A stretch of 64,000 nucleotides of DNA, taken from NCBI RefSeq assembly GCF_011421595.1, contig NZ_WTLH01000004.1, positions 1,979 to 65,978 on the forward strand. Direction: 5' to 3'. Below the pieces are notes generated by a model. The model was given only the letters and a program-made list of their open reading frames with translations, ran no database searches and had not been told where the DNA came from. Source of the DNA: Streptomyces sp. YIM 98790 (GTDB lineage: Bacteria > Actinomycetota > Actinomycetes > Streptomycetales > Streptomycetaceae). The translations under genes were made by a program, and so were the position numbers. Every line of letters begins with the position of its first letter. The stretch's first letter is position 1. Of the stretch, positions 1-64,000 are shown in pieces.

Positions 1-399
1 TCAGACGGCGATGAGGCGGATGCGGTCGCCGCAGAGTCTGCGCATGTCGTCGATATCGGAGGTCAGCATGGCAACGGGACCGGGCTGGCGCAGTGCCGCC
101 TCGGCGACGGTGGCGTCGATGGCGTATGTGTGACCGTGCAGCCCGGTGGCTTTCAGTAGCTCCGCCGCCGCCTTCGCGGCCTGGTCGGTGACCGGTTCGA
201 TCTTCAGCCGGGACAGCGCCCAGTGCAGCCGGGGCATGTTCACCCGGCCGTGACTGGCCTCCACGATCGTGTTGGCGCTGATCACCAGGTCGGCACCCAT
301 CTCATGGAAAACCTGGAACAGCGCCAGCGTCTTGCGGTCCTGGACCACCCAGGCCGAGAGTCCCTGGGAGTCCAGCACGACCGTCTCGATCTGCTTCAT
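1..399 (-). CDS. PIN-domain ribonuclease, VapC-like toxin
   Basis: This 132-residue protein is probably the toxin of a type II toxin-antitoxin pair, an Mg-dependent ribonuclease. The usual four acidic PIN residues can be placed at D10 (VVLDSQ), E47 (NTIVEAS), D95 (YAIDAT) and D115 (LTSDIDD), and the length is typical. The stop codon is at the very edge of the window, so the gene is complete. Its ATG overlaps the stop of the upstream small ORF by 4 bases (ATGA), as in coupled antitoxin-toxin operons. The RNA target cannot be read from sequence. PIN proteins can also act in rRNA processing, but the size and context favour a toxin. Confidence 0.8.
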   Translation of the reverse strand: MKQIETVVLDSQGLSAWVVQDRKTLALFQVFHEMGADLVISANTIVEASHGRVNMPRLHWALSRLKIEPVTDQAAKAAAELLKATGLHGHTYAIDATVAEAALRQPGPVAMLTSDIDDMRRLCGDRIRLIAV

Positions 400-575
400 G
401 CCGCTTCCGGCTCCCCGGTGCCCTCCTCGTACCCGAAGATCCGTTCGTGTGCCTCCTGCTCATCACCGGGCAGCAAGTGCCTGCTCTCGTGCTTGACGAT
501 GACCGGCGTTGCCGTCTCCAGCTCCACCGGACCGTCGGCCACCGGGGCACTCGTCTCCAGCGCAAAGCCATTCAT
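396..575 (-). CDS. Probable antitoxin partner of the PIN toxin
   Basis: This small acidic protein has 59 residues from the ATG at 575. Its C-terminal half contains a HESRHLLPGDEQEAHERIFGYEE-like stretch (written from memory of the translation; key residues are the acidic and His/Arg pairs), which suits a toxin-neutralising tail. It overlaps the downstream PIN gene by ATGA, which is the main reason for the call. The frame stays open upstream to about 640, where it runs directly into the pseudogene fragment at 640-781. The natural N-terminal DNA-binding part may therefore have been cut off by that rearrangement. No family is recognised. Confidence 0.5.
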   Translation of the reverse strand: MNGFALETSAPVADGPVELETATPVIVKHESRHLLPGDEQEAHERIFGYEEGTGEPEAA

Positions 576-639
576 CCGCAGCCGCGCCGCTCCCCAGACG
601 AGTTCCTTGCGAGTCGCCAGCCCGGCAACCAAGGCCGCG

Positions 640-781
640 GACCAGGTCGGATGCGGGAACGGGGACGAGCTGGCCGCCGCGCAGGAGAAGACTCGCGTGC
701 TGCTCGGCCCAGCGGGCGCCACGCGGCGTCCAGGACGAGCGGCAGCGCGTAGGCAAGGGTGAGGTGGTGCTGCCCGAAGGT
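640..781 (-). pseudogene. Fragment of the GNAT-like gene found intact at 6405-7289
   Basis: About 142 bases closely match 6873-7013 on the same strand. Over the aligned stretch there are only a handful of substitutions. One extra G, in a run near 707, shifts the frame, so the peptide QHHLTLAYALPL is followed in another frame by WAEQHASLLLRGG. The sequence around it does not match. It is a decayed remnant of a second copy lying outside the integrated element, next to the antitoxin gene it may have truncated. Confidence 0.85.
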
Positions 782-849
782 CTCCGAGCACAGGGAAGAA
801 GCAGAGGAGCTCAGCTTAACGCTTGCATTAATATGCTGGCCGTGGCTCA

Positions 850-1218
850 ATGGGAAGTGGTCTCGTCGCGGAGGTCGCGGCATGGTTCGAGGAGCTTGCC
901 GAGGGGGACTGGGAGAGCGCTGAGCAGGTAGAGGACGCTATCGATCTTCTCGCCGAGGTGGGGCCGACTCTGGGGCGGCCCTTGGTGGACCGGATCAAGG
1001 GTGCCGGGAACCATCACTTGAAGGAGTTGAGACCGGGCTCGTCCGGGAGCAGCGAGATCCGCATCCTGTTCGCGTTCGATCCGGTTCGCCGGGCGGTTCT
1101 GCTGGTGGCGGGTGACAAGGCCGGCAACTGGCGGGGATGGTACGAGGCCAATGTTCCGCTCGCGGAGAAGCGGTACCGGGAGCACGTAGCCGTTCTTGAG
1201 GACAGGGAGTACGAATGA
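850..1218 (+). CDS. HigB/RelE-family toxin (Gp49-like), possibly frameshifted at its start
   Basis: This is a 122-residue RelE/HigB superfamily protein, predicted to cut mRNA on the ribosome. Family hallmarks are AIDLLAEVGPTLGRPLVD, LKELRPGSSG..EIRILFAFDP and LLVAGDKAGNW. The toxin comes first and the antitoxin second, the HigBA order, with an ATGA overlap at 1215-1218. The ATG at 850 has no clear ribosome site. The usual N-terminus of this family (a short strand with W before EVAAWFEEL) is seen instead in another frame from ATG 833 or GTG 842, reading VAQWEVV. One missing base near 863 would join the two frames, so the gene may be inactivated at its 5' end or the sequence may carry an error. 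Confidence 0.75.
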   Translation: MGSGLVAEVAAWFEELAEGDWESAEQVEDAIDLLAEVGPTLGRPLVDRIKGAGNHHLKELRPGSSGSSEIRILFAFDPVRRAVLLVAGDKAGNWRGWYEANVPLAEKRYREHVAVLEDREYE

Positions 1219-1553
1219 GCACGGTGGGCTGGGAGGAGACGAAGCGCCGGGCGCGTGGGCGTCGTGCGGCTGCCGGGCTGCCGGTCCGGTCTTCGGAGGA
1301 GAAGCGTGCGGCGATGGACCGGCTGGTCGCTGAGGTGCGGGCGTACCGGCTCGCGGAGATCCGGCGTGAGCAGGCGTTGACTCAGCGTGCGGTTGCCGAG
1401 GCCATGGGGGTGTCGGCCCCGCGTGTGTCCGCGATCGAGCACGGTGACACCGATCGGACCGAACTGGCAACCCTCCGCTCGTATGTGGAGGCGCTCGGCG
1501 GGCGGCTGCGCGTGGTCGCGGACTTCGGCGATGCCGAGTTCACCGTCGCCTGA
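1215..1553 (+). CDS. XRE-family antitoxin, HigA-like
   Basis: This 112-residue helix-turn-helix protein is the likely antitoxin and autoregulator of the toxin just upstream. The HTH lies at about residues 50-80, with QRAVAEAMGVSAPRVSAIEHG as its core, followed by a short ELATLRSYVEALGGRLRVVADF tail typical of HigA-like partners of Gp49 toxins. Its ATG overlaps the toxin stop. The long basic N-terminal segment before the HTH is normal for this actinobacterial subfamily. It probably binds the A/T-richer stretch around 815-835 upstream of the toxin. Confidence 0.8.
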   Translation: MSTVGWEETKRRARGRRAAAGLPVRSSEEKRAAMDRLVAEVRAYRLAEIRREQALTQRAVAEAMGVSAPRVSAIEHGDTDRTELATLRSYVEALGGRLRVVADFGDAEFTVA

Positions 1554-1603
1554 CCGCCTGGCGCGGCTATGGCGCGGCGGGGCCCCGAGAACAGACCGGA
1601 CAA

Positions 1604-1651
1604 CACGAAGGCCCGGGTCGGAGGAACATCCCTGACCTGGGCCTTTTCGTG
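1604..1651 (-). terminator. Original terminator of the tRNA-Gly gene, stranded by integration
   Basis: This imperfect hairpin pairs CACGAAGGCCCGGGTC with GACCTGGGCCTTTTCGTG around a 14-base loop, followed on the minus strand by a T-rich run. It lies directly beyond the CCA end of the partial tRNA copy at 1652-1695. It is therefore most simply the chromosomal terminator that served tRNA-Gly before the element inserted. A related hairpin follows the intact tRNA at 26794-26820. Confidence 0.75.
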
Positions 1652-1695
1652 TGGAGCGGGCGACGAGAATCGAACTCGCGCTCTGAGCTTGGGAA
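1651..1695. repeat. Left attachment site: 3' part of tRNA-Gly
   Basis: These 45 bases are identical and in the same orientation to 26825-26869, and the match ends abruptly on both sides. On the minus strand they cover the anticodon stem, the T arm, the acceptor 3' strand and the CCA of tRNA-Gly. The 5' half of the tRNA is absent here. This is the standard footprint of a tyrosine-integrase element that inserted in a tRNA 3' end. Confidence 0.93.
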
Positions 1696-1967
1696 TCCCC
1701 GGCTCTCCAGCCCTCAGACCGCGCCTGACCTGCGTAAACGGCTACCCGGCGACGTCCGCGTGAAGCCCTGATCGCACCGCTGTTGACCGGTGCTGACCGC
1801 TCTGAAGGGCACGGATGGGGCACGGGCGCCTCGCGGCCGGATTCTGCGCCCGCAGGAGGCGGAACGTCCCGGCCATCTGCGGCCGGGGCAGGAGGCCCAT
1901 TGCAGGTGCAAGCTTCCGCCGGAGCGGAGCCCTTGCAGGCGCAGTGGGTACGGGGGGGATCCCGCGA
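1696..1967. other. Non-coding left arm of the element
   Basis: Between the left att repeat and the restriction-modification gene no frame looks like a real gene. The sequence has lower third-position bias in every frame. The stretch around 1780-1830 contains short repeats (ACCG..TGACCG, GGGCACGGATGGGGCACGGG) that could be integrase arm sites, but this is only a guess. Confidence 0.4.
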
Positions 1968-4900
1968 CTAATCAAGCAGCAGATGTACGAGTTGATCGAG
2001 CTCTTCTGCCTCTGGATAGTCGGCAAGGACCGAACGGATGACCTGGCGCAGCTTGACGAAGCTCTTGGTTGTGTCGAGCGTCAGTTTGGCGATGCGCTCC
2101 GCCTGAACCGAGCCGATCTCAGCAAGGCGGGCGTGTGTCGCGTCGAGCGGATTGAACTCCGGGATGGGGAGCTGCCACACGGCCTTGTCGATGTGTCGCT
2201 CATCCTTGCCGTAGGACATGAGCGGGCGCACGAGTTCGGTCAGCGCCGGCGCGTTGAGGATGGCGCACAGATACATGCCCTCCTCGCGGGTTGCGACTGT
2301 TCCCCAGTACAGCACGTGATCGATGATCGCGTTCGGGTCGTCGACCAGCGCTGCTGAGACATGCATGCCGGACTTCCCGTAGACCACGCGCAGCGGTGCT
2401 CCGGGAAGCTGGCCCGAGAGCTTCCGGCGGAAGTCGAGTTGCTCCGCAAGGGTGAGGCGCTTACTGCTGCGGTGTTTGGTCCATTTTTCCTCCGCCGCAC
2501 GCCACCAGGACGCGAGGTCGGGATACCGGTCGAGGTGCGGATGGTCGCCGTCCATAAGGGTGTCCTTGCCCTCGATGGGCAGCACCACCTTGCGGGGTGA
2601 GAGCAGACGGTGGGGAAGGACGTTCTCGCCGAGCAGCGCCGGTCGGATGAATTCCTTCTCCACGACCCCTTGCAGAGCGGGAAGATCTCTCCAGGGAGGT
2701 TTCTCCGTACTGCTCCGCATCGAGCGTACGGCGACGCGGCCTCCGCCCAGCCCCAGTGGCCCGGCCGGCCGCTCCTCGATGAAGAACAGCATCCGGGGCA
2801 CGATGGAAGCGCCTTGCCAGAAGCGTTTGCGGTACGGCGAAGAGATCAGATCCTCGCCCACGTACTTGAGCTGCCGCTCTTCGCGCGTGACCCATTTCTG
2901 GACGTGCGACCAGTTGGCGTTCCTGCCCGGAATCTTTCCCGTCCACCGCTCGGTCGCCTTGGGCAGGGGGACGGGGGCTTTGGCTGTCTTGCCGATGAGC
3001 GCTTCCATGCGGCTGCCGAAGACGACGGCACTGCCGCGGGGGAAGAAGTGCGGCCGAAGACGGCGGAGGTCCCACGAGCCTGCGAAGGCGATCTGCACTC
3101 TCTCCTGCTGATCCGGGTAGTAGCCGGCACGGAAGCCGGACCAGTACGGACGGTCGAGCACGGAGTTGGGGACGACGAACGCGAACTGTCCTCCCACCCG
3201 CAGGTACTGCTGGACGGCTCGCGCGATGAACAGCCCGGACAGGTCCTGGTGCGTGGCCACCTCGTCGCCGCGCCAGAGCTTGCGCTCCTGCGACATGGTC
3301 TTGAAGAGTTCCTGCATGTCGCTGGGCATGTGCCGGTAGGACAGCCATGGCGGGTTGCCGATCAGGATGTCCACCCGGTTCTCTTCGCGCGACAGCCACA
3401 TGGGGCGGGCCAGGTTGCGGACGTAATACGACCAGATGTGGTTCCGGTTGTCGTCCACGAGCTGGCACAGCAGCCGGAAGTTGCCGGTGAGTTCCTGCTG
3501 GTCATCCTGGGAGGAGATGGCCAGCTTGTTGAAGAGGGACGTCAGCGAGGGCTTGCTGCCGGGCTTCCTCTTCGTCGCCCGGTCCGCCAGTTCGTTGACG
3601 ATGGTGTCAAACCGGCCGGCGTCTGCCAGGAAGTGTTCCGAGAAGCGCAGCTCATTCTCGAAGAGCTGGCCGCTTTCCTCCGTGCGGATCACCAGGTGGC
3701 CGTGGTCCAGCAGGTCCGTGCGCTGCTGCCACTGGACACTGTCCCCGAGATAGACGGGCACCCTTATCGGTCCGCGCTGGTCGGAGATCAGCCGGTCACG
3801 GCCGATGGCGAGCAGGTACGTCACGCGGGCGAGAGCCACAGCTACAGGGTGGAGGTCGATCCCCGCAACGTGGTCCGTGATCGCGACGAGGGTCTCACGC
3901 AGTGGTCGGCCCGCTTCTTCAGCGGCTTGCAGGTACCGCCGCACGGCATGGAAGAGGAAGGTTCCCGAGCCGCAGGACGGGTCCAGCACACGCTGGCCCA
4001 GCGGGTCCGTGACGGTGTCGGCGACCATCTTCTCCGCGAGCCAGTCCGGGGTGTAGTACTCGCCCTGCTTCTTTCGTGTCTCCGGGGCGATGACCGACTC
4101 GTACAGCACCTTCAGCACGTCGTGTTCGACCTTCGCCCAGTCGAAACGCGCGAGCCGGCGTGCGGCGGTCCGCACGAATGCCTCGCCGCCGGGTACCTCG
4201 ATGACCCAGGAGAAGAAGTCCGACTCCACGACTCCGTAAATCTGGGCTTGCTCGAAGCGCTGGCCGAGTACGAGGGTGGCCGGCTGTATGTCGTTGACGT
4301 CGATGCCGAGAACGAGGTGGGCGATGATCTCGGCGCTGTTCACGAGAAGGGTGTGCTCGATGAACAGCTCGTCGCTGTCCTCGAACTGCGTACCCAGCGC
4401 GCTCTTCAGCAGGCGTGCCCACAGCTCCCGCTTGAGCTTCACCGTGGGCTGGTCCTTGTTCTCCACGTACAGCGCAGTGAGGGTGGCACGGTCGAGATTG
4501 TGGGAGACGCTTCCGGCTCCCAGACGGCTCTCGATCACATCGGGCGTCGGCCTGATCCCCTCGGCTGTGGCGAGAACGCCCTCCAGCCACCGCAGCAGTT
4601 CCGCCGGCGTTGTGCGCTGCTTCGCCTCAAAATGGCTGACCTCGACCAATACGTCACCGGCCGGGCTGTAGGCCCGCCAGTCGGCCCCGTCTGTCAGTAT
4701 GCCGACGTACCGCTGACCGACTTGCTCCGTCCGGGTCCGCACATATCCGGTGAGCTGCTGGACGGCGTCCTTGAGGATGGTGGGGCTCCGCAGGTCCCTC
4801 TTCGTCTCGATCGCGGTGAAGCCGACTTCGATGTCGATGCGGCGGCCGTCCCCCACCGGGGCTTCAAGGTCGACGGTCAGGTCGTTCTCGTCGAGATTCA

Positions 4901-5021
4901 GGCCGCCCTCGAGCAGGAACTGGCGGACATCCGCCTGCAGCGTCGCCTCGGTTCGCATCGGCTTGCGATCGACAAGGCGGGCCAGGAGCTTCTCGAGGTT
5001 CGTCTGCGGGGTTGTCGTCAT
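1968..5021 (-). CDS. Fused type IIG restriction-modification enzyme (N6-adenine methylase with nuclease domain)
   Basis: This single 1017-residue polypeptide is predicted to both methylate adenine and cut DNA. The N-terminus has a PD-(D/E)XK-type nuclease signature (D63 in RRIDIEV, then E72-T-K74). A GEYYTP helper motif lies at about 320-325, the SAM-binding motif DPSCGSGTF at 347-355 and the adenine-methylase motif NPPW at 556-559. The C-terminal 450 residues would carry the target-recognition domain. The length matches Eco57I/BREX-like stand-alone enzymes. No separate specificity or restriction gene adjoins it. It sits at the left edge of the mobile element, where it may protect the element or the host from phage. 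Recognition sequence unknown. Confidence 0.85.
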   Translation of the reverse strand: MTTTPQTNLEKLLARLVDRKPMRTEATLQADVRQFLLEGGLNLDENDLTVDLEAPVGDGRRIDIEVGFTAIETKRDLRSPTILKDAVQQLTGYVRTRTEQVGQRYVGILTDGADWRAYSPAGDVLVEVSHFEAKQRTTPAELLRWLEGVLATAEGIRPTPDVIESRLGAGSVSHNLDRATLTALYVENKDQPTVKLKRELWARLLKSALGTQFEDSDELFIEHTLLVNSAEIIAHLVLGIDVNDIQPATLVLGQRFEQAQIYGVVESDFFSWVIEVPGGEAFVRTAARRLARFDWAKVEHDVLKVLYESVIAPETRKKQGEYYTPDWLAEKMVADTVTDPLGQRVLDPSCGSGTFLFHAVRRYLQAAEEAGRPLRETLVAITDHVAGIDLHPVAVALARVTYLLAIGRDRLISDQRGPIRVPVYLGDSVQWQQRTDLLDHGHLVIRTEESGQLFENELRFSEHFLADAGRFDTIVNELADRATKRKPGSKPSLTSLFNKLAISSQDDQQELTGNFRLLCQLVDDNRNHIWSYYVRNLARPMWLSREENRVDILIGNPPWLSYRHMPSDMQELFKTMSQERKLWRGDEVATHQDLSGLFIARAVQQYLRVGGQFAFVVPNSVLDRPYWSGFRAGYYPDQQERVQIAFAGSWDLRRLRPHFFPRGSAVVFGSRMEALIGKTAKAPVPLPKATERWTGKIPGRNANWSHVQKWVTREERQLKYVGEDLISSPYRKRFWQGASIVPRMLFFIEERPAGPLGLGGGRVAVRSMRSSTEKPPWRDLPALQGVVEKEFIRPALLGENVLPHRLLSPRKVVLPIEGKDTLMDGDHPHLDRYPDLASWWRAAEEKWTKHRSSKRLTLAEQLDFRRKLSGQLPGAPLRVVYGKSGMHVSAALVDDPNAIIDHVLYWGTVATREEGMYLCAILNAPALTELVRPLMSYGKDERHIDKAVWQLPIPEFNPLDATHARLAEIGSVQAERIAKLTLDTTKSFVKLRQVIRSVLADYPEAEELDQLVHLLLD

Positions 5022-5299
5022 GGGCTATGGGCGCACCAAGCTGACCTGCCGGGCTCCGACCTGTCGGCGTACCTCCGGCACGCAGACGCAGGCTCTGCTC
5101 GAAGACGCCTCCTCCTTCCCACTGCCAAGACCGCGGACGTCTGGCGGGCGCGGTGCCGAAATCAGGACTGCGAACATTCTGCCGCAGCCCACTGCCGGCG
5201 AGAGCAGGTCGTGGCCCGGAAGAAAGATCAGTACGTCATACTGGCACGGCCGTGGGTGGCGCCACGCGGCGCGCCCGATGTTCCTGACCTGACGAGGCC
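5022..5299. other. Divergent promoter region between restriction-modification and glycosyltransferase genes
   Basis: These 278 bases separate two outward-facing genes and should hold both promoters. No ORF with coding-like third positions was seen. A/T-richer patches occur near 5160-5180 and 5225-5240. No clear Shine-Dalgarno precedes the ATG at 5021. Confidence 0.45.
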
Positions 5300-6397
5300 A
5301 TGGCAGAGCTGCAGAGCGAGAGCGGGGGAACACCAGCCACGCTGGTGATGCGTCTGGATCACGTCGAGTGGGATCCGCGCTCGGTGGACGAGATCGTCCA
5401 GGAGATAGATCGGGTGCGTCCCGTGTGGTTGCGGGTGGCGAACTTCTTCGGCCGCACCCTGGAGGTCCTGCGGCGTCTTAACGGGCCTCGGCCGGTGGTG
5501 TGGAAGCTGGAGTTCTGGGGGACGGACACGCCCTACGACCAGGTGCCGGCGTCGGCCGGGGTCGATCCGGCGGCCTACGCGGAGGAACTGTTCGGGCTGG
5601 GGCATCATGTCGTGCCCTACACCTTCAACGAGTGGGGCAGGGACCGGCTGTCGGCCCTGGTGCCGGGCCTGAAGCGCCGGCCCGTAGGGCTGTTGCCGAT
5701 CGCGCAGAAGGAAGCGGTCGGTGGCGAAGGCCGCGACGCCCTGCGGCGTCGGCTCGGTATTCCGGACGAGGCGGTGCTGTACGGGTGTGGCGGTCTCCTC
5801 CACCCCGCGAAGGGGATCGAGGAGGTCGTCGGGCGCTTCCTGAACGGACTTCCCGGCGAGGAGGCCCACCTGCTGTGTGCTCTGGTCGTGGAGGACGAGG
5901 AGGACACCGAGGACGTGATCCGGCGGCGCTGGGAGGGGCGGTTCGGCCGCGCCGGCATGGACCGGGTACATCTGCGCACCGGCCTGTACGGGGACTGGGA
6001 GTGGATGTGTGCCTTCTACCGGGCGATCGACGTGATGCTGGTGAACTCCCTCAGCGACTCGTGGGGGCGCATGGTCTCCGAGCCGCTGGGATTCCATGTG
6101 CCGACGCTGGTCCGCCGTGCTGACTGCGGGACGAACCACATCGCGCCGGGGGCGGTCCTGGTCGATGACTTCGCCGGCCTGTCCGCCTCGGAGTTCGCCG
6201 CGGCGGTGCTGGAGGCCCGGACGCGGGCACCGCGGCTTGCCACGTACGTGGCTGAGCACTATGGCCTGCCGGTGGTCCGGCAGCGGTGGGTCGAGTTCCT
6301 GCGTGCCCGGACCCCGCCGGAGCGGCGGGCCGCGTTCGAGCAGGGGGCGAGTGACCCGGGAGCACTCGCGGCGCTGGACGATCTGGTTGTCCACTGA
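5300..6397 (+). CDS. Glycosyltransferase family 4-like protein, possibly N-terminally short
   Basis: This 365-residue GT-B-fold protein is predicted to move a sugar from a nucleotide donor. The C-terminal domain is recognisable: a Gly-rich strand VLYGCGGLLHPAKGIEEVV at about 165-183, and the donor-site segment AIDVMLVNSLSDSWGRMVSEPLGF at about 240-263, which replaces the usual E-x7-E motif. The region before it is only about 130 residues, shorter than a full acceptor domain. The first strand may therefore be missing, or the start may be truncated. ATG 5300 has only a weak GAGG 4 bases upstream. It converges on the gene at 6405 with a 7-base gap. Confidence 0.6.
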   Translation: MAELQSESGGTPATLVMRLDHVEWDPRSVDEIVQEIDRVRPVWLRVANFFGRTLEVLRRLNGPRPVVWKLEFWGTDTPYDQVPASAGVDPAAYAEELFGLGHHVVPYTFNEWGRDRLSALVPGLKRRPVGLLPIAQKEAVGGEGRDALRRRLGIPDEAVLYGCGGLLHPAKGIEEVVGRFLNGLPGEEAHLLCALVVEDEEDTEDVIRRRWEGRFGRAGMDRVHLRTGLYGDWEWMCAFYRAIDVMLVNSLSDSWGRMVSEPLGFHVPTLVRRADCGTNHIAPGAVLVDDFAGLSASEFAAAVLEARTRAPRLATYVAEHYGLPVVRQRWVEFLRARTPPERRAAFEQGASDPGALAALDDLVVH

Positions 6398-6404
6398 GGT
6401 CTCA

Positions 6405-7289
6405 TCAGGGGAAGAGCAGGTCTTCCAGGGCGAGCCGTTCCGCGGTTCCCAGGATGTCGTCCTTGTAGGGGAACTGCCCGTAGCACAGTGAGTAGCGCAG
6501 CCCGCGGTCGGCGGCGTCCAGAAGGCTGTGCACGGCGGAGTAGATGCCGGGTCGCAGGGGGGCGTGGGATGGCTGCCAGGTCGCCATGAGGTCGAAGACC
6601 GTGCGGCTGGCCTCGTGCAGGCACACGACGGAGCGGCCGATCACCTCCCCCCGGTGGATGAACTCGCGCACGACGGCGCCGCTCGCGTCCAGGATGGCCA
6701 GCAGGGCGGCGCTTTCGTGGTCCGGTACGGGACGGCCGTAACGCCAGTGCGTGAAGGCCGACCAGTGGCGGAGGAAGTCGCCGTAATCCTGGTGTTCCTT
6801 GACTCCCGTGGCGGTGTGGCGGCGCAGCAACCGGCGGTGCCGGACGGCGACCGCGCCGCACGGCTCCACGGCGACCAGGTCGGATGCGGGAACGGGGACG
6901 AGCTGGCCGCCGCGCAGGAGGAGACTCGCGTGCTGCTCGGCCCAGCGGCGCCACTCTGCGTCCAGGGCGAGCGGCAGCGCGTAGGCAAGGGTGAGGTGGT
7001 GCTGCCTGAAGGTACGCAGGTCGGCGGACTCCACCAGCCACGGCCACCGTGCCGACAGCCCGAGCAGCAGCACGGCGTGCCCGGCTTCCGTGGGCCAGGG
7101 CCGCTCGCCGGCCATGGGCAGCAGCGGCGTGCCGGGCGGTGCCAGCTCGGCCAGCGCCGCAGCCAGTTCGTGGGCGTCGGACACCCGGGCCACGGGTTTC
7201 CCGGCTGCCGAGGTGACCGTTACATGGTTCCGGTCCGCGGCGACGGTGAGGGCGATCCGGCCGTCGCCGTCCAGGAGGCGCACGTTCAT
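6405..7289 (-). CDS. GNAT-like protein of unknown substrate
   Basis: This is a 294-residue protein. The C-terminal half has the feel of a GNAT/acyltransferase fold of the kind seen in FemX- or ATE-like proteins: RPGIYSAVHSLLDAADRGLRYSLCYG at about 240-265, followed by QFPYKDDIL. The N-terminal half is unrecognised. A fragment of a second copy lies at 640-781, outside the element, so this family has been duplicated or exchanged locally. It lies downstream of the THUMP methyltransferase gene on the same strand (64-base gap) and probably shares its transcript. The link to the neighbouring glycosyltransferases is by position only. Confidence 0.5.
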   Translation of the reverse strand: MNVRLLDGDGRIALTVAADRNHVTVTSAAGKPVARVSDAHELAAALAELAPPGTPLLPMAGERPWPTEAGHAVLLLGLSARWPWLVESADLRTFRQHHLTLAYALPLALDAEWRRWAEQHASLLLRGGQLVPVPASDLVAVEPCGAVAVRHRRLLRRHTATGVKEHQDYGDFLRHWSAFTHWRYGRPVPDHESAALLAILDASGAVVREFIHRGEVIGRSVVCLHEASRTVFDLMATWQPSHAPLRPGIYSAVHSLLDAADRGLRYSLCYGQFPYKDDILGTAERLALEDLLFP

Positions 7290-7353
7290 GCCGCCCTCCG
7301 CGCCGGGGACGACGGATGCCGGCGGTCGGCGCCGCCGGGGCTCGCGCGGACGG

Positions 7354-8568
7354 TCAGACCCGGTCGTACGCCCAGATCGTCGTCTTGGTGCCCAGTAGCC
7401 GGATGGGATAGCGGTCGCGCAGGTGCAGGGTGGCGGGGACGGCCGAGCGCGGGATGCTCGGAGCCAGCAGGATGACCCGTCCGCCGCGCTGCGTCACGCG
7501 GGACAGTTCGGTGAGGACGGTGTGGAGCCAGTCCTGCATGTTGCCCTGGACCTCGTACTGCTGGCCGAAGGGCAGGTTGGAGACGCAGGCCCCGACCGAG
7601 CCGTCGGCCAGGTCGAGGTCCCGGGCATCGGCGCGGCGGACCGGCGCCTCGGGGATGTTCTGCCGGGCGATCTCCACGGCCTCGGGGTCGATGTCCGAGC
7701 CTTCCGGTGTCCAGTCCGCGCCGGCCGCCTCCCGCAGGATGGTGCCGGAGCCGCAGCAGGGGTCGAGCAGTGTGCCGGAGGGCTCCCCGGCCAGGGTGAC
7801 CATGGCGGCGGCCACGGTCGGCCGCAGGGCGCCGGACCGCTCCACCTCGCGCCCCTCGTGCTGGCGCATGCTGACGTCGGACAGCCGCAGCCCCGCCACC
7901 AGGCGGCCCTGCCGGTACTCGCTGATCCACACCTCGACCTGCGCCGGGTCGGCGAACTTCCACTTCGGCTTGTCGCTGCTGACCGCGTTGTGGACGTGGC
8001 GGCGCAGGTCGGTGCGCTTGAAGGAGCGCTCCTGCAGGACGCGGGCGATCACCCGGAACGTCATCGAGCCGGCCAGCGGCCGGACCTCGTCCGCCCACAC
8101 CGACAGGGCACGCTGCACCCGCTCCGGCCGCCAGATCCGCCCGGCGATCCAGTGCGGCCGGTCGCCGCTGGAGCGCATCGTGCGCCCCACCTCGACGAAG
8201 ATGTCCTCCACCGTGTGCACCGACCAGACCCGGTCCCGGGCGCCGCGTTCCACGTCGAAGAGGATGAAGTCCGAGCGGCCGTCGAAGCCGGAGTCGGTGA
8301 CCTGGACCCCCTGGAGCGCGTTCAGCTCCCGGATGACGAGCGGGGCCAGGCCGGGGATGGCGGTGGCGAACATGCGGGTGATTCCGGGCCGGACGCGGTC
8401 CTCGGCCTCGGGCTTCTGCTGCCGCGAGCGGGGCGGCTGCGGCGGGCCGCCCTTGCCGCGCTCCTGGCGCACGGACGTACCCCCACCCTGCCTGCGGGGC
8501 TGGCCACCGGACGTCGGCCGGGCGCGGCGGGCGGGAGACTTGCCGGGGTGAGGCGGAGGAGTACGCAC
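7354..8568 (-). CDS. THUMP-domain RNA guanine-N2 methyltransferase (Trm14/RlmL-like)
   Basis: This 404-residue protein is predicted to methylate a guanine in tRNA or rRNA using SAM. After a basic, disordered N-terminal 60 residues comes a THUMP RNA-binding region (FATAIPGLAPLVIRELNAL, about 67-85). The Rossmann methylase then has motif I DPCCGSG at 269-275 and the catalytic NLPFG at 331-335, the NPPF/Y-type motif of N-methylases. The annotated GTG start is the longest option. The THUMP domain would also be complete from the ATG just before FATAIPG. It may be a housekeeping-type modifier carried as cargo, or could confer ribosome-level self-resistance for the nearby cassette. The latter is inference. 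Confidence 0.72.
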   Translation of the reverse strand: MRTPPPHPGKSPARRARPTSGGQPRRQGGGTSVRQERGKGGPPQPPRSRQQKPEAEDRVRPGITRMFATAIPGLAPLVIRELNALQGVQVTDSGFDGRSDFILFDVERGARDRVWSVHTVEDIFVEVGRTMRSSGDRPHWIAGRIWRPERVQRALSVWADEVRPLAGSMTFRVIARVLQERSFKRTDLRRHVHNAVSSDKPKWKFADPAQVEVWISEYRQGRLVAGLRLSDVSMRQHEGREVERSGALRPTVAAAMVTLAGEPSGTLLDPCCGSGTILREAAGADWTPEGSDIDPEAVEIARQNIPEAPVRRADARDLDLADGSVGACVSNLPFGQQYEVQGNMQDWLHTVLTELSRVTQRGGRVILLAPSIPRSAVPATLHLRDRYPIRLLGTKTTIWAYDRV

Positions 8569-8656
8569 TCAGCCAGGGTAGAGGTATCCGCGCGGTGCCT
8601 CGCCCGCGTGCCCTCCGACCAGCGGATTCGGCAGCCGGCGCGGGAAGGAGCACGGG

Positions 8657-9430
8657 GTGGGCGGGTTCTGGGAGGAAGGCGGCGGGCCGGTACTGGCGGT
8701 TTCCCCGCATCTGGACGATGCCGCGCTGTCGGCGGGGGCGACGCTTGCCCGGCTTGCGGCCGACCGGCCTGTGACGGTTCTCACCCTCTTCGCCGGCGAC
8801 CCCGGGCCCGAGCTGTCCGCCGTGGCCGGGCGCCACCACGCACGCTGCGGGCTGGACGGTGACGCGGTCTCGGCCCGGCGGGCCGAGGACGCCGGGGCGA
8901 TGGCGGTGCTCGGCGCGCAACCCGTCCATGGTGACGTGCCCGACGCGGTGTACCGGCGCCGGCCCGGTGGAGGGTGGGTGTGCGAGGAGGACGGCGACAT
9001 GTTCTCCGTGCCGCCGGACGATCCCGGTCTGGACCGGCGGCTGGCGGAGCTGGTGCTCGGCGCGGCCGAGGCGACGGGCGCCACGCTGGTGCTGGGCCCG
9101 GTGGGCACCGGCGGCCATGTGGATCATGTCCTGACGCGCAGGGCGGTTCTGCGGGCGGCTGCGGCCCGCGGGCTGCCGGTGCTGTGCTGGCAGGACGAGC
9201 CCTACGCCTCCTGGTCCAAGCCGGACATGGACGGCCCGGCGCTGCGGGTGCCGTTCACCCCGGAGACCCTGGCGGCCAAGCTCGGCGCTGTGGCCTGCTA
9301 CCGCTCCCAGCTCGGCATGCTGTGGCCGGGCGGCCAGGACTGGCGGGCCGCCGTGTCGCGGGCGGGCGCCGGAGGACCGCCGGGTGAAGTCTTCTGCCGT
9401 CCTCACGCCGCCAGCTCCTCGACCAGGTGA
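8657..9430 (+). CDS. PIG-L/LmbE-family zinc-dependent N-acetylglucosaminyl deacetylase
   Basis: This 257-residue deacetylase is predicted to remove an acetyl group from an N-acetylhexosamine unit. The metal site is visible: SPHLDD at 16-21 (H18, D20/D21) and GGHVDH at 152-157 (H154, H157), with the RRAEDAGA helix at 74-81 between them. The GTG start at 8657 is supported by GGAAGGAG ending 6 bases upstream. It faces the glycosyltransferase operon and overlaps the end of its last gene by 28 bases. PIG-L enzymes commonly work after a GlcNAc-transferase, so a role in tailoring the product of that operon is plausible, but its transcript is separate. Confidence 0.85.
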   Translation: MGGFWEEGGGPVLAVSPHLDDAALSAGATLARLAADRPVTVLTLFAGDPGPELSAVAGRHHARCGLDGDAVSARRAEDAGAMAVLGAQPVHGDVPDAVYRRRPGGGWVCEEDGDMFSVPPDDPGLDRRLAELVLGAAEATGATLVLGPVGTGGHVDHVLTRRAVLRAAAARGLPVLCWQDEPYASWSKPDMDGPALRVPFTPETLAAKLGAVACYRSQLGMLWPGGQDWRAAVSRAGAGGPPGEVFCRPHAASSSTR

Positions 9431-10521
9431 CGGAATGCCGCGGTCATGCGCGGCAGGCCGTAGTGGCTCCCGATGTACGGGCGCCCCCGGTGGCGGCACT
9501 GCTCGGGGCCGTGGCGCATCGCTTCGCGCGCCGTGGGGACGAGCTCCGCCGGGTCGGCGCCCGGCGGGACCAGGTACAGCCCATGGCCGGGCGGAAGCAT
9601 GTCGGCGAGGAAGCCGGACGGAGTGGCTGCCACGGGTGTGCCGCAGGCGACGGACTCGGCGGCGACCAGGCCGAAGCCCTCGGCGGCATCACCCAGGCAG
9701 AGGGTCAGGTCGGCCCGGTGGTAGACCGCCGGCATCCGCTGGTGCGGCTGCCAGGGCATGATCCGCAGGCGGACGGCGTGGGCTTCGGCTTCGCGGCGGA
9801 GCTGCGCGGTGAAGCCGGCCGCGCCGAATCCGTCCGGCTGGGCGAAGCACATCAGGGTTGCCGGCGTACCGCCGGCCTCCATCGCTCGTGCCAGGCCGAG
9901 AGCCCGGCGGAAGCCCTTGTCCCAGCCGGGGCGGCCGGCCACCAGCAGCCGCACCTCCCCGGGGTCACGGGCCTGGCCGGCGGGCCGTGGGGTGAAATGC
10001 GTCAGGTCGATCCCGTTGGCCACGACCGAGACGTTCGCGGCCTGCGGCGCGTGCTCGCGGACCTGGCGGGCCACGAACGGGGAGGGGACCACCAGCCGGT
10101 CCCACGCCCGGTGACGGAGCACGTCGAGGGTGTGCGGGTAGCCGACTCCGCCCAGGCACGCGATGCGGGGCGCGTCGGCGGGGAGGTCCAAGGTGCGTTC
10201 CACGGTGACGATCACGTCCGCTTCCTGGAGGCTGCGGAGCGCCGGACCGGTGAGGCGCGGGCTGATGTGGCCGCGCTCGCGCACGTGCGCGTCCAGCGGG
10301 AATGCGGCGATCACGCGGGCGGGGAAGCCGGGCTCCGCCCCGGAACCGGCGGGCCGCGCGTCGGCCGGGAATCCGTGCAGGACGGTCACGTCGGCCGACG
10401 AGGCGAGGGCGCGTACCAGGTGCACGGCGACCACCTCGGCACCGCCGAGCATGCGGGCCGGGTCGAAGGGCGGCACCTGGAGGACGCAGATCTTCAGGTC
10501 TTCCGGTCGTCGTCGGTTCAC
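9403..10521 (-). CDS. Glycosyltransferase family 4
   Basis: This 372-residue GT-B retaining glycosyltransferase is the last gene of the coupled operon. The acceptor domain starts KICVLQVPPFDPARMLGGAEVVAVHL, with the donor-side R197 and K202 in AGRPGWDKGF. The hallmark E-x7-E motif is E281 and E289 in EGFGLVAAESVACGTPV. The GTG start at 10521 was chosen because it makes a GTGA overlap with the upstream GT2 gene, repeating the pattern of the operon. The donor sugar cannot be told; many GT4 enzymes use GDP-mannose or UDP-GlcNAc, and the latter would fit the PIG-L deacetylase opposite. Confidence 0.82.
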   Translation of the reverse strand: MNRRRPEDLKICVLQVPPFDPARMLGGAEVVAVHLVRALASSADVTVLHGFPADARPAGSGAEPGFPARVIAAFPLDAHVRERGHISPRLTGPALRSLQEADVIVTVERTLDLPADAPRIACLGGVGYPHTLDVLRHRAWDRLVVPSPFVARQVREHAPQAANVSVVANGIDLTHFTPRPAGQARDPGEVRLLVAGRPGWDKGFRRALGLARAMEAGGTPATLMCFAQPDGFGAAGFTAQLRREAEAHAVRLRIMPWQPHQRMPAVYHRADLTLCLGDAAEGFGLVAAESVACGTPVAATPSGFLADMLPPGHGLYLVPPGADPAELVPTAREAMRHGPEQCRHRGRPYIGSHYGLPRMTAAFRHLVEELAA

Positions 10522-11303
10522 CGGGCCGGCTCCGGCTCGTCGGAGAAGTTCGCGGCCAGCTCGGGGCGGTACCGCAGGTCGAACAGGTCTGCGTAGTAGC
10601 CCTCGCGGTAGCGGTTGGTGCACAGGTCGCCCTGGGGGAACTCCTGCTTGGAGAAGCTGCCTGCCGTGTCGCGGTAGCCGTAGAGGGCTTCGGGCAGCTT
10701 GTGGAACCGGCCGGCCAGGAGCTGGTGCAGCATGAAGTCGATGTCCTCGCCATTGGTGGTCTCGTCGAACGGGTGCGCTTCCCAGAGCTCCCGGCGGATG
10801 GCGAGGAGCTGGTTGAAGAAGGTGGGGTGGCCGACGCTGTCGGGGTCGGTGCGGTAGATCCAGCGGGGCGGCCGGTAGGTGAGGGACTGCGGCCACGGCT
10901 CCGGCCGGCCGTCCGCGGTGATCCGGGTCATGCCCGTGGAGACGATGTCCGCCTCCGCGTGCCGCACGGTGTGGACCAGCCTGGCGAGGGCGTCGGGGTG
11001 CAGGAGGTCGTCTCCGTCGAGGTAGGCGATCCACGGGGTGCGGGCGGCGGCGAAGCCGGCATTGCGCACCCGTCCGGCGGTTCCGCCTTCCACTTCGAGG
11101 ACGCGTGCTTCCCGGCACCGGACGTGGGGCAGCAGGCCGTCGTACAGGGCGGTGACGCCGGGGGAGCCGGTGGTGTCGGTGCAGCACACCAGGTCGAAGC
11201 CGGTGCTGGTCTGCGCCGCTACCGAGGTCATCGCCTCGGTGAGGTAGCGGGTGTGGTGCGCGGTGACCACCACGGTCAGCAGCGGGGCGGGCGAGGCCGT
11301 CAC
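10518..11303 (-). CDS. Glycosyltransferase family 2 (GT-A fold)
   Basis: This 261-residue inverting-type glycosyltransferase begins LLTVVVTAHHTRYL and has the nucleotide-sugar metal motif DGDD at 96-99 (AYLDGDDLLHPDAL). A second acidic pair, E185-D186 in TTNGEDIDF, gives the catalytic base region of GT2 enzymes. No membrane segment is seen, so it is cytoplasmic. The GTG start gives a GTGA overlap with the gene upstream and its stop overlaps the GT4 start, so the three glycosyltransferases are translationally coupled. Confidence 0.82.
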   Translation of the reverse strand: MTASPAPLLTVVVTAHHTRYLTEAMTSVAAQTSTGFDLVCCTDTTGSPGVTALYDGLLPHVRCREARVLEVEGGTAGRVRNAGFAAARTPWIAYLDGDDLLHPDALARLVHTVRHAEADIVSTGMTRITADGRPEPWPQSLTYRPPRWIYRTDPDSVGHPTFFNQLLAIRRELWEAHPFDETTNGEDIDFMLHQLLAGRFHKLPEALYGYRDTAGSFSKQEFPQGDLCTNRYREGYYADLFDLRYRPELAANFSDEPEPAR

Positions 11304-12436
11304 AGCAGCCGGTCCAGGTGGGCGGCGAACAGGGCGCCTGCGTCCGGAAGTGATTCGGGCAGCGGGAGGCGGAGAGCCGGTCCGTCCTCGGGGCGGTCCA
11401 GATAGCCGAGGAGGGCCTTGCGGATGGTCTCGCCGGCGGGGTCGGTGATCCGGACGGTGTCGGCGATCCGGGCGGCGACGTGGGCGACTCCCGCGGATTC
11501 CGGCAGGCCGGCGATGTGCTCGGCGGCTTCCGCCTGCCAGGGCCAGGCGGCCACGTGCGGGTATCCGGTGCCCAGCAGGTTTCGGATCTGCAGCACCATG
11601 CTCATGCTGAAGCCCGGCTGCCACAGGGGCGTGAGCCGGCTGTGGGCACACTCGTAGAGGGACGTCAGCCCGGGGCTGGCGATCAGGTGCTGCACGGTGC
11701 GGGCGGTGCGGGCGTAGGCGGCACGGTCCATGGCGGGGCGGACGCGGACCGCCGGATGGGTCCGCCACGGATCGGGAACGAGCCCGGCCAGGTCGGCCCG
11801 GCCGCCGGCGATGACGATCCGGGCCGCCGCGTCGCGTTCGGTCAGTACCGGCAGGGCGGCGCCGAGGAACCAGCGGACGTAGGCAGCCACGAGGTTCTCC
11901 CCGCCGGGCAGGTGCATGCCGCCGAATCCGATCAGCACCGAGCCGTCGCGGGCCGACGGGCCGGTCGGACCCCACAGGCTCGGGTCGACGATCGGGCGCA
12001 CGTATTCCCGCCGGTCCCCGGGGGTCGGCCGGTGGTCGCCGAAGTACGCCTGCGCCAGGTGGAACTCGGCTCCCTCCAGTCCGTCCGGCAGGCCGCGCCA
12101 CATCCAGTCGAGCGTGTCGACGATGCCGACCCGGTAGCCGTGGCGGATGGCCCAGACCGCGAACTCCGGGTTGGTGCCGGATATCACGAGGGAGCCAGGC
12201 GGGGCGATGTCCAGGAAGGCCGGCCAGTGCGCCGGGGCGAAGGTGTCCAGTTCGTGGCGGGCGGCGCCCGGGAGTTCGGAATGCACGAACCGCGCGGCTC
12301 CGCCCCTGGAGACCACGTGCCACGCCACGTCGCGGGGAACCGCCCGCGCCAGGGTCAGCATGGTGGCGGCCGGACCGTACCCGAAGCCGGGGAACTCCAG
12401 GTAGACCGGCTGCCGCTCAGACGGTGTAGATGTCAA
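11300..12436 (-). CDS. GT-B-fold glycosyltransferase-like protein
   Basis: This 378-residue protein looks like a GT-B transferase: VYLEFPGFGYGPAATMLTLARAV at the start, SVLIGFGGMHLPGG in the domain linker, and a donor-site-like LIASPGLTSLYECAHSRLTPLWQPG near 290. The general look recalls cytosylglucuronate synthases and other small natural-product glycosyltransferases. That is only an impression, and no cytosine-forming hydrolase is nearby. A TTG at 12436 is the only start upstream of the conserved first strand. It overlaps the preceding methyltransferase gene by 20 bases, so reading is probably coupled. Third gene of the six-enzyme operon. Confidence 0.6.
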   Translation of the reverse strand: MTSTPSERQPVYLEFPGFGYGPAATMLTLARAVPRDVAWHVVSRGGAARFVHSELPGAARHELDTFAPAHWPAFLDIAPPGSLVISGTNPEFAVWAIRHGYRVGIVDTLDWMWRGLPDGLEGAEFHLAQAYFGDHRPTPGDRREYVRPIVDPSLWGPTGPSARDGSVLIGFGGMHLPGGENLVAAYVRWFLGAALPVLTERDAAARIVIAGGRADLAGLVPDPWRTHPAVRVRPAMDRAAYARTARTVQHLIASPGLTSLYECAHSRLTPLWQPGFSMSMVLQIRNLLGTGYPHVAAWPWQAEAAEHIAGLPESAGVAHVAARIADTVRITDPAGETIRKALLGYLDRPEDGPALRLPLPESLPDAGALFAAHLDRLL

Positions 12437-12980
12437 AGCACTGTCCTGTGTGGTCGAAGGTGAAGCCGGCGTCGGTGAGCTGTGCCCGCCACCACTCCCG
12501 CGGCCGGGTGATGCGGCGCAGGGGATCGGGTACCTCCTGCTCCTCGCCCTCGTAGTAGCTGGAGAACAGCAGGAACCGGCGTGCCGCCCGCCGCAGGCGG
12601 GCCAGGACGCCGGGCAGTTCGTCCTCCTCCAGGTAGAGCAGGACACCCAGGGCGAAGACCGCTTCGGCCCGGCGCGGTATGCCGCGGCGGATGTCGGCCC
12701 GGTGGCAGGGCAGCCCGGTGGCGAAGGAGAGGGCGTAGTCGCTCACGTCGTAGCCGACGGCGTCGATACCGGCGGCCAGCAGTTCCGCGACGAGGAAACC
12801 CTTGGCGCAGCCCAGGTCGACAGCGGATCTCACCTTGCGGTGCTCGCAGAACTCGCGGGCCGCCTGCCAGGGCAGGTAGCCGCCGTCGCCGTTGTCCTCC
12901 CGGTGGTAGCCGCGATAGCCCAAGCCGTGCGGGTCGTCGAAGTATTCGTAGCCGAATCCGGCGCTGTCCTCAGCCCGCAC
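12417..12980 (-). CDS. Class I SAM-dependent methyltransferase (small)
   Basis: This 187-residue methylase has the SAM-binding motif I VDLGCAKG at 54-61, an acidic residue after strand 2 (VGYDVSD) and a short C-terminal region. It lacks a long acceptor domain, as usual for small-molecule O- or N-methyltransferases. The sequence before motif I (YEYFDDPHGLGYRGYHRED) is typical of sugar or nucleotide-linked acceptor methylases. GTG start at 12980, overlapping the end of the upstream methyltransferase by 11 bases. Substrate unknown; with three glycosyltransferases downstream a sugar methyl ether is a reasonable guess. Confidence 0.75.
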   Translation of the reverse strand: MRAEDSAGFGYEYFDDPHGLGYRGYHREDNGDGGYLPWQAAREFCEHRKVRSAVDLGCAKGFLVAELLAAGIDAVGYDVSDYALSFATGLPCHRADIRRGIPRRAEAVFALGVLLYLEEDELPGVLARLRRAARRFLLFSSYYEGEEQEVPDPLRRITRPREWWRAQLTDAGFTFDHTGQCFDIYTV

Positions 12981-13701
12981 CGCTCACCGCCCTGCGGCGC
13001 CACATCGTGCCGACGGTGGCTCCGCTGATCCCGGCCTCCAGGAGCTCTCCGTGCCGGCCGAAGGCCGGGAGCAGTGTCCAGTGGTTCTCGGGGTAGTGCA
13101 TGTCCTTGCCGTCCCAGGGACGCGGGTCGTGCGGGAAGAAGTTGACCGCGACGTAGTCGGCCGCGCCGAACAGGCGGCCGGCGAAGGCGGCGGGGTCGGG
13201 GATGTGCTCGATGACATCCACGGCGTACACCAGGTCGAGACGCCGGCCGCCGAGGTGATCGAGCGGGAAGGTCACGTCTTTGGTGCCCATGTCCTGCTGC
13301 AGCCGCCAGGCCGCGTAATCCAGGCTCGGGCACGGCATGTCGTAGAGGGAGACCTGGTAGCCGGCGCGCATCAGCGCCTGGGCGTCCAGCCCGACGCCGC
13401 ATCCGACGTCGCCCAGCGTCCGCAGCCCGTGGGCGTCGGCGAAGCGGGTGACCATCCGGAAGAAGTCGTCCTTGTAGGGGCTGAAGTGGAAGTGGGTGAG
13501 CTCGTAGAGGTAGCCGTTGCTGGAACGGTAGAACTCCTCGGGCCCGTAGCGGGCGAACTCCTTCTCGACGAAGGTGCAGCATGCCTCGAAGTCGGTGAGG
13601 CCGCTGCGGAAGTCCTCGCCGAGGTAGGCGGCGAGCCGCTGCCACGCCGGGCCGATGTCTCCGTAGGCCCGAAGCGGCTGCCGTCCGGTGGCGGTTGTCA
13701 T
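12970..13701 (-). CDS. Class I SAM-dependent methyltransferase
   Basis: This 243-residue methylase has motif I LGDVGCGVGLDA at 97-108, the post-strand acidic SLYDMPCP, and the motif IV-like VYAVDVIEHIPDP. These mark the Methyltransf_11/23 type acting on small molecules. An N-terminal helical lid of about 85 residues (ending HFHFSPYKDDFF) may form the acceptor pocket. The ATG overlaps the radical SAM stop codon (ATGA), so it is coupled to that gene. The second methyltransferase follows with an 11-base overlap. The pair may act on two positions of the same product. Confidence 0.78.
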   Translation of the reverse strand: MTTATGRQPLRAYGDIGPAWQRLAAYLGEDFRSGLTDFEACCTFVEKEFARYGPEEFYRSSNGYLYELTHFHFSPYKDDFFRMVTRFADAHGLRTLGDVGCGVGLDAQALMRAGYQVSLYDMPCPSLDYAAWRLQQDMGTKDVTFPLDHLGGRRLDLVYAVDVIEHIPDPAAFAGRLFGAADYVAVNFFPHDPRPWDGKDMHYPENHWTLLPAFGRHGELLEAGISGATVGTMWRRRAVSGAG

Positions 13702-14387
13702 GACAGGTCTTCCTCTCCGCGCATCAGCGTGCAGCCCGTGCACAGGGCGGCGGGCCGGAAGCGGTAGCGGTCCGGGTCGGTGAGGTAGTCGTCCACAGTG
13801 CCTTGCACGCCACTGCCTTCCACATCGATGCAGCAGAGGTTGACCCGGCCGTCCCAGAGCACGACGGCGGCGTTCTGCCGCTCGAACAGGCATGGCCCCG
13901 GGCCTACGGACGGGTGTGAGGTGCCGGAGGCCGCGCGGCTGGTCACCTGGCCGGCCCAGGTGTGCAGGGTGTCGCGGGTGGGCCGGAAGGTGTCCCGCAG
14001 TTCGATCGGGAGGCCGCTGTCCGCGATCAGCCGGCGCACCCGCCGCGTCTCGCCCCTGGTGTGCTCCGAGACGTACAGGAAGCGCAGTCCGGCGTCCGCC
14101 AGCGCGGACAACCGGTCCTCGGTCAGCAGGACACCGTTGGTGAAGAAGCTGGCCGTCACACCCCGTTCCGTGCAGTGGCGCACGAAATCCGTCACCTCCG
14201 GGTGCAGCAGGGGCTCTCCGAAGTTGTGCAGGTACGCGGTCCGCTGTCCGCACCGGATCAGCAGGTCCACGGACCTCTCGAAGGTCTCCCGGTCCATGAG
14301 CCCCTGGGAACGTCGCTGTACGGGATGCGGGCAGTAGGAGCAGGTGAGGTTGCACCGGTTGGAGATCTCTATCTGGTAGATCTTCAC
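13698..14387 (-). CDS. Radical SAM protein with C-terminal SPASM/twitch-like domain
   Basis: This 229-residue enzyme is predicted to make a 5'-deoxyadenosyl radical. The [4Fe-4S] motif C12-x3-C16-x2-C19 (NRCNLTCSYCPHP) is near the N-terminus, followed by HNFGEPLLHP, the usual GGEPLL-type SAM-contact strand. The C-terminal part has CLFE, NLCCID and CTGC cysteines like a SPASM or twitch auxiliary-cluster domain. Such enzymes modify peptides (crosslinks, thioethers) or oxidise cyclitols and sugars. The start is GTG 14387, because it makes a GTGA overlap with an 18-codon ORF that has a strong ribosome site. At about 230 residues it is short, as for BtrN-type dehydrogenases. Confidence 0.82.
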   Translation of the reverse strand: MKIYQIEISNRCNLTCSYCPHPVQRRSQGLMDRETFERSVDLLIRCGQRTAYLHNFGEPLLHPEVTDFVRHCTERGVTASFFTNGVLLTEDRLSALADAGLRFLYVSEHTRGETRRVRRLIADSGLPIELRDTFRPTRDTLHTWAGQVTSRAASGTSHPSVGPGPCLFERQNAAVVLWDGRVNLCCIDVEGSGVQGTVDDYLTDPDRYRFRPAALCTGCTLMRGEEDLS

Positions 14388-14440
14388 CTCATACCCCGGT
14401 ACTGGCCCGCACGTGGGGGTGCTCCCGCTCGGCTGTGCAC
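14384..14440 (-). CDS. 18-codon ORF heading the radical SAM operon (possible precursor or leader peptide)
   Basis: GTG at 14440 is preceded by GAGGAGG with 7 bases of spacing, about the best ribosome site in this part of the window. An in-frame TGA lies just upstream, so no longer reading is possible. The peptide reads MHSRAGAPPRAGQYRGMR. Its TGA overlaps the GTG of the radical SAM gene by 4 bases, the same coupling used down the whole operon. It may be a very short RiPP precursor (it has a Tyr-Arg pair and no Cys), or simply a leader that loads ribosomes onto the radical SAM gene. No homologue is known to me. Confidence 0.5.
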   Translation of the reverse strand: MHSRAGAPPRAGQYRGMR

Positions 14441-14539
14441 CGCGTTTCCTCCTCAACTGCACCGGCTTCCGGCCCGGTCCGCACGGGGCACGAAGACCCG
14501 GGGGAAACCGGCGCCACCGTCGTCGGCCACCGGACCGTG

Positions 14540-15103
14540 TCAGTCTGTGGTTACTCGTGTCCACGGTGCAACGGGATTGGATCGGACAAGACCGGACGAA
14601 GATCGGCAATTGCCCGAGAGCCATCTCCACTGTCCGGCCGCGGCTCCCCAGCCGTAGCCGTCCGGCGCGTCCTCGGCCGCCGTGTGCATCTCGGCCCACA
14701 GGTGCCGTCCGCGCAGGATGAGGGCGGGACAGCGGCTGCTGCGGCGGGTCAGCAGCGGGAGCGCGAGAACGCGGCGGGCGGAGAGCACCAGGCGGGTGCC
14801 GGAGCCGGCCAGTTCCAGCTCGTACTCTCCGCCGGCGTCGAGTGTCCTGGTGAGTGTGCGTGGTGCCTGCCGGTCCTGTAACCAGGTGCGCAGACCGCTG
14901 TCGATGCTGCGCGGAAGCGCCTGGCTGACACCGGCCGCCGCGCGCCGCAGGTGCTTGTACGCGTCCCGCGCGTTCGGCAGCACGTCCCAGTCGAGCAGCT
15001 GGCCCTGCTCGGCGCCGTCGACAGCGACGTACGAGGTGCACCGGTAGAGCACTGACGGACGGGCCGCGGCCGGTGGCCGCGGCCGGGGTATGGAGCCGGT
15101 CAC
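14540..15103 (-). CDS. Hypothetical protein upstream of the radical SAM operon
   Basis: This 187-residue cytoplasmic protein has no recognised family. A conserved-looking core spans SVLYRCTSYVAVDGAEQGQLLDWDVLPNARDAY to LVLSARRVLALPLL. The last 25 residues look less constrained. The GTG start at 15103 is 16 bases beyond the stop of the ATPase gene, so the two are probably one transcript. The 100 bases between its stop and the 18-codon ORF contain no terminator-like hairpin that I could see. The ATPase, this gene and the biosynthetic genes may therefore be one long unit. Confidence 0.5.
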   Translation of the reverse strand: MTGSIPRPRPPAAARPSVLYRCTSYVAVDGAEQGQLLDWDVLPNARDAYKHLRRAAAGVSQALPRSIDSGLRTWLQDRQAPRTLTRTLDAGGEYELELAGSGTRLVLSARRVLALPLLTRRSSRCPALILRGRHLWAEMHTAAEDAPDGYGWGAAAGQWRWLSGNCRSSSGLVRSNPVAPWTRVTTD

Positions 15104-15119
15104 CCTGTGGTCCCCTCTC

Positions 15120-15536
15120 TCAGGCAGCCGCGGTGGCGTGGCGGAGCCTGAACCAGATCTGTTTTCCGTACAGCAGCGGCTCGACGGCCATCTGGTCGAC
15201 CAGGCCGGACAGCAGGTAGAGCCCTCTGCCGCTTTCCGCCTCGTCGTCGGGCCTGTCCAGAGTCGGCAGGCGTTCGTCGAAGTCGGTGACCGAGACGAGG
15301 ATGCCGTCGTGCATCTCCCGGATCAGGAGTTCGCAGTCGCCGGGCGTGTGGCGGTGGACGTTGGCGAGCAGTTCGCTGACGCCCAGCTCCGCCAGGTCGC
15401 ACAGAGTGAGCTGGCCCCACATCTCCAGGTGGGCCCGGACGATCCTGCGGACCGGGCCTATGTCCTCGGCGCGGATGGCCGGCAGCGCGATCCGGCACTG
15501 TCGTACGACCTCGACCAGCAGGACGGACATGGGCAC
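15120..15536 (-). CDS. HATPase_c anti-sigma-factor-like ATP-binding protein
   Basis: This 138-residue GHKL-fold ATPase of the RsbW/SpoIIAB-like group is abundant in Streptomyces. The N-box ELLANVHRHTPGDC lies at about 54-67, the DFDER segment in the middle and the G-box SGRGLYLLSGLVD near 100-112. It probably binds a regulator rather than phosphorylating DNA-binding proteins itself. It is divergent from the XRE/DUF397 pair across a palindrome at 15646-15676. WhiJ-like loci often have exactly this trio. A second methionine two codons in (ATG 15530) is an equally possible start. Confidence 0.8.
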   Translation of the reverse strand: MPMSVLLVEVVRQCRIALPAIRAEDIGPVRRIVRAHLEMWGQLTLCDLAELGVSELLANVHRHTPGDCELLIREMHDGILVSVTDFDERLPTLDRPDDEAESGRGLYLLSGLVDQMAVEPLLYGKQIWFRLRHATAAA

Positions 15537-15645
15537 CTCCAGAAGACACAGGCAGATGCGCGCGGCGGCCTCGGCGTTCCGCCCTGCCGGAACCGCCTTT
15601 GTGCCGCGGCACCGTCGATGGTCCGCTAGCTATCCTTGGGGCAAG

Positions 15646-15676
15646 TAGCGTATAGGAAAGTCTTTCCTCCGCGCTA
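15646..15676. promoter_or_regulatory. Palindromic operator between ATPase and XRE genes
   Basis: AGGAAAG-T-CTTTCCT at 15654-15668 is a perfect 15-base palindrome. It is flanked by a second matching pair, TAGCG at the left and CGCTA at the right. It lies in the divergent promoter region about 110 bases from one start and 70 from the other. It is the best candidate binding site for the WhiJ-like XRE protein encoded just downstream. Confidence 0.6.
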
Positions 15677-15738
15677 TCTGTCTCAACGTTCGGGGTGGCC
15701 CGGACGCTAGGCTTTCCCCGCGAAGGGAGGAGGTGACC

Positions 15739-16596
15739 ATGCCTGTCGAGCCCACCCCGCGCCGTCGGCGGCTGGGAGCCGAACTGCGGCGCATCCGTGA
15801 GGATCTGGGCTGGACCCAGGAGGAAGCGGCTCGCCGTCTCGGCTACCGGTCCCTCTCCACGGTCAGCAAGATCGAGAACGGTGTGCAGGCGCTCAAGTTC
15901 CAGCAGCTCTCGCACTTCTTCGAGGTCTTCGGCATCACCGACCCCGCGCTGCAAGAGATGCTGCGGGACCTGGTGCGCAAGGCGGCCGAACCGGACTGGT
16001 GGCAGCGCTACGGCGGCATGGTCGCCGACCCGCTCGGCGACTACCTCTCCCAGGTCGAGGGCGCCGCCGGCCTGTTCGTCTTCAACCCGATCGCGGTCCA
16101 CGGACTGCTGCAGACACCCGAGTACGCCCGCGCGGTGACCGAGGGCAGCAGGGCGTGGAAGGCTCCGGAAGACATCGACCGCTGGGTCGAACTCCGCCTG
16201 GAACACCAGCGGAACATGCTGGAACGCCGCCCACCGCTGAAGATCTGGGCGGTCCTCACCGAAGGGCTGCTGCGGCAGGAGGTCGGCGGCCGGGCGGTCG
16301 CCCGCGCCCAGGTCGAGCACCTCGCCCACCTGGCCCGCACCAGCCCCAACATCACCCTTCAGGTCCTGCCGTTCCGGGCCGGCGCCCATGCCGGAATGGA
16401 CGGGCCGTTTATGTGTATGTCGTTTCCGACCGGACGTGACATCGTGTGTATCGAATCCATGCGCGCACTGCTGCACATGAACGAGCCCGAAACGGTGGAG
16501 GCGTACCGCACCACCAGCGATCTGCTGAAGTCGGACGCCCTGTCGCCGAAGGCTTCGCTGTCGCTCCTGAACACCATCGCCAAGGACCTGTCGTGA
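15739..16596 (+). CDS. WhiJ-like XRE regulator with DUF5753 (Scr1-type) domain
   Basis: This 285-residue DNA-binding protein has an XRE helix-turn-helix at about 8-65 (LGAELRRIREDLGWTQEEAARRLGY, then STVSKIENG). A DUF5753 ligand or partner domain runs to the end (FNPIAVHGLLQTPEYARAV, VLTEGLLRQEVGG). In Streptomyces this family controls development and secondary metabolism together with small DUF397 proteins. ATG 15739 is preferred: GGAGG lies 8 bases upstream, while GTG 15733 would leave only 2. The stop overlaps the start of the DUF397 gene. It probably regulates itself and the divergent ATPase/biosynthetic genes through the adjoining palindrome. Confidence 0.85.
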   Translation: MPVEPTPRRRRLGAELRRIREDLGWTQEEAARRLGYRSLSTVSKIENGVQALKFQQLSHFFEVFGITDPALQEMLRDLVRKAAEPDWWQRYGGMVADPLGDYLSQVEGAAGLFVFNPIAVHGLLQTPEYARAVTEGSRAWKAPEDIDRWVELRLEHQRNMLERRPPLKIWAVLTEGLLRQEVGGRAVARAQVEHLAHLARTSPNITLQVLPFRAGAHAGMDGPFMCMSFPTGRDIVCIESMRALLHMNEPETVEAYRTTSDLLKSDALSPKASLSLLNTIAKDLS

Positions 16597-16823
16597 ACAA
16601 GAACGCCCTCGACCCGGCCTGGATCGCCGACCAGCTCACCGGCGCCACCTGGCAGACCGCCAGCAGCGGCGGCCAGACCTGCGTCCAGGTCGCCTTCCTC
16701 GACCAGGGGATCGTTGCCCTGCGCGACTCCAAGAACCCCGACCAGCCCCCGCACCTGTTCACCGATGCCGAATACGACGCCTTCGTCGCCGGCATCCAGC
16801 GCGGCGAACTGCGCCGCCCCTGA
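16593..16823 (+). CDS. DUF397 small protein
   Basis: This 76-residue protein of the DUF397 family has the family core ATWQTASSGGQTCVQVAFLDQGIVALRDSKNP, a paired-strand W...S..GG..CV.VA...VA.RDSK pattern, and ends FTDAEYDAFVAGIQRGEL. DUF397 proteins are the usual partner (antitoxin-like or co-regulator) of XRE-DUF5753 proteins. The GTG start gives a GTGA overlap with the XRE gene, confirming the pair. The molecular role of the family is not settled. Confidence 0.85.
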   Translation: MNKNALDPAWIADQLTGATWQTASSGGQTCVQVAFLDQGIVALRDSKNPDQPPHLFTDAEYDAFVAGIQRGELRRP

Positions 16824-16968
16824 CCGACTTTCCGGGCGGCCGGCGCCGACACCCCGGCCGTCTGTCCACTCAGCCCGTGCCCATGGCCCGGGACCGCAGC
16901 CGGAAATCCTGTCATGGGCCGGTGGCTCACCCCCTGCCCCGCATCGGCCGCCCTGGAGGATGCAAGAC

Positions 16969-17382
16969 GTGTCCCAGCACACCGCAGACGAGCAACCGGC
17001 TGTTGCCGCCGCCGTCACCGTTCACGAGGGACGGGTCCTGATGGTGCGGCGGCGGGTCAGCGAGGGCCTGCTCTCCTGGCAGTTCCCGGCCGGGAAGGTG
17101 GAGCCCGGCGAGACGCGGGAGGACGCGGCTGTGCGGGAAACCAGGGAGGAGACCGGTCTGGACGTCTCCGCGGTCAAGCTGCTCGGCGAACGCGTCCACC
17201 CGGCAACCGGCAGGCGCATCTCCTACACCGTCTGCGAAGTGATCAGTGGGACCGCTCACGTCGCCGATCCCCAGGAAGTCGCCGAGATCGCATGGGTGTG
17301 CCTCGCCGACATCCCACAGTACGTTCCCTATGGCCTGTACGGCCCGGTGCAGCACCATCTCGACGCCACCCTCGCCGGCTGA
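16969..17382 (+). CDS. Nudix hydrolase
   Basis: This 137-residue nucleoside-diphosphate-linked hydrolase has a complete Nudix box (G42-x5-E48-x7-R56-E57-x2-E60-E61, in AGKVEPGETREDAAVRETREETG), which binds Mg and the pyrophosphate. The N-terminal strand AAAVTVHEGRVLMVRRR is typical of the MutT/8-oxo-dGTPase branch, but substrates vary. The GTG at 16969 is chosen because GGAGG ends 9 bases upstream. The ATG at 16960 would sit on top of that site. It lies 145 bases after DUF397 and may be a separate unit. A terminator hairpin follows. Confidence 0.82.
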   Translation: MSQHTADEQPAVAAAVTVHEGRVLMVRRRVSEGLLSWQFPAGKVEPGETREDAAVRETREETGLDVSAVKLLGERVHPATGRRISYTVCEVISGTAHVADPQEVAEIAWVCLADIPQYVPYGLYGPVQHHLDATLAG

Positions 17383-17430
17383 CAGGTACGCGCTTCGACG
17401 CGGCCCCGTCCGGGTGGCGCTGGGGCGTTG

Positions 17431-17458
17431 CTGTGCCCGCCGCTGAAGGCGGGCACAG
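17431..17458. terminator. Hairpin between Nudix and relaxase genes
   Basis: CTGTGCCCGCC pairs with GGCGGGCACAG around a 6-base loop. It lies between two convergent genes and can serve both. There is no long U run, as is usual in Streptomyces. Confidence 0.65.
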
Positions 17459-17464
17459 CGTTGT

Positions 17465-19189
17465 TCAGCGCGCGGGCCTTCGGGCTCCTTGTGGTGATTG
17501 CGGGGCGGGCTGGGCGAGGGCGGTGGCTGGTGTCGCGCTGTTGCGGTTGTGGATGCTGCGTGCGTGGGCGGCGAGGGCGCGTGCGCTGGGTGCTGGCCGG
17601 TGGGCGAGGCGGTGGATGCGCCAGATGAGGACGTGGGCGGGTGAGCGGACGTCGTCGAGGCTCCTGAGACGGACGATGCGATTGAGCAGCTCGCCGGGTG
17701 TGTGCCCAGCGTTCTCCGCTTGGGCCAGGGCGGCTTGCAGGGCCGGCCATGCGGGGTCGGTCAGGATCTGTTCTGCGTGCTCGGGGAGGGCCTGGCGGAG
17801 GTGGTGGATGTAGCGGCGGGCCGCGTCCTGCGGCGGCCGGTGTTGGGCGAGTGCGGCGATGGGCGCGGCGGCTGCGCGGGTGTAGGCGGTGTGGAGGTGG
17901 GTGAGGGCTTGGCGTGCCGCGGCTTCCTGTTGCCGGTGGTGGCGGATGTGGTGCCAGTGGCGTGCGGCGATGACGGCGAGGAGTGCGGCGTCGAGGAACA
18001 TGGCCAGCGCGCTGTCGTCGGCTGGTGCGGGGGTGCGCAGGATGGTCTTGACGGCGGTGCGCAGGGCGCGGGCCTGGTGGTGTTCGGCGCGGATGCGGGA
18101 GCGGGTGGCGCGCTCGAACGCGGTGGCGGCGTGTTGGAGTTCGGTGGCGATGGTTGGCGGGGTGAGGGCGGGCAGGGAGTCGAGGGCTTCGCCGAGGGCG
18201 GCCAGGTGTGCCTGGGCTGCTGCGTCGTCGCCTGTGTGGGTGAGGAGGTGGGGAATGCGGTCGGTGGCGGCGGTGGCCTGGTGCCAGGGGTTGGGCCGGT
18301 GACGCTTCGGTGTGGCGGCGGGTGCGGCTGTGGCTGCTGCGGGTGCGGTGGTGTCGGTGGCGGCCAGGCGTTCGCGGATGCGGGGCAGGGAGAGGTCGGG
18401 GGCGAGGGTGGAGCCGGCGAAGGTGACCGGCTGCCCCTTGGCGTTGACATCGCCGGGGAGGGCGACGGTGTAGCCCAGGAGGTCTCCGGAGGGCGCGACG
18501 CGGGTGGTGACGAGGACGCCCATGCGGTCCAGGACGGCGAAGAACTCCGCCTCGTTTGCCGCTGCGGTCACGGCCTGGCGTACCCGGGTGCGCAGCACCT
18601 CGCGTGAGGTGCGGGTCTGGCCCTGGCGGTGGGCTTTGAAGTGTTCCTTGCTGGTGGGGCGTTTGGCTGCGGTGCCGTCGCCGGGGTTGAGGCGGCGCAG
18701 GCCGTAGTCGGTTTCGATCTGGCGGCAGGTGGCCTGGGCCTGCTTGTAGTCGTAGGTGCGGCGGGCGATGCGGCCGTCCTGCCGCACGAGGGTGGCGGCG
18801 ATGTAGATGTGGTCGTCGGCGTGGCGGATGGCGACCCAGCGGCAGGCTTCAAGATCGCCTTCGGGGGCGATGCCGGTGGCGGCCACCACCCGTCGGGCGA
18901 TGTCGGCCCATTCCTCGTCGGTGAGGGTGCGGTCCTGGGGGGCGGCGCGCAGGGAGCAGTGCCACACGGTGGTGGCGGGCGCGAGGTCGCCGCGCAGCGC
19001 GAGGGGCTGGTCGAGCTGGCGCGCGAGCTGGGCGATGGTGTGGTGGGAGCCGGCGCGCGGGTCGGGGGCGAAGCCGTTCCAGGAGGCGATCATGTGCTGG
19101 TCGGTGTGCTCGTTGTGCTTGCCGGGGCCGTAGAGGTAGGCGATCAGGCGCCGGGTGCCGCTCTTGCCAGTGGTGATCTTCGGTATCAC
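17465..19189 (-). CDS. Relaxase (MobA/VirD2-type mobilization nuclease)
   Basis: This 574-residue protein is predicted to nick the element at its transfer origin and stay bound to the DNA end. The N-terminal relaxase domain (MIPKITTGKSGTRRLIAYLYGPGKHNEH) offers Tyr18/Tyr20 as nicking candidates. It continues through WHCSLRAAPQDRTLTDEEW to RHADDHIYIAATLV, a histidine cluster replacing the textbook HxDxxHxH motif. The C-terminal 350 residues are Ala/His-rich and helical, unlike the N-terminus. The ATG overlaps the MobC stop by 4 bases. Together with MobC it supports a mobilizable element; no transfer ATPase is present. Confidence 0.85.
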   Translation of the reverse strand: MIPKITTGKSGTRRLIAYLYGPGKHNEHTDQHMIASWNGFAPDPRAGSHHTIAQLARQLDQPLALRGDLAPATTVWHCSLRAAPQDRTLTDEEWADIARRVVAATGIAPEGDLEACRWVAIRHADDHIYIAATLVRQDGRIARRTYDYKQAQATCRQIETDYGLRRLNPGDGTAAKRPTSKEHFKAHRQGQTRTSREVLRTRVRQAVTAAANEAEFFAVLDRMGVLVTTRVAPSGDLLGYTVALPGDVNAKGQPVTFAGSTLAPDLSLPRIRERLAATDTTAPAAATAAPAATPKRHRPNPWHQATAATDRIPHLLTHTGDDAAAQAHLAALGEALDSLPALTPPTIATELQHAATAFERATRSRIRAEHHQARALRTAVKTILRTPAPADDSALAMFLDAALLAVIAARHWHHIRHHRQQEAAARQALTHLHTAYTRAAAAPIAALAQHRPPQDAARRYIHHLRQALPEHAEQILTDPAWPALQAALAQAENAGHTPGELLNRIVRLRSLDDVRSPAHVLIWRIHRLAHRPAPSARALAAHARSIHNRNSATPATALAQPAPQSPQGARRPAR

Positions 19190-19809
19190 GCCGCGTCCCG
19201 TCCCCGCACCACGTGCCCGACGGCCTCATCGACACCGGCTATGGCCGCCTCCACCAGGGCGATGAGGTGCTGGAAGGCGGCCAGGGCGGGTTTGTCGCCG
19301 TCGGAGTTGAGGTGGCGGGCGATCTGGTTGACGTTGTTGCCGATCGCGGCGAGCTGCCGGTTGCTGGCCATCAGCTCCCGCACGGTGCGCCGGTGGTGTG
19401 CCACGGCCGCCTCGGGGTTGTCGCTGCGGGCGGCGGCCAGGGACGCTGCGGCGACGAACCCGCCGGCGGGCATGCCCGAGCGCCGTGCCGCAGCGAGGAT
19501 CTCCTGCTTCTCCTGCGGGCTGTAGCGCGGGCAGATCCGGTCCCCGCGCAGCCTCGGCTGGCGCAGCCGACGCCGCGCCGGCCGGGACGAAGCGGCGGAC
19601 GCACCGTGGCCCGCGCCTTCCTCGGTCGGCACCCCCGGGCCGGCCGTTCCCGGTGCCGCCCCGGCACCGGGGCTGTCCTCCGCCACTCCCGGGGCGGAGA
19701 AGCCATAAGGATTCCTTATGGCACAACTTGCTGCGCGGTCGGTGGGATCAGGGCCGTTGACCTGCGGGATGTGCTGGTGAGGAGGTGTGCTGGGCATGAA
19801 GTCTCGCAT
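19186..19809 (-). CDS. MobC-like relaxosome accessory protein
   Basis: This is a 207-residue protein. The first 85 residues are Pro/Ala/Gly-rich and probably disordered. The MobC domain follows: RYSPQEKQEILAAARRSGMPAGGF is a ribbon-helix-helix-like segment. NRQLAAIGNNVNQIARHLNSDG, with its NNVNQIA core, is the diagnostic part. It would bind DNA at the transfer origin and help the relaxase. Its stop overlaps the relaxase ATG. Two starts are possible (ATG 19809 or 19797); neither has a good ribosome site. Confidence 0.8.
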   Translation of the reverse strand: MRDFMPSTPPHQHIPQVNGPDPTDRAASCAIRNPYGFSAPGVAEDSPGAGAAPGTAGPGVPTEEGAGHGASAASSRPARRRLRQPRLRGDRICPRYSPQEKQEILAAARRSGMPAGGFVAAASLAAARSDNPEAAVAHHRRTVRELMASNRQLAAIGNNVNQIARHLNSDGDKPALAAFQHLIALVEAAIAGVDEAVGHVVRGRDAA

Positions 19810-19839
19810 TTCGATGGGGCGGTGGGTGATGAGCGCCGA

Positions 19840-20409
19840 GGTCCGGCGTGTCTGGGCGGTGCACGGGCTTTGTTGGCGGTCCGCGTCTGGTCCGCAGAGT
19901 TTTCGTGCGCCGGTTGGCGTGTCGGCGTTGATCGTGGACCGGCCGGGCGGTGTGGTCCGCGATCGGCTATTGGTTCAGGCAGCGGGCGGACCGGCTCGCA
20001 GAGCGTGGGAAGCCGGTCGGAGCAGAGCTTCAGTTGGTTCGGCCCGCGACTGGTCCGGGGCGGTGACCTGGAGGGATTTCCGGTCAGCCGTCCCGGACCG
20101 GTGGGTGGTCAGGGGGTGTGGGTGGTCCGCAGGGCGGTCATGACCTGGGTGAGTCGGTCTTCGCTGATGCGGTGTCCGGCGGTGCGGATGGCCTGGCGGA
20201 CCGTGGCGCGGGTGGGGGGTTCGTGCGCTGTGGTCAGTGGGCGGACCAGGCGGACCAGTTCGTCCAGGGGCGCGGTGGGTGGCCGGCCCACGCGTCGCCG
20301 CACCTTCTCGTGGTCCGGCCGAGCCGGTCCCTCGCTTTGCCGTTTCGGGTGGTGGTCCGTGGTCTGGTCCGCATGGTCCGCTTCCTCGTGCGGGTGGTCC
20401 GGGGCTGGG
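19840..20409. repeat. Dense GGTCC(G) motif cluster around the MobC promoter region
   Basis: About a dozen copies of TGGTCCG/CGGTCCG (and several CGGACC reverse copies) lie from 19840 to 20405. They span the 299-base gap upstream of MobC and the 3' end of the DUF2637 gene. Spacings are irregular. The position beside relaxase genes makes an origin of transfer or MobC binding array possible; biased Asp/His codon use explains only the copies inside the gene. Confidence 0.45.
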
Positions 20410-20942
20410 CCGGAGGCCACTGCGGTGTGGGGAGCGAGGAGCGTGTGGACGGTGTGCTGGTGCGGCCCGGTCTGGGGTTGGTGGCCGTGGCGGGTGATGA
20501 GGATGTGGAGGTGGACGGCGCCGGCGAGGGCGAGTGGGGCGAGGGTGGACAGGGTGCCGACGGTGAGGTCGTCGAGGTGGAGGGCTGTGGGTGGGGTGTG
20601 CTGGTTGAGGCGGACGGCGTGCAGGGCGTTGGACCAGATACTTGCGGCCGTCGCTGCGGTGAAGAGGGTCCAGACGTAGAGGCGGGCGTGGAAGGTGGCG
20701 GTGCGCATCACGAGCAGGGCGCGTACGCCGTAGGCGATGAAGCCGTCGATGACCAGGGGGAAGAGGTAGGTCAGCGGGCCGCGGATGTGGATGGCGACGG
20801 CCATCTGCTGGAGGGCGTCGTAGGACAGGGCGCATCCGGCGGCGCCGAGGGCGGTGATGGCGGCGCGGTCCCAGCCGGTGGCACGGTGCCCTGCCGGAGA
20901 CGTGGCGGGCAGGGTGGTGGGGTGCACGGGTGGTGGCTCCAT
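20109..20942 (-). CDS. DUF2637 membrane protein (Spd-like, plasmid-spread associated)
   Basis: This 277-residue protein has about four membrane helices in its first 150 residues (ITALGAAGCALSYDALQQMA, YLFPLVIDGFIAYGVRALLV, YVWTLFTAATAASIWSNAL, TLSTLAPLALAGAVHLHIL), the DUF2637 pattern. A hydrophilic C-terminal tail of about 110 residues ends in a putative DNA-binding segment (VGRPPTAPLDELVRLVRPL, then RATVRQAIRTAGHRISEDRLTQVM), like a small helix-turn-helix. Such genes are found in conjugative plasmids and integrative elements of Streptomyces, where Spd proteins help spread along the hyphae. The direct role here is not shown. Confidence 0.75.
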   Translation of the reverse strand: MEPPPVHPTTLPATSPAGHRATGWDRAAITALGAAGCALSYDALQQMAVAIHIRGPLTYLFPLVIDGFIAYGVRALLVMRTATFHARLYVWTLFTAATAASIWSNALHAVRLNQHTPPTALHLDDLTVGTLSTLAPLALAGAVHLHILITRHGHQPQTGPHQHTVHTLLAPHTAVASGPAPDHPHEEADHADQTTDHHPKRQSEGPARPDHEKVRRRVGRPPTAPLDELVRLVRPLTTAHEPPTRATVRQAIRTAGHRISEDRLTQVMTALRTTHTP

Positions 20943-21068
20943 GTGCGTGGGGTTCCGGGTGCGGGGGTGGCCCCGGGGGTGGTGTGGTCTCGTCCCACTC
21001 GTCCCGCCGCTGTTCAGGGCAGGTACGGGTGGGGTGGTGATGTCGGGTCGACTCGTCCCGGTCCGGTG

Positions 21069-21102
21069 ACCCGTCCCCGCGCTGACCTGCGCGGGGACGG
21101 GT
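21069..21102 (-). terminator. Terminator of the DUF3631 gene
   Basis: ACCCGTCCCCGCGC pairs perfectly with GCGCGGGGACGGGT around TGACCT. It lies 19 bases beyond the DUF3631 stop on the minus strand and before the DUF2637 gene, separating the two transcripts. Confidence 0.75.
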
Positions 21103-21120
21103 GGGACGGGTGGAGGCCGG

Positions 21121-22347
21121 TCAGGCCCCGACCCTGGCCCCGGCCCCGGACGCTTCGGCGCTGGCCGCGCCCGTGACCGCCACGGGAGCGGATCCCGCTG
21201 CGGCGGGTGGTGGGCAGTAGCGGGTCCAGGCGTCGAGGAACTGGGTGCGGGCGAAGCCCTTGGCCTGGGTGCCGCCGGGGAAGCGGCGGTTGGCCGAGGA
21301 GATGCCGTAGTCGCGCAGCAGCAGCTGGAGCCCGCGGGAGGTCAGGCCGTGGGGGCCGTATTCGGCCCAGGGGGCTTCCGGGTCGGTCTTGAGGAGTTCC
21401 AGCAGTCGGGTGGTGCGGATCAGGGCGGGGTCGCCCTCGGCGGTGAAGGCGCGGCGGATGTCGGCCAGGATGCGGACCTTGGTGCCGGCGTCTTCGTCCT
21501 TGTCGGCTTCCTGGGCGGTCATCACCCGGCAGGCGGTGCGGGCGCGCTGCGGCCAGGTGCCGCCGGCGAGGTCGGCGACCGTGATGAGCGGTTCCCAGGT
21601 GTCGGCGGCGCGGTCCTCCACCGGCATCTTCGGCCGCAGCCTCATGGCGCGCCGGTGCAGGGGGCGCAGCCAGGCGGTGAGGTGTTTGCGTGCGGTGTGC
21701 AGCAGGGGGGCGTCGGTGGCGAAGCGGAAGGACTCCACACTCTCGCCCTGGGCGCGGCGGCGCATGCGGATGACGATGGAGCGGTCCATGATCGTGTCGG
21801 GCAGGTCGCCGATCCCGGCCAGTGCCGCCATGGCGAAGGTGGCGAACTTCACCGGGGTGTGCTCGTTGCCGACGACCCGCAGGGCGGGGCGGTTGCGCTG
21901 GTGTCCGGCGTTGAGCAGGCCGCGCAGTTCCTCGTTGCGCTCGGCCGCACGCGGGGAGCCGAAGAGGGTGTCGACCTCGTCCACCAGGAGGGTGGGCGGG
22001 TTCTTGGCGTCGATGGAGCGGAAGATGGCCGCGGGGCTGGCGTTGACGGTGATCAGCGGGTCGTGCACCGTCTCGATCAGCACTTCCAGCAGGCGGGACT
22101 TCCCGCACCGCTTGAGCGGGCCGACCACCGCCAGCCGCGGCGCGTGCTGCCACGCCGGCTGCAGGTGGGTGGCGGCCACCCACAGCGTCACTGCCGACAG
22201 CGCCTCGGGGCTGGGCAGCACCACATACCGCCGCACCAGCGCGGCCAGGTCGTCCAGCACCCGCTCTCCCTTGTCGGGGGTGGGTCCGGTGGTGGGTATG
22301 TCGGTGTGGGATGGCGTGGCGGGTGCCGCGTCGTCCATACTGGGCAT
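21121..22347 (-). CDS. DUF3631 P-loop ATPase, likely replication-associated
   Basis: This 408-residue ATPase has Walker A GPLKRCGKS, Walker B TLLVDEVD and a C-terminal DUF3631 domain (RILADIRRAFTAEGDPALIRT, RGLQLLLRDYGI). DUF3631 proteins are usually the helicase-like half of plasmid or integrative-element replication proteins, often beside a primase domain. No primase is visible here, so it may act with host primase or during transfer. The ATG at 22347 has AGAGGAG a few bases upstream; ATG 22338 is a second option. Divergent from the XRE regulator gene. Confidence 0.72.
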   Translation of the reverse strand: MPSMDDAAPATPSHTDIPTTGPTPDKGERVLDDLAALVRRYVVLPSPEALSAVTLWVAATHLQPAWQHAPRLAVVGPLKRCGKSRLLEVLIETVHDPLITVNASPAAIFRSIDAKNPPTLLVDEVDTLFGSPRAAERNEELRGLLNAGHQRNRPALRVVGNEHTPVKFATFAMAALAGIGDLPDTIMDRSIVIRMRRRAQGESVESFRFATDAPLLHTARKHLTAWLRPLHRRAMRLRPKMPVEDRAADTWEPLITVADLAGGTWPQRARTACRVMTAQEADKDEDAGTKVRILADIRRAFTAEGDPALIRTTRLLELLKTDPEAPWAEYGPHGLTSRGLQLLLRDYGISSANRRFPGGTQAKGFARTQFLDAWTRYCPPPAAAGSAPVAVTGAASAEASGAGARVGA

Positions 22348-22627
22348 TGAGCTCCTCTGCGTGCGGGCCGTATGGGGCGGCAACCCCGGGTCCGCAGGTC
22401 GATCGCTAGGGATGGCGGTTGAGAGTCTGGGCTTGGACCCCTCGGCTGTGCGGCCGGGGGGTTTCTTCATGCCCGCGCCCGCCGACGGCCGTGGGAGGTG
22501 GTGCGGCGGGACTACTACTCTATCCCATCTCTGCCTGTTGCAGAAGCATTTTGCGCATCGCAGAACGGATGCTAGCCTTGTACTACCGTCCGCAGAGGGC
22601 CACTGCCCCAGGAAGGAGGCGATCGTG
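22348..22627. promoter_or_regulatory. Divergent control region of the element (DUF3631 / XRE)
   Basis: This is a 280-base intergenic region with a markedly A/T-richer core at about 22510-22590. GCAGAA occurs twice (in TTGCAGAAGC and ATCGCAGAAC), 20 bases apart centre to centre. It probably holds both promoters and the operator of the XRE protein, serving as the life-cycle switch of the element. Confidence 0.5.
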
Positions 22628-23140
22628 ATGGAGGACGACACCGACCCGCCGGGCGTGCTGCTCAGCGGGGAGGAGAACGTCGCGGTACGCATCAAGCTCG
22701 AACGCGAGGCCCGCGGCTGGAGCACCAACGCCCTGTCCGACCGGCTCAATGAGGCCGGCTACGAGATGAACCCCTCCGCCGTCTGGCGCATCGAGAACCG
22801 CAAACGCCGCATCAACCTCGACGAAGCCATCGGCTTCGCCGAAGTCTTCGGCATCGACCTGCGCAACCTCGTCGGTCCGCCCCAGCTCGCCGCCAAGGCC
22901 CGCGCCATGGAACTCATCGACACCGTCATCGACGCCTTCCACCAGACCCAGCGCGCCAACGCCACCCTCACCCGCGCCCGCGACGCACTCGACGCCTACC
23001 TCACCCAACACCCCGATATCCGCGACGAAGCCGAAGCCATGGTCACCAACGCCATCGCCGAAGCCGCCACCAGACACCTGCACGACACCTACGGTCCGCA
23101 GGCCGACGAAGACGGCAACGCCCAGTCCCCCTCGGCGTAG
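22628..23140 (+). CDS. XRE-family regulator of the integrated element
   Basis: This 170-residue protein has an N-terminal helix-turn-helix at about 15-70 (VAVRIKLEREARGWSTNALSDRLNEAGY, then NPSAVWRIENRKRRINLDEAI) and a long helical C-terminus, probably for dimerization. ATG 22628 has AAGGAGG 8 bases upstream; GTG 22625 is possible. It lies between the DUF3631 gene (divergent) and excisionase/integrase (same strand). It is therefore a likely repressor of replication and excision, like the KorA/C-type controls of other Streptomyces elements. The exact family name is not certain. Confidence 0.75.
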   Translation: MEDDTDPPGVLLSGEENVAVRIKLEREARGWSTNALSDRLNEAGYEMNPSAVWRIENRKRRINLDEAIGFAEVFGIDLRNLVGPPQLAAKARAMELIDTVIDAFHQTQRANATLTRARDALDAYLTQHPDIRDEAEAMVTNAIAEAATRHLHDTYGPQADEDGNAQSPSA

Positions 23141-23233
23141 CCGCGGCCGTACTTCACTCAACCGCCATCCCTGGTGATCGACCGGCAGGCCGGCATTGCC
23201 GTGCCGCACGCCTGCCAGAGAGGAACCACCCCT

Positions 23234-23515
23234 TTGCCCCGATCGGCTATACCCGCCGCCCGGTCCCTGCCCGCTCCCACTGCCGGGGAGCTGAGCTCGC
23301 ATGATGACCGGCTGCTGACCGTGGACGAGGCGGCCGAACGCCTGGGCACGGGCGTGCGCTTCGTACGGCGCCTGATCCAGGAGCGCCGTATCCGCTACGT
23401 CAAGCTCGGCAAACCCGTCCGTATCCCCGAAAGCGCCCTGGCCTCCTACATCGCGCACCGCACGGTGCCCGCTGCCCACGAAGCACGGGACGCCCGCTAC
23501 GGGAGGGCCGCCTGA
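23234..23515 (+). CDS. Excisionase (MerR/HTH_17-type DNA-binding protein)
   Basis: This small winged-helix protein has the HTH_17 core LLTVDEAAERLGTGVRFVRRLIQERRIRYVKLGKPVRIPESALASYI. Such proteins bend att DNA to direct excision. The TTG at 23234 is chosen because GAGAGGAA lies 8 bases upstream, giving 93 residues. GTG 23174 would give 113 but lacks a ribosome site. The stop overlaps the integrase ATG by one base (TGATG), so the two are coupled. Confidence 0.82.
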   Translation: MPRSAIPAARSLPAPTAGELSSHDDRLLTVDEAAERLGTGVRFVRRLIQERRIRYVKLGKPVRIPESALASYIAHRTVPAAHEARDARYGRAA

Positions 23516-24663
23516 TGGCCGCCCGAAAGCCGCAGCGGCGGCGCGAGTTCGGCACCGTGCGCCAACTTCCCTCCGGCCGGTGGCAGGCGAGGTACTGGGC
23601 GCCCGACGGCAGCCGGCGCAGGGCCCCGGAGACCTTCGCCACCAAGACCGACGCCCAGACCTGGCTCACCCTGACCAAGGCCGATATCGAACGCAATCAC
23701 TGGGTCGACCCGGACGCGGGCGCGGTCAACTTCGAGAAGTACGCCCTGCGCTGGGTGGATGAGCGCGGCCTGGCCGCCACCACCGACGAGCTGTACCGCA
23801 GACTCCTGCGCCTGCACATCCTGCCCGCCTTCGGCACGGCGAACCTCGACGAGATCACCCCGGCCGCGGTACGGACCTGGCGCGCCGAACGCCTGACGGC
23901 CACCGGCGCGACCACCGTCGCCAAGTCCTACCGCCTGCTGAAGGCGATCATGGAGACCGCGACGGACGATGAGCTCATCCGCCGCAACCCCTGCCGGATC
24001 AGGGGCGCCGGGATCGAAAAGGCCCGGGAACGCTCCACGGCCACGGTCGAGCAGGTCGACGCTCTGGCCGAGGCGATGGGGCCGCGCTGGCGGCTGATGG
24101 TGTACTTCGCCGCCTACGGCCCCATGCGGCCGGAGGAGCAGGCCGCCCTCCGCCGACCCGATGTCACCCTCGAACCGCTCTCCGTGCGCATCCGCGAAGC
24201 CGCTCCCGAACTGACCACCGGCCGCCGGGTCGAAGGCGACACCAAGTCCGAAGCCGGTACCCGCACCGTCCATCTGCCCGCCTTCCTCCACAAGGAGGTC
24301 AAGCGGCACCTGGACTGGTTCGCCGAGAAGGAACCGAACGGCCTGGTCTTCGTCGGCGAGCGCGGCAAGCCGTTCCGCCGCTCGACTTTCGGACGCAAGT
24401 GGCGCAGGGCCCGCGCAGCCGTCGGGCTGCCGGGCGACTTCCGCTTCTACGATCTGCGCCACACCGGCCATACTCTGTCCACCCAGTCCGGCGCCACCTT
24501 GAAGGACACCATGGTCCGCGCCGGCCAGTCCTCTGAGAAAGCCGCCCTCATCTACCAGCACTCCGACGACCTGCGCCAGCAGGAAGTCGCCGCCGCCCTC
24601 GACGCCAGGGTGCGCCTGGAGCGGCAACAGGCCGCTGAGCGGAGTGATGCCACGGACGGTTGA
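23515..24663 (+). CDS. Tyrosine recombinase/integrase
   Basis: This 382-residue site-specific recombinase catalyses insertion into and excision from tRNA-Gly. The arm-binding N-terminus has GRWQARYWAPDGSRRRAPETF. The core-binding SAM-like domain runs at about 70-160. The catalytic domain has R205 (GPMRPEE), K244 (DTKSEAG), R315 in FYDLRHTGHTL, Q338 (AGQSS, where His is usual) and the nucleophile Y347 (IYQHS). Y and Q at the two His positions are known variants. It lies close to the right attachment site, from which it is separated by an insertion sequence. Confidence 0.92.
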   Translation: MAARKPQRRREFGTVRQLPSGRWQARYWAPDGSRRRAPETFATKTDAQTWLTLTKADIERNHWVDPDAGAVNFEKYALRWVDERGLAATTDELYRRLLRLHILPAFGTANLDEITPAAVRTWRAERLTATGATTVAKSYRLLKAIMETATDDELIRRNPCRIRGAGIEKARERSTATVEQVDALAEAMGPRWRLMVYFAAYGPMRPEEQAALRRPDVTLEPLSVRIREAAPELTTGRRVEGDTKSEAGTRTVHLPAFLHKEVKRHLDWFAEKEPNGLVFVGERGKPFRRSTFGRKWRRARAAVGLPGDFRFYDLRHTGHTLSTQSGATLKDTMVRAGQSSEKAALIYQHSDDLRQQEVAAALDARVRLERQQAAERSDATDG

Positions 24664-24825
24664 ACGGGGAGAGGTGCGGCGGGCGGGCTTTCCGCTCGCC
24701 GCACCGTCGCCGGACGGTCGGCAGTGCGTCACGCATCCATCGGGCCGGCGATCTTCGGCTCTGTCAGGCACCAGGGCTCTTGCGGCCTATCCCCATCCGG
24801 TGATCAGGGCTTCGCTGCCAAGACG

Positions 24826-24830
24826 CTTAG
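24826..24830. repeat. Target duplication, left copy (CTTAG)
   Basis: CTTAG abuts the left inverted repeat and recurs at 26495-26499 directly after the right inverted repeat. It is the 5-base target duplication of the insertion sequence. Confidence 0.85.
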
Positions 24831-26494
24831 CCTCGATTCACCGATCGGGTTCTGGTGTAAGCGTTTCTGCGTTCTCGGTGTGGTGACTGGTGGGAGGGCA
24901 TGTCGTACTCGCTGGTCTGCCCAGCTTTTCCACATGTGTTCCGGTCGGGCCCTGGCGGGCGGGGTGGGCAGGGTCAGTCACGTTTATGGGGGCGCGTGGG
25001 CGGCCTCGAACAGTTCGGTGAACGCGTCACGCCAGCTCCATCGATCGGGCAGGTGCAGAGTCAGGCGTCGGGCGGAGCGGGCGATGCGGGCGGGGACGTG
25101 GATCAGGAGCGCGCGGAGGGTGGCGGTGGTGGCCTTGGCATGGAACGTCCCGGCCAGGGCTCCGGCTGCCCGCAGCAGGTTGTGGGTCATGGCCCACAGG
25201 ATCAGCCAGGCAGCGTTCGCGTTGAACCTTCCTGAGGGCAGATGTGCCAGGGGTCCGGCCTTGCCGTCGGCGATGACCTGCTCGATCACCGCGTGGTGGC
25301 GGTGCTGCCGTTCGGCCTGGAGAGTCTCGAAGGGGCTGTCGGTGAAGAACGGGTGGCAGCGCCAGACGGGGAACAACTCGCCCTGCTCGCCGATGGTGGC
25401 GGGTTTGGCCAGGTCACGGACACGGCGCACGATCAGGCGGGCGGTGACCTGCTCGGCCTTCTTCCGGCCGGTGAAGGCGGTGCAGGCGGGGATCTCGGCG
25501 ACCTCCGCGTCCGAGATCAGCTCGCCGGTGTCGGGATCGACGACCGCCCTGGGGTAGCGGATCGGCGTCCACGCGTCCTCGGGGATGGCGGCGATGGCCC
25601 GCTTGATCGACGGGTTCATTCCCGTCGTGATCGAGAAGTGGGTGCCGGCCCGGCGGCAGGCGGCCACCACGTCGGCGTTGTAGAACTGGCTGTCCGCGCG
25701 CAGGATGCGGATCCCGGTGCAGCCGGCCTCGATCGCGCCTGCCAGGGCTTCGGTGACGAACCGCTCGGCGCCACGGGCATCCGCGGACTTGCCCTGCCGT
25801 AGCCGAACGGCGGCGATGACCGGCCGCGCGATCGGGGTACAGACCGTGGCCAGCAACGGATGCAGCGTGCGGATGCCCTTGAACCGGCCGACCTGGGCGC
25901 CCTGCTTGGCGGGGCCGAACACCCGCTTGTGTGTGGAGTCGACGTCGATGAAGGCGACCTGGTCAGAACCGGGCAGCAGCGGTGTGCGGGCGGCCAGAGA
26001 TGCCAGGAACCGGCGGTGAACGCGGTGGAGTTGGAGTGCGTGCCCGTGGGTGAAGGAACGCAGGAACGTGCCCAGCGCGGAGGGGGCACGGACGCCGTCG
26101 AACAGCGCCGGCATGGCTCCGTGCCGCAGCCGGTCGGTGTCCTCGATGCTGTCCGCTCCCGCGCACATCCCAGCCACCAGCGACATCACCTTCGCCGCCG
26201 GGTTCGCTCCTGCGCTGTTGCCCGCCCCGGTGATACGGACGGCCTCACCGACCAGGTGGGACAGTCCGGCCCGCTCCGCCAGCCGCACCACCGGCACCAA
26301 CCCCGCGTCGGCCACGAGATTCGGCTCATCGAACACGGCAGAGACCACCGCGGCGGCATGGGAAGATTGCATCTCGCGAGTGCTTTCTCAAACCGGTGAC
26401 GTGGAACCTTCGACAAGTCCCATCGTCCCAGGTCAGAAGGCACTCGCGTCTTCATGTCCAGCTCACGGACAAGCGATCAACCGGTGAATCGAGG
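24831..26494. mobile_element. IS1380-family insertion sequence, 1664 bp
   Basis: The ends carry inverted repeats beginning CCTCGATTCACCG (13 perfect bases, then a partial match), at 24831-24843 and 26482-26494. CTTAG is duplicated directly outside both ends. One intact transposase gene fills the element. It sits between the integrase gene and the right attachment site, so it entered the larger element after, or independently of, its acquisition. Confidence 0.88.
24984..26372 (-). CDS. IS1380-family DDE transposase
   Basis: This 462-residue transposase has RNase-H-like DDE features: the first acidic site in VAFIDVDSTHKRVFG (about 141-155), the second in ILRADSQFYNADVV, and the late YQ..R-like helix in ETLQAERQHRHHAVIEQV. 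The N-terminal DNA-binding region, the LSHLVGEAV-type helices and the IS1380 length (about 460) agree. The reading frame is intact. It may therefore be active and could mobilise flanking DNA if a second copy exists elsewhere. Confidence 0.88.
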   Translation of the reverse strand: MQSSHAAAVVSAVFDEPNLVADAGLVPVVRLAERAGLSHLVGEAVRITGAGNSAGANPAAKVMSLVAGMCAGADSIEDTDRLRHGAMPALFDGVRAPSALGTFLRSFTHGHALQLHRVHRRFLASLAARTPLLPGSDQVAFIDVDSTHKRVFGPAKQGAQVGRFKGIRTLHPLLATVCTPIARPVIAAVRLRQGKSADARGAERFVTEALAGAIEAGCTGIRILRADSQFYNADVVAACRRAGTHFSITTGMNPSIKRAIAAIPEDAWTPIRYPRAVVDPDTGELISDAEVAEIPACTAFTGRKKAEQVTARLIVRRVRDLAKPATIGEQGELFPVWRCHPFFTDSPFETLQAERQHRHHAVIEQVIADGKAGPLAHLPSGRFNANAAWLILWAMTHNLLRAAGALAGTFHAKATTATLRALLIHVPARIARSARRLTLHLPDRWSWRDAFTELFEAAHAPP

Positions 26495-26499
26495 CTTAG
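26495..26499. repeat. Target duplication, right copy (CTTAG)
   Basis: Matches 24826-24830 and directly follows the right inverted repeat of the insertion sequence. Confidence 0.85.
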
Positions 26500-26793
26500 T
26501 CAGGCCGTGTCGTGAGGCGGGCAGGGGAGGTGAGCGGCACGGACCGATTTGGCGGCTGTTCCCGCCGATCATCAACGTTCTGATCCAGCTGGGCAGACGA
26601 GTGCGTCCGCGGGCGCAACCGCTTCTCGATTTGCGCGAGTGTGACAGGGGTCACCAAGAATGCGTCTCACCATTTGGACAGCGGTGCAGGGAGGCCTCAT
26701 GTGCTGAGCGCTATGGCGTGCTTCAGCGAGGTCTATGAGGCGAGATGGGGCACGTGGAGGGCACGGGGTGGGGGAGAGGTCTGGACAACAAAC
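26500..26793. other. Non-coding right arm of the element
   Basis: No believable gene lies between the insertion sequence and the tRNA terminator. The stretch is A/T-richer than its surroundings, as attachment-site arms often are. The phrase GGGGCACGTGGAGGGCACGGGG near 26750 (longer than a motif; key parts GGGGCACG and GGGCACGG) echoes GGGCACGGATGGGGCACGGG in the left arm. This could be an integrase arm-site pair. Confidence 0.4.
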
Positions 26794-26820
26794 AACCCCC
26801 GGGTCGGTGACCTGGGGGTT
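26794..26820 (-). terminator. Terminator after tRNA-Gly
   Basis: AACCCCCGGGTC pairs with GACCTGGGGGTT around a 3-base loop, followed on the minus strand by GTTGTTTGTTG. It lies 5 bases past the CCA end. It was brought in by the element to replace the displaced chromosomal terminator at 1604-1651. Confidence 0.8.
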
Positions 26821-26824
26821 TGGG

Positions 26825-26869
26825 GTGGAGCGGGCGACGAGAATCGAACTCGCGCTCTGAGCTTGGGAA
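26825..26869. repeat. Right attachment site inside tRNA-Gly
   Basis: 45 bases identical to 1651-1695, covering the 3' half of the intact tRNA. The crossover must lie within this block, which leaves the tRNA functional after integration. Confidence 0.93.
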
Positions 26870-26899
26870 GCTCATGTTCTACCATTAAACTACGCCCGC
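26826..26899 (-). tRNA. tRNA-Gly (anticodon UCC)
   Basis: Read on the minus strand, the acceptor GCGGGCG pairs with CGCCCGC, followed by discriminator U and an encoded CCA. The anticodon loop CUUCCCAAG gives UCC, reading GGA codons. The D arm (AGTTTAATGGTAGAAC) and T loop (GTTCGATTC) are standard. Length is 71 plus CCA. Its 3' half doubles as the attachment site of the 25-kb element. Confidence 0.95.
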
Positions 26900-27049
26900 G
26901 CTGAGCGGCCCGGGGGCTGCTCGTGGGGGTCAGCTTACCGCATGTGGGGCCGGTGGTGCATCGGCCGAGGGGCCCGGCGTGGGGCCGGAGTGGCGGAGGA
27001 ATCTTCCCCTAGGGTGTGGACCGTCGTCCAGTCCAGGGGAGTATGCAGC

Positions 27050-27211
27050 TTGCAAACCACCGTTGTCCGCTGTGCCGAAGGGCACGTGTTCAGTACCTCG
27101 CAGTTCCCGATGCAGCAGCTCGGGGAGAAGCGCATCGGACCGGGCCGGCTGGTGCGGTGTCCGCGGTGTGCTCGGTTGCGGAGCGCTGTGCCGGTGACTG
27201 CCGGGAAGTAG
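27050..27211 (+). CDS. Small conserved zinc-ribbon-like protein
   Basis: This 53-residue protein has a Cys/His pair (RCAEGHVF, C8/H12 region) and a CPRC pair (VRCPRCARLR), likely binding one zinc. The rest is FSTSQFPMQQLGEKRIGPGRLV. Proteins of this kind are conserved single genes in Streptomyces; the function is unknown. The start is TTG at 27050, preceded by AGGGGAG with 8 bases of spacing. The nearby ATG at 27043 is out of frame. It lies just beyond the tRNA, on the chromosomal side. Confidence 0.72.
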   Translation: MQTTVVRCAEGHVFSTSQFPMQQLGEKRIGPGRLVRCPRCARLRSAVPVTAGK

Positions 27212-27265
27212 CAGTGGAGGGGTGAGAGGGGCCCTGCCGCGGGGAGCGGCGGGGCCCCTCGGCCG

Positions 27266-28819
27266 TCAGGTGAAGGACTGGGCGGGGGAGCCCGTGCAGG
27301 GCTGGAGGGTGAGGCGGGCGCCGGCGGCGGACTGGGTGACGCACAGGTCCGGTGCGGCCGGCGGGGACAGGGTCCCGGCGGGCGAGAGGGTGAACCGCTG
27401 GTTGGCGTCGCCGTGGCAGTCCCAGACGCCGAGCTCCACGCCGGCCCGGTAGTCGCCGCCCGGGATGTCGAGGCAGCGGTCGTGGGACAGGGCCGTGTGC
27501 AGGGCGCCGGTGGCCGGGTCGTGCCACCACTGCTGGGCGCGGTCGCCGGTGCAGGGTGTGCCGGTGACCGGGGTGCCGTTGCGGGTGGCGGAGACGGCCG
27601 GGCATTGGCCCGTGGCGGTGTTGGTGAGCGGGGTGAAGACGTCGTTCCAGGCGTGGGTGTAGAGGAGCGGGGCGGAGGTGCCCGCCGGGACGGCGCAGGA
27701 CGCCTCGGCGGGGGTGGCGCCGAGCGAGTGGAGCTGGGTCAGGCAGTCGGCGAAGGCGGCGTGGCCCTTGGAGTTGGGGTGGAAGGACTGGCGGACGGTG
27801 TTCTCGTCGGGCGGGAAGTGGCTGAGGAGGTCGATCCACAGGCCGCGCACCCACGGGTCCTCCATGCAGACCTCGTGGCCGTGGAAGAGGCGGGAGAGGT
27901 CGAAGTACGTGGCGCCGGCGGCCAGGGCGGCGGCGCGGATGCCGGTTTCGAAGGACGGGACGGCCACGTTGCGGCCCCAGACGGCGTCGGAGTCGTAGCC
28001 GGTGCAGCCGCCGGGGATCTTGCCGGGGAAGCCGGGGTTGTCGTGGATGTCGGGGCCGATGGGGCCGGGGTAGGAGGCGACGACGAGGTCGTAGGAGCCG
28101 GGGGCGTAGCCGGCCTCGGCCATCACGGTGTGCAGGTCGGTGATGGTGGCCTCGACCTTGGGCCGCAGGCCGTCCACCCGGGCCTGCCAGCCCGGGGCGT
28201 AGTCGGTGTGGCAGGGCCCCTGCCAGAACAGGAACCAGCTCACCACGCAGTCGGTCATCACCGGTCCGAACTGCAGGTCGTCGTTGGCGCCGACGAACAG
28301 CAGGATGGTGTCGACGCGGGTGTTGCGGGCGGCGATGGCCAGGCTGTCGCTCTGGACGAGTTCGTCCGCGTACTGCGGGGTGCCGCCGATCCGGACGTTT
28401 TCGGTGGAGGCGCCGGAGCAGGCGAAGTTGTACGTGATGTCGGCCGGGATGCCGGTGCGGTGGATGGCCGCGTCCGAGGAGCGGTGGCACCAGTTGTCGG
28501 GGCCGTCGGTGGGGGGTTCGTAGTTGCCCACGCCTTCGCCGGAGATCTGGCTGTCACCGAGGGAGACGACGGAGACCGGGCGTTCGGCGAGGGGGCGGAC
28601 GGCGGAGTCGCCGTAGAGGGCCGTGGCCTCGGCGGCGCGCCGCGCTTCGAGGGAGTCGGGCAGCGGGGCGGCGGTGCCGGAGGAGGGGGTGGGGGAGGCG
28701 AAGGAGGGGGTGGCGGGGAGGAGCGCGAGGAGGAGAAGCAGCGGGAGGAGGGGGAGGAGGGGCAGAGGGCGGGGGACGGGGACGCGGACGGAGAGGGTGG
28801 CGCGGCGGTGTGGTGCCAT
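27266..28819 (-). CDS. Secreted SGNH/GDSL hydrolase with C-terminal ricin-type lectin domain
   Basis: This is a 517-residue exported esterase/lipase. A signal peptide with a long Leu-rich core (about 20-36) ends near SFA-SP. SGNH blocks are clear: GDS at 88-90 (Ser90 nucleophile), the G of block II in ACSGAS, GAND at 177-180, and His347/His353 in FHPNSKGH. The last 110 residues carry Q-x-W/F repeats (QQWW, NQRF, AQSF) of a ricin-B beta-trefoil that may bind carbohydrate. Monocistronic, divergent from the kinase gene. Substrate unknown. Confidence 0.86.
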   Translation of the reverse strand: MAPHRRATLSVRVPVPRPLPLLPLLPLLLLLALLPATPSFASPTPSSGTAAPLPDSLEARRAAEATALYGDSAVRPLAERPVSVVSLGDSQISGEGVGNYEPPTDGPDNWCHRSSDAAIHRTGIPADITYNFACSGASTENVRIGGTPQYADELVQSDSLAIAARNTRVDTILLFVGANDDLQFGPVMTDCVVSWFLFWQGPCHTDYAPGWQARVDGLRPKVEATITDLHTVMAEAGYAPGSYDLVVASYPGPIGPDIHDNPGFPGKIPGGCTGYDSDAVWGRNVAVPSFETGIRAAALAAGATYFDLSRLFHGHEVCMEDPWVRGLWIDLLSHFPPDENTVRQSFHPNSKGHAAFADCLTQLHSLGATPAEASCAVPAGTSAPLLYTHAWNDVFTPLTNTATGQCPAVSATRNGTPVTGTPCTGDRAQQWWHDPATGALHTALSHDRCLDIPGGDYRAGVELGVWDCHGDANQRFTLSPAGTLSPPAAPDLCVTQSAAGARLTLQPCTGSPAQSFT

Positions 28820-29016
28820 GGGGATCTCCCAACGGCCGGCAAGTGGGGTTACTGAGGGGTTTTACCTGCAAGTAACAGGCTTGGGAATACCCCGCGCGAC
28901 AGCCAAGTGGGGTCACAGCACCGGGTTCTGATCCCTCGCCAGGCTCCGCTCCGGCGCAGTAGGCTGATGGCCGGTGACACGCTGTGCCCATAGGCCGACG
29001 GTGACCCGGGGGAGCG
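28820..29016. promoter_or_regulatory. Divergent promoter region, hydrolase / kinase
   Basis: This 197-base gap between outward-facing genes contains A/T-richer DNA at 28855-28890. GTTACTG and CAAGTAACAGG lie close together (28848-28878) and form a loose inverted pair GTTAC..GTAAC. No operator is assigned. Confidence 0.4.
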
Positions 29017-30828
29017 ATGACCGATCCAGCGCACGGCGAGGCAAGCGGCCGGGACGAGCAGGGCAGCGCGCTCCCTGCCCACATCGGGCCGCTGGGCCCG
29101 GACGATCCGGTGGAACTGGCCGGTTACGTACTCCGCGGCCGGCTGGGCTCCGGCGGCATGGGAACCGTCTATCTCTCCCACACCCGCGGCGGCCAGCCGA
29201 TCGCCCTGAAGGTGGTGCGCCCCGAGTACGCCGAGGACGAGGACTTCCGGCGCCGCTTCGCCCGCGAGGTCGAGTCCGCCCGCCGCGTGCAGGGCCTGTA
29301 CACCGTGCCGGTGCTCGACAGCGATGTCCGGGGGAGCGTGCTCTGGCTGGCCACCGGCTATGTGCCCGGCCTCTCGCTGGCCGAGGCGGTGCGCCGGCAC
29401 GGCCCCCTGCCGCCCTCCTCCGTGCTGCTGCTGGCGGCCGGGATCGCGGAGGCGCTCCAGGCGGTCCACGCGGCGGGGATCGTCCACCGCGACCTGAAGC
29501 CCGCGAACGTGATGCTCACCGCGGACGGCCCGCGCGTGATCGATTTCGGCATCGCCCAGGCCGCCGACGCCACCTCGCTCACCGCCAGCGGGATGCAGAT
29601 CGGGACCCCCGCCTACATGGCGCCCGAGCAGGCGATGAACCGCGGAGCCGGGGCCGCTTCGGACGTCTTCGCGCTGGGACTGGTGATCTTCTTCGCCGCC
29701 ACCGGCGCGCACCCCTTCGGGGACGGGCCCATCCCCGTGCTGCTCTACCGCATCGCGAGCGAGGAGCCGGATCTTTCGGGCTGCCCGGAGCCGCTCACCG
29801 GCCTGGTCCGCCGGTGCCTGGCCAAGGACCCGGCCGAGCGCCCCTCGCCGCAGGAGATCGTCGCGCTGTGCGGCGATCTCTCCGAGGGCACCTCGCTGCG
29901 GCGTCACCAGGACTGGCTGCCGCCGGCGCTGACCGCGGACATCGCGCGCCGTGGGATTCCGGACCGCCCGCCGCCGCCGGTGCCGGTGCCGACGCCGGTG
30001 TCGCCCTCGCCCTCGCCCTCGCCGCGCCCGCCCGTCCCGCCGACGCCGCCCGTGCCCCCGCCGGGCGGTGACGAGTCCTCGCCGCGGCGCCGGAACCGCG
30101 GCCTGCTGGCGGCTCTGGCCGGCCTCGCCACCGCGCTGGTCACCGCCCTGACGCTGCTGCTGGTCCAGGTTCTGACCGGCGACGACGGCGACCGGCCGGG
30201 CGCCCGGGAGGGAGAGGAGACGGAGCAGCAGGGCACGGGACAGCAGGGCGTCGGCGAGGACGGGAGCACCGGCGACGGTACCGGGGACGGCACGTCCCGG
30301 GACCAGACCCCGGGGGGCGGTGAACCGGAGACCACGCCTCCGGTGGATGCGGTGGAGGACGAGGGTCTCTCACCGGACCCGGACCCGGGGACCGTCCCGG
30401 ACGACAGCCAGGCCACCGACCGCGCGCCGTCCTGGACCTGTCTGGAGGCCCATCTGGCCCAGGAACCGGCGGTCTCCGAGAAGCGGCGGCACCAGCTCCC
30501 CGAGGGCCGCACCGCGGCCCACATCAACGACGGTGAGGCGGACCGGCTGGTGGCGTTCATGCTCCAGCAGGACCGGGAGACCGTCGCGGTGGTCCGCCTC
30601 TACTACGAACACCCGGGCATCGGTCTCGACGTGCTGGACATCGTCGATCCCGACTGCGCGCCCGTCGACTTCGACGTCCACGGCCCGGTGAGCATCGGCG
30701 ACGTCGGTCTGGAGAAACGGAACACCATCGTCCTGGAGCTGGACTCCAAGCCCTACGAGATCGTGCTGGACTCCCTCCCGCAGGCCAACAGCTTCACCGC
30801 GGTCACCTTCCAGCCGGCCGAGGGATGA
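29017..30828 (+). CDS. Membrane-anchored Ser/Thr protein kinase (PknB-like)
   Basis: This is a 603-residue Hanks-type kinase. The Gly loop GSGGMG is at 44-49, the ATP lysine K65 in ALKVV, the catalytic loop H157-R-D159-LKPAN, DFG at 176-178 and the activation segment ending GTPAYMAPEQ. A Pro/Ser-rich linker (about 308-350) leads to one membrane helix (GLLAALAGLATALVTALTLL). An acidic extracellular region follows, whose last 130 residues form a compact unknown domain with one or two Cys. It has no PASTA repeats, so it probably senses something other than peptidoglycan fragments. Confidence 0.9.
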   Translation: MTDPAHGEASGRDEQGSALPAHIGPLGPDDPVELAGYVLRGRLGSGGMGTVYLSHTRGGQPIALKVVRPEYAEDEDFRRRFAREVESARRVQGLYTVPVLDSDVRGSVLWLATGYVPGLSLAEAVRRHGPLPPSSVLLLAAGIAEALQAVHAAGIVHRDLKPANVMLTADGPRVIDFGIAQAADATSLTASGMQIGTPAYMAPEQAMNRGAGAASDVFALGLVIFFAATGAHPFGDGPIPVLLYRIASEEPDLSGCPEPLTGLVRRCLAKDPAERPSPQEIVALCGDLSEGTSLRRHQDWLPPALTADIARRGIPDRPPPPVPVPTPVSPSPSPSPRPPVPPTPPVPPPGGDESSPRRRNRGLLAALAGLATALVTALTLLLVQVLTGDDGDRPGAREGEETEQQGTGQQGVGEDGSTGDGTGDGTSRDQTPGGGEPETTPPVDAVEDEGLSPDPDPGTVPDDSQATDRAPSWTCLEAHLAQEPAVSEKRRHQLPEGRTAAHINDGEADRLVAFMLQQDRETVAVVRLYYEHPGIGLDVLDIVDPDCAPVDFDVHGPVSIGDVGLEKRNTIVLELDSKPYEIVLDSLPQANSFTAVTFQPAEG

Positions 30829-30946
30829 GAAGCCCTCACCCGCTTCTGTGCGCCCCGGGCATCGGCGGGGCCGCGCCCGCCTCCTCGCGGGAGGGCCGTT
30901 GCCCGGCCACCGCCGGTCGTCGAGGCCACGGCCGAGAGGAAGGCGG

Positions 30947-31522
30947 TCAGAGGCGGGAGCGGTGGAAGTCGATGTAGGAGCGGGACGGGGTGGGGCCGCG
31001 CTGGCCCTGGTAGCGGGAGCCGAAGGCCCCGGCCCCGTACGGCCGCTCCGCGGGCGAGCTCAGCCGGAACATGCACAGCTGGCCGATCTTCATGCCGGGC
31101 CAGAGCTTGATGGGGAGGGTGGCCACGTTGGAGAGTTCCAGCGTGACGTGGCCGGAGAAGCCGGGGTCGATGAACCCGGCGGTGGAGTGGGTGAGCAGGC
31201 CGAGGCGGCCCAGGGAGCTCTTGCCCTCCAGCCGGGAGGCGATGTCGTCGGGCAGGGTGATGGTCTCGTAGGTCGAGGCCAGCACGAACTCGCCGGGGTG
31301 GAGGATGAACGGCTCCTCCCCCTCCGGCTCGATCATCCGGGTCAGGTCCGGCTGCTCCACCGACGGGTCGATGTGCGGATAGCGGTGGTTCTCGAACACG
31401 CGGAAAAACCGGTCCATGCGCACGTCGATGCTGGACGGCTGGACCATGGTCGGGTCGAAGGGGTCGATGCGCACACGGCCCGCGTCGATCTCGGTCCGGA
31501 TGTCCTTGTCGGAGAGAAGCAC
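30947..31522 (-). CDS. dcd: dCTP deaminase
   Basis: This 191-residue enzyme converts dCTP to dUTP in thymidylate supply. Family blocks are [31 protein letters not shown], the catalytic/nucleotide segment [36 protein letters not shown] and the C-terminal [17 protein letters not shown] lid. GTG at 31522 is chosen because it gives the standard start (LLSDKDI) and the usual 191 residues. GTG 31531 would add three. It converges on the kinase gene and follows the Yip1-like gene by about 30 bases, so it may share that transcript. Confidence 0.93.
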
Positions 31523-31553
31523 GTGCGGCACATTACCCCGTGCCCCCGGAGCC

Positions 31554-32375
31554 TCAGAATGTGCCGAGCTTGATCACGAACAGCAGGGCCAGCAGCTGGA
31601 GGGCGGAGGCGGCCAGCGCCTTCGGCCACGGGATCTCGTGCGAGCGGACCATCATCCGGGTGAACAGCAGCCCGGCGTAGAGCCAGGTGGCCGTGCCGAC
31701 GACCTGGACCACCGGGTGGCCGCCGCCGAGGAAGGCGGCCAGGGCGAGCCGCGGCACATCGGTGAGCGAGGAGATCAGCATGGCCAGGCCGACGGTCGGC
31801 GCCCACAGGCCGTTGCCGCCGAGCTGCCGGGCCAGCTGGTGGGTCACGGTGCCCAGCAGCAGGCCGCTGATGACCATGGCGCAGCCGACCACCGGCAGGG
31901 AGGGGATCAGGGTGCCGGCCGTGGCGTTGAGGGTCTCCTCACGGCCTTCCTCCAGCCCGAAGACGGCGACCAGGCCGTAGAGGAAGGTGACGGTCAGCGC
32001 CGGGCCCCACATGGCGTAGTCGCGCATCCGCCAGAAGGTCGGGACGGGGCGGAAGACGACGCCGGTCAGCAGCTCCTGCCAGCGCAGTCTGGGGCCCGGC
32101 GGCGGGGCCTGGGCGGCGATGGGGTTGGGCTCGCCGTCGTCGTCGCGGTACTCCTCGCCGGGGCCGTGGCCACCGTGGCCACCGTAGCCGCCGTCGTCGC
32201 CGAAGGCGTCCTCCGGAGGCCGGAATTCCGGCTGCGTCGGCTGCGGCTGGTGCTGCGGCTGCCCCGGTTGCTGGTAGGGGTGCTGCTGGTGCTGCGGGTA
32301 GTGGGGCTGCTGGGGGTACGGCTGGCGACGCGCATCCCCCGGCCCCTGCGCGTGCTCGTTCCTGTATCCGGCCAC
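31554..32375 (-). CDS. Yip1-family membrane protein
   Basis: This 273-residue protein has a Gln/Pro/His-rich disordered N-terminus of about 85 residues ([18 protein letters not shown]). It is followed by the Yip1 core [38 protein letters not shown] and four or five more membrane helices. The role of bacterial Yip1-like proteins is unknown; membrane organisation or transport is guessed. GTG 32375 fits the family start (AGYRNE). There is little ribosome-site sequence before it, so the mRNA may be leaderless. Likely co-transcribed with dcd. Confidence 0.78.
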
Positions 32376-32442
32376 GTCTACGAAAGTACCGTCTCCGGCA
32401 CCGCAAAGGGTCCGGCAGGGGTCACGGACGGGACATGAACGG

Positions 32443-32646
32443 ATGCAGGTCCGGAGGGAGGCCGTCCGGATCGGGCGGATGCGGCTTCCCTGGCCGGAGC
32501 TGCCGGAGGACCGGCCGGGGCCGGTGCGCGGCGGCACCCCGAACGATCCGGTGGCCCTGGCGCGCGACGGGCTGCTGTGCCTGTTCTTCCCGAACGGTGA
32601 TGTGATCAGCACCGAGCTGCCCCGGTCCAGCCGCGGTGACCAGTGA
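32443..32646 (+). CDS. Small hypothetical protein
   Basis: This reading frame of 67 codons has almost purely G/C third positions, which suggests a real gene. The core GGTPNDPVALARDGLLCLFFPNGDVISTELP looks like a compact strand-rich domain, with no family known to me. ATG 32443 is the longest start; ATG 32479 is possible and would give 55 residues. Neither has a convincing ribosome site at normal spacing. A strong hairpin follows. Confidence 0.5.
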   Translation: MQVRREAVRIGRMRLPWPELPEDRPGPVRGGTPNDPVALARDGLLCLFFPNGDVISTELPRSSRGDQ

Positions 32647-32700
32647 CCCCGCCCGTGATGACCCCGCCCGTGATGACCCCGCCCGCGATGACCCCGCCCC
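32644..32700. repeat. 15-bp tandem repeat, about 4 copies
   Basis: The unit TGACCCCGCCCGTGA is repeated, the third copy with one change and the fourth partial. It begins at the stop codon of the small gene. Each unit contains TGA, giving stops in the other frames. Probably replication slippage. Confidence 0.7.
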
Positions 32701-32736
32701 GGTGGCGGCCGCCGGCCGGGCGGCCGCCACCGGGGC
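32696..32736. terminator. Strong bidirectional terminator hairpin
   Basis: A perfect 18-base stem (left arm from GCCCCGGTGG, right arm ending CCACCGGGGC) encloses a 5-base loop GGCCG. It lies between the small plus-strand gene and the convergent EtfD-like gene, so it can stop both. Confidence 0.8.
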
Positions 32737-32792
32737 GGGGGCGGAGGAAACGAAGGACGGAGGGGACGGAGGGGGCGCCGGAGCGGCGGGAG

Positions 32793-35117
32793 TCAGGACG
32801 CGGGCTCGGGCTCGGTGGCCGGCTCGGGCTCGGTGCCGGACCCCGGCTCGGTGGTGACCGACCGCAGCAGCAGCTGCGCCACGTCCACCACCTCGACCTC
32901 CTCGCGGGCCTTGCCGCTGTTCTTCTTGCCGTTGACCGAGTCGGTGAGCATCACCAGACAGAACGGGCAGGCGGTGGAGACGATGTCGGGGTCGAGGGAG
33001 AGCGCCTCGTCGACCCGCTCGTCGTTGATCCGCTTGCCGATCCGCTCCTCCATCCACATCCGGGCGCCGCCCGCGCCGCAGCAGAAGCCGCGCTCCTTGT
33101 GGCGGTGCATCTCCTCGTTGCGCAGGCCGGGCACGCGCCCGATGATCTCCCGCGGCGGGGTGTAGACCTGGTTGTGGCGGCCCAGGTAGCAGGGGTCGTG
33201 GTAGGTGATCAGGCCCTCCACCGGGGTGACCGGGATCAGCCTGCCCTCGTCGATCAGATGCTGGAGCAGCTGGGTGTGGTGGATCACCTCGTACGCGCCG
33301 CCGAGCTGCGGGTACTCGTTTGCGATCGTGTTGAAGCAGTGCGGGCAGGTGGTGACGATCCGCTTCTTCGGCCGTTCCGCCGGCCCGGCCGCCGCGCCCT
33401 GGCCGCCGCCCGCGGCGGAGCCGCCGTCGTCGTCCGGGGTGTCGCCGAAGGCGGTGTTGAGCATCTCCACGTTCTGCTGGCCGAGCTGCTGGAAGAGGAA
33501 CTCGTTGCCCAGCCGGCGGGCGGAGTCACCGGTGCAGGATTCGTCGCCGCCCATGATCGCGTAGCTCACACCCGCGATGTGCAGCAGTTCGGCGAACGCC
33601 TTGGTGGTCTTCTTGGCCCGGTCTTCCAGGGCGCCGGCGCAGCCGACCCAGTAGAGGTAGTCGGTGCCGCTGAGGTCCTCGACGTCCTTGCCGACGACCG
33701 GGACCTCGATGCCCTTCTCCTGGGCGAGCTCCTTGGTCCACTCCAGCCGCTTCTTCTTGGCCAGGCCCCAGGGGTTGCCCTTGCGCTCCAGGTTCTTGAG
33801 CATCGTGCCGGCCTCGGAGGGGAACGCCGACTCGATCATCACCTGGTAGCGGCGCATGTCGAGGATGTGGTCGACGTGCTCGATGTCCACCGGGCACTGT
33901 TCGACGCAGGCGCCGCAGGTGGTGCAGGACCACAGCACGTCCGGGTCGATGACGCCGTTCTCCTCCGCGGTGCCCACCAGCGGGCGGTCCGCCTCGGCGA
34001 GGGCGGCGGCGGGCACGTCCGCGAGCTGCTCCTCGCTCGCCCGCTCGGTGCCGTCGGCCGTCCTGCCGCCGCCGGCCAGCAGGTAGGGGGCCTTGGCGTG
34101 CGCGTGGTCGCGCAGCGACATGATCAGCAGCTTGGGGGAGAGCGGCTTTCCGGTGTTCCAGGCCGGGCACTGCGACTGGCAGCGCCCGCACTCGGTGCAG
34201 GTGGAGAAGTCCAGCAGGCCCTTCCAGCTGAAGTGCTCCACCTGGGAGACGCCGAGCTGCGGCTCCTCGTCCCCGGCCTCGTCGAAGACGGTCTCGAAGT
34301 CGATCTCCTTGCCGCCGCTGGTCATGGGCAGCAGCTCGCCGAGCGCGGTGCCGCCGTCCGCGCGGCGCTTGAACCAGATGTTGGGGAAGGCCAGGAAGCG
34401 GTGCCAGGCCACGCCCATGTCGGTGTGCAGGCCGACCGTGATGGCCCAGGCCATGGAGACGCCGATCTTGATCGTGGCGACCAGGTAGACCAGGGTCTGC
34501 AGGGTGTCCGTGCCCAGCCCGTCGAAGGCGGTGACGAGGGGGTAGGTGACGAAGTAGGCCGCCTGGTAGCCCTCGACGTGGTGCAGCGCGCCCTCCAGGC
34601 CGCGCAGGGTGAGGATGGCCGCGCCGATGACCAGGATCACGTACTCGACGAAGTACGCCTGCCAGAAGGTGGAGCCGGCGAAGCGGGACTTGCGCCCGGC
34701 CCGGGAGGGCAGGGAGAGCAGCCGGATCACGATCAGCGTGGCGATGCCGAGCACGGTGCCGGCGGCGATGAACTCGACGAAGACCTCGTAGGGCAGGAAG
34801 CTGCCGAGCACCGGCAGCGTCCAGTCGGCCTGGAAGAGCTGGCCGTACGCCTGGAGCAGGGTGGGCACCAGGGCGAGGAAGCCGATGGCCACGAACCAGT
34901 GCGCCACACCGACCACGGCCCACCGGTTCATCCGGGTGTGGCCCAGGAATTCCCTGGCCAGGGTGAGGGTCCGCTGCCCGGGGGCGTCCGTGCGGCTGCC
35001 CGCGGGCACCGGCTGTCCCAGCCTGAGGAAGCGGACGATCTGCGCGATCGCCCGGCTGAACAGCGCGACGGCGACCGCGGTGAGTACCAGCGACACGACG
35101 ATCGCTACGAGTTGCAT
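32793..35117 (-). CDS. Membrane Fe-S oxidoreductase, EtfD/FadF-like (heterodisulfide-reductase-related)
   Basis: This 774-residue protein is predicted to pass electrons from fatty-acid oxidation (via ETF) to the quinone pool. Five or six membrane helices fill the first 240 residues, resembling the NarI-like heme-b part. Two [4Fe-4S] motifs follow, CTECGRCQSQCP (about 310) and CTTCGACVEQCP (about 400). Two CCG-type cysteine domains come after them (CTGDSARR near 530 and GFCCGAGGARMW near 695), as in HdrB/D. Mycobacterium Rv0338c (EtfD) has the same layout. It stands alone, with a dyad operator in its promoter. Confidence 0.88.
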   Translation of the reverse strand: MQLVAIVVSLVLTAVAVALFSRAIAQIVRFLRLGQPVPAGSRTDAPGQRTLTLAREFLGHTRMNRWAVVGVAHWFVAIGFLALVPTLLQAYGQLFQADWTLPVLGSFLPYEVFVEFIAAGTVLGIATLIVIRLLSLPSRAGRKSRFAGSTFWQAYFVEYVILVIGAAILTLRGLEGALHHVEGYQAAYFVTYPLVTAFDGLGTDTLQTLVYLVATIKIGVSMAWAITVGLHTDMGVAWHRFLAFPNIWFKRRADGGTALGELLPMTSGGKEIDFETVFDEAGDEEPQLGVSQVEHFSWKGLLDFSTCTECGRCQSQCPAWNTGKPLSPKLLIMSLRDHAHAKAPYLLAGGGRTADGTERASEEQLADVPAAALAEADRPLVGTAEENGVIDPDVLWSCTTCGACVEQCPVDIEHVDHILDMRRYQVMIESAFPSEAGTMLKNLERKGNPWGLAKKKRLEWTKELAQEKGIEVPVVGKDVEDLSGTDYLYWVGCAGALEDRAKKTTKAFAELLHIAGVSYAIMGGDESCTGDSARRLGNEFLFQQLGQQNVEMLNTAFGDTPDDDGGSAAGGGQGAAAGPAERPKKRIVTTCPHCFNTIANEYPQLGGAYEVIHHTQLLQHLIDEGRLIPVTPVEGLITYHDPCYLGRHNQVYTPPREIIGRVPGLRNEEMHRHKERGFCCGAGGARMWMEERIGKRINDERVDEALSLDPDIVSTACPFCLVMLTDSVNGKKNSGKAREEVEVVDVAQLLLRSVTTEPGSGTEPEPATEPEPAS

Positions 35118-35432
35118 GACGGCTCCTCGGACCAGCGGAACGGGCTGGAGGACAAAGCTACTGAACGGTAACTCAGTCGTTTTGGACCGAGCGTACCGAG
35201 ATCGTCCCGGCCGTGCAGCCCGGCTGCGGGTGATCTGTGTCGCCCAGGCTTCCCTTACCCGGTCAACCCTGCCGCACGAGCCGGTGCGGACCTCGTGTTA
35301 CTGTCCGGTAATTTCGTCCGGGTGGTCGCATCTGCGAATGCGGTGCGAAGCGGCGGCGCGCGCGGAACGCGGCGCGTGCCGGCCGCCCGGCACGGCAGCA
35401 CGGCAGCACGGTGGCATGAAGGGCAGTGACAG
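35118..35432. promoter_or_regulatory. Divergent control region with paired TTACTG-NN-CGGTAA dyads
   Basis: This 315-base gap holds TACTGAACGGTAAC (35159-35172) near the EtfD-like gene and TACTGTCCGGTAAT (35299-35312) nearer the lipoprotein gene. The second is an almost perfect 6-2-6 palindrome. They look like sites of one TetR-like regulator acting on both promoters. No other gene is seen. Confidence 0.55.
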
Positions 35433-36764
35433 GTGGCGCAGCGGATACGGGGGAACACGCGCGGGCAGGCGGCACGGGCGGCACGGGCGGCACGGGCGGC
35501 ACGGGCAGTGCGGGCATGGCGGCCGGCCCTGGCGGCCGGCGTCCTGGTCATCGGGCCGGCCGGCTGCGCGGAGAGCGGCGGCGGCGCGCCGGTGACCCTC
35601 TCCGTGCTGGCCGCCGACTACGGCGAGCGCACCTCGGTGTCCTCCGAGGAGTTCTGGACCGACCTGGCGGAGCGCTACGCGGCCGGGCATCCGGAGGTGA
35701 CGGTCGAGGTGGAGCTGGTGCCCTGGGAGGAGCTGGACGCCACCCTGGCCGAACGGGTGCGGGAGGGCAGCGCCCCGGACATCGCCCAGGCCGGCACCTT
35801 CGCCGACTACGCGGCCGGCGACGAGCTGTACCGGGTCCGCGACATCCTGCCGCTGCCCGTGCAGTCCGATTTCCATACTTCCCTGGCCCATGCCGGCGAG
35901 TACGACTACGAGCAGTACGGGATGCCGTTCATCTCCAGCACGCCCCGGCTGTTCTACAACCGTGAACTGTTCGCCTCGGCCGGGATCGACGGCCCGCCGG
36001 AGAGCTGGGCGGAGCTGCGCGGTGCCGCCGAGGCGCTGCGGGAGGCCGGGGTGCCCACCCCCTACGCGCTGCAGTTCGGCCCGGACACCGCGGACGAGGA
36101 GGCGCACTCCTGGATGCTGGCCGCGGGCGGCGGCTACACCGGACCGGCCGAGGGGTACACCCTGGACGCCCCCGAGAACGCCGGGGCGCTGGAATGGCTG
36201 CGGGACAATCTGGTGGCGCCCGGCCTGGCCGGAGCCGACCCGGCGGGGCTGGACCGGGGCGGCGCCTATGCCGGTTTCCTGGCCGGCGAGGTGGGCATGC
36301 TGCTGGCCCACCCCGCGCTGCTGCCCGCCGCCGAGGCGGCCGGTCTGCCGTACGCGCACGCCGGCTTCCCGGCCCGGCGGGGCGGTGCGGCCCGCCCGGC
36401 CGGGCTCTCCGACTGGCTGCTCGCCTTCCGCGACGGCGGCCACGGCGAGCAGGCCGGCGACTTCCTGGCGTTCCTCTACGACCCGGCCCACATGGCCGAG
36501 GCCATGTGGCGGTACGGCGCGGTGCCGTCCACGGTCTCGGCCTCCGAGGCACTGGCGGCGAACGAGGAGGCCGAGCCGCTGGCGGCGTTCGTCGAGCAGA
36601 TGCCGGGCGCCGGGCTCCAGCCGCTGAGCAAGGACTCCTGGCCCGCGCTGCGCGCCCGGCTCCGGGAGGAACTGGGCGAGGCGGTCACCGGCCCGGACGG
36701 GGACCCGGCGGCGCTGCTGGCGGCGCTCCAGGCCGAGGCCGTCTCCGCGGCCGGCGAGGACTGA
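35433..36764 (+). CDS. Orphan family 1 extracellular sugar-binding lipoprotein
   Basis: This is a 443-residue ABC-importer substrate-binding protein. The N-terminus has an Arg/Ala repeat (four copies of a 9-base DNA unit), then a hydrophobic stretch and a lipobox-like PAGC (about residue 46). The mature part follows the SBP family 1 order: YAAGHPEVTVEVELVPWEEL, APDIAQAGTFADYA, GMPFISSTPRLFYNRELFASAGI. No permease or ATPase genes adjoin it, so it must use transporter parts encoded elsewhere. GTG 35433 is the longest start; the real one could be further in, after the repeat. Confidence 0.82.
   Translation: MAQRIRGNTRGQAARAARAARAARAVRAWRPALAAGVLVIGPAGCAESGGGAPVTLSVLAADYGERTSVSSEEFWTDLAERYAAGHPEVTVEVELVPWEELDATLAERVREGSAPDIAQAGTFADYAAGDELYRVRDILPLPVQSDFHTSLAHAGEYDYEQYGMPFISSTPRLFYNRELFASAGIDGPPESWAELRGAAEALREAGVPTPYALQFGPDTADEEAHSWMLAAGGGYTGPAEGYTLDAPENAGALEWLRDNLVAPGLAGADPAGLDRGGAYAGFLAGEVGMLLAHPALLPAAEAAGLPYAHAGFPARRGGAARPAGLSDWLLAFRDGGHGEQAGDFLAFLYDPAHMAEAMWRYGAVPSTVSASEALAANEEAEPLAAFVEQMPGAGLQPLSKDSWPALRARLREELGEAVTGPDGDPAALLAALQAEAVSAAGED
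35468..35503. repeat. 9-bp tandem repeat in the signal region of the sugar-binding lipoprotein gene
   Basis: Four exact copies of GGCGGCACG, each adding Ala-Arg-Ala-type residues to the signal peptide. A likely slippage site that changes the length of the positively charged region. Confidence 0.8.
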
Positions 36765-36800
36765 GCCCGGCCGGCGGCCGAGGGCCACCGCTCCGTCCGG

Positions 36801-36856
36801 CCCGTCCGCCCCGGCCCGTCCGCCCCGGCCCGTCCGCCCCGGCCCGTCCGCCCCGG
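36801..36856. repeat. 14-bp tandem repeat, four copies
   Basis: CCCGTCCGCCCCGG is repeated four times in the gap after the lipoprotein gene. Pure C/G polypyrimidine bias suggests slippage rather than a protein site. Confidence 0.8.
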
Positions 36857-36903
36857 TCCGTCCCCCGGCCGGTCCTGGCGGGCGGCGCGGAACACGAATG
36901 TCC

Positions 36904-36940
36904 GCATTATCCGTGAATGACGTAATAGTCGGGATAATGC
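36904..36940 (+). promoter_or_regulatory. Inverted repeat in the LCP gene promoter
   Basis: GCATTATCC and GGATAATGC form a perfect 9-base inverted pair 19 bases apart, ending 4 bases before the ATG. The A/T-rich arms could overlap a -10 region. Possible operator. Confidence 0.55.
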
Positions 36941-36944
36941 GCGC

Positions 36945-37925
36945 ATGACTCCGCGCCCCCGCCTTCCGGTCCGCCGCCTGCTGCTCGTCCTGGTCTGGGT
37001 CCTGCTGCCGCTGCTGGCCGTGGGGTGGTGGCTGTACGTGCGTCTGGACGGCAACGTCCGCACCGACCACGCCGCCGCCGCGGCGCTCGCCGACGACGCA
37101 GAGGCCCGTCCCCCGGCCGACGGCTCCTCCGGGGACCTGCGCACCTACGTGATCATCGGCTCCGACCGGGAGGGCGGCACCGGCACCGCCCGCTCCGACA
37201 CCGTGGTGATGCTCCAGCTCCCCGGCGACGCCCGCCGCGCCGAGGCGGTGCACGTCCCGCGCGACCTGATGGTGGACATCCCCCGCTGCCGCAAGGAGAC
37301 GGGGACGGAGTGGACCGAGCCGCGGCGGGCCCAGTTCAACTGGGCGTACCGGTACGGCGGCGCGGCCTGCACCATCCGCACCCTGGAGGACCTCACCGGG
37401 GTGCGGGTGGACAGCCACCTGGTCGTCGAGTTCTCCGCCGTGGAGAAGATCGTCAACGCGGTCGGCGGGGTGGAGGTCACGCTGGCCGAGGCCGAGCACG
37501 ACTGGCATGTCGGCCACGACCTGGCCGCCGGCACGCATCTGCTGGACGGCAAGCAGGCCCTGGCCTATGTGCGCGCCCGCCAGCTGGTCGGCGACGGCAG
37601 TGACCTCAACCGGATCGAGCGCCAGCAGGAGTTCCTGCGGCTGCTCTACGAGCGCGCCCGCGGCGACTCCACGCTGCTCAACCCGGCCCGGCTCTACCCG
37701 GTGCTGGAGGCCGTCACCTCCTCGGTCACCGCCGGACCCGGCCTGGACAGCCTGACCGCGCTCTACGGCCTGGCCCGTGACCTGCGCTCGGTGCCCTCGC
37801 ACGGCCTGCGTTTCCACACCGTGCCGGTGGTGCCGCACCCGGAGCGGGAGAACCGGGTGGCGCTGGACGAGGAGCGGGCGGGGGCCCTGTTCGCGGCCCT
37901 GCGCGAGGGCCGTGAGCTACCGTGA
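36945..37925 (+). CDS. LytR-CpsA-Psr (LCP) family cell-wall glycopolymer ligase
   Basis: This is a 326-residue membrane-anchored enzyme. One N-terminal helix (RRLLLVLVWVLLPLLAVGWWLYV) is followed by an extracellular LCP domain, with TYVIIGSDREGGTGTARSDTVVMLQL (the conserved SDT Arg/Asp pair) and HVPRDLMVDIP. Further on come RAQFNWAYRYGG, LTGVRVDSHLVVEFSAVEKIVNAVGGV and QALAYVRARQLVGDGSDLNRIERQQEFL, all family blocks. It transfers polyprenyl-linked polymers to peptidoglycan. Stop overlaps the DUF488 start. Confidence 0.9.
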   Translation: MTPRPRLPVRRLLLVLVWVLLPLLAVGWWLYVRLDGNVRTDHAAAAALADDAEARPPADGSSGDLRTYVIIGSDREGGTGTARSDTVVMLQLPGDARRAEAVHVPRDLMVDIPRCRKETGTEWTEPRRAQFNWAYRYGGAACTIRTLEDLTGVRVDSHLVVEFSAVEKIVNAVGGVEVTLAEAEHDWHVGHDLAAGTHLLDGKQALAYVRARQLVGDGSDLNRIERQQEFLRLLYERARGDSTLLNPARLYPVLEAVTSSVTAGPGLDSLTALYGLARDLRSVPSHGLRFHTVPVVPHPERENRVALDEERAGALFAALREGRELP

Positions 37926-38326
37926 GCCGTATGGCCGAGGACAACCGGGGCGGACCGGTCAGGGTGCGGCGGGTGTACGACCCGCCGGAGCCGGCCGACG
38001 GCACCCGGGTGCTGGTGGACCGGCTCTGGCCGCGCGGGCTGCGCAAGGCCGAGGCCGGGGTGGACCACTGGGCCCGGGCGGCCACCCCCTCCAGCGAGCT
38101 GCGCCGCTGGTTCCACGGCCCGGACGGGAACCGGGAGGAGTTCCGGCGGCGTTATGAACGGGAGCTGGCCGCTCCCGAGGCCGCGGCCGAGCTGGAACGG
38201 CTGCGGGCCCTGCTGGCGGCCGGCCCGGTGACCCTGCTCACCGCGGTCCGCGACCCGGACGGCAGTCATGTCCCGGTTCTCCTCGACGCCCTCACCCGCA
38301 CGCCGCCCCGCCCCGGCCGGGCCTGA
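37922..38326 (+). CDS. DUF488 family protein (YeaO-like)
   Basis: This 134-residue protein has the family signature VYDPPEPADGTRVLVDRLWPRGLRKAEAGVDHWARAATPSSELRRWFHG and ends LLTAVRDPDGSHVPVLLDAL. Its biochemical role is unknown. The GTG at 37922 makes a GTGA overlap with the LCP gene; ATG 37931 is an alternative. It precedes the heat-shock operon by about 220 bases. Confidence 0.85.
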   Translation: MSRMAEDNRGGPVRVRRVYDPPEPADGTRVLVDRLWPRGLRKAEAGVDHWARAATPSSELRRWFHGPDGNREEFRRRYERELAAPEAAAELERLRALLAAGPVTLLTAVRDPDGSHVPVLLDALTRTPPRPGRA

Positions 38327-38449
38327 CCGGGCCCGAGCCGGACCGCCTCGCCGGGCGGGGGCCCCATGGGGCGCGAGAGGTGCACCCGCCCCTGTGTTCC
38401 CGCAGGTCACAGCAGTATGGTGAGTATTGAGCCAGTGCCGCGGACAAGA

Positions 38450-38470
38450 ATTGAGCCCGACCGGCTCAGG
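38450..38470 (+). promoter_or_regulatory. Second HAIR-like site upstream of dnaK
   Basis: ATTGAGC-CCGACCG-GCTCAGG resembles the HspR box with a 7-base spacer but has weaker arms. It lies 52 bases upstream of the perfect copy. Confidence 0.6.
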
Positions 38471-38501
38471 TCATTTGACGCCGGGCTCCTCCCCCTGCAT
38501 T

Positions 38502-41148
<2,647 letters not shown>

Positions 41149-41164
41149 CGCCGAGCGCGCCCCC

Positions 41165-41196
41165 GGCCGGCCCCGGTCCCGTGACCGGGGCCGGCC
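41165..41196 (+). terminator. Hairpin between grpE and dnaJ
   Basis: GGCCGGCCCCGGTC pairs perfectly with GACCGGGGCCGGCC around CCGT. It lies 16 bases after the grpE stop, inside the operon. It may weaken read-through so that dnaJ and hspR are made at lower levels, or protect the upstream mRNA end. Confidence 0.65.
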
Positions 41197-41292
41197 CGGC
41201 GGCGCGTCGGCGACGGCCACGGCGACGGCACCCGCACGAGGAGGGACTCTGGGGCACCGGCACCGGGACACGGCGGGAGGAGGGACACGCAG

Positions 41293-42480
41293 GTGAGCAC
41301 CAAGGACTTCATCGAGAAGGACTACTACAAGGTCCTGGGTGTCCCCAAGGACGCCACCGAGACGGAGATCAAGAAGGCCTACCGGTCGCTGGCGCGCGAG
41401 TACCATCCCGACGCCAACAAGGGCGACACCAAGGCCGAGGAGCGCTTCAAGGACGTCTCCGAGGCGTACGACGTGCTCGGCGATCCCAAGCGGCGCAAGG
41501 AGTACGACGAGGCGCGGGCCCTGTTCGGCTCCGGCGGCTTCCGCACCGGCCCCGGCGCGGGCGCCGGCCAGTTCTCCTTCGACCTCGGCGACCTGTTCGG
41601 CGGTCCGGGGACCGGCACCGGCACGGGCACGGGCCAGGCCGGCGGCTTCGGCGGCGGGCTCGGGGACGTCTTCGGCGGCCTGTTCAACCGGGGCGGCACG
41701 GGCACCAGGACCCAGCCGCGGCGCGGCCAGGACATCGAGTCCGAGGTGACGCTCAGCTTCACCGAGGCGGTGCACGGTGCCACCGTGCCGCTGCGGATGT
41801 CCTCCTCCGCCGCCTGCAAGGCGTGCTCGGGCACCGGCGACAAGAACGGCACCCCGCGGGTCTGCCCGACCTGCGTGGGCACCGGCCAGGTCAGCCGGGG
41901 CCGGGGCGGCGGCTTCTCGCTCACCGACCCGTGCGTGGAGTGCAAGGGCCGCGGCCTGATCGCCGACGACCCGTGCGCCGTGTGCAAGGGCAGCGGCCGG
42001 GCCACCAGCTCCCGCACCATGCAGGTGCGCATCCCGGCCGGGGTCGCGGACGGGCAGCGCATCCGGCTGCGCGGCAAGGGCGCGCCCGGCGAGCGCGGCG
42101 GGCCCAGCGGCGACCTGTACGTCGTGGTGCACGTGGACCCGCACCCGGTGTTCGGCCGGCGGGACGACAATCTCACCATCACCGTGCCGGTGACCTTCCC
42201 GGAAGCCGCTCTCGGTGGTGAGATCAAAGTGCCGACGCTGGGTGGCCCGCCGGTCACCCTGCGGCTGCCGCCGGGCACCCCGAGCGGGCGCACCATGCGG
42301 GCCCGGGGCAAGGGCGCGGTCCGCAAGGACGGCACCCGCGGCGATCTGCTGGTCACCATCGAGGTGGCGGTGCCGCACCAGCTCGGGGACAGGGCACGCA
42401 AGGCCCTGGAGGAGTACCGCAAGGCGGCCGAGGGCGAGGACCCTCGGGCGGCGCTGTTCGAGGCCGCGAAGGGAGAATGA
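41293..42480 (+). CDS. dnaJ: Co-chaperone DnaJ (Hsp40)
   Basis: This 395-residue type A J-protein has a J domain with HPD at 38-40 (AREYHPDANKG). A long Gly/Phe-rich region follows (about 75-140). Four zinc CxxCxGxG-like repeats are present (CKACSGTG, CPTCVGTG, CVECKGRG, CAVCKGSG). The C-terminal substrate and dimer domains close the protein. GTG start at 41293 with GGAGGAGGG upstream. It stimulates DnaK and may help HspR binding. Fourth gene hspR follows after 4 bases. Confidence 0.97.
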   Translation: MSTKDFIEKDYYKVLGVPKDATETEIKKAYRSLAREYHPDANKGDTKAEERFKDVSEAYDVLGDPKRRKEYDEARALFGSGGFRTGPGAGAGQFSFDLGDLFGGPGTGTGTGTGQAGGFGGGLGDVFGGLFNRGGTGTRTQPRRGQDIESEVTLSFTEAVHGATVPLRMSSSAACKACSGTGDKNGTPRVCPTCVGTGQVSRGRGGGFSLTDPCVECKGRGLIADDPCAVCKGSGRATSSRTMQVRIPAGVADGQRIRLRGKGAPGERGGPSGDLYVVVHVDPHPVFGRRDDNLTITVPVTFPEAALGGEIKVPTLGGPPVTLRLPPGTPSGRTMRARGKGAVRKDGTRGDLLVTIEVAVPHQLGDRARKALEEYRKAAEGEDPRAALFEAAKGE

Positions 42481-42484
42481 CCAC

Positions 42485-42979
42485 ATGGACGGCCACGGCC
42501 GTACGGGACCGGGAGCCGGAGCAGTACCGGGTCCGGGCCCGAACCCGACCAACCCCTACGAGCTGACGGAAGAGACCCCGGTCTACGTGATCTCGGTGGC
42601 GGCCCAGCTCTCCGGGCTGCACCCGCAGACGCTGCGCCAGTACGACCGGCTGGGCCTGGTCTGCCCGGACCGTACGGCGGGCCGTGGCCGCCGCTACTCG
42701 GCGCGGGACATCCAGCTGCTGCGCGAGGTGCAGCGGCTCTCCCAGGAGGAGGGCATCAACCTCGCCGGCATCAAGCGGATCATCGAGCTGGAGAACCAGG
42801 TCGCGGCGCTGCAGTCGCGGCTGGCCGAGATGCAGCAGGCGCTGGAGGGCGCCGCCGCCGCCATGCGGCAGCGCGAGGCCGCGGTGCACGCCTCCTACCG
42901 GCGCGATCTCGTTCCCTACCAGGACGTCCGCCAGACCAGCGCGCTGGTGGTCTGGCGCCCCGACCGGCCCCGCCGCTGA
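42485..42979 (+). CDS. hspR: MerR-type heat-shock repressor HspR
   Basis: This 164-residue repressor has a MerR-type HTH at about 33-75 (PVYVISVAAQLSGLHPQTLRQYDRLGLV, then RGRRYSARDIQLLREVQRL) and a coiled-coil (LENQVAALQSRLAEMQQAL). The C-terminal LVPYQDVRQTSALVVW is typical. It binds the HAIR boxes at 38502 and 50365, so dnaK and clpB are its targets. It works with DnaK as co-repressor, giving release on heat stress. ATG 42485 is 4 bases after the dnaJ stop. Confidence 0.96.
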   Translation: MDGHGRTGPGAGAVPGPGPNPTNPYELTEETPVYVISVAAQLSGLHPQTLRQYDRLGLVCPDRTAGRGRRYSARDIQLLREVQRLSQEEGINLAGIKRIIELENQVAALQSRLAEMQQALEGAAAAMRQREAAVHASYRRDLVPYQDVRQTSALVVWRPDRPRR

Positions 42980-43567
42980 GGCACTGCGCCGGTCCCGCAC
43001 GGCGCGGGCGGTCGCGCCGCCGGGCCCGCCGCTCCGCCGAGGGGCGCGCGGTGCCCGGGGAGCGCGGCGCGCTGTGGCGTACACCACTTCGCACGGTTCC
43101 GGCGGTCTCCGCGAGGGGCGGCGTTGAAGCCTTTCACCCCTGCGCAGGTGCCGTGGAGGCGACATGCACGTGTGAGGTGCATGTATCCCTTGTGGAGGGA
43201 TACGCGGTGCTTCGTCCCTGATGTCGATTGGGGCCCCAAACCCCCTCTCACCTGCGGCGGAACCCCCGCTGCGGCCTCCGCCGGGGGCACCGGCGCGGCC
43301 CGGTGCACCGGCGGTCCGGGGAGAGAGTGTGAAGCCGGGGGAAATGAGGGAGTAGCCGAGTCGCGTGGTGGGAATGGAACCCGCCGGGCTAGGGTTGTAC
43401 ATAGCGGTCGTAGTTTTTGCTTGTTCGTGTTACCCGCACGCTCGCAGTAAACGTTGTTCGCGGGCGCGCTGCTTGCCTTCAGGGATCTGGAGGAGTCGCG
43501 TCGAGACCGGCCCGGGGCGCCGTAAGGTGCGGCGCTCACGTATCCAGCCCCTGTCAAGGAGCAGTGA
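42980..43567. promoter_or_regulatory. Intergenic region with hairpins and the cold-shock gene leader
   Basis: 588 bases without a gene. Inverted pairs: ACATGCAC / GTGCATGT (43162-43184) and GTATCCC / GGGATAC (43183-43203), which overlap at one base and so could be alternative structures. CCTGCGCAGG (43139-43148) is a perfect palindrome. An A/T-rich promoter-like stretch lies at 43392-43430, which would give a long 5' leader of about 140 bases, as in other cold-shock genes. Confidence 0.5.
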
Positions 43568-43768
43568 ATGACTCAGGGAACTGTCAAGTGGTTCAACGCG
43601 GAGAAGGGCTACGGCTTCATCGCGCAGAACAACGGACCGGACGTGTTCGTCCACTACTCGGAGATCCAGGGCCACGGCTTCCGCAGCCTGGAGGAGAACC
43701 AGGCCGTGGAGTTCGAGGTGACGCAGGGCCCCAAGGGCCCGCAGGCCACCGCCGTCCGCGTGCTCTGA
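43568..43768 (+). CDS. Cold-shock domain protein (CspA/ScoF-like)
   Basis: This 66-residue OB-fold protein binds single-stranded RNA/DNA and melts RNA structure. RNP1 KGYGFI and RNP2 VFVHYS are present, and the start [13 protein letters not shown] is the family standard. AAGGAG lies 6 bases before the ATG. A long leader upstream and a perfect terminator downstream mark a single-gene transcript. Which of the several Streptomyces paralogues it is cannot be told. Confidence 0.95.
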
Positions 43769-43805
43769 TCCGAACCACGGCGGTCTGTACCGACTGACAC
43801 GTGTC

Positions 43806-43844
43806 GAGAGGGCCGGTATCCCCCGGAGGGATACCGGCCCTCTC
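43806..43844. terminator. Terminator of the cold-shock gene
   Basis: A perfect 17-base stem (GAGAGGGCC... / ...GGCCCTCTC) surrounds a 5-base loop CCGGA, 37 bases past the stop. It lies before the ferric-reductase-like gene and probably ends the csp transcript. Confidence 0.85.
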
Positions 43845-44037
43845 CGTGCCCTCTCCATGCGCTCTCGGTGCCCTCTCCGTGCCCTCTCCGCGCCGGCGTG
43901 CCGCCGGCCCCGGCCGGAGCCGCGGGGCCCTCGCGGGCCAGGGGCCGTCGCCGTCCCCGGGCCCGCTCCATCCTCTGCACGGACCCCGCACAGGTTTCTC
44001 AGATTCGTCTCATACTTGTGCGGCACAGTGCCGGGGC

Positions 44038-45492
44038 ATGGACAGCACCGCTCAGACCCTGCGGCCTGCTCCGTCCACAGCGGGCAGGCCCACCGGCACC
44101 GCATCCGGCCCGGCCTCCGGCGGCGTCCCGGAGACCCCGGCGGGACCGGTCCGGCGCGATGCCGCGGTCCGCGCCGCGGCGGCCGCGGTACCGGCCCTGG
44201 CCCTGCTCCCGGCCTGGTACTGGTCGGTGGCCGGCGACGCACCCGGCGGGGCCCTCCACGTCCTCGCCCGGCTGGCCGCCGTCACCGCCGCCGTGCTCCT
44301 GCCCGTCCAGGTCGTGCTGCTCTCCCGCACCCCCCTGCTGGAGCGCCCGTTCGGCCTGCACCGCATGCTGCGCCTGGCCCGCCTCGCCGGGACGGCCTCC
44401 CTGGCCCTGGCGCTGGCCCACGCCGCCCTGGTGCTGCCGGCCAACGGCGATCCCCTGGACCTGCTCTCCCGCACCCCCGGCCTGCTGCTCACCGCGGCGA
44501 TCCTGGCCGCGGCCGCCCTGCTGTGGGCGGCCGGTCTGCGGCTGCTCCGTGCCGCCCGCCGGAAGCCGTCCCGCGGGAGGCGCGGCCGGCTCGCCTCCCT
44601 GCTCCCGCTCTACGCCTTCCTGGGCATGGTCCTGGTCCTGCCGCAGCAGCTCTTGCACGACAGCGCCTCCTTCGTGCCCTCGACGGCGGCCCGCGCCTTC
44701 TGGTGGACGCTGTGGGGCGTCGCCGCCGGGGCGTTCCTGGCCTGGCGGGTCCTGCTGCCGTTCCGGCGCCACCGCCGTCACCGGCTGCGCGTCGCCTCGG
44801 TCGTCGCCGAGGGCCACGGCGTGCTGTCCGTCACCATGACCGGCCGGAAGCTGGACCGGCTGCGGGTGGCCCCCGGCCAGTTCCTCGTCTGGCGTTTCCT
44901 GCACCCCGGGACGTGGCGGCACGCCATGCCCTGCTCCCTCTCCGCCGCACCGGACGGCAGCGGGCTGCGCATCTCGGTCCGCACCCGGGACGGTGACGGT
45001 GCCGCCGCCTCCGTCCGCTCCCTGCGGCCCGGCACCCCGGTGTGGTTCACCGGCCCCTACGGCCGCTTCACCGCCCGGGTCCGCACCCGCCCCCGGGTGG
45101 CCCTGATCGGCGCCGGAATCGGCGTGGCGCCGCTGCGCGCCCTTGCCGAGGGGCTCGACTACCGGCCCGGCGAGGCCGTCCTGCTGCACCGCCACAGCGG
45201 CGGCAAACCGCTCTTCCGGCGGGAGTTCACCGCCCTGGTCCGCCGGCGCGGCCTGGAGGTCGTCCGGCTGCCCGGCCACCGCCGTGCCCCCGGCTCCTGG
45301 CTCGGCGACGCCCCCGGCGACGAGGAGCTCCCCGAGGACGACCTCGCGGCCCTCCGCTCCCTCGTTCCCGACATCGCCGGCCGCGACGTCTACCTCTGCG
45401 GGCCCGGCGAGTGGACCGCCGCCGTCCTGCGCACCCTCGGCGCGGCGGGTGTGCCTCCCCGCCAGATCCACACCGAGCCGTTCCGCCTCTGA
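44038..45492 (+). CDS. Ferric-reductase-like transmembrane protein with FAD/NAD(P) domain
   Basis: This is a 484-residue predicted membrane flavocytochrome. About six helices lie between 40 and 240, with His residues suited to heme b in helices around HRMLRLARLAG and LALAHAALVL. An FNR-like reductase domain follows: an FAD-binding region around QFLVWRFLHPGTWRHAMPCSLSAAP, the NAD(P) loop IGAGIGVAPLRAL (about 357-369) and YLCGPGEW near 448. It would pass electrons from NAD(P)H across the membrane. ATG 44038 is chosen; the long upstream reading runs through the csp terminator and is not coding. Confidence 0.85.
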   Translation: MDSTAQTLRPAPSTAGRPTGTASGPASGGVPETPAGPVRRDAAVRAAAAAVPALALLPAWYWSVAGDAPGGALHVLARLAAVTAAVLLPVQVVLLSRTPLLERPFGLHRMLRLARLAGTASLALALAHAALVLPANGDPLDLLSRTPGLLLTAAILAAAALLWAAGLRLLRAARRKPSRGRRGRLASLLPLYAFLGMVLVLPQQLLHDSASFVPSTAARAFWWTLWGVAAGAFLAWRVLLPFRRHRRHRLRVASVVAEGHGVLSVTMTGRKLDRLRVAPGQFLVWRFLHPGTWRHAMPCSLSAAPDGSGLRISVRTRDGDGAAASVRSLRPGTPVWFTGPYGRFTARVRTRPRVALIGAGIGVAPLRALAEGLDYRPGEAVLLHRHSGGKPLFRREFTALVRRRGLEVVRLPGHRRAPGSWLGDAPGDEELPEDDLAALRSLVPDIAGRDVYLCGPGEWTAAVLRTLGAAGVPPRQIHTEPFRL

Positions 45493-45536
45493 CGTGCCGC
45501 CCGGCCGGCCGATCGGGAGGGGTGCAGCCGGGCCGT

Positions 45537-45562
45537 CGCCTCCCGGCCCGGCACGCCGTGTG
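45537..45562 (+). terminator. Hairpin after the ferric-reductase-like gene
   Basis: GCCGGGCCG pairs with CGGCCCGGC around an 8-base loop, 45 bases past the stop. It may also act with other GC-rich hairpins in this 280-base gap, which otherwise holds only the promoter of the next gene. Confidence 0.55.
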
Positions 45563-45772
45563 ACCGGCACACCGCCGCGCACCGCCGTGCACCGGCGCGC
45601 ATTGCCGGGCACGGCGGCCGTCCCCGGGGCGCGCCGCCTCCGGCGCTGGTCATCTCGCGGGCCGCGACGCCCACGAACGGGTGAGGTCGGCGGCCCGTGC
45701 CCGCCGGTCCGGTAGAACCGAGGCCCGCCGGGTGCGGCGGTCAGGGACGGTACGACAAGGGCTGGGTGACTC

Positions 45773-46981
45773 ATGGAACGACGGGGTTTCGGCAAGGGCG
45801 TGCTGACGGCGCTGGCGGCGGGGGTGACCCTCCCGGCACTGGCCGGGCCCCGCGCGCAGGCGGTGGCGGCCGACCCGGTGGAGGCCGGATGCCGCCGTTC
45901 GCTCGACGAGTACACGCTGCCCTGGGCGGAGCAGACCCATGAGATCGTGCAGCTCGCGGACAGCCCGGTGCTGCTGATCTCACAGATGGAGCCGAGTGCG
46001 CTCGTGAAGGTGGCGCTCGCGGAGGAGAGCGGCCTCCCGCACACCGCCCATGCCTTCCCGCTCGGCGCGGCGGACGCCCGGGCGCACGGTCTGGCACTCT
46101 CCCGCGCCTATCCCGGCAAGGTCTGGTGCACGCTGGAGGGCGCACACCGGCTCCTGCTGGTGGACCCGCACCCGCGGCAGCCGGACCGCCCGCCGACCGT
46201 GCTGCGCACCCTGGACCTGCCGCCCGCGGCGCGTGGGCCGCACTATGTGGGCGAGTACGGCGACGACCTGTGGGCCACCTGCAAGGCGAGCGGGACCGTG
46301 CTGCGGATCTCCCACCGCGACCCGGAGCGGCACCGCGTCTACCGGGCCGAACCCGACCCGATCTTCATCGCCCGGCATCCGGTCAACGGCCACTTCTACG
46401 TCAGCCAGGACCGGTCGAGTGCGATCCTGCGGATCGATCCGCGCAGCGGGGACACCCGGCAGTTTCCGGTGCCCGCCGAAGCCGGGTCCACCCCGGTGGG
46501 CCTGATCGCCGGGCCGGAGGGCGTCTGGGTGGTGCTGCTGGGCACCCAGGGCGAGGGGACCGGCACCTTCGGCCGGATCGCCGCCGACGACACCATGCAC
46601 TGGCACCGGCTGCGCTCCCCGGGCCTGACCGACGCCTCCCTCCTCCACCTGGCCTTCGGCACCGGCGGCACGAGCAGCACCGGTGGCGCCGGTGGCGCCG
46701 ACGCGCGGCGGGAGCTGTGGCTGCTGGCCTCCTCCATCATCAACAGCCACGCCATCGACATGATCATCCACGTCGGCTTCTCCGACGGCTGGCGGCAGAT
46801 CACCACCGAATCGGCCGCCGCCCTGCCCACCCAGCTCTGCAAGGCGCACCGGCTGCTCGTCCGGCCCGGCGCGGTGCACGCCACCGAACTCTCCACCGCC
46901 ACCCTCGCCACCCTGCGGCCCGCCCCCGACTGCACCTTCGACCACCCCGTCACCGAGGACCGGCACTCCACCCCCGCCTGA
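45773..46981 (+). CDS. Tat-exported beta-propeller protein (Vgb-like)
   Basis: This is a 402-residue protein. The N-terminus has a twin-arginine signal (RRGFGK at 3-8) followed by a hydrophobic stretch and an AQA-VAA cleavage region. The rest shows blade-like repeats: VKVALAEESG, LLLVDPHPRQP, VLRISHRDPER, ILRIDPRSGDTRQFPVP, PVGLIAGPEGVWVVLLG. This resembles the virginiamycin B lyase/SMP-30-like propeller families. The catalytic His/Glu set of Vgb is not clearly placed, so the function is open. Single gene. Confidence 0.65.
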   Translation: MERRGFGKGVLTALAAGVTLPALAGPRAQAVAADPVEAGCRRSLDEYTLPWAEQTHEIVQLADSPVLLISQMEPSALVKVALAEESGLPHTAHAFPLGAADARAHGLALSRAYPGKVWCTLEGAHRLLLVDPHPRQPDRPPTVLRTLDLPPAARGPHYVGEYGDDLWATCKASGTVLRISHRDPERHRVYRAEPDPIFIARHPVNGHFYVSQDRSSAILRIDPRSGDTRQFPVPAEAGSTPVGLIAGPEGVWVVLLGTQGEGTGTFGRIAADDTMHWHRLRSPGLTDASLLHLAFGTGGTSSTGGAGGADARRELWLLASSIINSHAIDMIIHVGFSDGWRQITTESAAALPTQLCKAHRLLVRPGAVHATELSTATLATLRPAPDCTFDHPVTEDRHSTPA

Positions 46982-47169
46982 CCCACGCCGCAGCGCAGGC
47001 CGCAGCGCAGGCCACAACGGGGCCGGGGCGGAGATGCGTCGGCCGGGTGTGCCCTGCGGCGGCGAGCGGCCTGGCAGACGGCTCCGCGACGGGGGAACGC
47101 AGGGCGGGGGCGACCATCGAACGCCAACGGCACCGGCCATGGGCCGCGCACGCAGCGCGCGGGGCGGGA

Positions 47170-47892
47170 TCAGTCCCGGGAGCGGGGTGTGCGCGGGGAG
47201 CTGCCGTACGTGCCGGACGGGGGCGGGGCGCCGGTGCGGGCGTTGAGGAAGTAGGCGCCGAGGCTGGCGGCCAGGGTCGCGAAGACGATGACGGAGTACA
47301 GGGCGAGGATGATCTCCATCACCCGCGCGTAGGGGTCGGGGCTGTCCATCGGGGTGCCGCTGATGGCGGCCAGGGCCGCCGCGTGCAGGGCGGTGGCGAA
47401 ACTGTCGTAGACCCGGAACTCGTGGAGCAGTTCCGCGCTGAGCAGGACCACCATCACGGTGACCAGGGCCAGCCAGGTCAGGCGGTCACCCAGCAGCCGG
47501 GCCGCCGAGCGCGAGGTGCGCACCGCCGTGGACAGCACCCGGCCGCTGCGCAGCAGGCGGACGGAGCGCACCAGGCGCAGCACCCGCAGGAACGGCAGTG
47601 CCAGGAAGATCAGCTGCCACCAGTGGCGCCGCAGGAACCGCTTCCGGCGCGGGGCCGCGTACAGGCGCAGGGCGAACTCGGCGATGAACAGCGCCCACAG
47701 CAGCCACCCGGCCACGGCCAGGGCGAGGGCCGCCGGGCTGCCCGCGCGGGCCATGCGTTCGCCGATGACGACCAGCAGGAAGATCACCCCCAGTGCGCTC
47801 ATCACCGGGGTGAGCCGGTCCAGGAGCTGGTCGGCGAAGCGTTCCCGGTCCTCGGGCGAGGACGGCAGGCGGGGCGGCCAGGGCTGGGACAT
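47170..47892 (-). CDS. Voltage-sensor ion-channel-like protein lacking a TVGYG filter
   Basis: This 240-residue membrane protein has the voltage-gated channel layout. S1-S3 helices are followed by an S4 with spaced arginines (LPFLRVLRLVRSVRLLRSGR), then S5, a pore-loop-like region and S6. Where K-channels have T-x-x-T-x-G-Y/F-G, the loop reads AALAAISGTPMDSPDP, so potassium selectivity is not expected. It may be a non-selective or proton-type channel, or a sensor. The start is ATG 47892. The small gene at 47919 lies upstream on the same strand. Confidence 0.72.
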   Translation of the reverse strand: MSQPWPPRLPSSPEDRERFADQLLDRLTPVMSALGVIFLLVVIGERMARAGSPAALALAVAGWLLWALFIAEFALRLYAAPRRKRFLRRHWWQLIFLALPFLRVLRLVRSVRLLRSGRVLSTAVRTSRSAARLLGDRLTWLALVTVMVVLLSAELLHEFRVYDSFATALHAAALAAISGTPMDSPDPYARVMEIILALYSVIVFATLAASLGAYFLNARTGAPPPSGTYGSSPRTPRSRD

Positions 47893-47918
47893 GGGTCGGG
47901 GAGTCAGGAGGCCGGGGG

Positions 47919-48230
47919 TCAGCGGGGGGCGCCGGTGCGCGGCACGGCGAAGGTCTCGTCGGCGCAGAAGGTGCTGCCCCCGGCGTGGCCCGCGGCCGCG
48001 TCGTACCCGGCGACGGGGTCGCCGGCCGGGCCGTCGCCGGGCGGCCGGCCCGGCTTGCGCCGGGCCGCGGCCAGCAGCGCGGCGTCGCCCTGTACGTTCG
48101 CCGCGCTGCTGGACCGCAGGTCTTCGGGGGCCGGGCCGGTCAGGGCGGCGGGCCCGGTGGAGGGTGGTGAGGTGGCCGGGCGGGATGCGGCGCGGGATGC
48201 GGGGTGGAGGACGTGGGGGATGCCGGGCAC
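47919..48230 (-). CDS. Small hypothetical protein upstream of the channel gene
   Basis: This 103-residue frame has nearly exclusive G/C third positions over its whole length, so it is probably a gene. GTG 48230 is chosen because GGGAGG lies 5 bases before it. The sequence is Pro/Ala/Gly-rich in the middle and ends GSTFCADETFAVPRTGAPR, with one Cys. No family or signal peptide is recognised. It ends 26 bases before the channel ATG, so the two are likely co-transcribed. Confidence 0.55.
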   Translation of the reverse strand: MPGIPHVLHPASRAASRPATSPPSTGPAALTGPAPEDLRSSSAANVQGDAALLAAARRKPGRPPGDGPAGDPVAGYDAAAGHAGGSTFCADETFAVPRTGAPR

Positions 48231-48513
48231 TGCCGCCTCCCGGTGGGGGTCGGGGGGACGTAAGGGCGCTCCACAGGGGTAACGGCCCGCCGGACGTTCC
48301 GTCAATGCACTGTGGAAGCCATCAACGTCCCACGTCAACGACGGTATGACGCGGGTTTCCCGGGCGCGTGTCGCCGGGGCTGGGGTGCGGCACTGGTCCA
48401 GACCGGTGACCGTGGGCGCGGGCGGGCGGCAGGTTTTGCCCGGCCTTTACCGGACGGACCCGAATGGGCGCGGGCCGGTGGCCGGTATCGCAGCGCGCTC
48501 ACACGGTTGCCGT

Positions 48514-49476
<963 letters not shown>

Positions 49477-49573
49477 CGGGCGACCGCCCGCGACCGCCCG
49501 GCAGCCGCGGGGAACGGGCGGGACGGGCCGGCGCTCCCCGGTCCGGCGCTCCCCGGGCCGGCGCGGCCTCGGC

Positions 49574-50002
49574 TCAGGCGTTGCCCAGGGCGCCGGTGAG
49601 GGCGATCCGGATCAGGACGCGGTCGGGGTCCGGGCGCGGGGTGCGGCCGTAGCGCTCGGCGTAGCGGGCGACGGCGTCGGCGATCGCGGCCGGGTCGGTG
49701 ACCACGGTGGCGACGCCCTCCAGGGTCGCCCAGCGGCCCCCGTCCACCTGGCAGACGGCCACCCGGGCGCCGGGCGGCCGGCCGTCGGAACCGGTACCGG
49801 CCCCGGCAGCCAGCACATGGGCCACCTTGGCGCTCTGTTTGCGGGTGATCACCCGGGCCACCCCGCGCTCCGGGTCATAGGTGACGCCGACCGGCACCAC
49901 ATGCGGGGTGCCGTCCGGCCGCAGCGTGGTGAGCGTGCACAGATGCCGCTCCCGCCAGAACGCGAGATACGACGGCGCGGGCCGCCGGGGGTCGATCGCC
50001 AT
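49574..50002 (-). CDS. PPOX-type F420-dependent oxidoreductase/pyridoxamine-oxidase-fold protein
   Basis: This 142-residue split-barrel protein has LCTLTTLRPDGTPHVVPVGVTYDPE near the start, RVITRKQSAKVAHVLAAG in the middle and WATLEGVATVV further on. These are the features of Streptomyces/Mycobacterium F420-dependent PPOX enzymes. Substrate unknown. ATG 50002 overlaps the stop of the Uma2-like remnant by 4 bases (ATGA), so its expression may depend on that relict transcript. Confidence 0.8.
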   Translation of the reverse strand: MAIDPRRPAPSYLAFWRERHLCTLTTLRPDGTPHVVPVGVTYDPERGVARVITRKQSAKVAHVLAAGAGTGSDGRPPGARVAVCQVDGGRWATLEGVATVVTDPAAIADAVARYAERYGRTPRPDPDRVLIRIALTGALGNA

Positions 50003-50247
50003 CAGAGGAAGTCGGAGGTCTCCAGGTCGAAGCCGAAGGGTCGGGCAGCGGCAGCGGCTTCCCGAACGGCACGCGGTTCTCGGCGGCGTAGCCGCTCGCC
50101 GTCCGGCGGTGGGGACACGACGATTTCCCCCTCGATCAGCTCGGCCCGGAATCCCTGGGGAACGTCCAGGGCGAGGAAGGTCTGGAGGAGATCTGCCGAC
50201 TGCGCCGATGCATCCGACGCCGATTCGTGCGCGGCCATGACAGTCAT
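50002..50247 (-). pseudogene. Uma2-family endonuclease remnant with internal deletion
   Basis: This 81-codon frame keeps the Uma2 start (FRAELIEGEIVVSPPPDGE) and the far C-terminal FGFDLETSDFL. The whole catalytic middle, about 100 residues, is missing. A neighbouring frame still reads PFGKPLPLPDP, the usual segment just before that end, so a deletion plus a shift is clear. It cannot be an active nuclease. It still overlaps the PPOX gene by ATGA. Confidence 0.78.
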
Positions 50248-50364
50248 GGTGCCTCCTCATGGGTGAGGAGGCCAGTGTGCACGGCGAATCGCCCCTGCCG
50301 GAACGATCTTCGGGCAAGTTCCCTCCGGGGGTGAGAGCGGGATGGCGGGCTGACGGCGGAACAG

Positions 50365-50385
50365 GTTGAGTGCGTTAGACTCAGG
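50365..50385 (+). promoter_or_regulatory. HAIR operator (HspR site) of clpB
   Basis: GTTGAGT-GCGTTAG-ACTCAGG matches the HspR box with a 7-base spacer and near-perfect arms. It lies about 105 bases before the clpB start, in the gap from the divergent Uma2 remnant. Confidence 0.88.
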
Positions 50386-50489
50386 ATTGTGGAGGGTCAC
50401 CCAGGCAAGACGCGGGCTGCCGGCGGTGGACCGCCCGGCCGCCCGCACCGGACGCTGCGGTCAGGATCAGCCAGGAGGAGATACCGGAA

Positions 50490-53111
<2,622 letters not shown>

Positions 53112-53178
53112 CCGGTGGCCGGACGGCCGCCGGCCGGTCGCCGGACGCGGGCCCGGGGCCGGGCCGGCACGGGGTGCG

Positions 53179-53212
53179 ACGGGCGCCCGGAGGCATGCCT
53201 CCGGGCGCCCGT
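53179..53212 (+). terminator. Terminator of clpB
   Basis: This perfect 34-base palindrome (arm ACGGGCGCCCGGAGGC, turning at AT) lies 67 bases past the stop, before the YbjN gene. Confidence 0.8.
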
Positions 53213-53280
53213 CCGCGGTTGCCAGGGGGGTGCGGGCATGGGGGAGGATGGATGTCTACCCGTACGAAGGGACCCTTCCT

Positions 53281-53862
53281 GTGACGATCGACCCGTCCTC
53301 GATTCCGAATTTCGGGGGTCAGCAGCCGAAGCCCGAGCAGCCGAAGAAGCCGACCCGCCCGGTCCTCCCGGACCAGGAGCTGGTGCAGCGGCTGCTGGAC
53401 CAGATGAAGCTGAAGTACGTGGTGGACAAGGAGGGCGACCTGGTCGCCCCCTGGGAGAAGTTCCGCACCTACTTCATGTTCCGCGGCGAGAAGCAGCAGC
53501 GCGTCTTCTCGGTGCGCACCTTCTACGACCGTCCGCACGGCGTGGAGGACATGCCGCGCCTGCTGGAGACGGCCAACGAGTGGAACCGCCGCACCCTGTG
53601 GCCCAAGGTCTACACCCACACCCATGACGACGGCACGGTCCGGTTCATCGGCGAGGTGCAGATGATCATCGGCACCGGGGTGTGGCTGGACCACTTCCTC
53701 GCCTCCACGGTGAGCTGGATCCGCGCCTCCATCGAGTTCGACAAGTGGGCCGTGGAGCAGCTCGGCCTGGCCAAGGACGCCGACTCCGCGGTCTCCGGCG
53801 AGACCAACGGCGAGACCAACGGCGGCACCGGCGAGGCCGGCGGCGCGGACGACGAGCAGTAG
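53281..53862 (+). CDS. YbjN-domain protein
   Basis: This 193-residue protein has an SecB/YbjN-like sensory-regulator fold: DQELVQRLLDQMKLKYVVDKEGDLVAPWEKFRTYFMF, LETANEWNRRTLWPKVYTHTHDDGTVRFIGE, DHFLASTVSWIRASIEF. The C-terminal tail is Glu/Gly/Asn-rich with a short repeat (GETNGETNGGTGE). Family members are linked to type III-like and stress pathways, but the role here is unknown. The GTG at 53281 follows GAAGGGA by about 6 bases; ATG 53248 is less likely. A terminator shared with the ABC operon follows. Confidence 0.8.
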   Translation: MTIDPSSIPNFGGQQPKPEQPKKPTRPVLPDQELVQRLLDQMKLKYVVDKEGDLVAPWEKFRTYFMFRGEKQQRVFSVRTFYDRPHGVEDMPRLLETANEWNRRTLWPKVYTHTHDDGTVRFIGEVQMIIGTGVWLDHFLASTVSWIRASIEFDKWAVEQLGLAKDADSAVSGETNGETNGGTGEAGGADDEQ

Positions 53863-53869
53863 CCCGGAC

Positions 53870-53914
53870 GCGAGGAGACCCCGGGCCGTTGTGACGTAAC
53901 CCGGGGTCCCTCGC
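53870..53914. terminator. Shared terminator, YbjN and oligopeptide ABC operon
   Basis: GCGAGG-A-GACCCCGGG pairs with CCCGGGGTC-C-CTCGC around a 14-base loop, between two convergent genes that end at 53862 and 53929. Confidence 0.78.
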
Positions 53915-53928
53915 GCTGCGCTCGGGCG

Positions 53929-55020
53929 TCAGAGGATCTTGGTGTCGGCCTCCGCGAAGTGGCAGGCGACCGGGTGGCCCGATCCCCGGTCCACCAGTGC
54001 CGGCTCCTCGGTGGCACAGATCTCCTGGGCCTTCCAGCAGCGCGTCCGGAAACGGCAGCCGCTCGGCGGGTCGATCGGGCTGGGCACGTCGCCCGTCAGC
54101 ACCGTCCGCCTGCGCTGCCGTTCTTTCTTCGGGTCCGCGAGCGGTGCCGCGGACAGCAGGGCCTGGGTGTAGGGGTGGGAGGGCCGCTCGTACACGTCGT
54201 CGTGCGAGCCGGTCTCCACCACCTTGCCCAGGTACATCACCGCGACCCGGTCCGAGATGTGGCGGACCACGGACAGGTCGTGCGCGATGAAGAAGTAGGC
54301 CAGGCCCAGCTTGTCCTGGAGGTCCTCCAGCAGGTTCACCACACCCGCCTGGACGGACACGTCCAGCGCCGAGACCGGCTCGTCCAGCACCAGCAGCTTG
54401 GGCTCCAGGGCCAGCGCCCGGGCGATGCCGATGCGCTGCCGCTGCCCGCCGGAGAACTCGTGCGGGTAGCGGTTGCCGTGCTCGGGGCTGAGCCCGACCA
54501 TGCCCAGCAGTTCCGCCACCCGGGCCTTGCCGCCGTCCCGCCAGCGGCCCTGCACCTTCAGCGGCTCGGCGACGATGTCGTTCACCGGCAGCTTGGGGTT
54601 GAGGGACGCCATCGGGTCCTGGAACACCATGCCCGCGTTGCGCCGCACCCGCTGCATGGAGCGGCGGTCCAGGCCGGTGATCTCCTGGCCGTCGAACCGC
54701 ACCGAGCCGGCGGTCGGCTTGATGAGCTGGAGAATGGCGCGCCCGGTGGTGGACTTGCCGCAGCCGGACTCGCCGACCACGCCCAGCGTCTGGCCGCTGT
54801 CCACGCTCAGGCTGACGCCGCTGACCGCCTGCACCTGGCCCACGACCCGGCGCAGCAGGCCGGAGCCGCGGATCGGGAAGTTGACCACCAGGTCGGTGAC
54901 GTTGAGCAGCGGCTCGCGCTCCCCGCCGCCGGCGTCGGGGGCGGGGGCCGTCGCGGTGGCGGCGGCCCCGGCCCCGGTGGGCCGGTTGTCCTGCGGGGCC
55001 TTGGACAGGTCCGCTGTCAT
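53929..55020 (-). CDS. Oligopeptide ABC transporter ATP-binding protein (DppF/OppF-like)
   Basis: This 363-residue ATPase has Walker [10 protein letters not shown], signature [14 protein letters not shown], Walker [13 protein letters not shown] and the H-loop IAHDLSVV. The C-terminal oligopeptide-transporter extension has four Cys-containing segments ([22 protein letters not shown]), typical of OppF/DppF and often binding a Fe-S cluster. The start is ATG 55020, overlapping the upstream ATPase gene by ATGA. Last gene of the five-gene importer. Confidence 0.92.
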
Positions 55021-56303
55021 TGGCCCTCCTCGCTTTCCGTGCTTGCCGTGCTTGCCGTGGTGTCGGTGGCGTCGGTGGCGCGGTCTCCACCGGCCTGCGC
55101 CGGGACGGCGTCGGCGGGCTCGCCCGCTCCGGCCGCTTCCGCCGCCCCGGCCGCCGTGGCCCGCTCGGTGTCGGTGCGGAAGAACATCGTGGGGTCCTCC
55201 GCCTCGGCCAGCCGGTCGCTGTGGTGGCAGGCGGCCCAGTGGTCCCTGCCGGCCGACGCCAGTTCCGGCTCGCTCTCCCGGCACACGTCGCTGGCCAGCG
55301 GGCAGCGCGGGGAGAACGGGCAGCCCGGAGGCATGCGGATCAGCGACGGCGGGGTGCCCGTGATCGGCCGCAGCCGCTCCTCGCCCTCGCCCTCCAGGGA
55401 CGGGATGGAACCGAGCAGACCGGCCGTGTACGGCATCCGCGGCGTGTAGAAGACGTCGTCGGTGCCGCCGACCTCCACCGGCTTGCCGGCGTACATCACC
55501 AGCGTGCGGTGGGCCATGCCGGCGATCACGCCGAGGTCGTGGGTGATCATCAGGATCGCCGCGTTGACCTCGTCCTTGACCTGGAGCAGCTTTTCCAGGA
55601 TCTGCGCCTGCACGGTCACGTCCAGCGCCGTGGTGGGCTCGTCCGCGATGATCACGTCCGGGTCGTTGATGATCGCCATGGCGATCATCACCCGCTGCCG
55701 CATGCCGCCGGAGAACTCGTGCGGGTAGGCCCGCAGCCGCTTCTCCGCCTGCGGGATGCCCACCAGGTCCAGCATGTGCCGGGCCTTGGCCAGGGCCTGC
55801 CTGCGGGGGACCAGGTGGTGCGCCAGCACCGCCTCGGCGAGCTGGTCTCCGACCGTGTGCACCGGGTTGAGCGAGGTCATCGGGTCCTGGAAGATCATCG
55901 CGATCTTCTCGCCGCGCAGCGCCCGCTGCTCCTTGGCCCGCATGGCCAGGATGTCCTTGCCCCGGTACAGGATCCGGCCGCGGATCCGGGCGTTCTTGGG
56001 CAGCAGGCCCATGATCGCCATGGAGGAGACCGACTTGCCGGAGCCGGACTCGCCCACGATGCCCAGCACCTCACGGGCGCGCAGCGTGTAGTCGACCCCG
56101 CGCACCGCCTTGACCAGGCCGTCGTCGGTGGGGAACTCGACGGTGAGGTCCTCGACCTTGAGCACCTCCTCGTCCAGCGGAGGCTTGGAGTCCGCCAGGG
56201 TGTAGGCGGTGTGCACCTCTTCGGCGCGGCCGTCGGACGGCGCCGCCGTCCCGGGGTGGGTCTCCGGGGCCGGGCTGTCGAGTGGTGGTGGTGTGATTCC
56301 CAT
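55017..56303 (-). CDS. Oligopeptide ABC transporter ATP-binding protein (DppD/OppD-like)
   Basis: This 428-residue ATPase has Walker [11 protein letters not shown], signature [14 protein letters not shown], Walker [13 protein letters not shown], the H-loop ITHDLGVI and the C-terminal Cys segment ([13 protein letters not shown]). The N-terminal 60 residues and the Ser/Thr/Ala-rich tail are longer than in most OppD proteins. Its ATG touches the DppC stop (one-base overlap). Confidence 0.92.
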
Positions 56304-57322
56304 CAGTCACGCACCCTGTTCTGTCGGGGGTCGAACGCGTCCCGCAGCCCGTCGCCGATGAAGTTCACCGACAGGGCGATGGCGATGATGAAGATGCCGG
56401 GCCAGTAGAACAGCCAGGGCCGGGTCACCATGGCGGTCCGGTACTCGTTGATGATCCGGCCCAGCGAGGTGTCCGGCGGCTGCACGCCCAGTCCGAGGAA
56501 GGACAGCGCCGACTCCAGCAGCACCGCCGCCGAGATCGCCAGCGTCACCGAGACGATGATGATGCCGATCACGTTCGGCAGGATGTGCTTGACGATGATC
56601 CGGGCCGCCGAGGTGCCCACCGAGCGGGCGGCCTCGATGAACTCCTTCTCCCGGATGGACAGCACCTCGCCGCGCACCAGCCGGGCCACCTGGGTCCAGG
56701 TGACCAGGCCGAGCACCAGGCCCAGCACGGCCACACCCTTGTTGCCCCACATCACCGCCACCATGGCGGCGAACAGGATGGTGGGGATGGTGATCATCAC
56801 GTCGGTGATGCGCATCAGCACCGCCTCCAGCCGGCCCCGGAAGAAGCCGGCCGCGGCACCGATCAGGGTGCCCGTGACGGTGGCCACCACGCCCGTGATG
56901 AACGCGATCAGCAGCGAGATCTGCGTGCCGCGCATGGTCAGGGCGAAGTAGTCGCGGCCGATGTTGTCCTGGCCGAAGGGGTGTTCGCCCAGGTGCATGC
57001 CGCCGCCGCCGAGGAACCCGGGCACCACGCTGAGCGTGGGGCGGCCCTTGTTCACCAGGTCGGCGGAGTTGACGTAGTTCTTGTCCCACCAGCCGGGGAT
57101 CGGGCCCAGCCCGATGGAGCTGACCGACAGCACCAGCACGAATCCGAGCAGGATCATGCCCGCCACCGCGCCCCGGTGCCGCAGGAACCGGCGCACGATG
57201 AGCTGGCTCTGGGTGCGGGCCTTGATGTCGAGGCCCTGTGCCGCGTCGCTGTCGCCCGGCGGACGGGGGTCGCCAGGAGTGACCGTGTGCGTCCCCGCGC
57301 TCTGGGCAGCTGTCTGTGCCAT
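56303..57322 (-). CDS. Oligopeptide ABC transporter permease (DppC-like)
   Basis: This 339-residue protein has a soluble N-terminus and six membrane helices. These include RRFLRHRGAVAGMILLGFVLVLSV and the DppC/EAA loop EFIEAARSVGTSAARIIVKHILPNVIG, which contacts the ATPases. The segment LGEHPFGQDNIGRDYFAL is also family-typical. Twelve bases separate it from the DppB gene. Confidence 0.93.
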   Translation of the reverse strand: MAQTAAQSAGTHTVTPGDPRPPGDSDAAQGLDIKARTQSQLIVRRFLRHRGAVAGMILLGFVLVLSVSSIGLGPIPGWWDKNYVNSADLVNKGRPTLSVVPGFLGGGGMHLGEHPFGQDNIGRDYFALTMRGTQISLLIAFITGVVATVTGTLIGAAAGFFRGRLEAVLMRITDVMITIPTILFAAMVAVMWGNKGVAVLGLVLGLVTWTQVARLVRGEVLSIREKEFIEAARSVGTSAARIIVKHILPNVIGIIIVSVTLAISAAVLLESALSFLGLGVQPPDTSLGRIINEYRTAMVTRPWLFYWPGIFIIAIALSVNFIGDGLRDAFDPRQNRVRD

Positions 57323-57334
57323 GTCGATCTCCTC

Positions 57335-58846
57335 CTAGGACAGCCTGATGCGGGGGTCGAGATAGGCGTAGGCGATGTCGGCGATCATGTTGAACAGCAC
57401 CACCGCCCCGCCGGAGATCAGGAAGAAGGCCATGATCGGGTTGGGATCTCGCTCCCGGATGCCGTCCAGCAGCAGCGAGCCCATGGCCCGCCAGCCGAAC
57501 ACCGTCTCGGTCACCACCGCGCCGCCGAACACCGAGGCGATGTCGTAGGCGACCAGGGTGGTGATCGGGATCAGGCCGTTGCGGAAGGCGTGCCGCAGGA
57601 TCACCGCCCGCTCCGGCAGGCCCTTGGCCCGCGCGGTGCGCACGTAGTCCTGGTTCATGACCTCCAGCATGGTGGCCCTGCTGTACCGGGAGTAGGACGC
57701 CAGGGAAACCAGCACCAGCGCCATGGTGGGCAGCGCCAGGTGGGTCAGGCTGTCCAGGTTGTGCTCCCAGTAGGTCCCCTCGTAGTTGGGCGTGCTGGGG
57801 CCGATGGTGGCGATGGGGCGGCCGTTGACCGAGTCGCTGTAGGCGGCGAACGACCACAGCATGCGGTCCATGAAGATCACCATCGCCGTGGCCACGGCGG
57901 TGCACACCGAGGCCGTGATGGCCGGCCGGCGGAACAGCTCGCCGCCGACGAACCAGCCGACGCCGACCGCGATCGCGATGGCCAGCCCCAGCAGCCCGAT
58001 CACGGTGATCGGGTACGGGTTCTCCAGCACCGAGCCGAAGGCCACCGAGGAGAGGATGCCCAGCACCGCGGTGATCACCGTGGCCTTCATCACCGGGTTC
58101 CACTCCAGGGCGCTGAACAGGGTGGCGAAGCCCAGCGCGGCGGCCAGGGCGGTGAGGGCGATGACCCCGATGCCCAGGCCCGGGTTGGCGAACCAGCCGG
58201 TGGCCGACATCACGGTCAGGGCCACGGCCATCGCCGCGGTGGTGCCGCCGAAGGCGATCAGCCGGGTGCGTCTGTCCGTGACCAGCAGGGACGAGAACAA
58301 TCCGCCGACAAACAAGGCGATCAGCCCGATCACCCACCAGGCGAGGGTCGGATCGGCCAGCCAGTTGTTGAACTCGATCGCCGCGAACTCCTTGAGCAGC
58401 GAGCCGACCCAGAACAGCGGGAGGGAGAAGAACACGAACGCGCTGAAGGTGACGGTCAGGTCCAGCGCGCTGTACTGGCGCAGGGCCGAGATGACGCCGA
58501 GGGCCACGCCCAGCACGATGGCCAGCACGGTGGCGCCGAGCACGAGCTGGAGGGTGGCTCCGAGCGCCTTCTCCAGGGTGGCGTTGATCTGGATACCGTC
58601 CCGGTCCGTTCCAAGATCCCATTGGAAGGCACCGGTGAGCCAGAGGAAGTAGCGGACGATCACCGGTTTGTCCAGGTGCATCCGCTCGGTCCGCTCCGCG
58701 ATGGCGTTCTCGCGGCGGTTGGCGGGGAGTTCCCTGAGGTCGGCCAGGGGGTCCCCGAGGTTGGCGGCCATGACGTAGACGAGTGCCGTCGCCGAGAAGA
58801 AGACGAGCACCGAGACGATCAGCCGCCGCACGATAAAGACAAGCAT
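57335..58846 (-). CDS. Oligopeptide ABC transporter permease (DppB-like) with extra membrane region
   Basis: At 503 residues this is about 180 longer than a usual DppB. Standard ends are present: N-terminal FIVRRLIVSVLVFFSATALVYVM, and C-terminal DYVRTARAKGLPERAVILRHAFRNGLIPITT, the EAA loop. Between FWVGSLL and LTHLALPTMAL lies an insertion with five or six additional helices (VIGLIALFVGGL, LGIGVIALTALAAALGF, VIGLLGLAIAIAVGVG and others). This arrangement is known from other actinobacteria. ATG 58846. Confidence 0.9.
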   Translation of the reverse strand: MLVFIVRRLIVSVLVFFSATALVYVMAANLGDPLADLRELPANRRENAIAERTERMHLDKPVIVRYFLWLTGAFQWDLGTDRDGIQINATLEKALGATLQLVLGATVLAIVLGVALGVISALRQYSALDLTVTFSAFVFFSLPLFWVGSLLKEFAAIEFNNWLADPTLAWWVIGLIALFVGGLFSSLLVTDRRTRLIAFGGTTAAMAVALTVMSATGWFANPGLGIGVIALTALAAALGFATLFSALEWNPVMKATVITAVLGILSSVAFGSVLENPYPITVIGLLGLAIAIAVGVGWFVGGELFRRPAITASVCTAVATAMVIFMDRMLWSFAAYSDSVNGRPIATIGPSTPNYEGTYWEHNLDSLTHLALPTMALVLVSLASYSRYSRATMLEVMNQDYVRTARAKGLPERAVILRHAFRNGLIPITTLVAYDIASVFGGAVVTETVFGWRAMGSLLLDGIRERDPNPIMAFFLISGGAVVLFNMIADIAYAYLDPRIRLS

Positions 58847-58933
58847 GTCGCTGACTCCGGAATGGTCAGGAAGCGGGTGCCCGCGCCGGCGGTGACCGGC
58901 GGACGGATCCGGGGGTGCGGCTCGACGCGGAAG

Positions 58934-58967
58934 GCGGGGCCGGGGATTGAGGCTTCCCCGGCCCCGC
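58934..58967 (-). terminator. Hairpin between binding-protein and permease genes
   Basis: GCGGGGCCGGGGA pairs with TCCCCGGCCCCGC around an 8-base loop. It lies in the 210-base gap after the solute-binding protein gene. It probably reduces read-through so that the binding protein is made in excess over the permeases. Confidence 0.75.
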
Positions 58968-59056
58968 ACTTCGCTATGTGTCAGGCCGTGTCCGGCACCG
59001 CTCGGGCGGCGCGGCGTACCGCGTACCGCCGTGGGCGGGCGTGACTTCCGGTCGGA

Positions 59057-60892
59057 TTACTCGTCGATCGTCCACTTGTTCATGGAGGCGGCGAAGTTGT
59101 CCTGGGTGGCGTTGGCTTCGACACCCTTCACGGAGTCGGAGTAGGCCAGCAGACCCGGGTGGGCGAACAGCGGGATGGTCGCCACGTCCTCCCACAGGAT
59201 CTTCTCGACCTCGTTGATCAGCGGCAGCTGGGCGGCCGGGTCGACGGTCTCGTTGATCTCCTTGATCAGGCTGTCGACTTCCTCGTTGGAGTAGCAGCCG
59301 TTGTTGTTGCCCTTGCCCTCGGCGGAGCACTCGGACGGCGTGGTGAAGGTGGAGGCCCAGCCGCTCACCTGCGGGGAGCCCAGCCAGGCGAACAGCGCCA
59401 CGTCGTAGGTGTTCTGCGACAGGCCGCCGTCCGGGTCGAAGAAGTTGGCCTCGAAGTACGGCTGGACGTCGAAGCCGGCCTCGTCACAGGACTCCTTGAT
59501 CAGCTGCCAGGTGTCCTCGCGGCGCTTGTTGTCGGCGATGGCGCCACCGCGGATGACGGTGCCGACCGCGTCGGCCTCCTCCAGCAGGGCCCGGGCGGCC
59601 TCGATGTCCGGCTCGGCGTACTCGGCCGGGAAGGCGTGGGCCACGGCCTCTTCGTAGCCGTCCTGGAACGGCGCGATGTTGCGGACGTCCTGCGGCTCGG
59701 CGTCGGCGGAGATCGGGTTGATCAGCCGCTCGACGATCTGCTTGCGCGGCACGCAGAGCGCGAAGGCCTGGCGCAGGCGCTCGTCGTCGGCGAGCGAGCC
59801 GCTGTCGAAGTTGAGGTCCAGGTGCTCGTAGACGTACTGGTCGAACTCGACCAGGGTCACGCCCTCCATGGCGGCGAGCTGTTCCTTGATGTCCGCGTCC
59901 GGCTGCGGCTGGATGACATGCACGTCACCGTTCTCCAGAGCCTGCGGCTGCTCGGTGCCGGGCACCAGGCGGAAGACGATCTCGGAGACGCCGGGCGGGG
60001 TGCCCCAGTACTCCTCGTTGTAGGCGATGGAGACGGACTCGCCGGGGGCGTAGTTGGAGATCTTGAACGGACCCGAGGAAGGCATCAGCGCCGCGTCGGG
60101 CATCGCGCCCTGGAACAGCCAGCCCTCGTTGAAGAAGTCACCGGCGGCCTTCAGGCCCTGGGCGTCGCCGTCCAGGATGGCCTGGGACATCTCCGCGGAG
60201 TCGGCGAAGCCGCCCTGCTCGGCCACGACGTGCGCGGGCATCATCGGGTAGCCGTTGCTGGGGCCGTTGGACTCCCAGTCGGCGAACGGCTTGTCGTACT
60301 TCAGCGTGAAGGTCTTGGCGGCCGGGTCCTCGCAGACCGGGGTGGTGACATCCTCCACACCGTCGGTGCCGACCACGGAGAAGACCGGGGTCTCCTGGAC
60401 TTCCTTCTCGCCCGTGGGCTCGCCGGTCTCCTCGTCGATGACGTCGACCTCGCGGTCCACCGTGAGGTGGCCGGCGTTCTGGGCCCACCACAGCAGGGCG
60501 TCGTCACAGGCGATCGGGTCGCCGTCGGACCAGGTGGCATCCTCGGCAATGGTGTACTCGACGGTCAGCGGGTCGTCCGAGACCTTCTCGTAGGTCCCGA
60601 ACTCCTCGTTCCGCATGATCGTGCCGTCTGCGGCGAACTGCCAGAAACCGGTGGTCACCCACTTGTTGACCATCGAGTTCTTGTAGGAGTTCGTCGACGC
60701 CGTGGTGTCGTTGTAGGAGTCGTACTCCTGGTCGTTGGCGACGTAGATCGTGCCGGTGGGACCGGACGCGGTGGTCGGGTCCTTGCTCTTGTCGTTGTCG
60801 CTGCTGCTTCCACCGCCGCTGCACGCAGAGAGGGCCAGAGCCCCCCCAAGTGCCGCGGCGACCAGCTTCGACGTAGTGCCGAATCGGGTCAT
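59057..60892 (-). CDS. Family 5 oligopeptide-binding lipoprotein (DppA/OppA-like)
   Basis: This 611-residue lipoprotein has a signal ending in lipobox LSAC (Cys at about 24), then a Ser/Asp/Lys spacer. SBP family 5 features are QEYDSYND near the start of the mature part and ATWSDGDPIACDDALLWW. They continue with FKISNYAPGESVSIAYNEEYWG and DERLRQAFALCVPRKQIVERLINP. It delivers peptides to the permeases and ATPases encoded downstream. First gene of the operon, with an A/T-rich promoter at about 61020-61070. Confidence 0.94.
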   Translation of the reverse strand: MTRFGTTSKLVAAALGGALALSACSGGGSSSDNDKSKDPTTASGPTGTIYVANDQEYDSYNDTTASTNSYKNSMVNKWVTTGFWQFAADGTIMRNEEFGTYEKVSDDPLTVEYTIAEDATWSDGDPIACDDALLWWAQNAGHLTVDREVDVIDEETGEPTGEKEVQETPVFSVVGTDGVEDVTTPVCEDPAAKTFTLKYDKPFADWESNGPSNGYPMMPAHVVAEQGGFADSAEMSQAILDGDAQGLKAAGDFFNEGWLFQGAMPDAALMPSSGPFKISNYAPGESVSIAYNEEYWGTPPGVSEIVFRLVPGTEQPQALENGDVHVIQPQPDADIKEQLAAMEGVTLVEFDQYVYEHLDLNFDSGSLADDERLRQAFALCVPRKQIVERLINPISADAEPQDVRNIAPFQDGYEEAVAHAFPAEYAEPDIEAARALLEEADAVGTVIRGGAIADNKRREDTWQLIKESCDEAGFDVQPYFEANFFDPDGGLSQNTYDVALFAWLGSPQVSGWASTFTTPSECSAEGKGNNNGCYSNEEVDSLIKEINETVDPAAQLPLINEVEKILWEDVATIPLFAHPGLLAYSDSVKGVEANATQDNFAASMNKWTIDE

Positions 60893-61489
60893 CTTCGGGC
60901 CTTCCGCGGTGTGATGACTTCGGGTGTGAAGTTGCGGGAAGCTTCCTCACTCGACGGCCCGGTAACAAGTGCGTTCGGGTGACCGTTGTCTACCCGAGAC
61001 AGGAAACAGGCTGAGCTGTGATCAGCAATTTTGGACAAAGCTCTCTATAGCCGTACAAAAGATCGACCCCTATGAGCGGTAACCGTGCATCACCGTCCGT
61101 AATCCGGGCGGATTCGATGGGCATGTCCGCATGTCGCTTTCTCGGCTTGTGTCTGCCCGGTCGCCGGCCCGTCCCGGTTTCGTTCCGGTCACGTCGCGGC
61201 CGTGTCCCCCTCCCGTCCCCGGAGCGTCACCGCTATGCCGCCTTCGGTTTCCGCAAGGCGTGTGCACGGCGTGTGCACAGCGCGTGCACGGGGCGCGGCG
61301 TGCGGACCGCACGCCCGGCGCACGGCAAAGGTGTGAACACCTGACCCAGCCTGTCCCCGAGGGGTGGGAAACCCGGCCAACTTGGGTAAAAACGCTGTGG
61401 GGGTGGTGAGTTCCGTGATTCGGTGAACATATTGCAATCCGGCGGGGCCGGCCGGAACACCTCCACTGCCTGCATGCGGGAGCCGTCCC
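60893..61489. promoter_or_regulatory. Divergent control region with three phased GTGCAC repeats
   Basis: 597 bases without a convincing gene. 61259-61291 holds three direct 11-base units CGTGTGCACGG / CGTGTGCACAG / CGCGTGCACGG, each a helical turn apart. A/T-rich promoter-like DNA lies at 61018-61075 (binding-protein gene) and at about 61378-61435 (DUF2617 gene). No hairpin of note. Confidence 0.55.
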
Positions 61490-62002
61490 ATGCTCACCAC
61501 GATTCACACCGCCTATTCCGATACCCGGGCCGATGATCTCGCCTGGGCTCTCGGTCAGGAGCCCCTGCCCTACCTGGCCTCGCTCGATCTTGAACTCAGC
61601 GGCGCCCGTGTCCGGTTGCGCGTCCTCGGTGCCTCGCACCAGGTACTCCTCGACAGCCGGGGCGGGACCTGCTCCGAGACCGTGGCCTGCATGCCCGGCA
61701 GCCGCACCCCGCTGCCGCTGGGCGTGTCCAAGACCCTGGGGGCGTTCGAGTACGAGTTCGCGGCGCATGTGGAGAGCCTGGCGCCGGGGTCCTTCGCCGG
61801 CCGGGCCCAGGAACTTCTCGCGCTGGTGGCCGAGCATCCGCACGGGCTCGCCGGTACCTTTCCCGGCGATCCGCACGCCTTCACCGCGCTGCTCGCCCAG
61901 AGCCGCGGCGGGCATGTGCACTGGCGCACCTGGCACGCCTACCCCCAGGAGCACCGTCTCGTCTCCACCCGCACCCGGATTCTGGTGCGCGGCGAACTCT
62001 AA
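61490..62002 (+). CDS. DUF2617 family protein
   Basis: This 170-residue protein is typical of Streptomyces DUF2617: YSDTRADDLAWALG near the start, ASHQVLLD in the middle, then GAFEYEFAAHVESLAPGSF and HVHWRTWHAYPQEHRLVSTRTRI. The function is unknown. It is normally next to a spermidine-synthase-like gene, as here. GGGAG lies 7 bases before ATG 61490. 90 bases separate it from the next gene. Confidence 0.85.
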   Translation: MLTTIHTAYSDTRADDLAWALGQEPLPYLASLDLELSGARVRLRVLGASHQVLLDSRGGTCSETVACMPGSRTPLPLGVSKTLGAFEYEFAAHVESLAPGSFAGRAQELLALVAEHPHGLAGTFPGDPHAFTALLAQSRGGHVHWRTWHAYPQEHRLVSTRTRILVRGEL

Positions 62003-62092
62003 ACGCGGGAGCGGCGATTACCTTTCCGTGCGCCCCTGCGCCACTCCTGTGGGTGACACGGCCGACGCGTGCCGTGACGTACCGTTCGCGAC

Positions 62093-62965
62093 ATGATCGA
62101 CTCCACCGAGGCCCCGGCCGGCCGTGCCGCCGCCGGGCGCTCCGCCGCCATGGTGCCGGCCGGCCGGGCGGGCGCGGGAGCCGGGGAAGGCTCCGGCGAG
62201 CCGCTGCGGATGCCGGTGCCGCCCAGGGTGGGGCGCTGGATCGTGCTCTGTGCCGTCTTCGTCTGCGCCGCCTGCGGGCTGGTCTACGAACTGGTTCTGG
62301 TGGCGCTCGCCGACTATCTGGTCGGCGACACCGTCACCCAGACCTCCGTGGTGCTGTCGCTGATGGTCTTCGCCATGGGAATCGGCTCCCTGGGCGCCAA
62401 GCGGCTGCGGCTGCGCGCCTCGGTCAGCTTCGGTCTGATCGAGGCGCTGCTGGCGCTGGCGGGCGGTGCCTCGGCGGTCGCGCTGCACGCCTGCTGGCTG
62501 TGGTTCGGCGAGGTGCGGCCGGTGCTGTTCGGCTCCGCGCTGGCGATCGGGGTGCTGATCGGCATGGAGATGCCGCTGCTGATGACCCTGATCCAGCGCA
62601 TCCGCAAGCAGGACCCGGGCGGCGCGGTGGCCGACCTGTCCGCCGCGGACTACGTGGGCGCGCTGCTCGGCGGGCTCGCCTTCCCGTTCCTGCTGCTGCC
62701 GCTGCTCGGGCGGCTCAACGCGGCGCTGCTCACCGGGGTGGTCAATGTGCTGGCCGGCGGGGCCGTGGTGCTGTGGCTGTTCCGCGGCGATCTGAGCGTC
62801 CGGGCCCGGCTGGCGCTGTGCGCGGTCAACACGGTGGTCGTCGGCGCGCTGCTGACCGGGGTGCTGCTGGGCGGGCCGCTGGAGGCGGCCACCTCCCGCG
62901 TGGTCGAGCACGGCACCGGCTCCGGGGCCGCCGTTCCCGGCGCCCCGGCCGTCCGCGGGCCCTGA
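62093..62965 (+). CDS. Spermidine-synthase-like membrane protein lacking the catalytic domain
   Basis: This 290-residue protein corresponds to the membrane half of Streptomyces polyamine aminopropyltransferase-like proteins. It has [86 protein letters not shown] and seven helices overall. The usual C-terminal Rossmann domain with the GGGDG motif, about 230 residues, is missing. The protein stops 30 residues after the last helix, and no matching sequence is seen in any frame downstream. It cannot make spermidine as it stands. Confidence 0.75.
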
Positions 62966-63057
62966 GCCGGAGTGCCCGGGCGGGGCGGGCGGCCCGCCCG
63001 AGGACAAACGTTCCGCAACGGTGGGGAAGCGGGCGCCCAGTGGGTAGAGTCCCGCGC

Positions 63058-64000
63058 ATGGAGCACGAGGTCTACGTACCGCATCCCGCCGCCGCCGTGC
63101 GGGCGGTGTTCACCGAGCCGGAACGTATCGCCGCCTGCGTGCCGGGCTTCCAGCCGGAACCGCGGACGGCCGGTGCGGCCGGGGCCGCCGAGGCCGAGCC
63201 GGAACGGCGGGCAGGCGATCCCGCGGCCCTGGCCGGGCGGCTGCGGCTGCGGATCGGCGGCTCCACCATCACCTACCGCGGCGCGCTGCGGCTGCTGGCG
63301 CACGGCGAGGGCTTCCTGGTCGACGCCTCCGGCGAGGAGTCGCGCGGCAACGGCCGGGTGCGGCTGACCCTGACCGTGGTGCCGCGCCCGGTCGCGGACG
63401 GCACCGGCACCACGCTGGCCTTCGCGGGAGTGCTGGAGGAGGCCCGCGGCCGGATCACCGAGTTCGACGCCGGCCGCCGCGAAGCGGCCGGCCGCCGCCT
63501 GCTGGACCGTTTCACCGAAGCCCTTCTTCCCCTCATCCCCGCCCCGCCCGCGCCCGCACCCACGGAGGGGGCCGCGCCGGACGCCGCCGGGGACGGGGAC
63601 GAGGCCGGGGACGGGGACGGGGCAGCGCGGCAGGAGGTGTCCGCGGACGCGGACGCGCCTTCGCCGGACGCCGCCGGGGACGGAGCCGCACCCGCGGCCG
63701 GGGACGCGGACGGGGACGGGGACAAGGACGGGGACGAGGCCCGGCCGGCCGCCGAGCGCGGTGACGGCGACACCCGGGCCGGGGACGAGCGGGGCGACAC
63801 GGGCACCGGGGAGAGCGGCGAGGACACCGGAGGCGAAAGCCGCGGGCTCGGCCTGGAGGACGACAACGAGCCGGTGATCCCCGGCATCCCGGCTCCGGAC
63901 AGCGGTCAGGACACGCCGCCGCCCGGGGTCTCGCCGCGGGTCTTCGACGCCGAGGTGCCCCCGTCCTCCCTGGACCCCGACGCCCGGCCCGACGACGACG
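63058..64000 (+). CDS. SRPBCC/CoxG-like protein, 3' part outside the window
   Basis: The frame is open from ATG 63058 to the end, at least 314 codons. The first 160 residues look like a START/CoxG-type ligand-binding domain (MEHEVYVPHPAAAVRAVFTEPERIAACVPGFQPE, LAFAGVLEEARGRITEFDAG, RLLDRFTEALLPLI). A very acidic Gly/Asp/Ala-rich stretch of about 120 residues follows, built from GGGGAC DNA repeats. It ends VIPGIPAPDSGQDTPPPGV. In other actinobacteria such proteins have C-terminal membrane helices, which would be beyond the edge here. Confidence 0.75.
   Translation, partial: MEHEVYVPHPAAAVRAVFTEPERIAACVPGFQPEPRTAGAAGAAEAEPERRAGDPAALAGRLRLRIGGSTITYRGALRLLAHGEGFLVDASGEESRGNGRVRLTLTVVPRPVADGTGTTLAFAGVLEEARGRITEFDAGRREAAGRRLLDRFTEALLPLIPAPPAPAPTEGAAPDAAGDGDEAGDGDGAARQEVSADADAPSPDAAGDGAAPAAGDADGDGDKDGDEARPAAERGDGDTRAGDERGDTGTGESGEDTGGESRGLGLEDDNEPVIPGIPAPDSGQDTPPPGVSPRVFDAEVPPSSLDPDARPDDD

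Follow-up and report, generated by a model that had tools for sequence, protein, structure and literature searches.

Short leader ORFs located shortly before structural genes have been described in Actinobacteria, including Streptomyces, and reinitiation behind them is proposed to raise translation; in the available excerpts of that study, leaders do not overlap the gene and preferably lie 10-11 bp from it (Korolev et al. 2016, PMC4833913). For bacteria, the accessible parts of two other papers likewise report coupling where genes overlap (PMC6728339, PMC10666635), and the term 'uORF' is absent from the accessible parts of two papers on Streptomyces translation (PMC8914203, PMC4895711). The 18-codon ORF analysed here resembles the leader genes excerpted from PMC4833913 in being short, unannotated and placed immediately 5' of a structural gene, in lacking an amino-acid signature and in its proposed boost to translation, but its stop overlaps the next start by 4 nt instead of being separated from it by a 10-11 bp gap, so that this is not the arrangement favoured by Korolev et al. 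It shares a short stop/start overlap with the termination-reinitiation pairs in the accessible parts of PMC6728339 and PMC10666635, but its upstream partner is an 18-codon frame and no established gene.

The ORF lies on the minus strand of the window (the whole 64-kb stretch of DNA that was analysed; Table 1), where positions 14440..14384 read VHSRAGAPPRAGQYRGMR*, that is, GTG, 17 further codons and TGA. A preliminary description had reported, without naming the strand, an 18-codon GTG frame before a radical SAM gene, a GAGGAGG motif at 7-nt spacing from the GTG at 14440 and an in-frame stop just upstream. The sequence bears out all three, and the observation itself is confirmed; the upstream TGA (14455-14453) overlaps the Shine-Dalgarno (SD) motif and closes a 25-codon mechanical ORF (14530..14453). 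The GTGA overlap that had also been put forward is present, as the radical SAM gene starts with the GTG at 14387 and shares these 4 nt with the stop of the short ORF, yet it is not independent evidence: because the second codon of the enzyme is AAG, GTG-A always yields TGA, and a frame overlapping in this way then requires only an upstream start and an SD. This automatic overlap is illustrated by the related locus of an Actinomycetes MAG (L004), in which a 61-codon frame without SD closes in the same GTGA. The claim that all later genes of the operon are coupled alike holds approximately: all five later junctions overlap, three of them by 4 nt (4, 11, about 20 with an inferred TTG start, 4 and 4 nt).

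Table 1. Features of the short ORF, the neighbouring operon and the surrounding element (window coordinates).
Feature	Position	Strand	Remarks
18-codon ORF, proposed translation leader	14384..14440	-	GTG..TGA; sequence reading, codon statistics
Shine-Dalgarno GAGGAGG	14448..14454	-	7 nt 5' of GTG at 14440
In-frame TGA	14453..14455	-	overlaps SD; closes upstream mechanical ORF
Radical SAM enzyme	13698..14387	-	229 aa, GTG start; CxxxCxxC; start backed by relatives beginning V/MK(I/V)YQIE
Methyltransferase 1	12970..13701	-	4-nt ATGA overlap
Methyltransferase 2	12417..12980	-	11-nt overlap
Glycosyltransferase-like protein	11300..12436	-	inferred TTG start, open in L004 too
Family 2 glycosyltransferase (GT2)	10518..11303	-	GTGA overlap
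Family 4 type glycosyltransferase (GT4)	9403..10521	-	GTGA overlap
PIG-L family deacetylase	8657..9430	+	convergent with operon; relative in L004
UPF0020-type methyltransferase	7354..8568	-	no L004/L005 match at E <= 1e-3
Weakly GNAT-like protein	6405..7289	-	18.9 bits, cut-off 22; relatives in L004 (48%) and L005 (25%)
Integrative element holding operon	1651..26869		45-bp direct repeats at 1651-1695 and, in tRNA-Gly, at 26825-26869

The preliminary description had proposed to look for a conserved short ORF in homologous operons. We inspected related enzyme genes singly for frames of 5-40 codons ending within -40 to +15 of the enzyme start and preceded by an SD match of at least 5 bases. No such frame was found before the genes of the two closest relatives, L004 and a Bacteroidales MAG contig (L005), or before five genes on four viral contigs (L015, L016, two in L017, L018); the SD match is 6 bases long in the window and 4 bases for some L017 frames. 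As the leader is absent before these seven singly examined relatives, it is dispensable for the enzyme family, and the refuting observation named in the preliminary description, the radical SAM gene present but the short ORF lacking, is made in all seven. A wider automatic scan covered 69 viral loci together with L004 and L005, and assigned a start by a simple rule to 85 of 86 radical SAM ORFs: in 11 of the 85, a short frame had an SD match of 5 bases, and in none did the match reach 6. These 11 include L019 and L020 (mutually identical, and among the nearest relatives), in which the short frame shares the same 4-nt overlap and forms the end of a 120-aa ORF related to a gene in L016 (6.9e-16). 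In 10 of the 11 cases, a short frame is merely the end of a longer ORF, at least 71 aa in length (one of them, L023, has a second frame of 41 aa), and in the eleventh, L078, it is part of a 36-aa frame. An alignment of the upstream DNA of the window and L004, with an apparent 39-nt gap by the SD, was set aside and not used, because 60 of 1000 dinucleotide-block shuffles equalled its similarity. Neither L004 nor L005 contains a counterpart peptide beyond shuffled controls, since 19/30 and 25/30 shuffles, respectively, scored as well.

Codon usage was compared with that of the operon genes, whose GC contents at codon positions 1 to 3 are 0.73, 0.51 and 0.91 (1659 codons). The short ORF has G or C at 14, 13 and 12 of its 18 first, second and third positions, respectively (third position, P = 0.0036 against 0.911). 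Its codon log-score, -10.9, falls below all 94 17-codon pieces of operon genes (minimum -3.1), and the remaining two frames of the same stretch, at -13.7 and -6.2, are not coding-like either. By codon use, no selection is visible on the 18-codon peptide. Though short, the codon test points to a leader rather than a gene.

Ribosome-site strength differs between the two starts. SD duplex energies were computed against an assumed 16S tail and compared with those of 361 sampled start codons. The site of the 18-codon ORF reaches -11.5 kcal/mol, within the best 2.8% of the sample, and the enzyme's own start has GGGG at spacing 6 and an unremarkable duplex of -6.4 (25%). The L004 enzyme has a site of its own at -10.7 (best 4.2%), and no SD-led leader frame there. 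A strong site upstream and a weak one at the gene are what a loading leader would give, but this pattern was spotted post hoc, and a mediocre own site is not peculiar to the enzyme gene, because those of the gene with the inferred TTG start (-4.0), GT2 (-3.9) and GT4 (-5.8) are also weak.

To derive the chance expectation, the 152 nt preceding the enzyme start were dinucleotide-shuffled 5000 times. An ORF led by AGGAGG, 5 or more codons long and closing with that GTGA, appeared in 0.6% of shuffles; with any of four 6-mer SDs in the lead the figure was 2.0%, and with any of four 5-mer SDs 6.3%. When any frame ending near the start was allowed, the proportions were 0.8% (AGGAGG), 2.9% (6-mer) and 7.9% (5-mer). 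All these rates are per upstream region, before allowing for the search across a whole 64-kb window read for oddities, which contains ten starts led by AGGAGG, spread over eight frames and opening ORFs of 8-45 codons (six on the plus and four on the minus strand, the 18-codon ORF included). At this spot the SD-led ORF is notable, yet it is no rarity in a window scanned from one end to the other.

The enzyme encoded next to the short ORF probably starts at GTG 14387, judging from its relatives: the L004 protein begins GTGAAGATCTACCAG, the L005 protein ATGAAAGTTTATCAA and the L018 protein MKIYQIEIT; in L005, a TAA lies in frame 12 nt upstream of the start, and the interval contains no start codon. 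The CxxxCxxC motif and five further, C-terminal cysteines are invariant in seven aligned proteins. Pfam recognizes the radical SAM core (53.6 bits), and a SPASM match (PF13186) remains below the cut-off (18.6 bits, cut-off 21.5). A PqqD-like recognition domain in or near radical SAM peptide maturases is common, not universal. In Pfam, nothing PqqD-like matched the enzyme at E <= 1, or the other scanned operon proteins at E <= 0.001 or 0.01. The best NCBIfam match, TIGR04317 (73.2 bits), is far under its cut-off of 380, and the same holds for the peptide maturases PapB (37.2 of 340 bits) and CcpM (27 of 500 bits); with 40.7 bits against a cut-off of 400, the enzyme also scores far too low for the BlsE family of cytosylglucuronate decarboxylases (TIGR04466). 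When an anti-phage system was considered, PADLOC gave a viperin-type match for it (43.5 bits), and PHROGs yields generic radical SAM families only (34.5 bits). Its solved sequence relatives are BtrN (1.6e-12), the structure entry 8wm2, titled AbmM (1.3e-11), PqqE (1.5e-9), cytosylglucuronate decarboxylase (9.7e-9) and two weaker ones, all matching in the N-terminal half. BtrN and AbmM have aminocyclitol or nucleoside substrates. The enzyme is like BtrN and BlsE in its radical SAM core, over the first ~110 residues, but this similarity leaves its C-terminal part uncovered. According to the consulted parts of the literature, BlsE likewise acts on an aminocyclitol or nucleoside substrate (PMC3715490) and PqqE is a peptide enzyme (PMC10906245); with PqqE among them, the solved relatives alone do not exclude a peptide substrate. 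Fold matches were not used beyond the title of 8wm2, because an AlphaFold2 model built from 3 sequences reached a pLDDT of 49.

Among the operon partners, the glycosyltransferase-like protein, taken in a slightly longer reading, scores 42.5 bits with the cytosylglucuronate synthase family TIGR04467, whose cut-off is 300. None of the operon proteins scanned matched a peptidase or a transporter. In PADLOC, the UPF0020-type protein matches mads_2 (58.6 bits) as well as methyltransferases. A sigma-70-type promoter was not found by a consensus scan of positions 5000-16000.

The explanation we favour, with modest confidence, is that the 18-codon ORF is a short, non-conserved translation leader. Its anatomy is that of a leader, with a ribosome site and a start upstream and a stop at the gene start, and the difference in predicted SD strength, the lack of conservation and the non-coding codon use go with it. 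Ribosomes would bind at GAGGAGG, a strong site, translate 18 codons of irrelevant amino acid identity, stop at the TGA and reinitiate at the GTG that overlaps it, where the enzyme gene has a mediocre site of its own; the overlapping later genes would be fed in the same manner. Of these steps, the loading is backed by the sequence, and the restart is an inference. The main rival is chance, in which a G-rich SD lookalike lies by accident ahead of an open frame, while initiation for the enzyme takes place at its own GTG and the 18-codon frame has no role. Chance is a possibility to be taken seriously, if a doubtful one. It agrees with the lack of conservation in the relatives examined, with non-coding codon use in the peptide frame and in both other frames, with a GTGA overlap that is automatic given the AAG second codon, and with the ten AGGAGG-led short-frame starts across the window. 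It must, however, accommodate a 6-mer SD at ideal spacing whose frame runs just to the start of the enzyme (for one upstream region, a 0.6-2% event), an enzyme site weaker than that of L004, and the lack of any 6-base SD-led short frame at this place among the 85 related radical SAM ORFs.

The preliminary description had preferred to see the short ORF as coding for a ribosomal peptide precursor that the neighbouring radical SAM enzyme modifies, and had named a translation-loading leader as its alternative; the alternative fits better, and a RiPP precursor/maturase pair was rejected as largely refuted by conservation, codon use, peptide similarity and domain content. Size and position would suit a precursor, very short ones exist (five-residue biarylitide precursors, though P450-modified, in the accessible text of PMC13417212), and PqqE is found among the solved relatives, as are PapB and CcpM among the sub-threshold NCBIfam matches. 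A precursor is nevertheless highly improbable, given that no short frame led by an SD of at least 5 bases precedes seven other genes of the family, that L004 and L005 have no counterpart peptide, that codon use is non-coding, that the enzyme has no PqqD-type match at E <= 1, and that its partners are glycosyltransferases and methyltransferases, without a peptidase or transporter match in the scanned proteins. Alternatively, the 18 codons could be an N-terminal extension of the enzyme, split off by a one-base sequencing error or a recent indel. Such extensions can be read in the closest relatives on viral contigs (L016 from ATG 5932; L019 and L020 by automatic start choice), and the assembly is a draft of 424 contigs. 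However, the in-frame TAA of L005 lies 12 nt before its ATG with no start codon in the interval, L004 has a strong SD directly 5' of its GTG (though its frame is open further upstream) and none of the three frames over the 51 nt is coding-like; from these relatives and frame statistics we consider an extension very unlikely. We give as little credence as to the precursor to a regulatory leader peptide that would sense a small molecule or an amino acid by stalling or attenuation. It would sit well before a biosynthetic-looking operon, but the peptide is not conserved and has no run of one regulatory codon, no Rfam family reaches the gathering score at the short ORF, and folding of the leader region is unremarkable (z -0.50 and -0.14); Rfam and folding also gave nothing for an RNA regulator.

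The operon itself looks like cargo of an integrative element, as it lies between the direct repeats together with an integrase and a relaxase. The repeats enclose 25,219 bp (25.2 kb), with the integrase, an HTH_17 protein, the relaxase and a DUF2637 protein, and the element also carries a type IIG-like restriction gene (1968-5021, 247.8 bits). A DDE transposase gene (PF13701; 24984-26372) lies between the integrase and the tRNA-Gly end. The host assembly totals 6.48 Mb. Cargo status is in keeping with the absence of matches in other sampled genomes at the thresholds used: searches of 392 genus genomes at E <= 1e-30, and of 396 phylum genomes and 395 relatives at 1e-20 (the three sets overlap), matched the source genome alone, and among 198 relatives of genome G912, and the same for G913, only the centre genome matched at 1e-25. 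Plasmids provided 43 records, all below 60% identity (22.8-36.9% for the 20 listed), and named phages a single weak match (33.0% over 48%).

The gene set of the operon (radical SAM, glycosyltransferases, methyltransferases, deacetylase and GNAT-like protein) appears to be rare. It recurs in L004, where 8 of the 10 window genes compared are matched in the same order at 48-70% identity: the radical SAM gene (70%, full length), both methyltransferase genes, the three glycosyltransferase-like genes, and the PIG-L and GNAT-like genes. No L004 match was found for the UPF0020-type gene or for 5300-6397. In L005, the set is partial and rearranged, with 4 of 10 genes matched: the radical SAM gene (65% over 69 residues, followed by an in-frame TGA and the contig end), a TIGR04467-like gene (30%), GT2 (49%) and the GNAT-like gene (25%). 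The gene 5' of the L005 enzyme encodes a further methyltransferase of the PF01170 type. There is a 20-nt overlap between its frame and the enzyme start, and it does not match that of the window at E <= 1e-3. The region 1-5119 of L005 also contains a SLOG/lysine-decarboxylase-like gene (2760-3827).

Otherwise, we met this radical SAM family only on viral contigs. The viral collection gave no match to a single protein, and 4, later 69, loci to alignments; the label 'phage' rests on the collection's own naming, because named phages gave only the weak match mentioned above and, with the L016 enzyme, none at 1e-8. The L016, L019 and L020 proteins are related to the window enzyme over most of its length (34-37% in the best segment; 40% for L016 in the alignment), and in a tree of 78 rows they are grouped with the window enzyme and L004 (99/95; midpoint root drawn). 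Their loci carry QueD-like and QueE-like genes (phmmer), unlike the window operon, in which neither was seen. As any of six 7-deazaguanine-type genes is present in 5 of the 69 viral loci, the link to such genes applies to the nearest branch plus a few others and does not extend to the whole family. In L015, FolE, QueC and TGT have Pfam support, as does QueD in L016; QueE in L016 is below the Pfam cut-off, and the DpdA-like gene of L016, without Pfam match, is our own reading only. In the host genome, no QueC match was found by a search whose control was positive in 12 of 14 genomes, and a host-made 7-deazaguanine is thus an unlikely substrate. Literature on 7-deazaguanine and radical SAM enzymes names no such family in the parts available, which is not proof of its being unpublished, and the term 'radical SAM' does not occur in the accessible text of PMC6884629. 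A 151-aa protein of L016 (4031-4486) has relatives in L018, L019, L020 and L076. Two different radical SAM genes lie close together on L017, L022, L023, L027, L028 and other contigs, the L017 pair among genes resembling phage structural ones.

We consider the short ORF to be of low significance and the operon of modest significance. The former adds one more example of possible ribosome loading onto an operon in GC-rich bacteria, and a caution that a strong SD and a GTGA overlap do not prove a peptide gene. In the most far-reaching reading, which we consider rather unlikely, the operon would be the novelty and the short ORF a side issue: its products could take part in making or altering a glycosylated nucleoside-like compound not yet described, or a modified nucleic-acid base. 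The operon links mobile actinobacterial cargo to a radical SAM family of viral contigs whose nearest members lie by base-modification-type genes, and therefore offers a testable hypothesis on the substrate.
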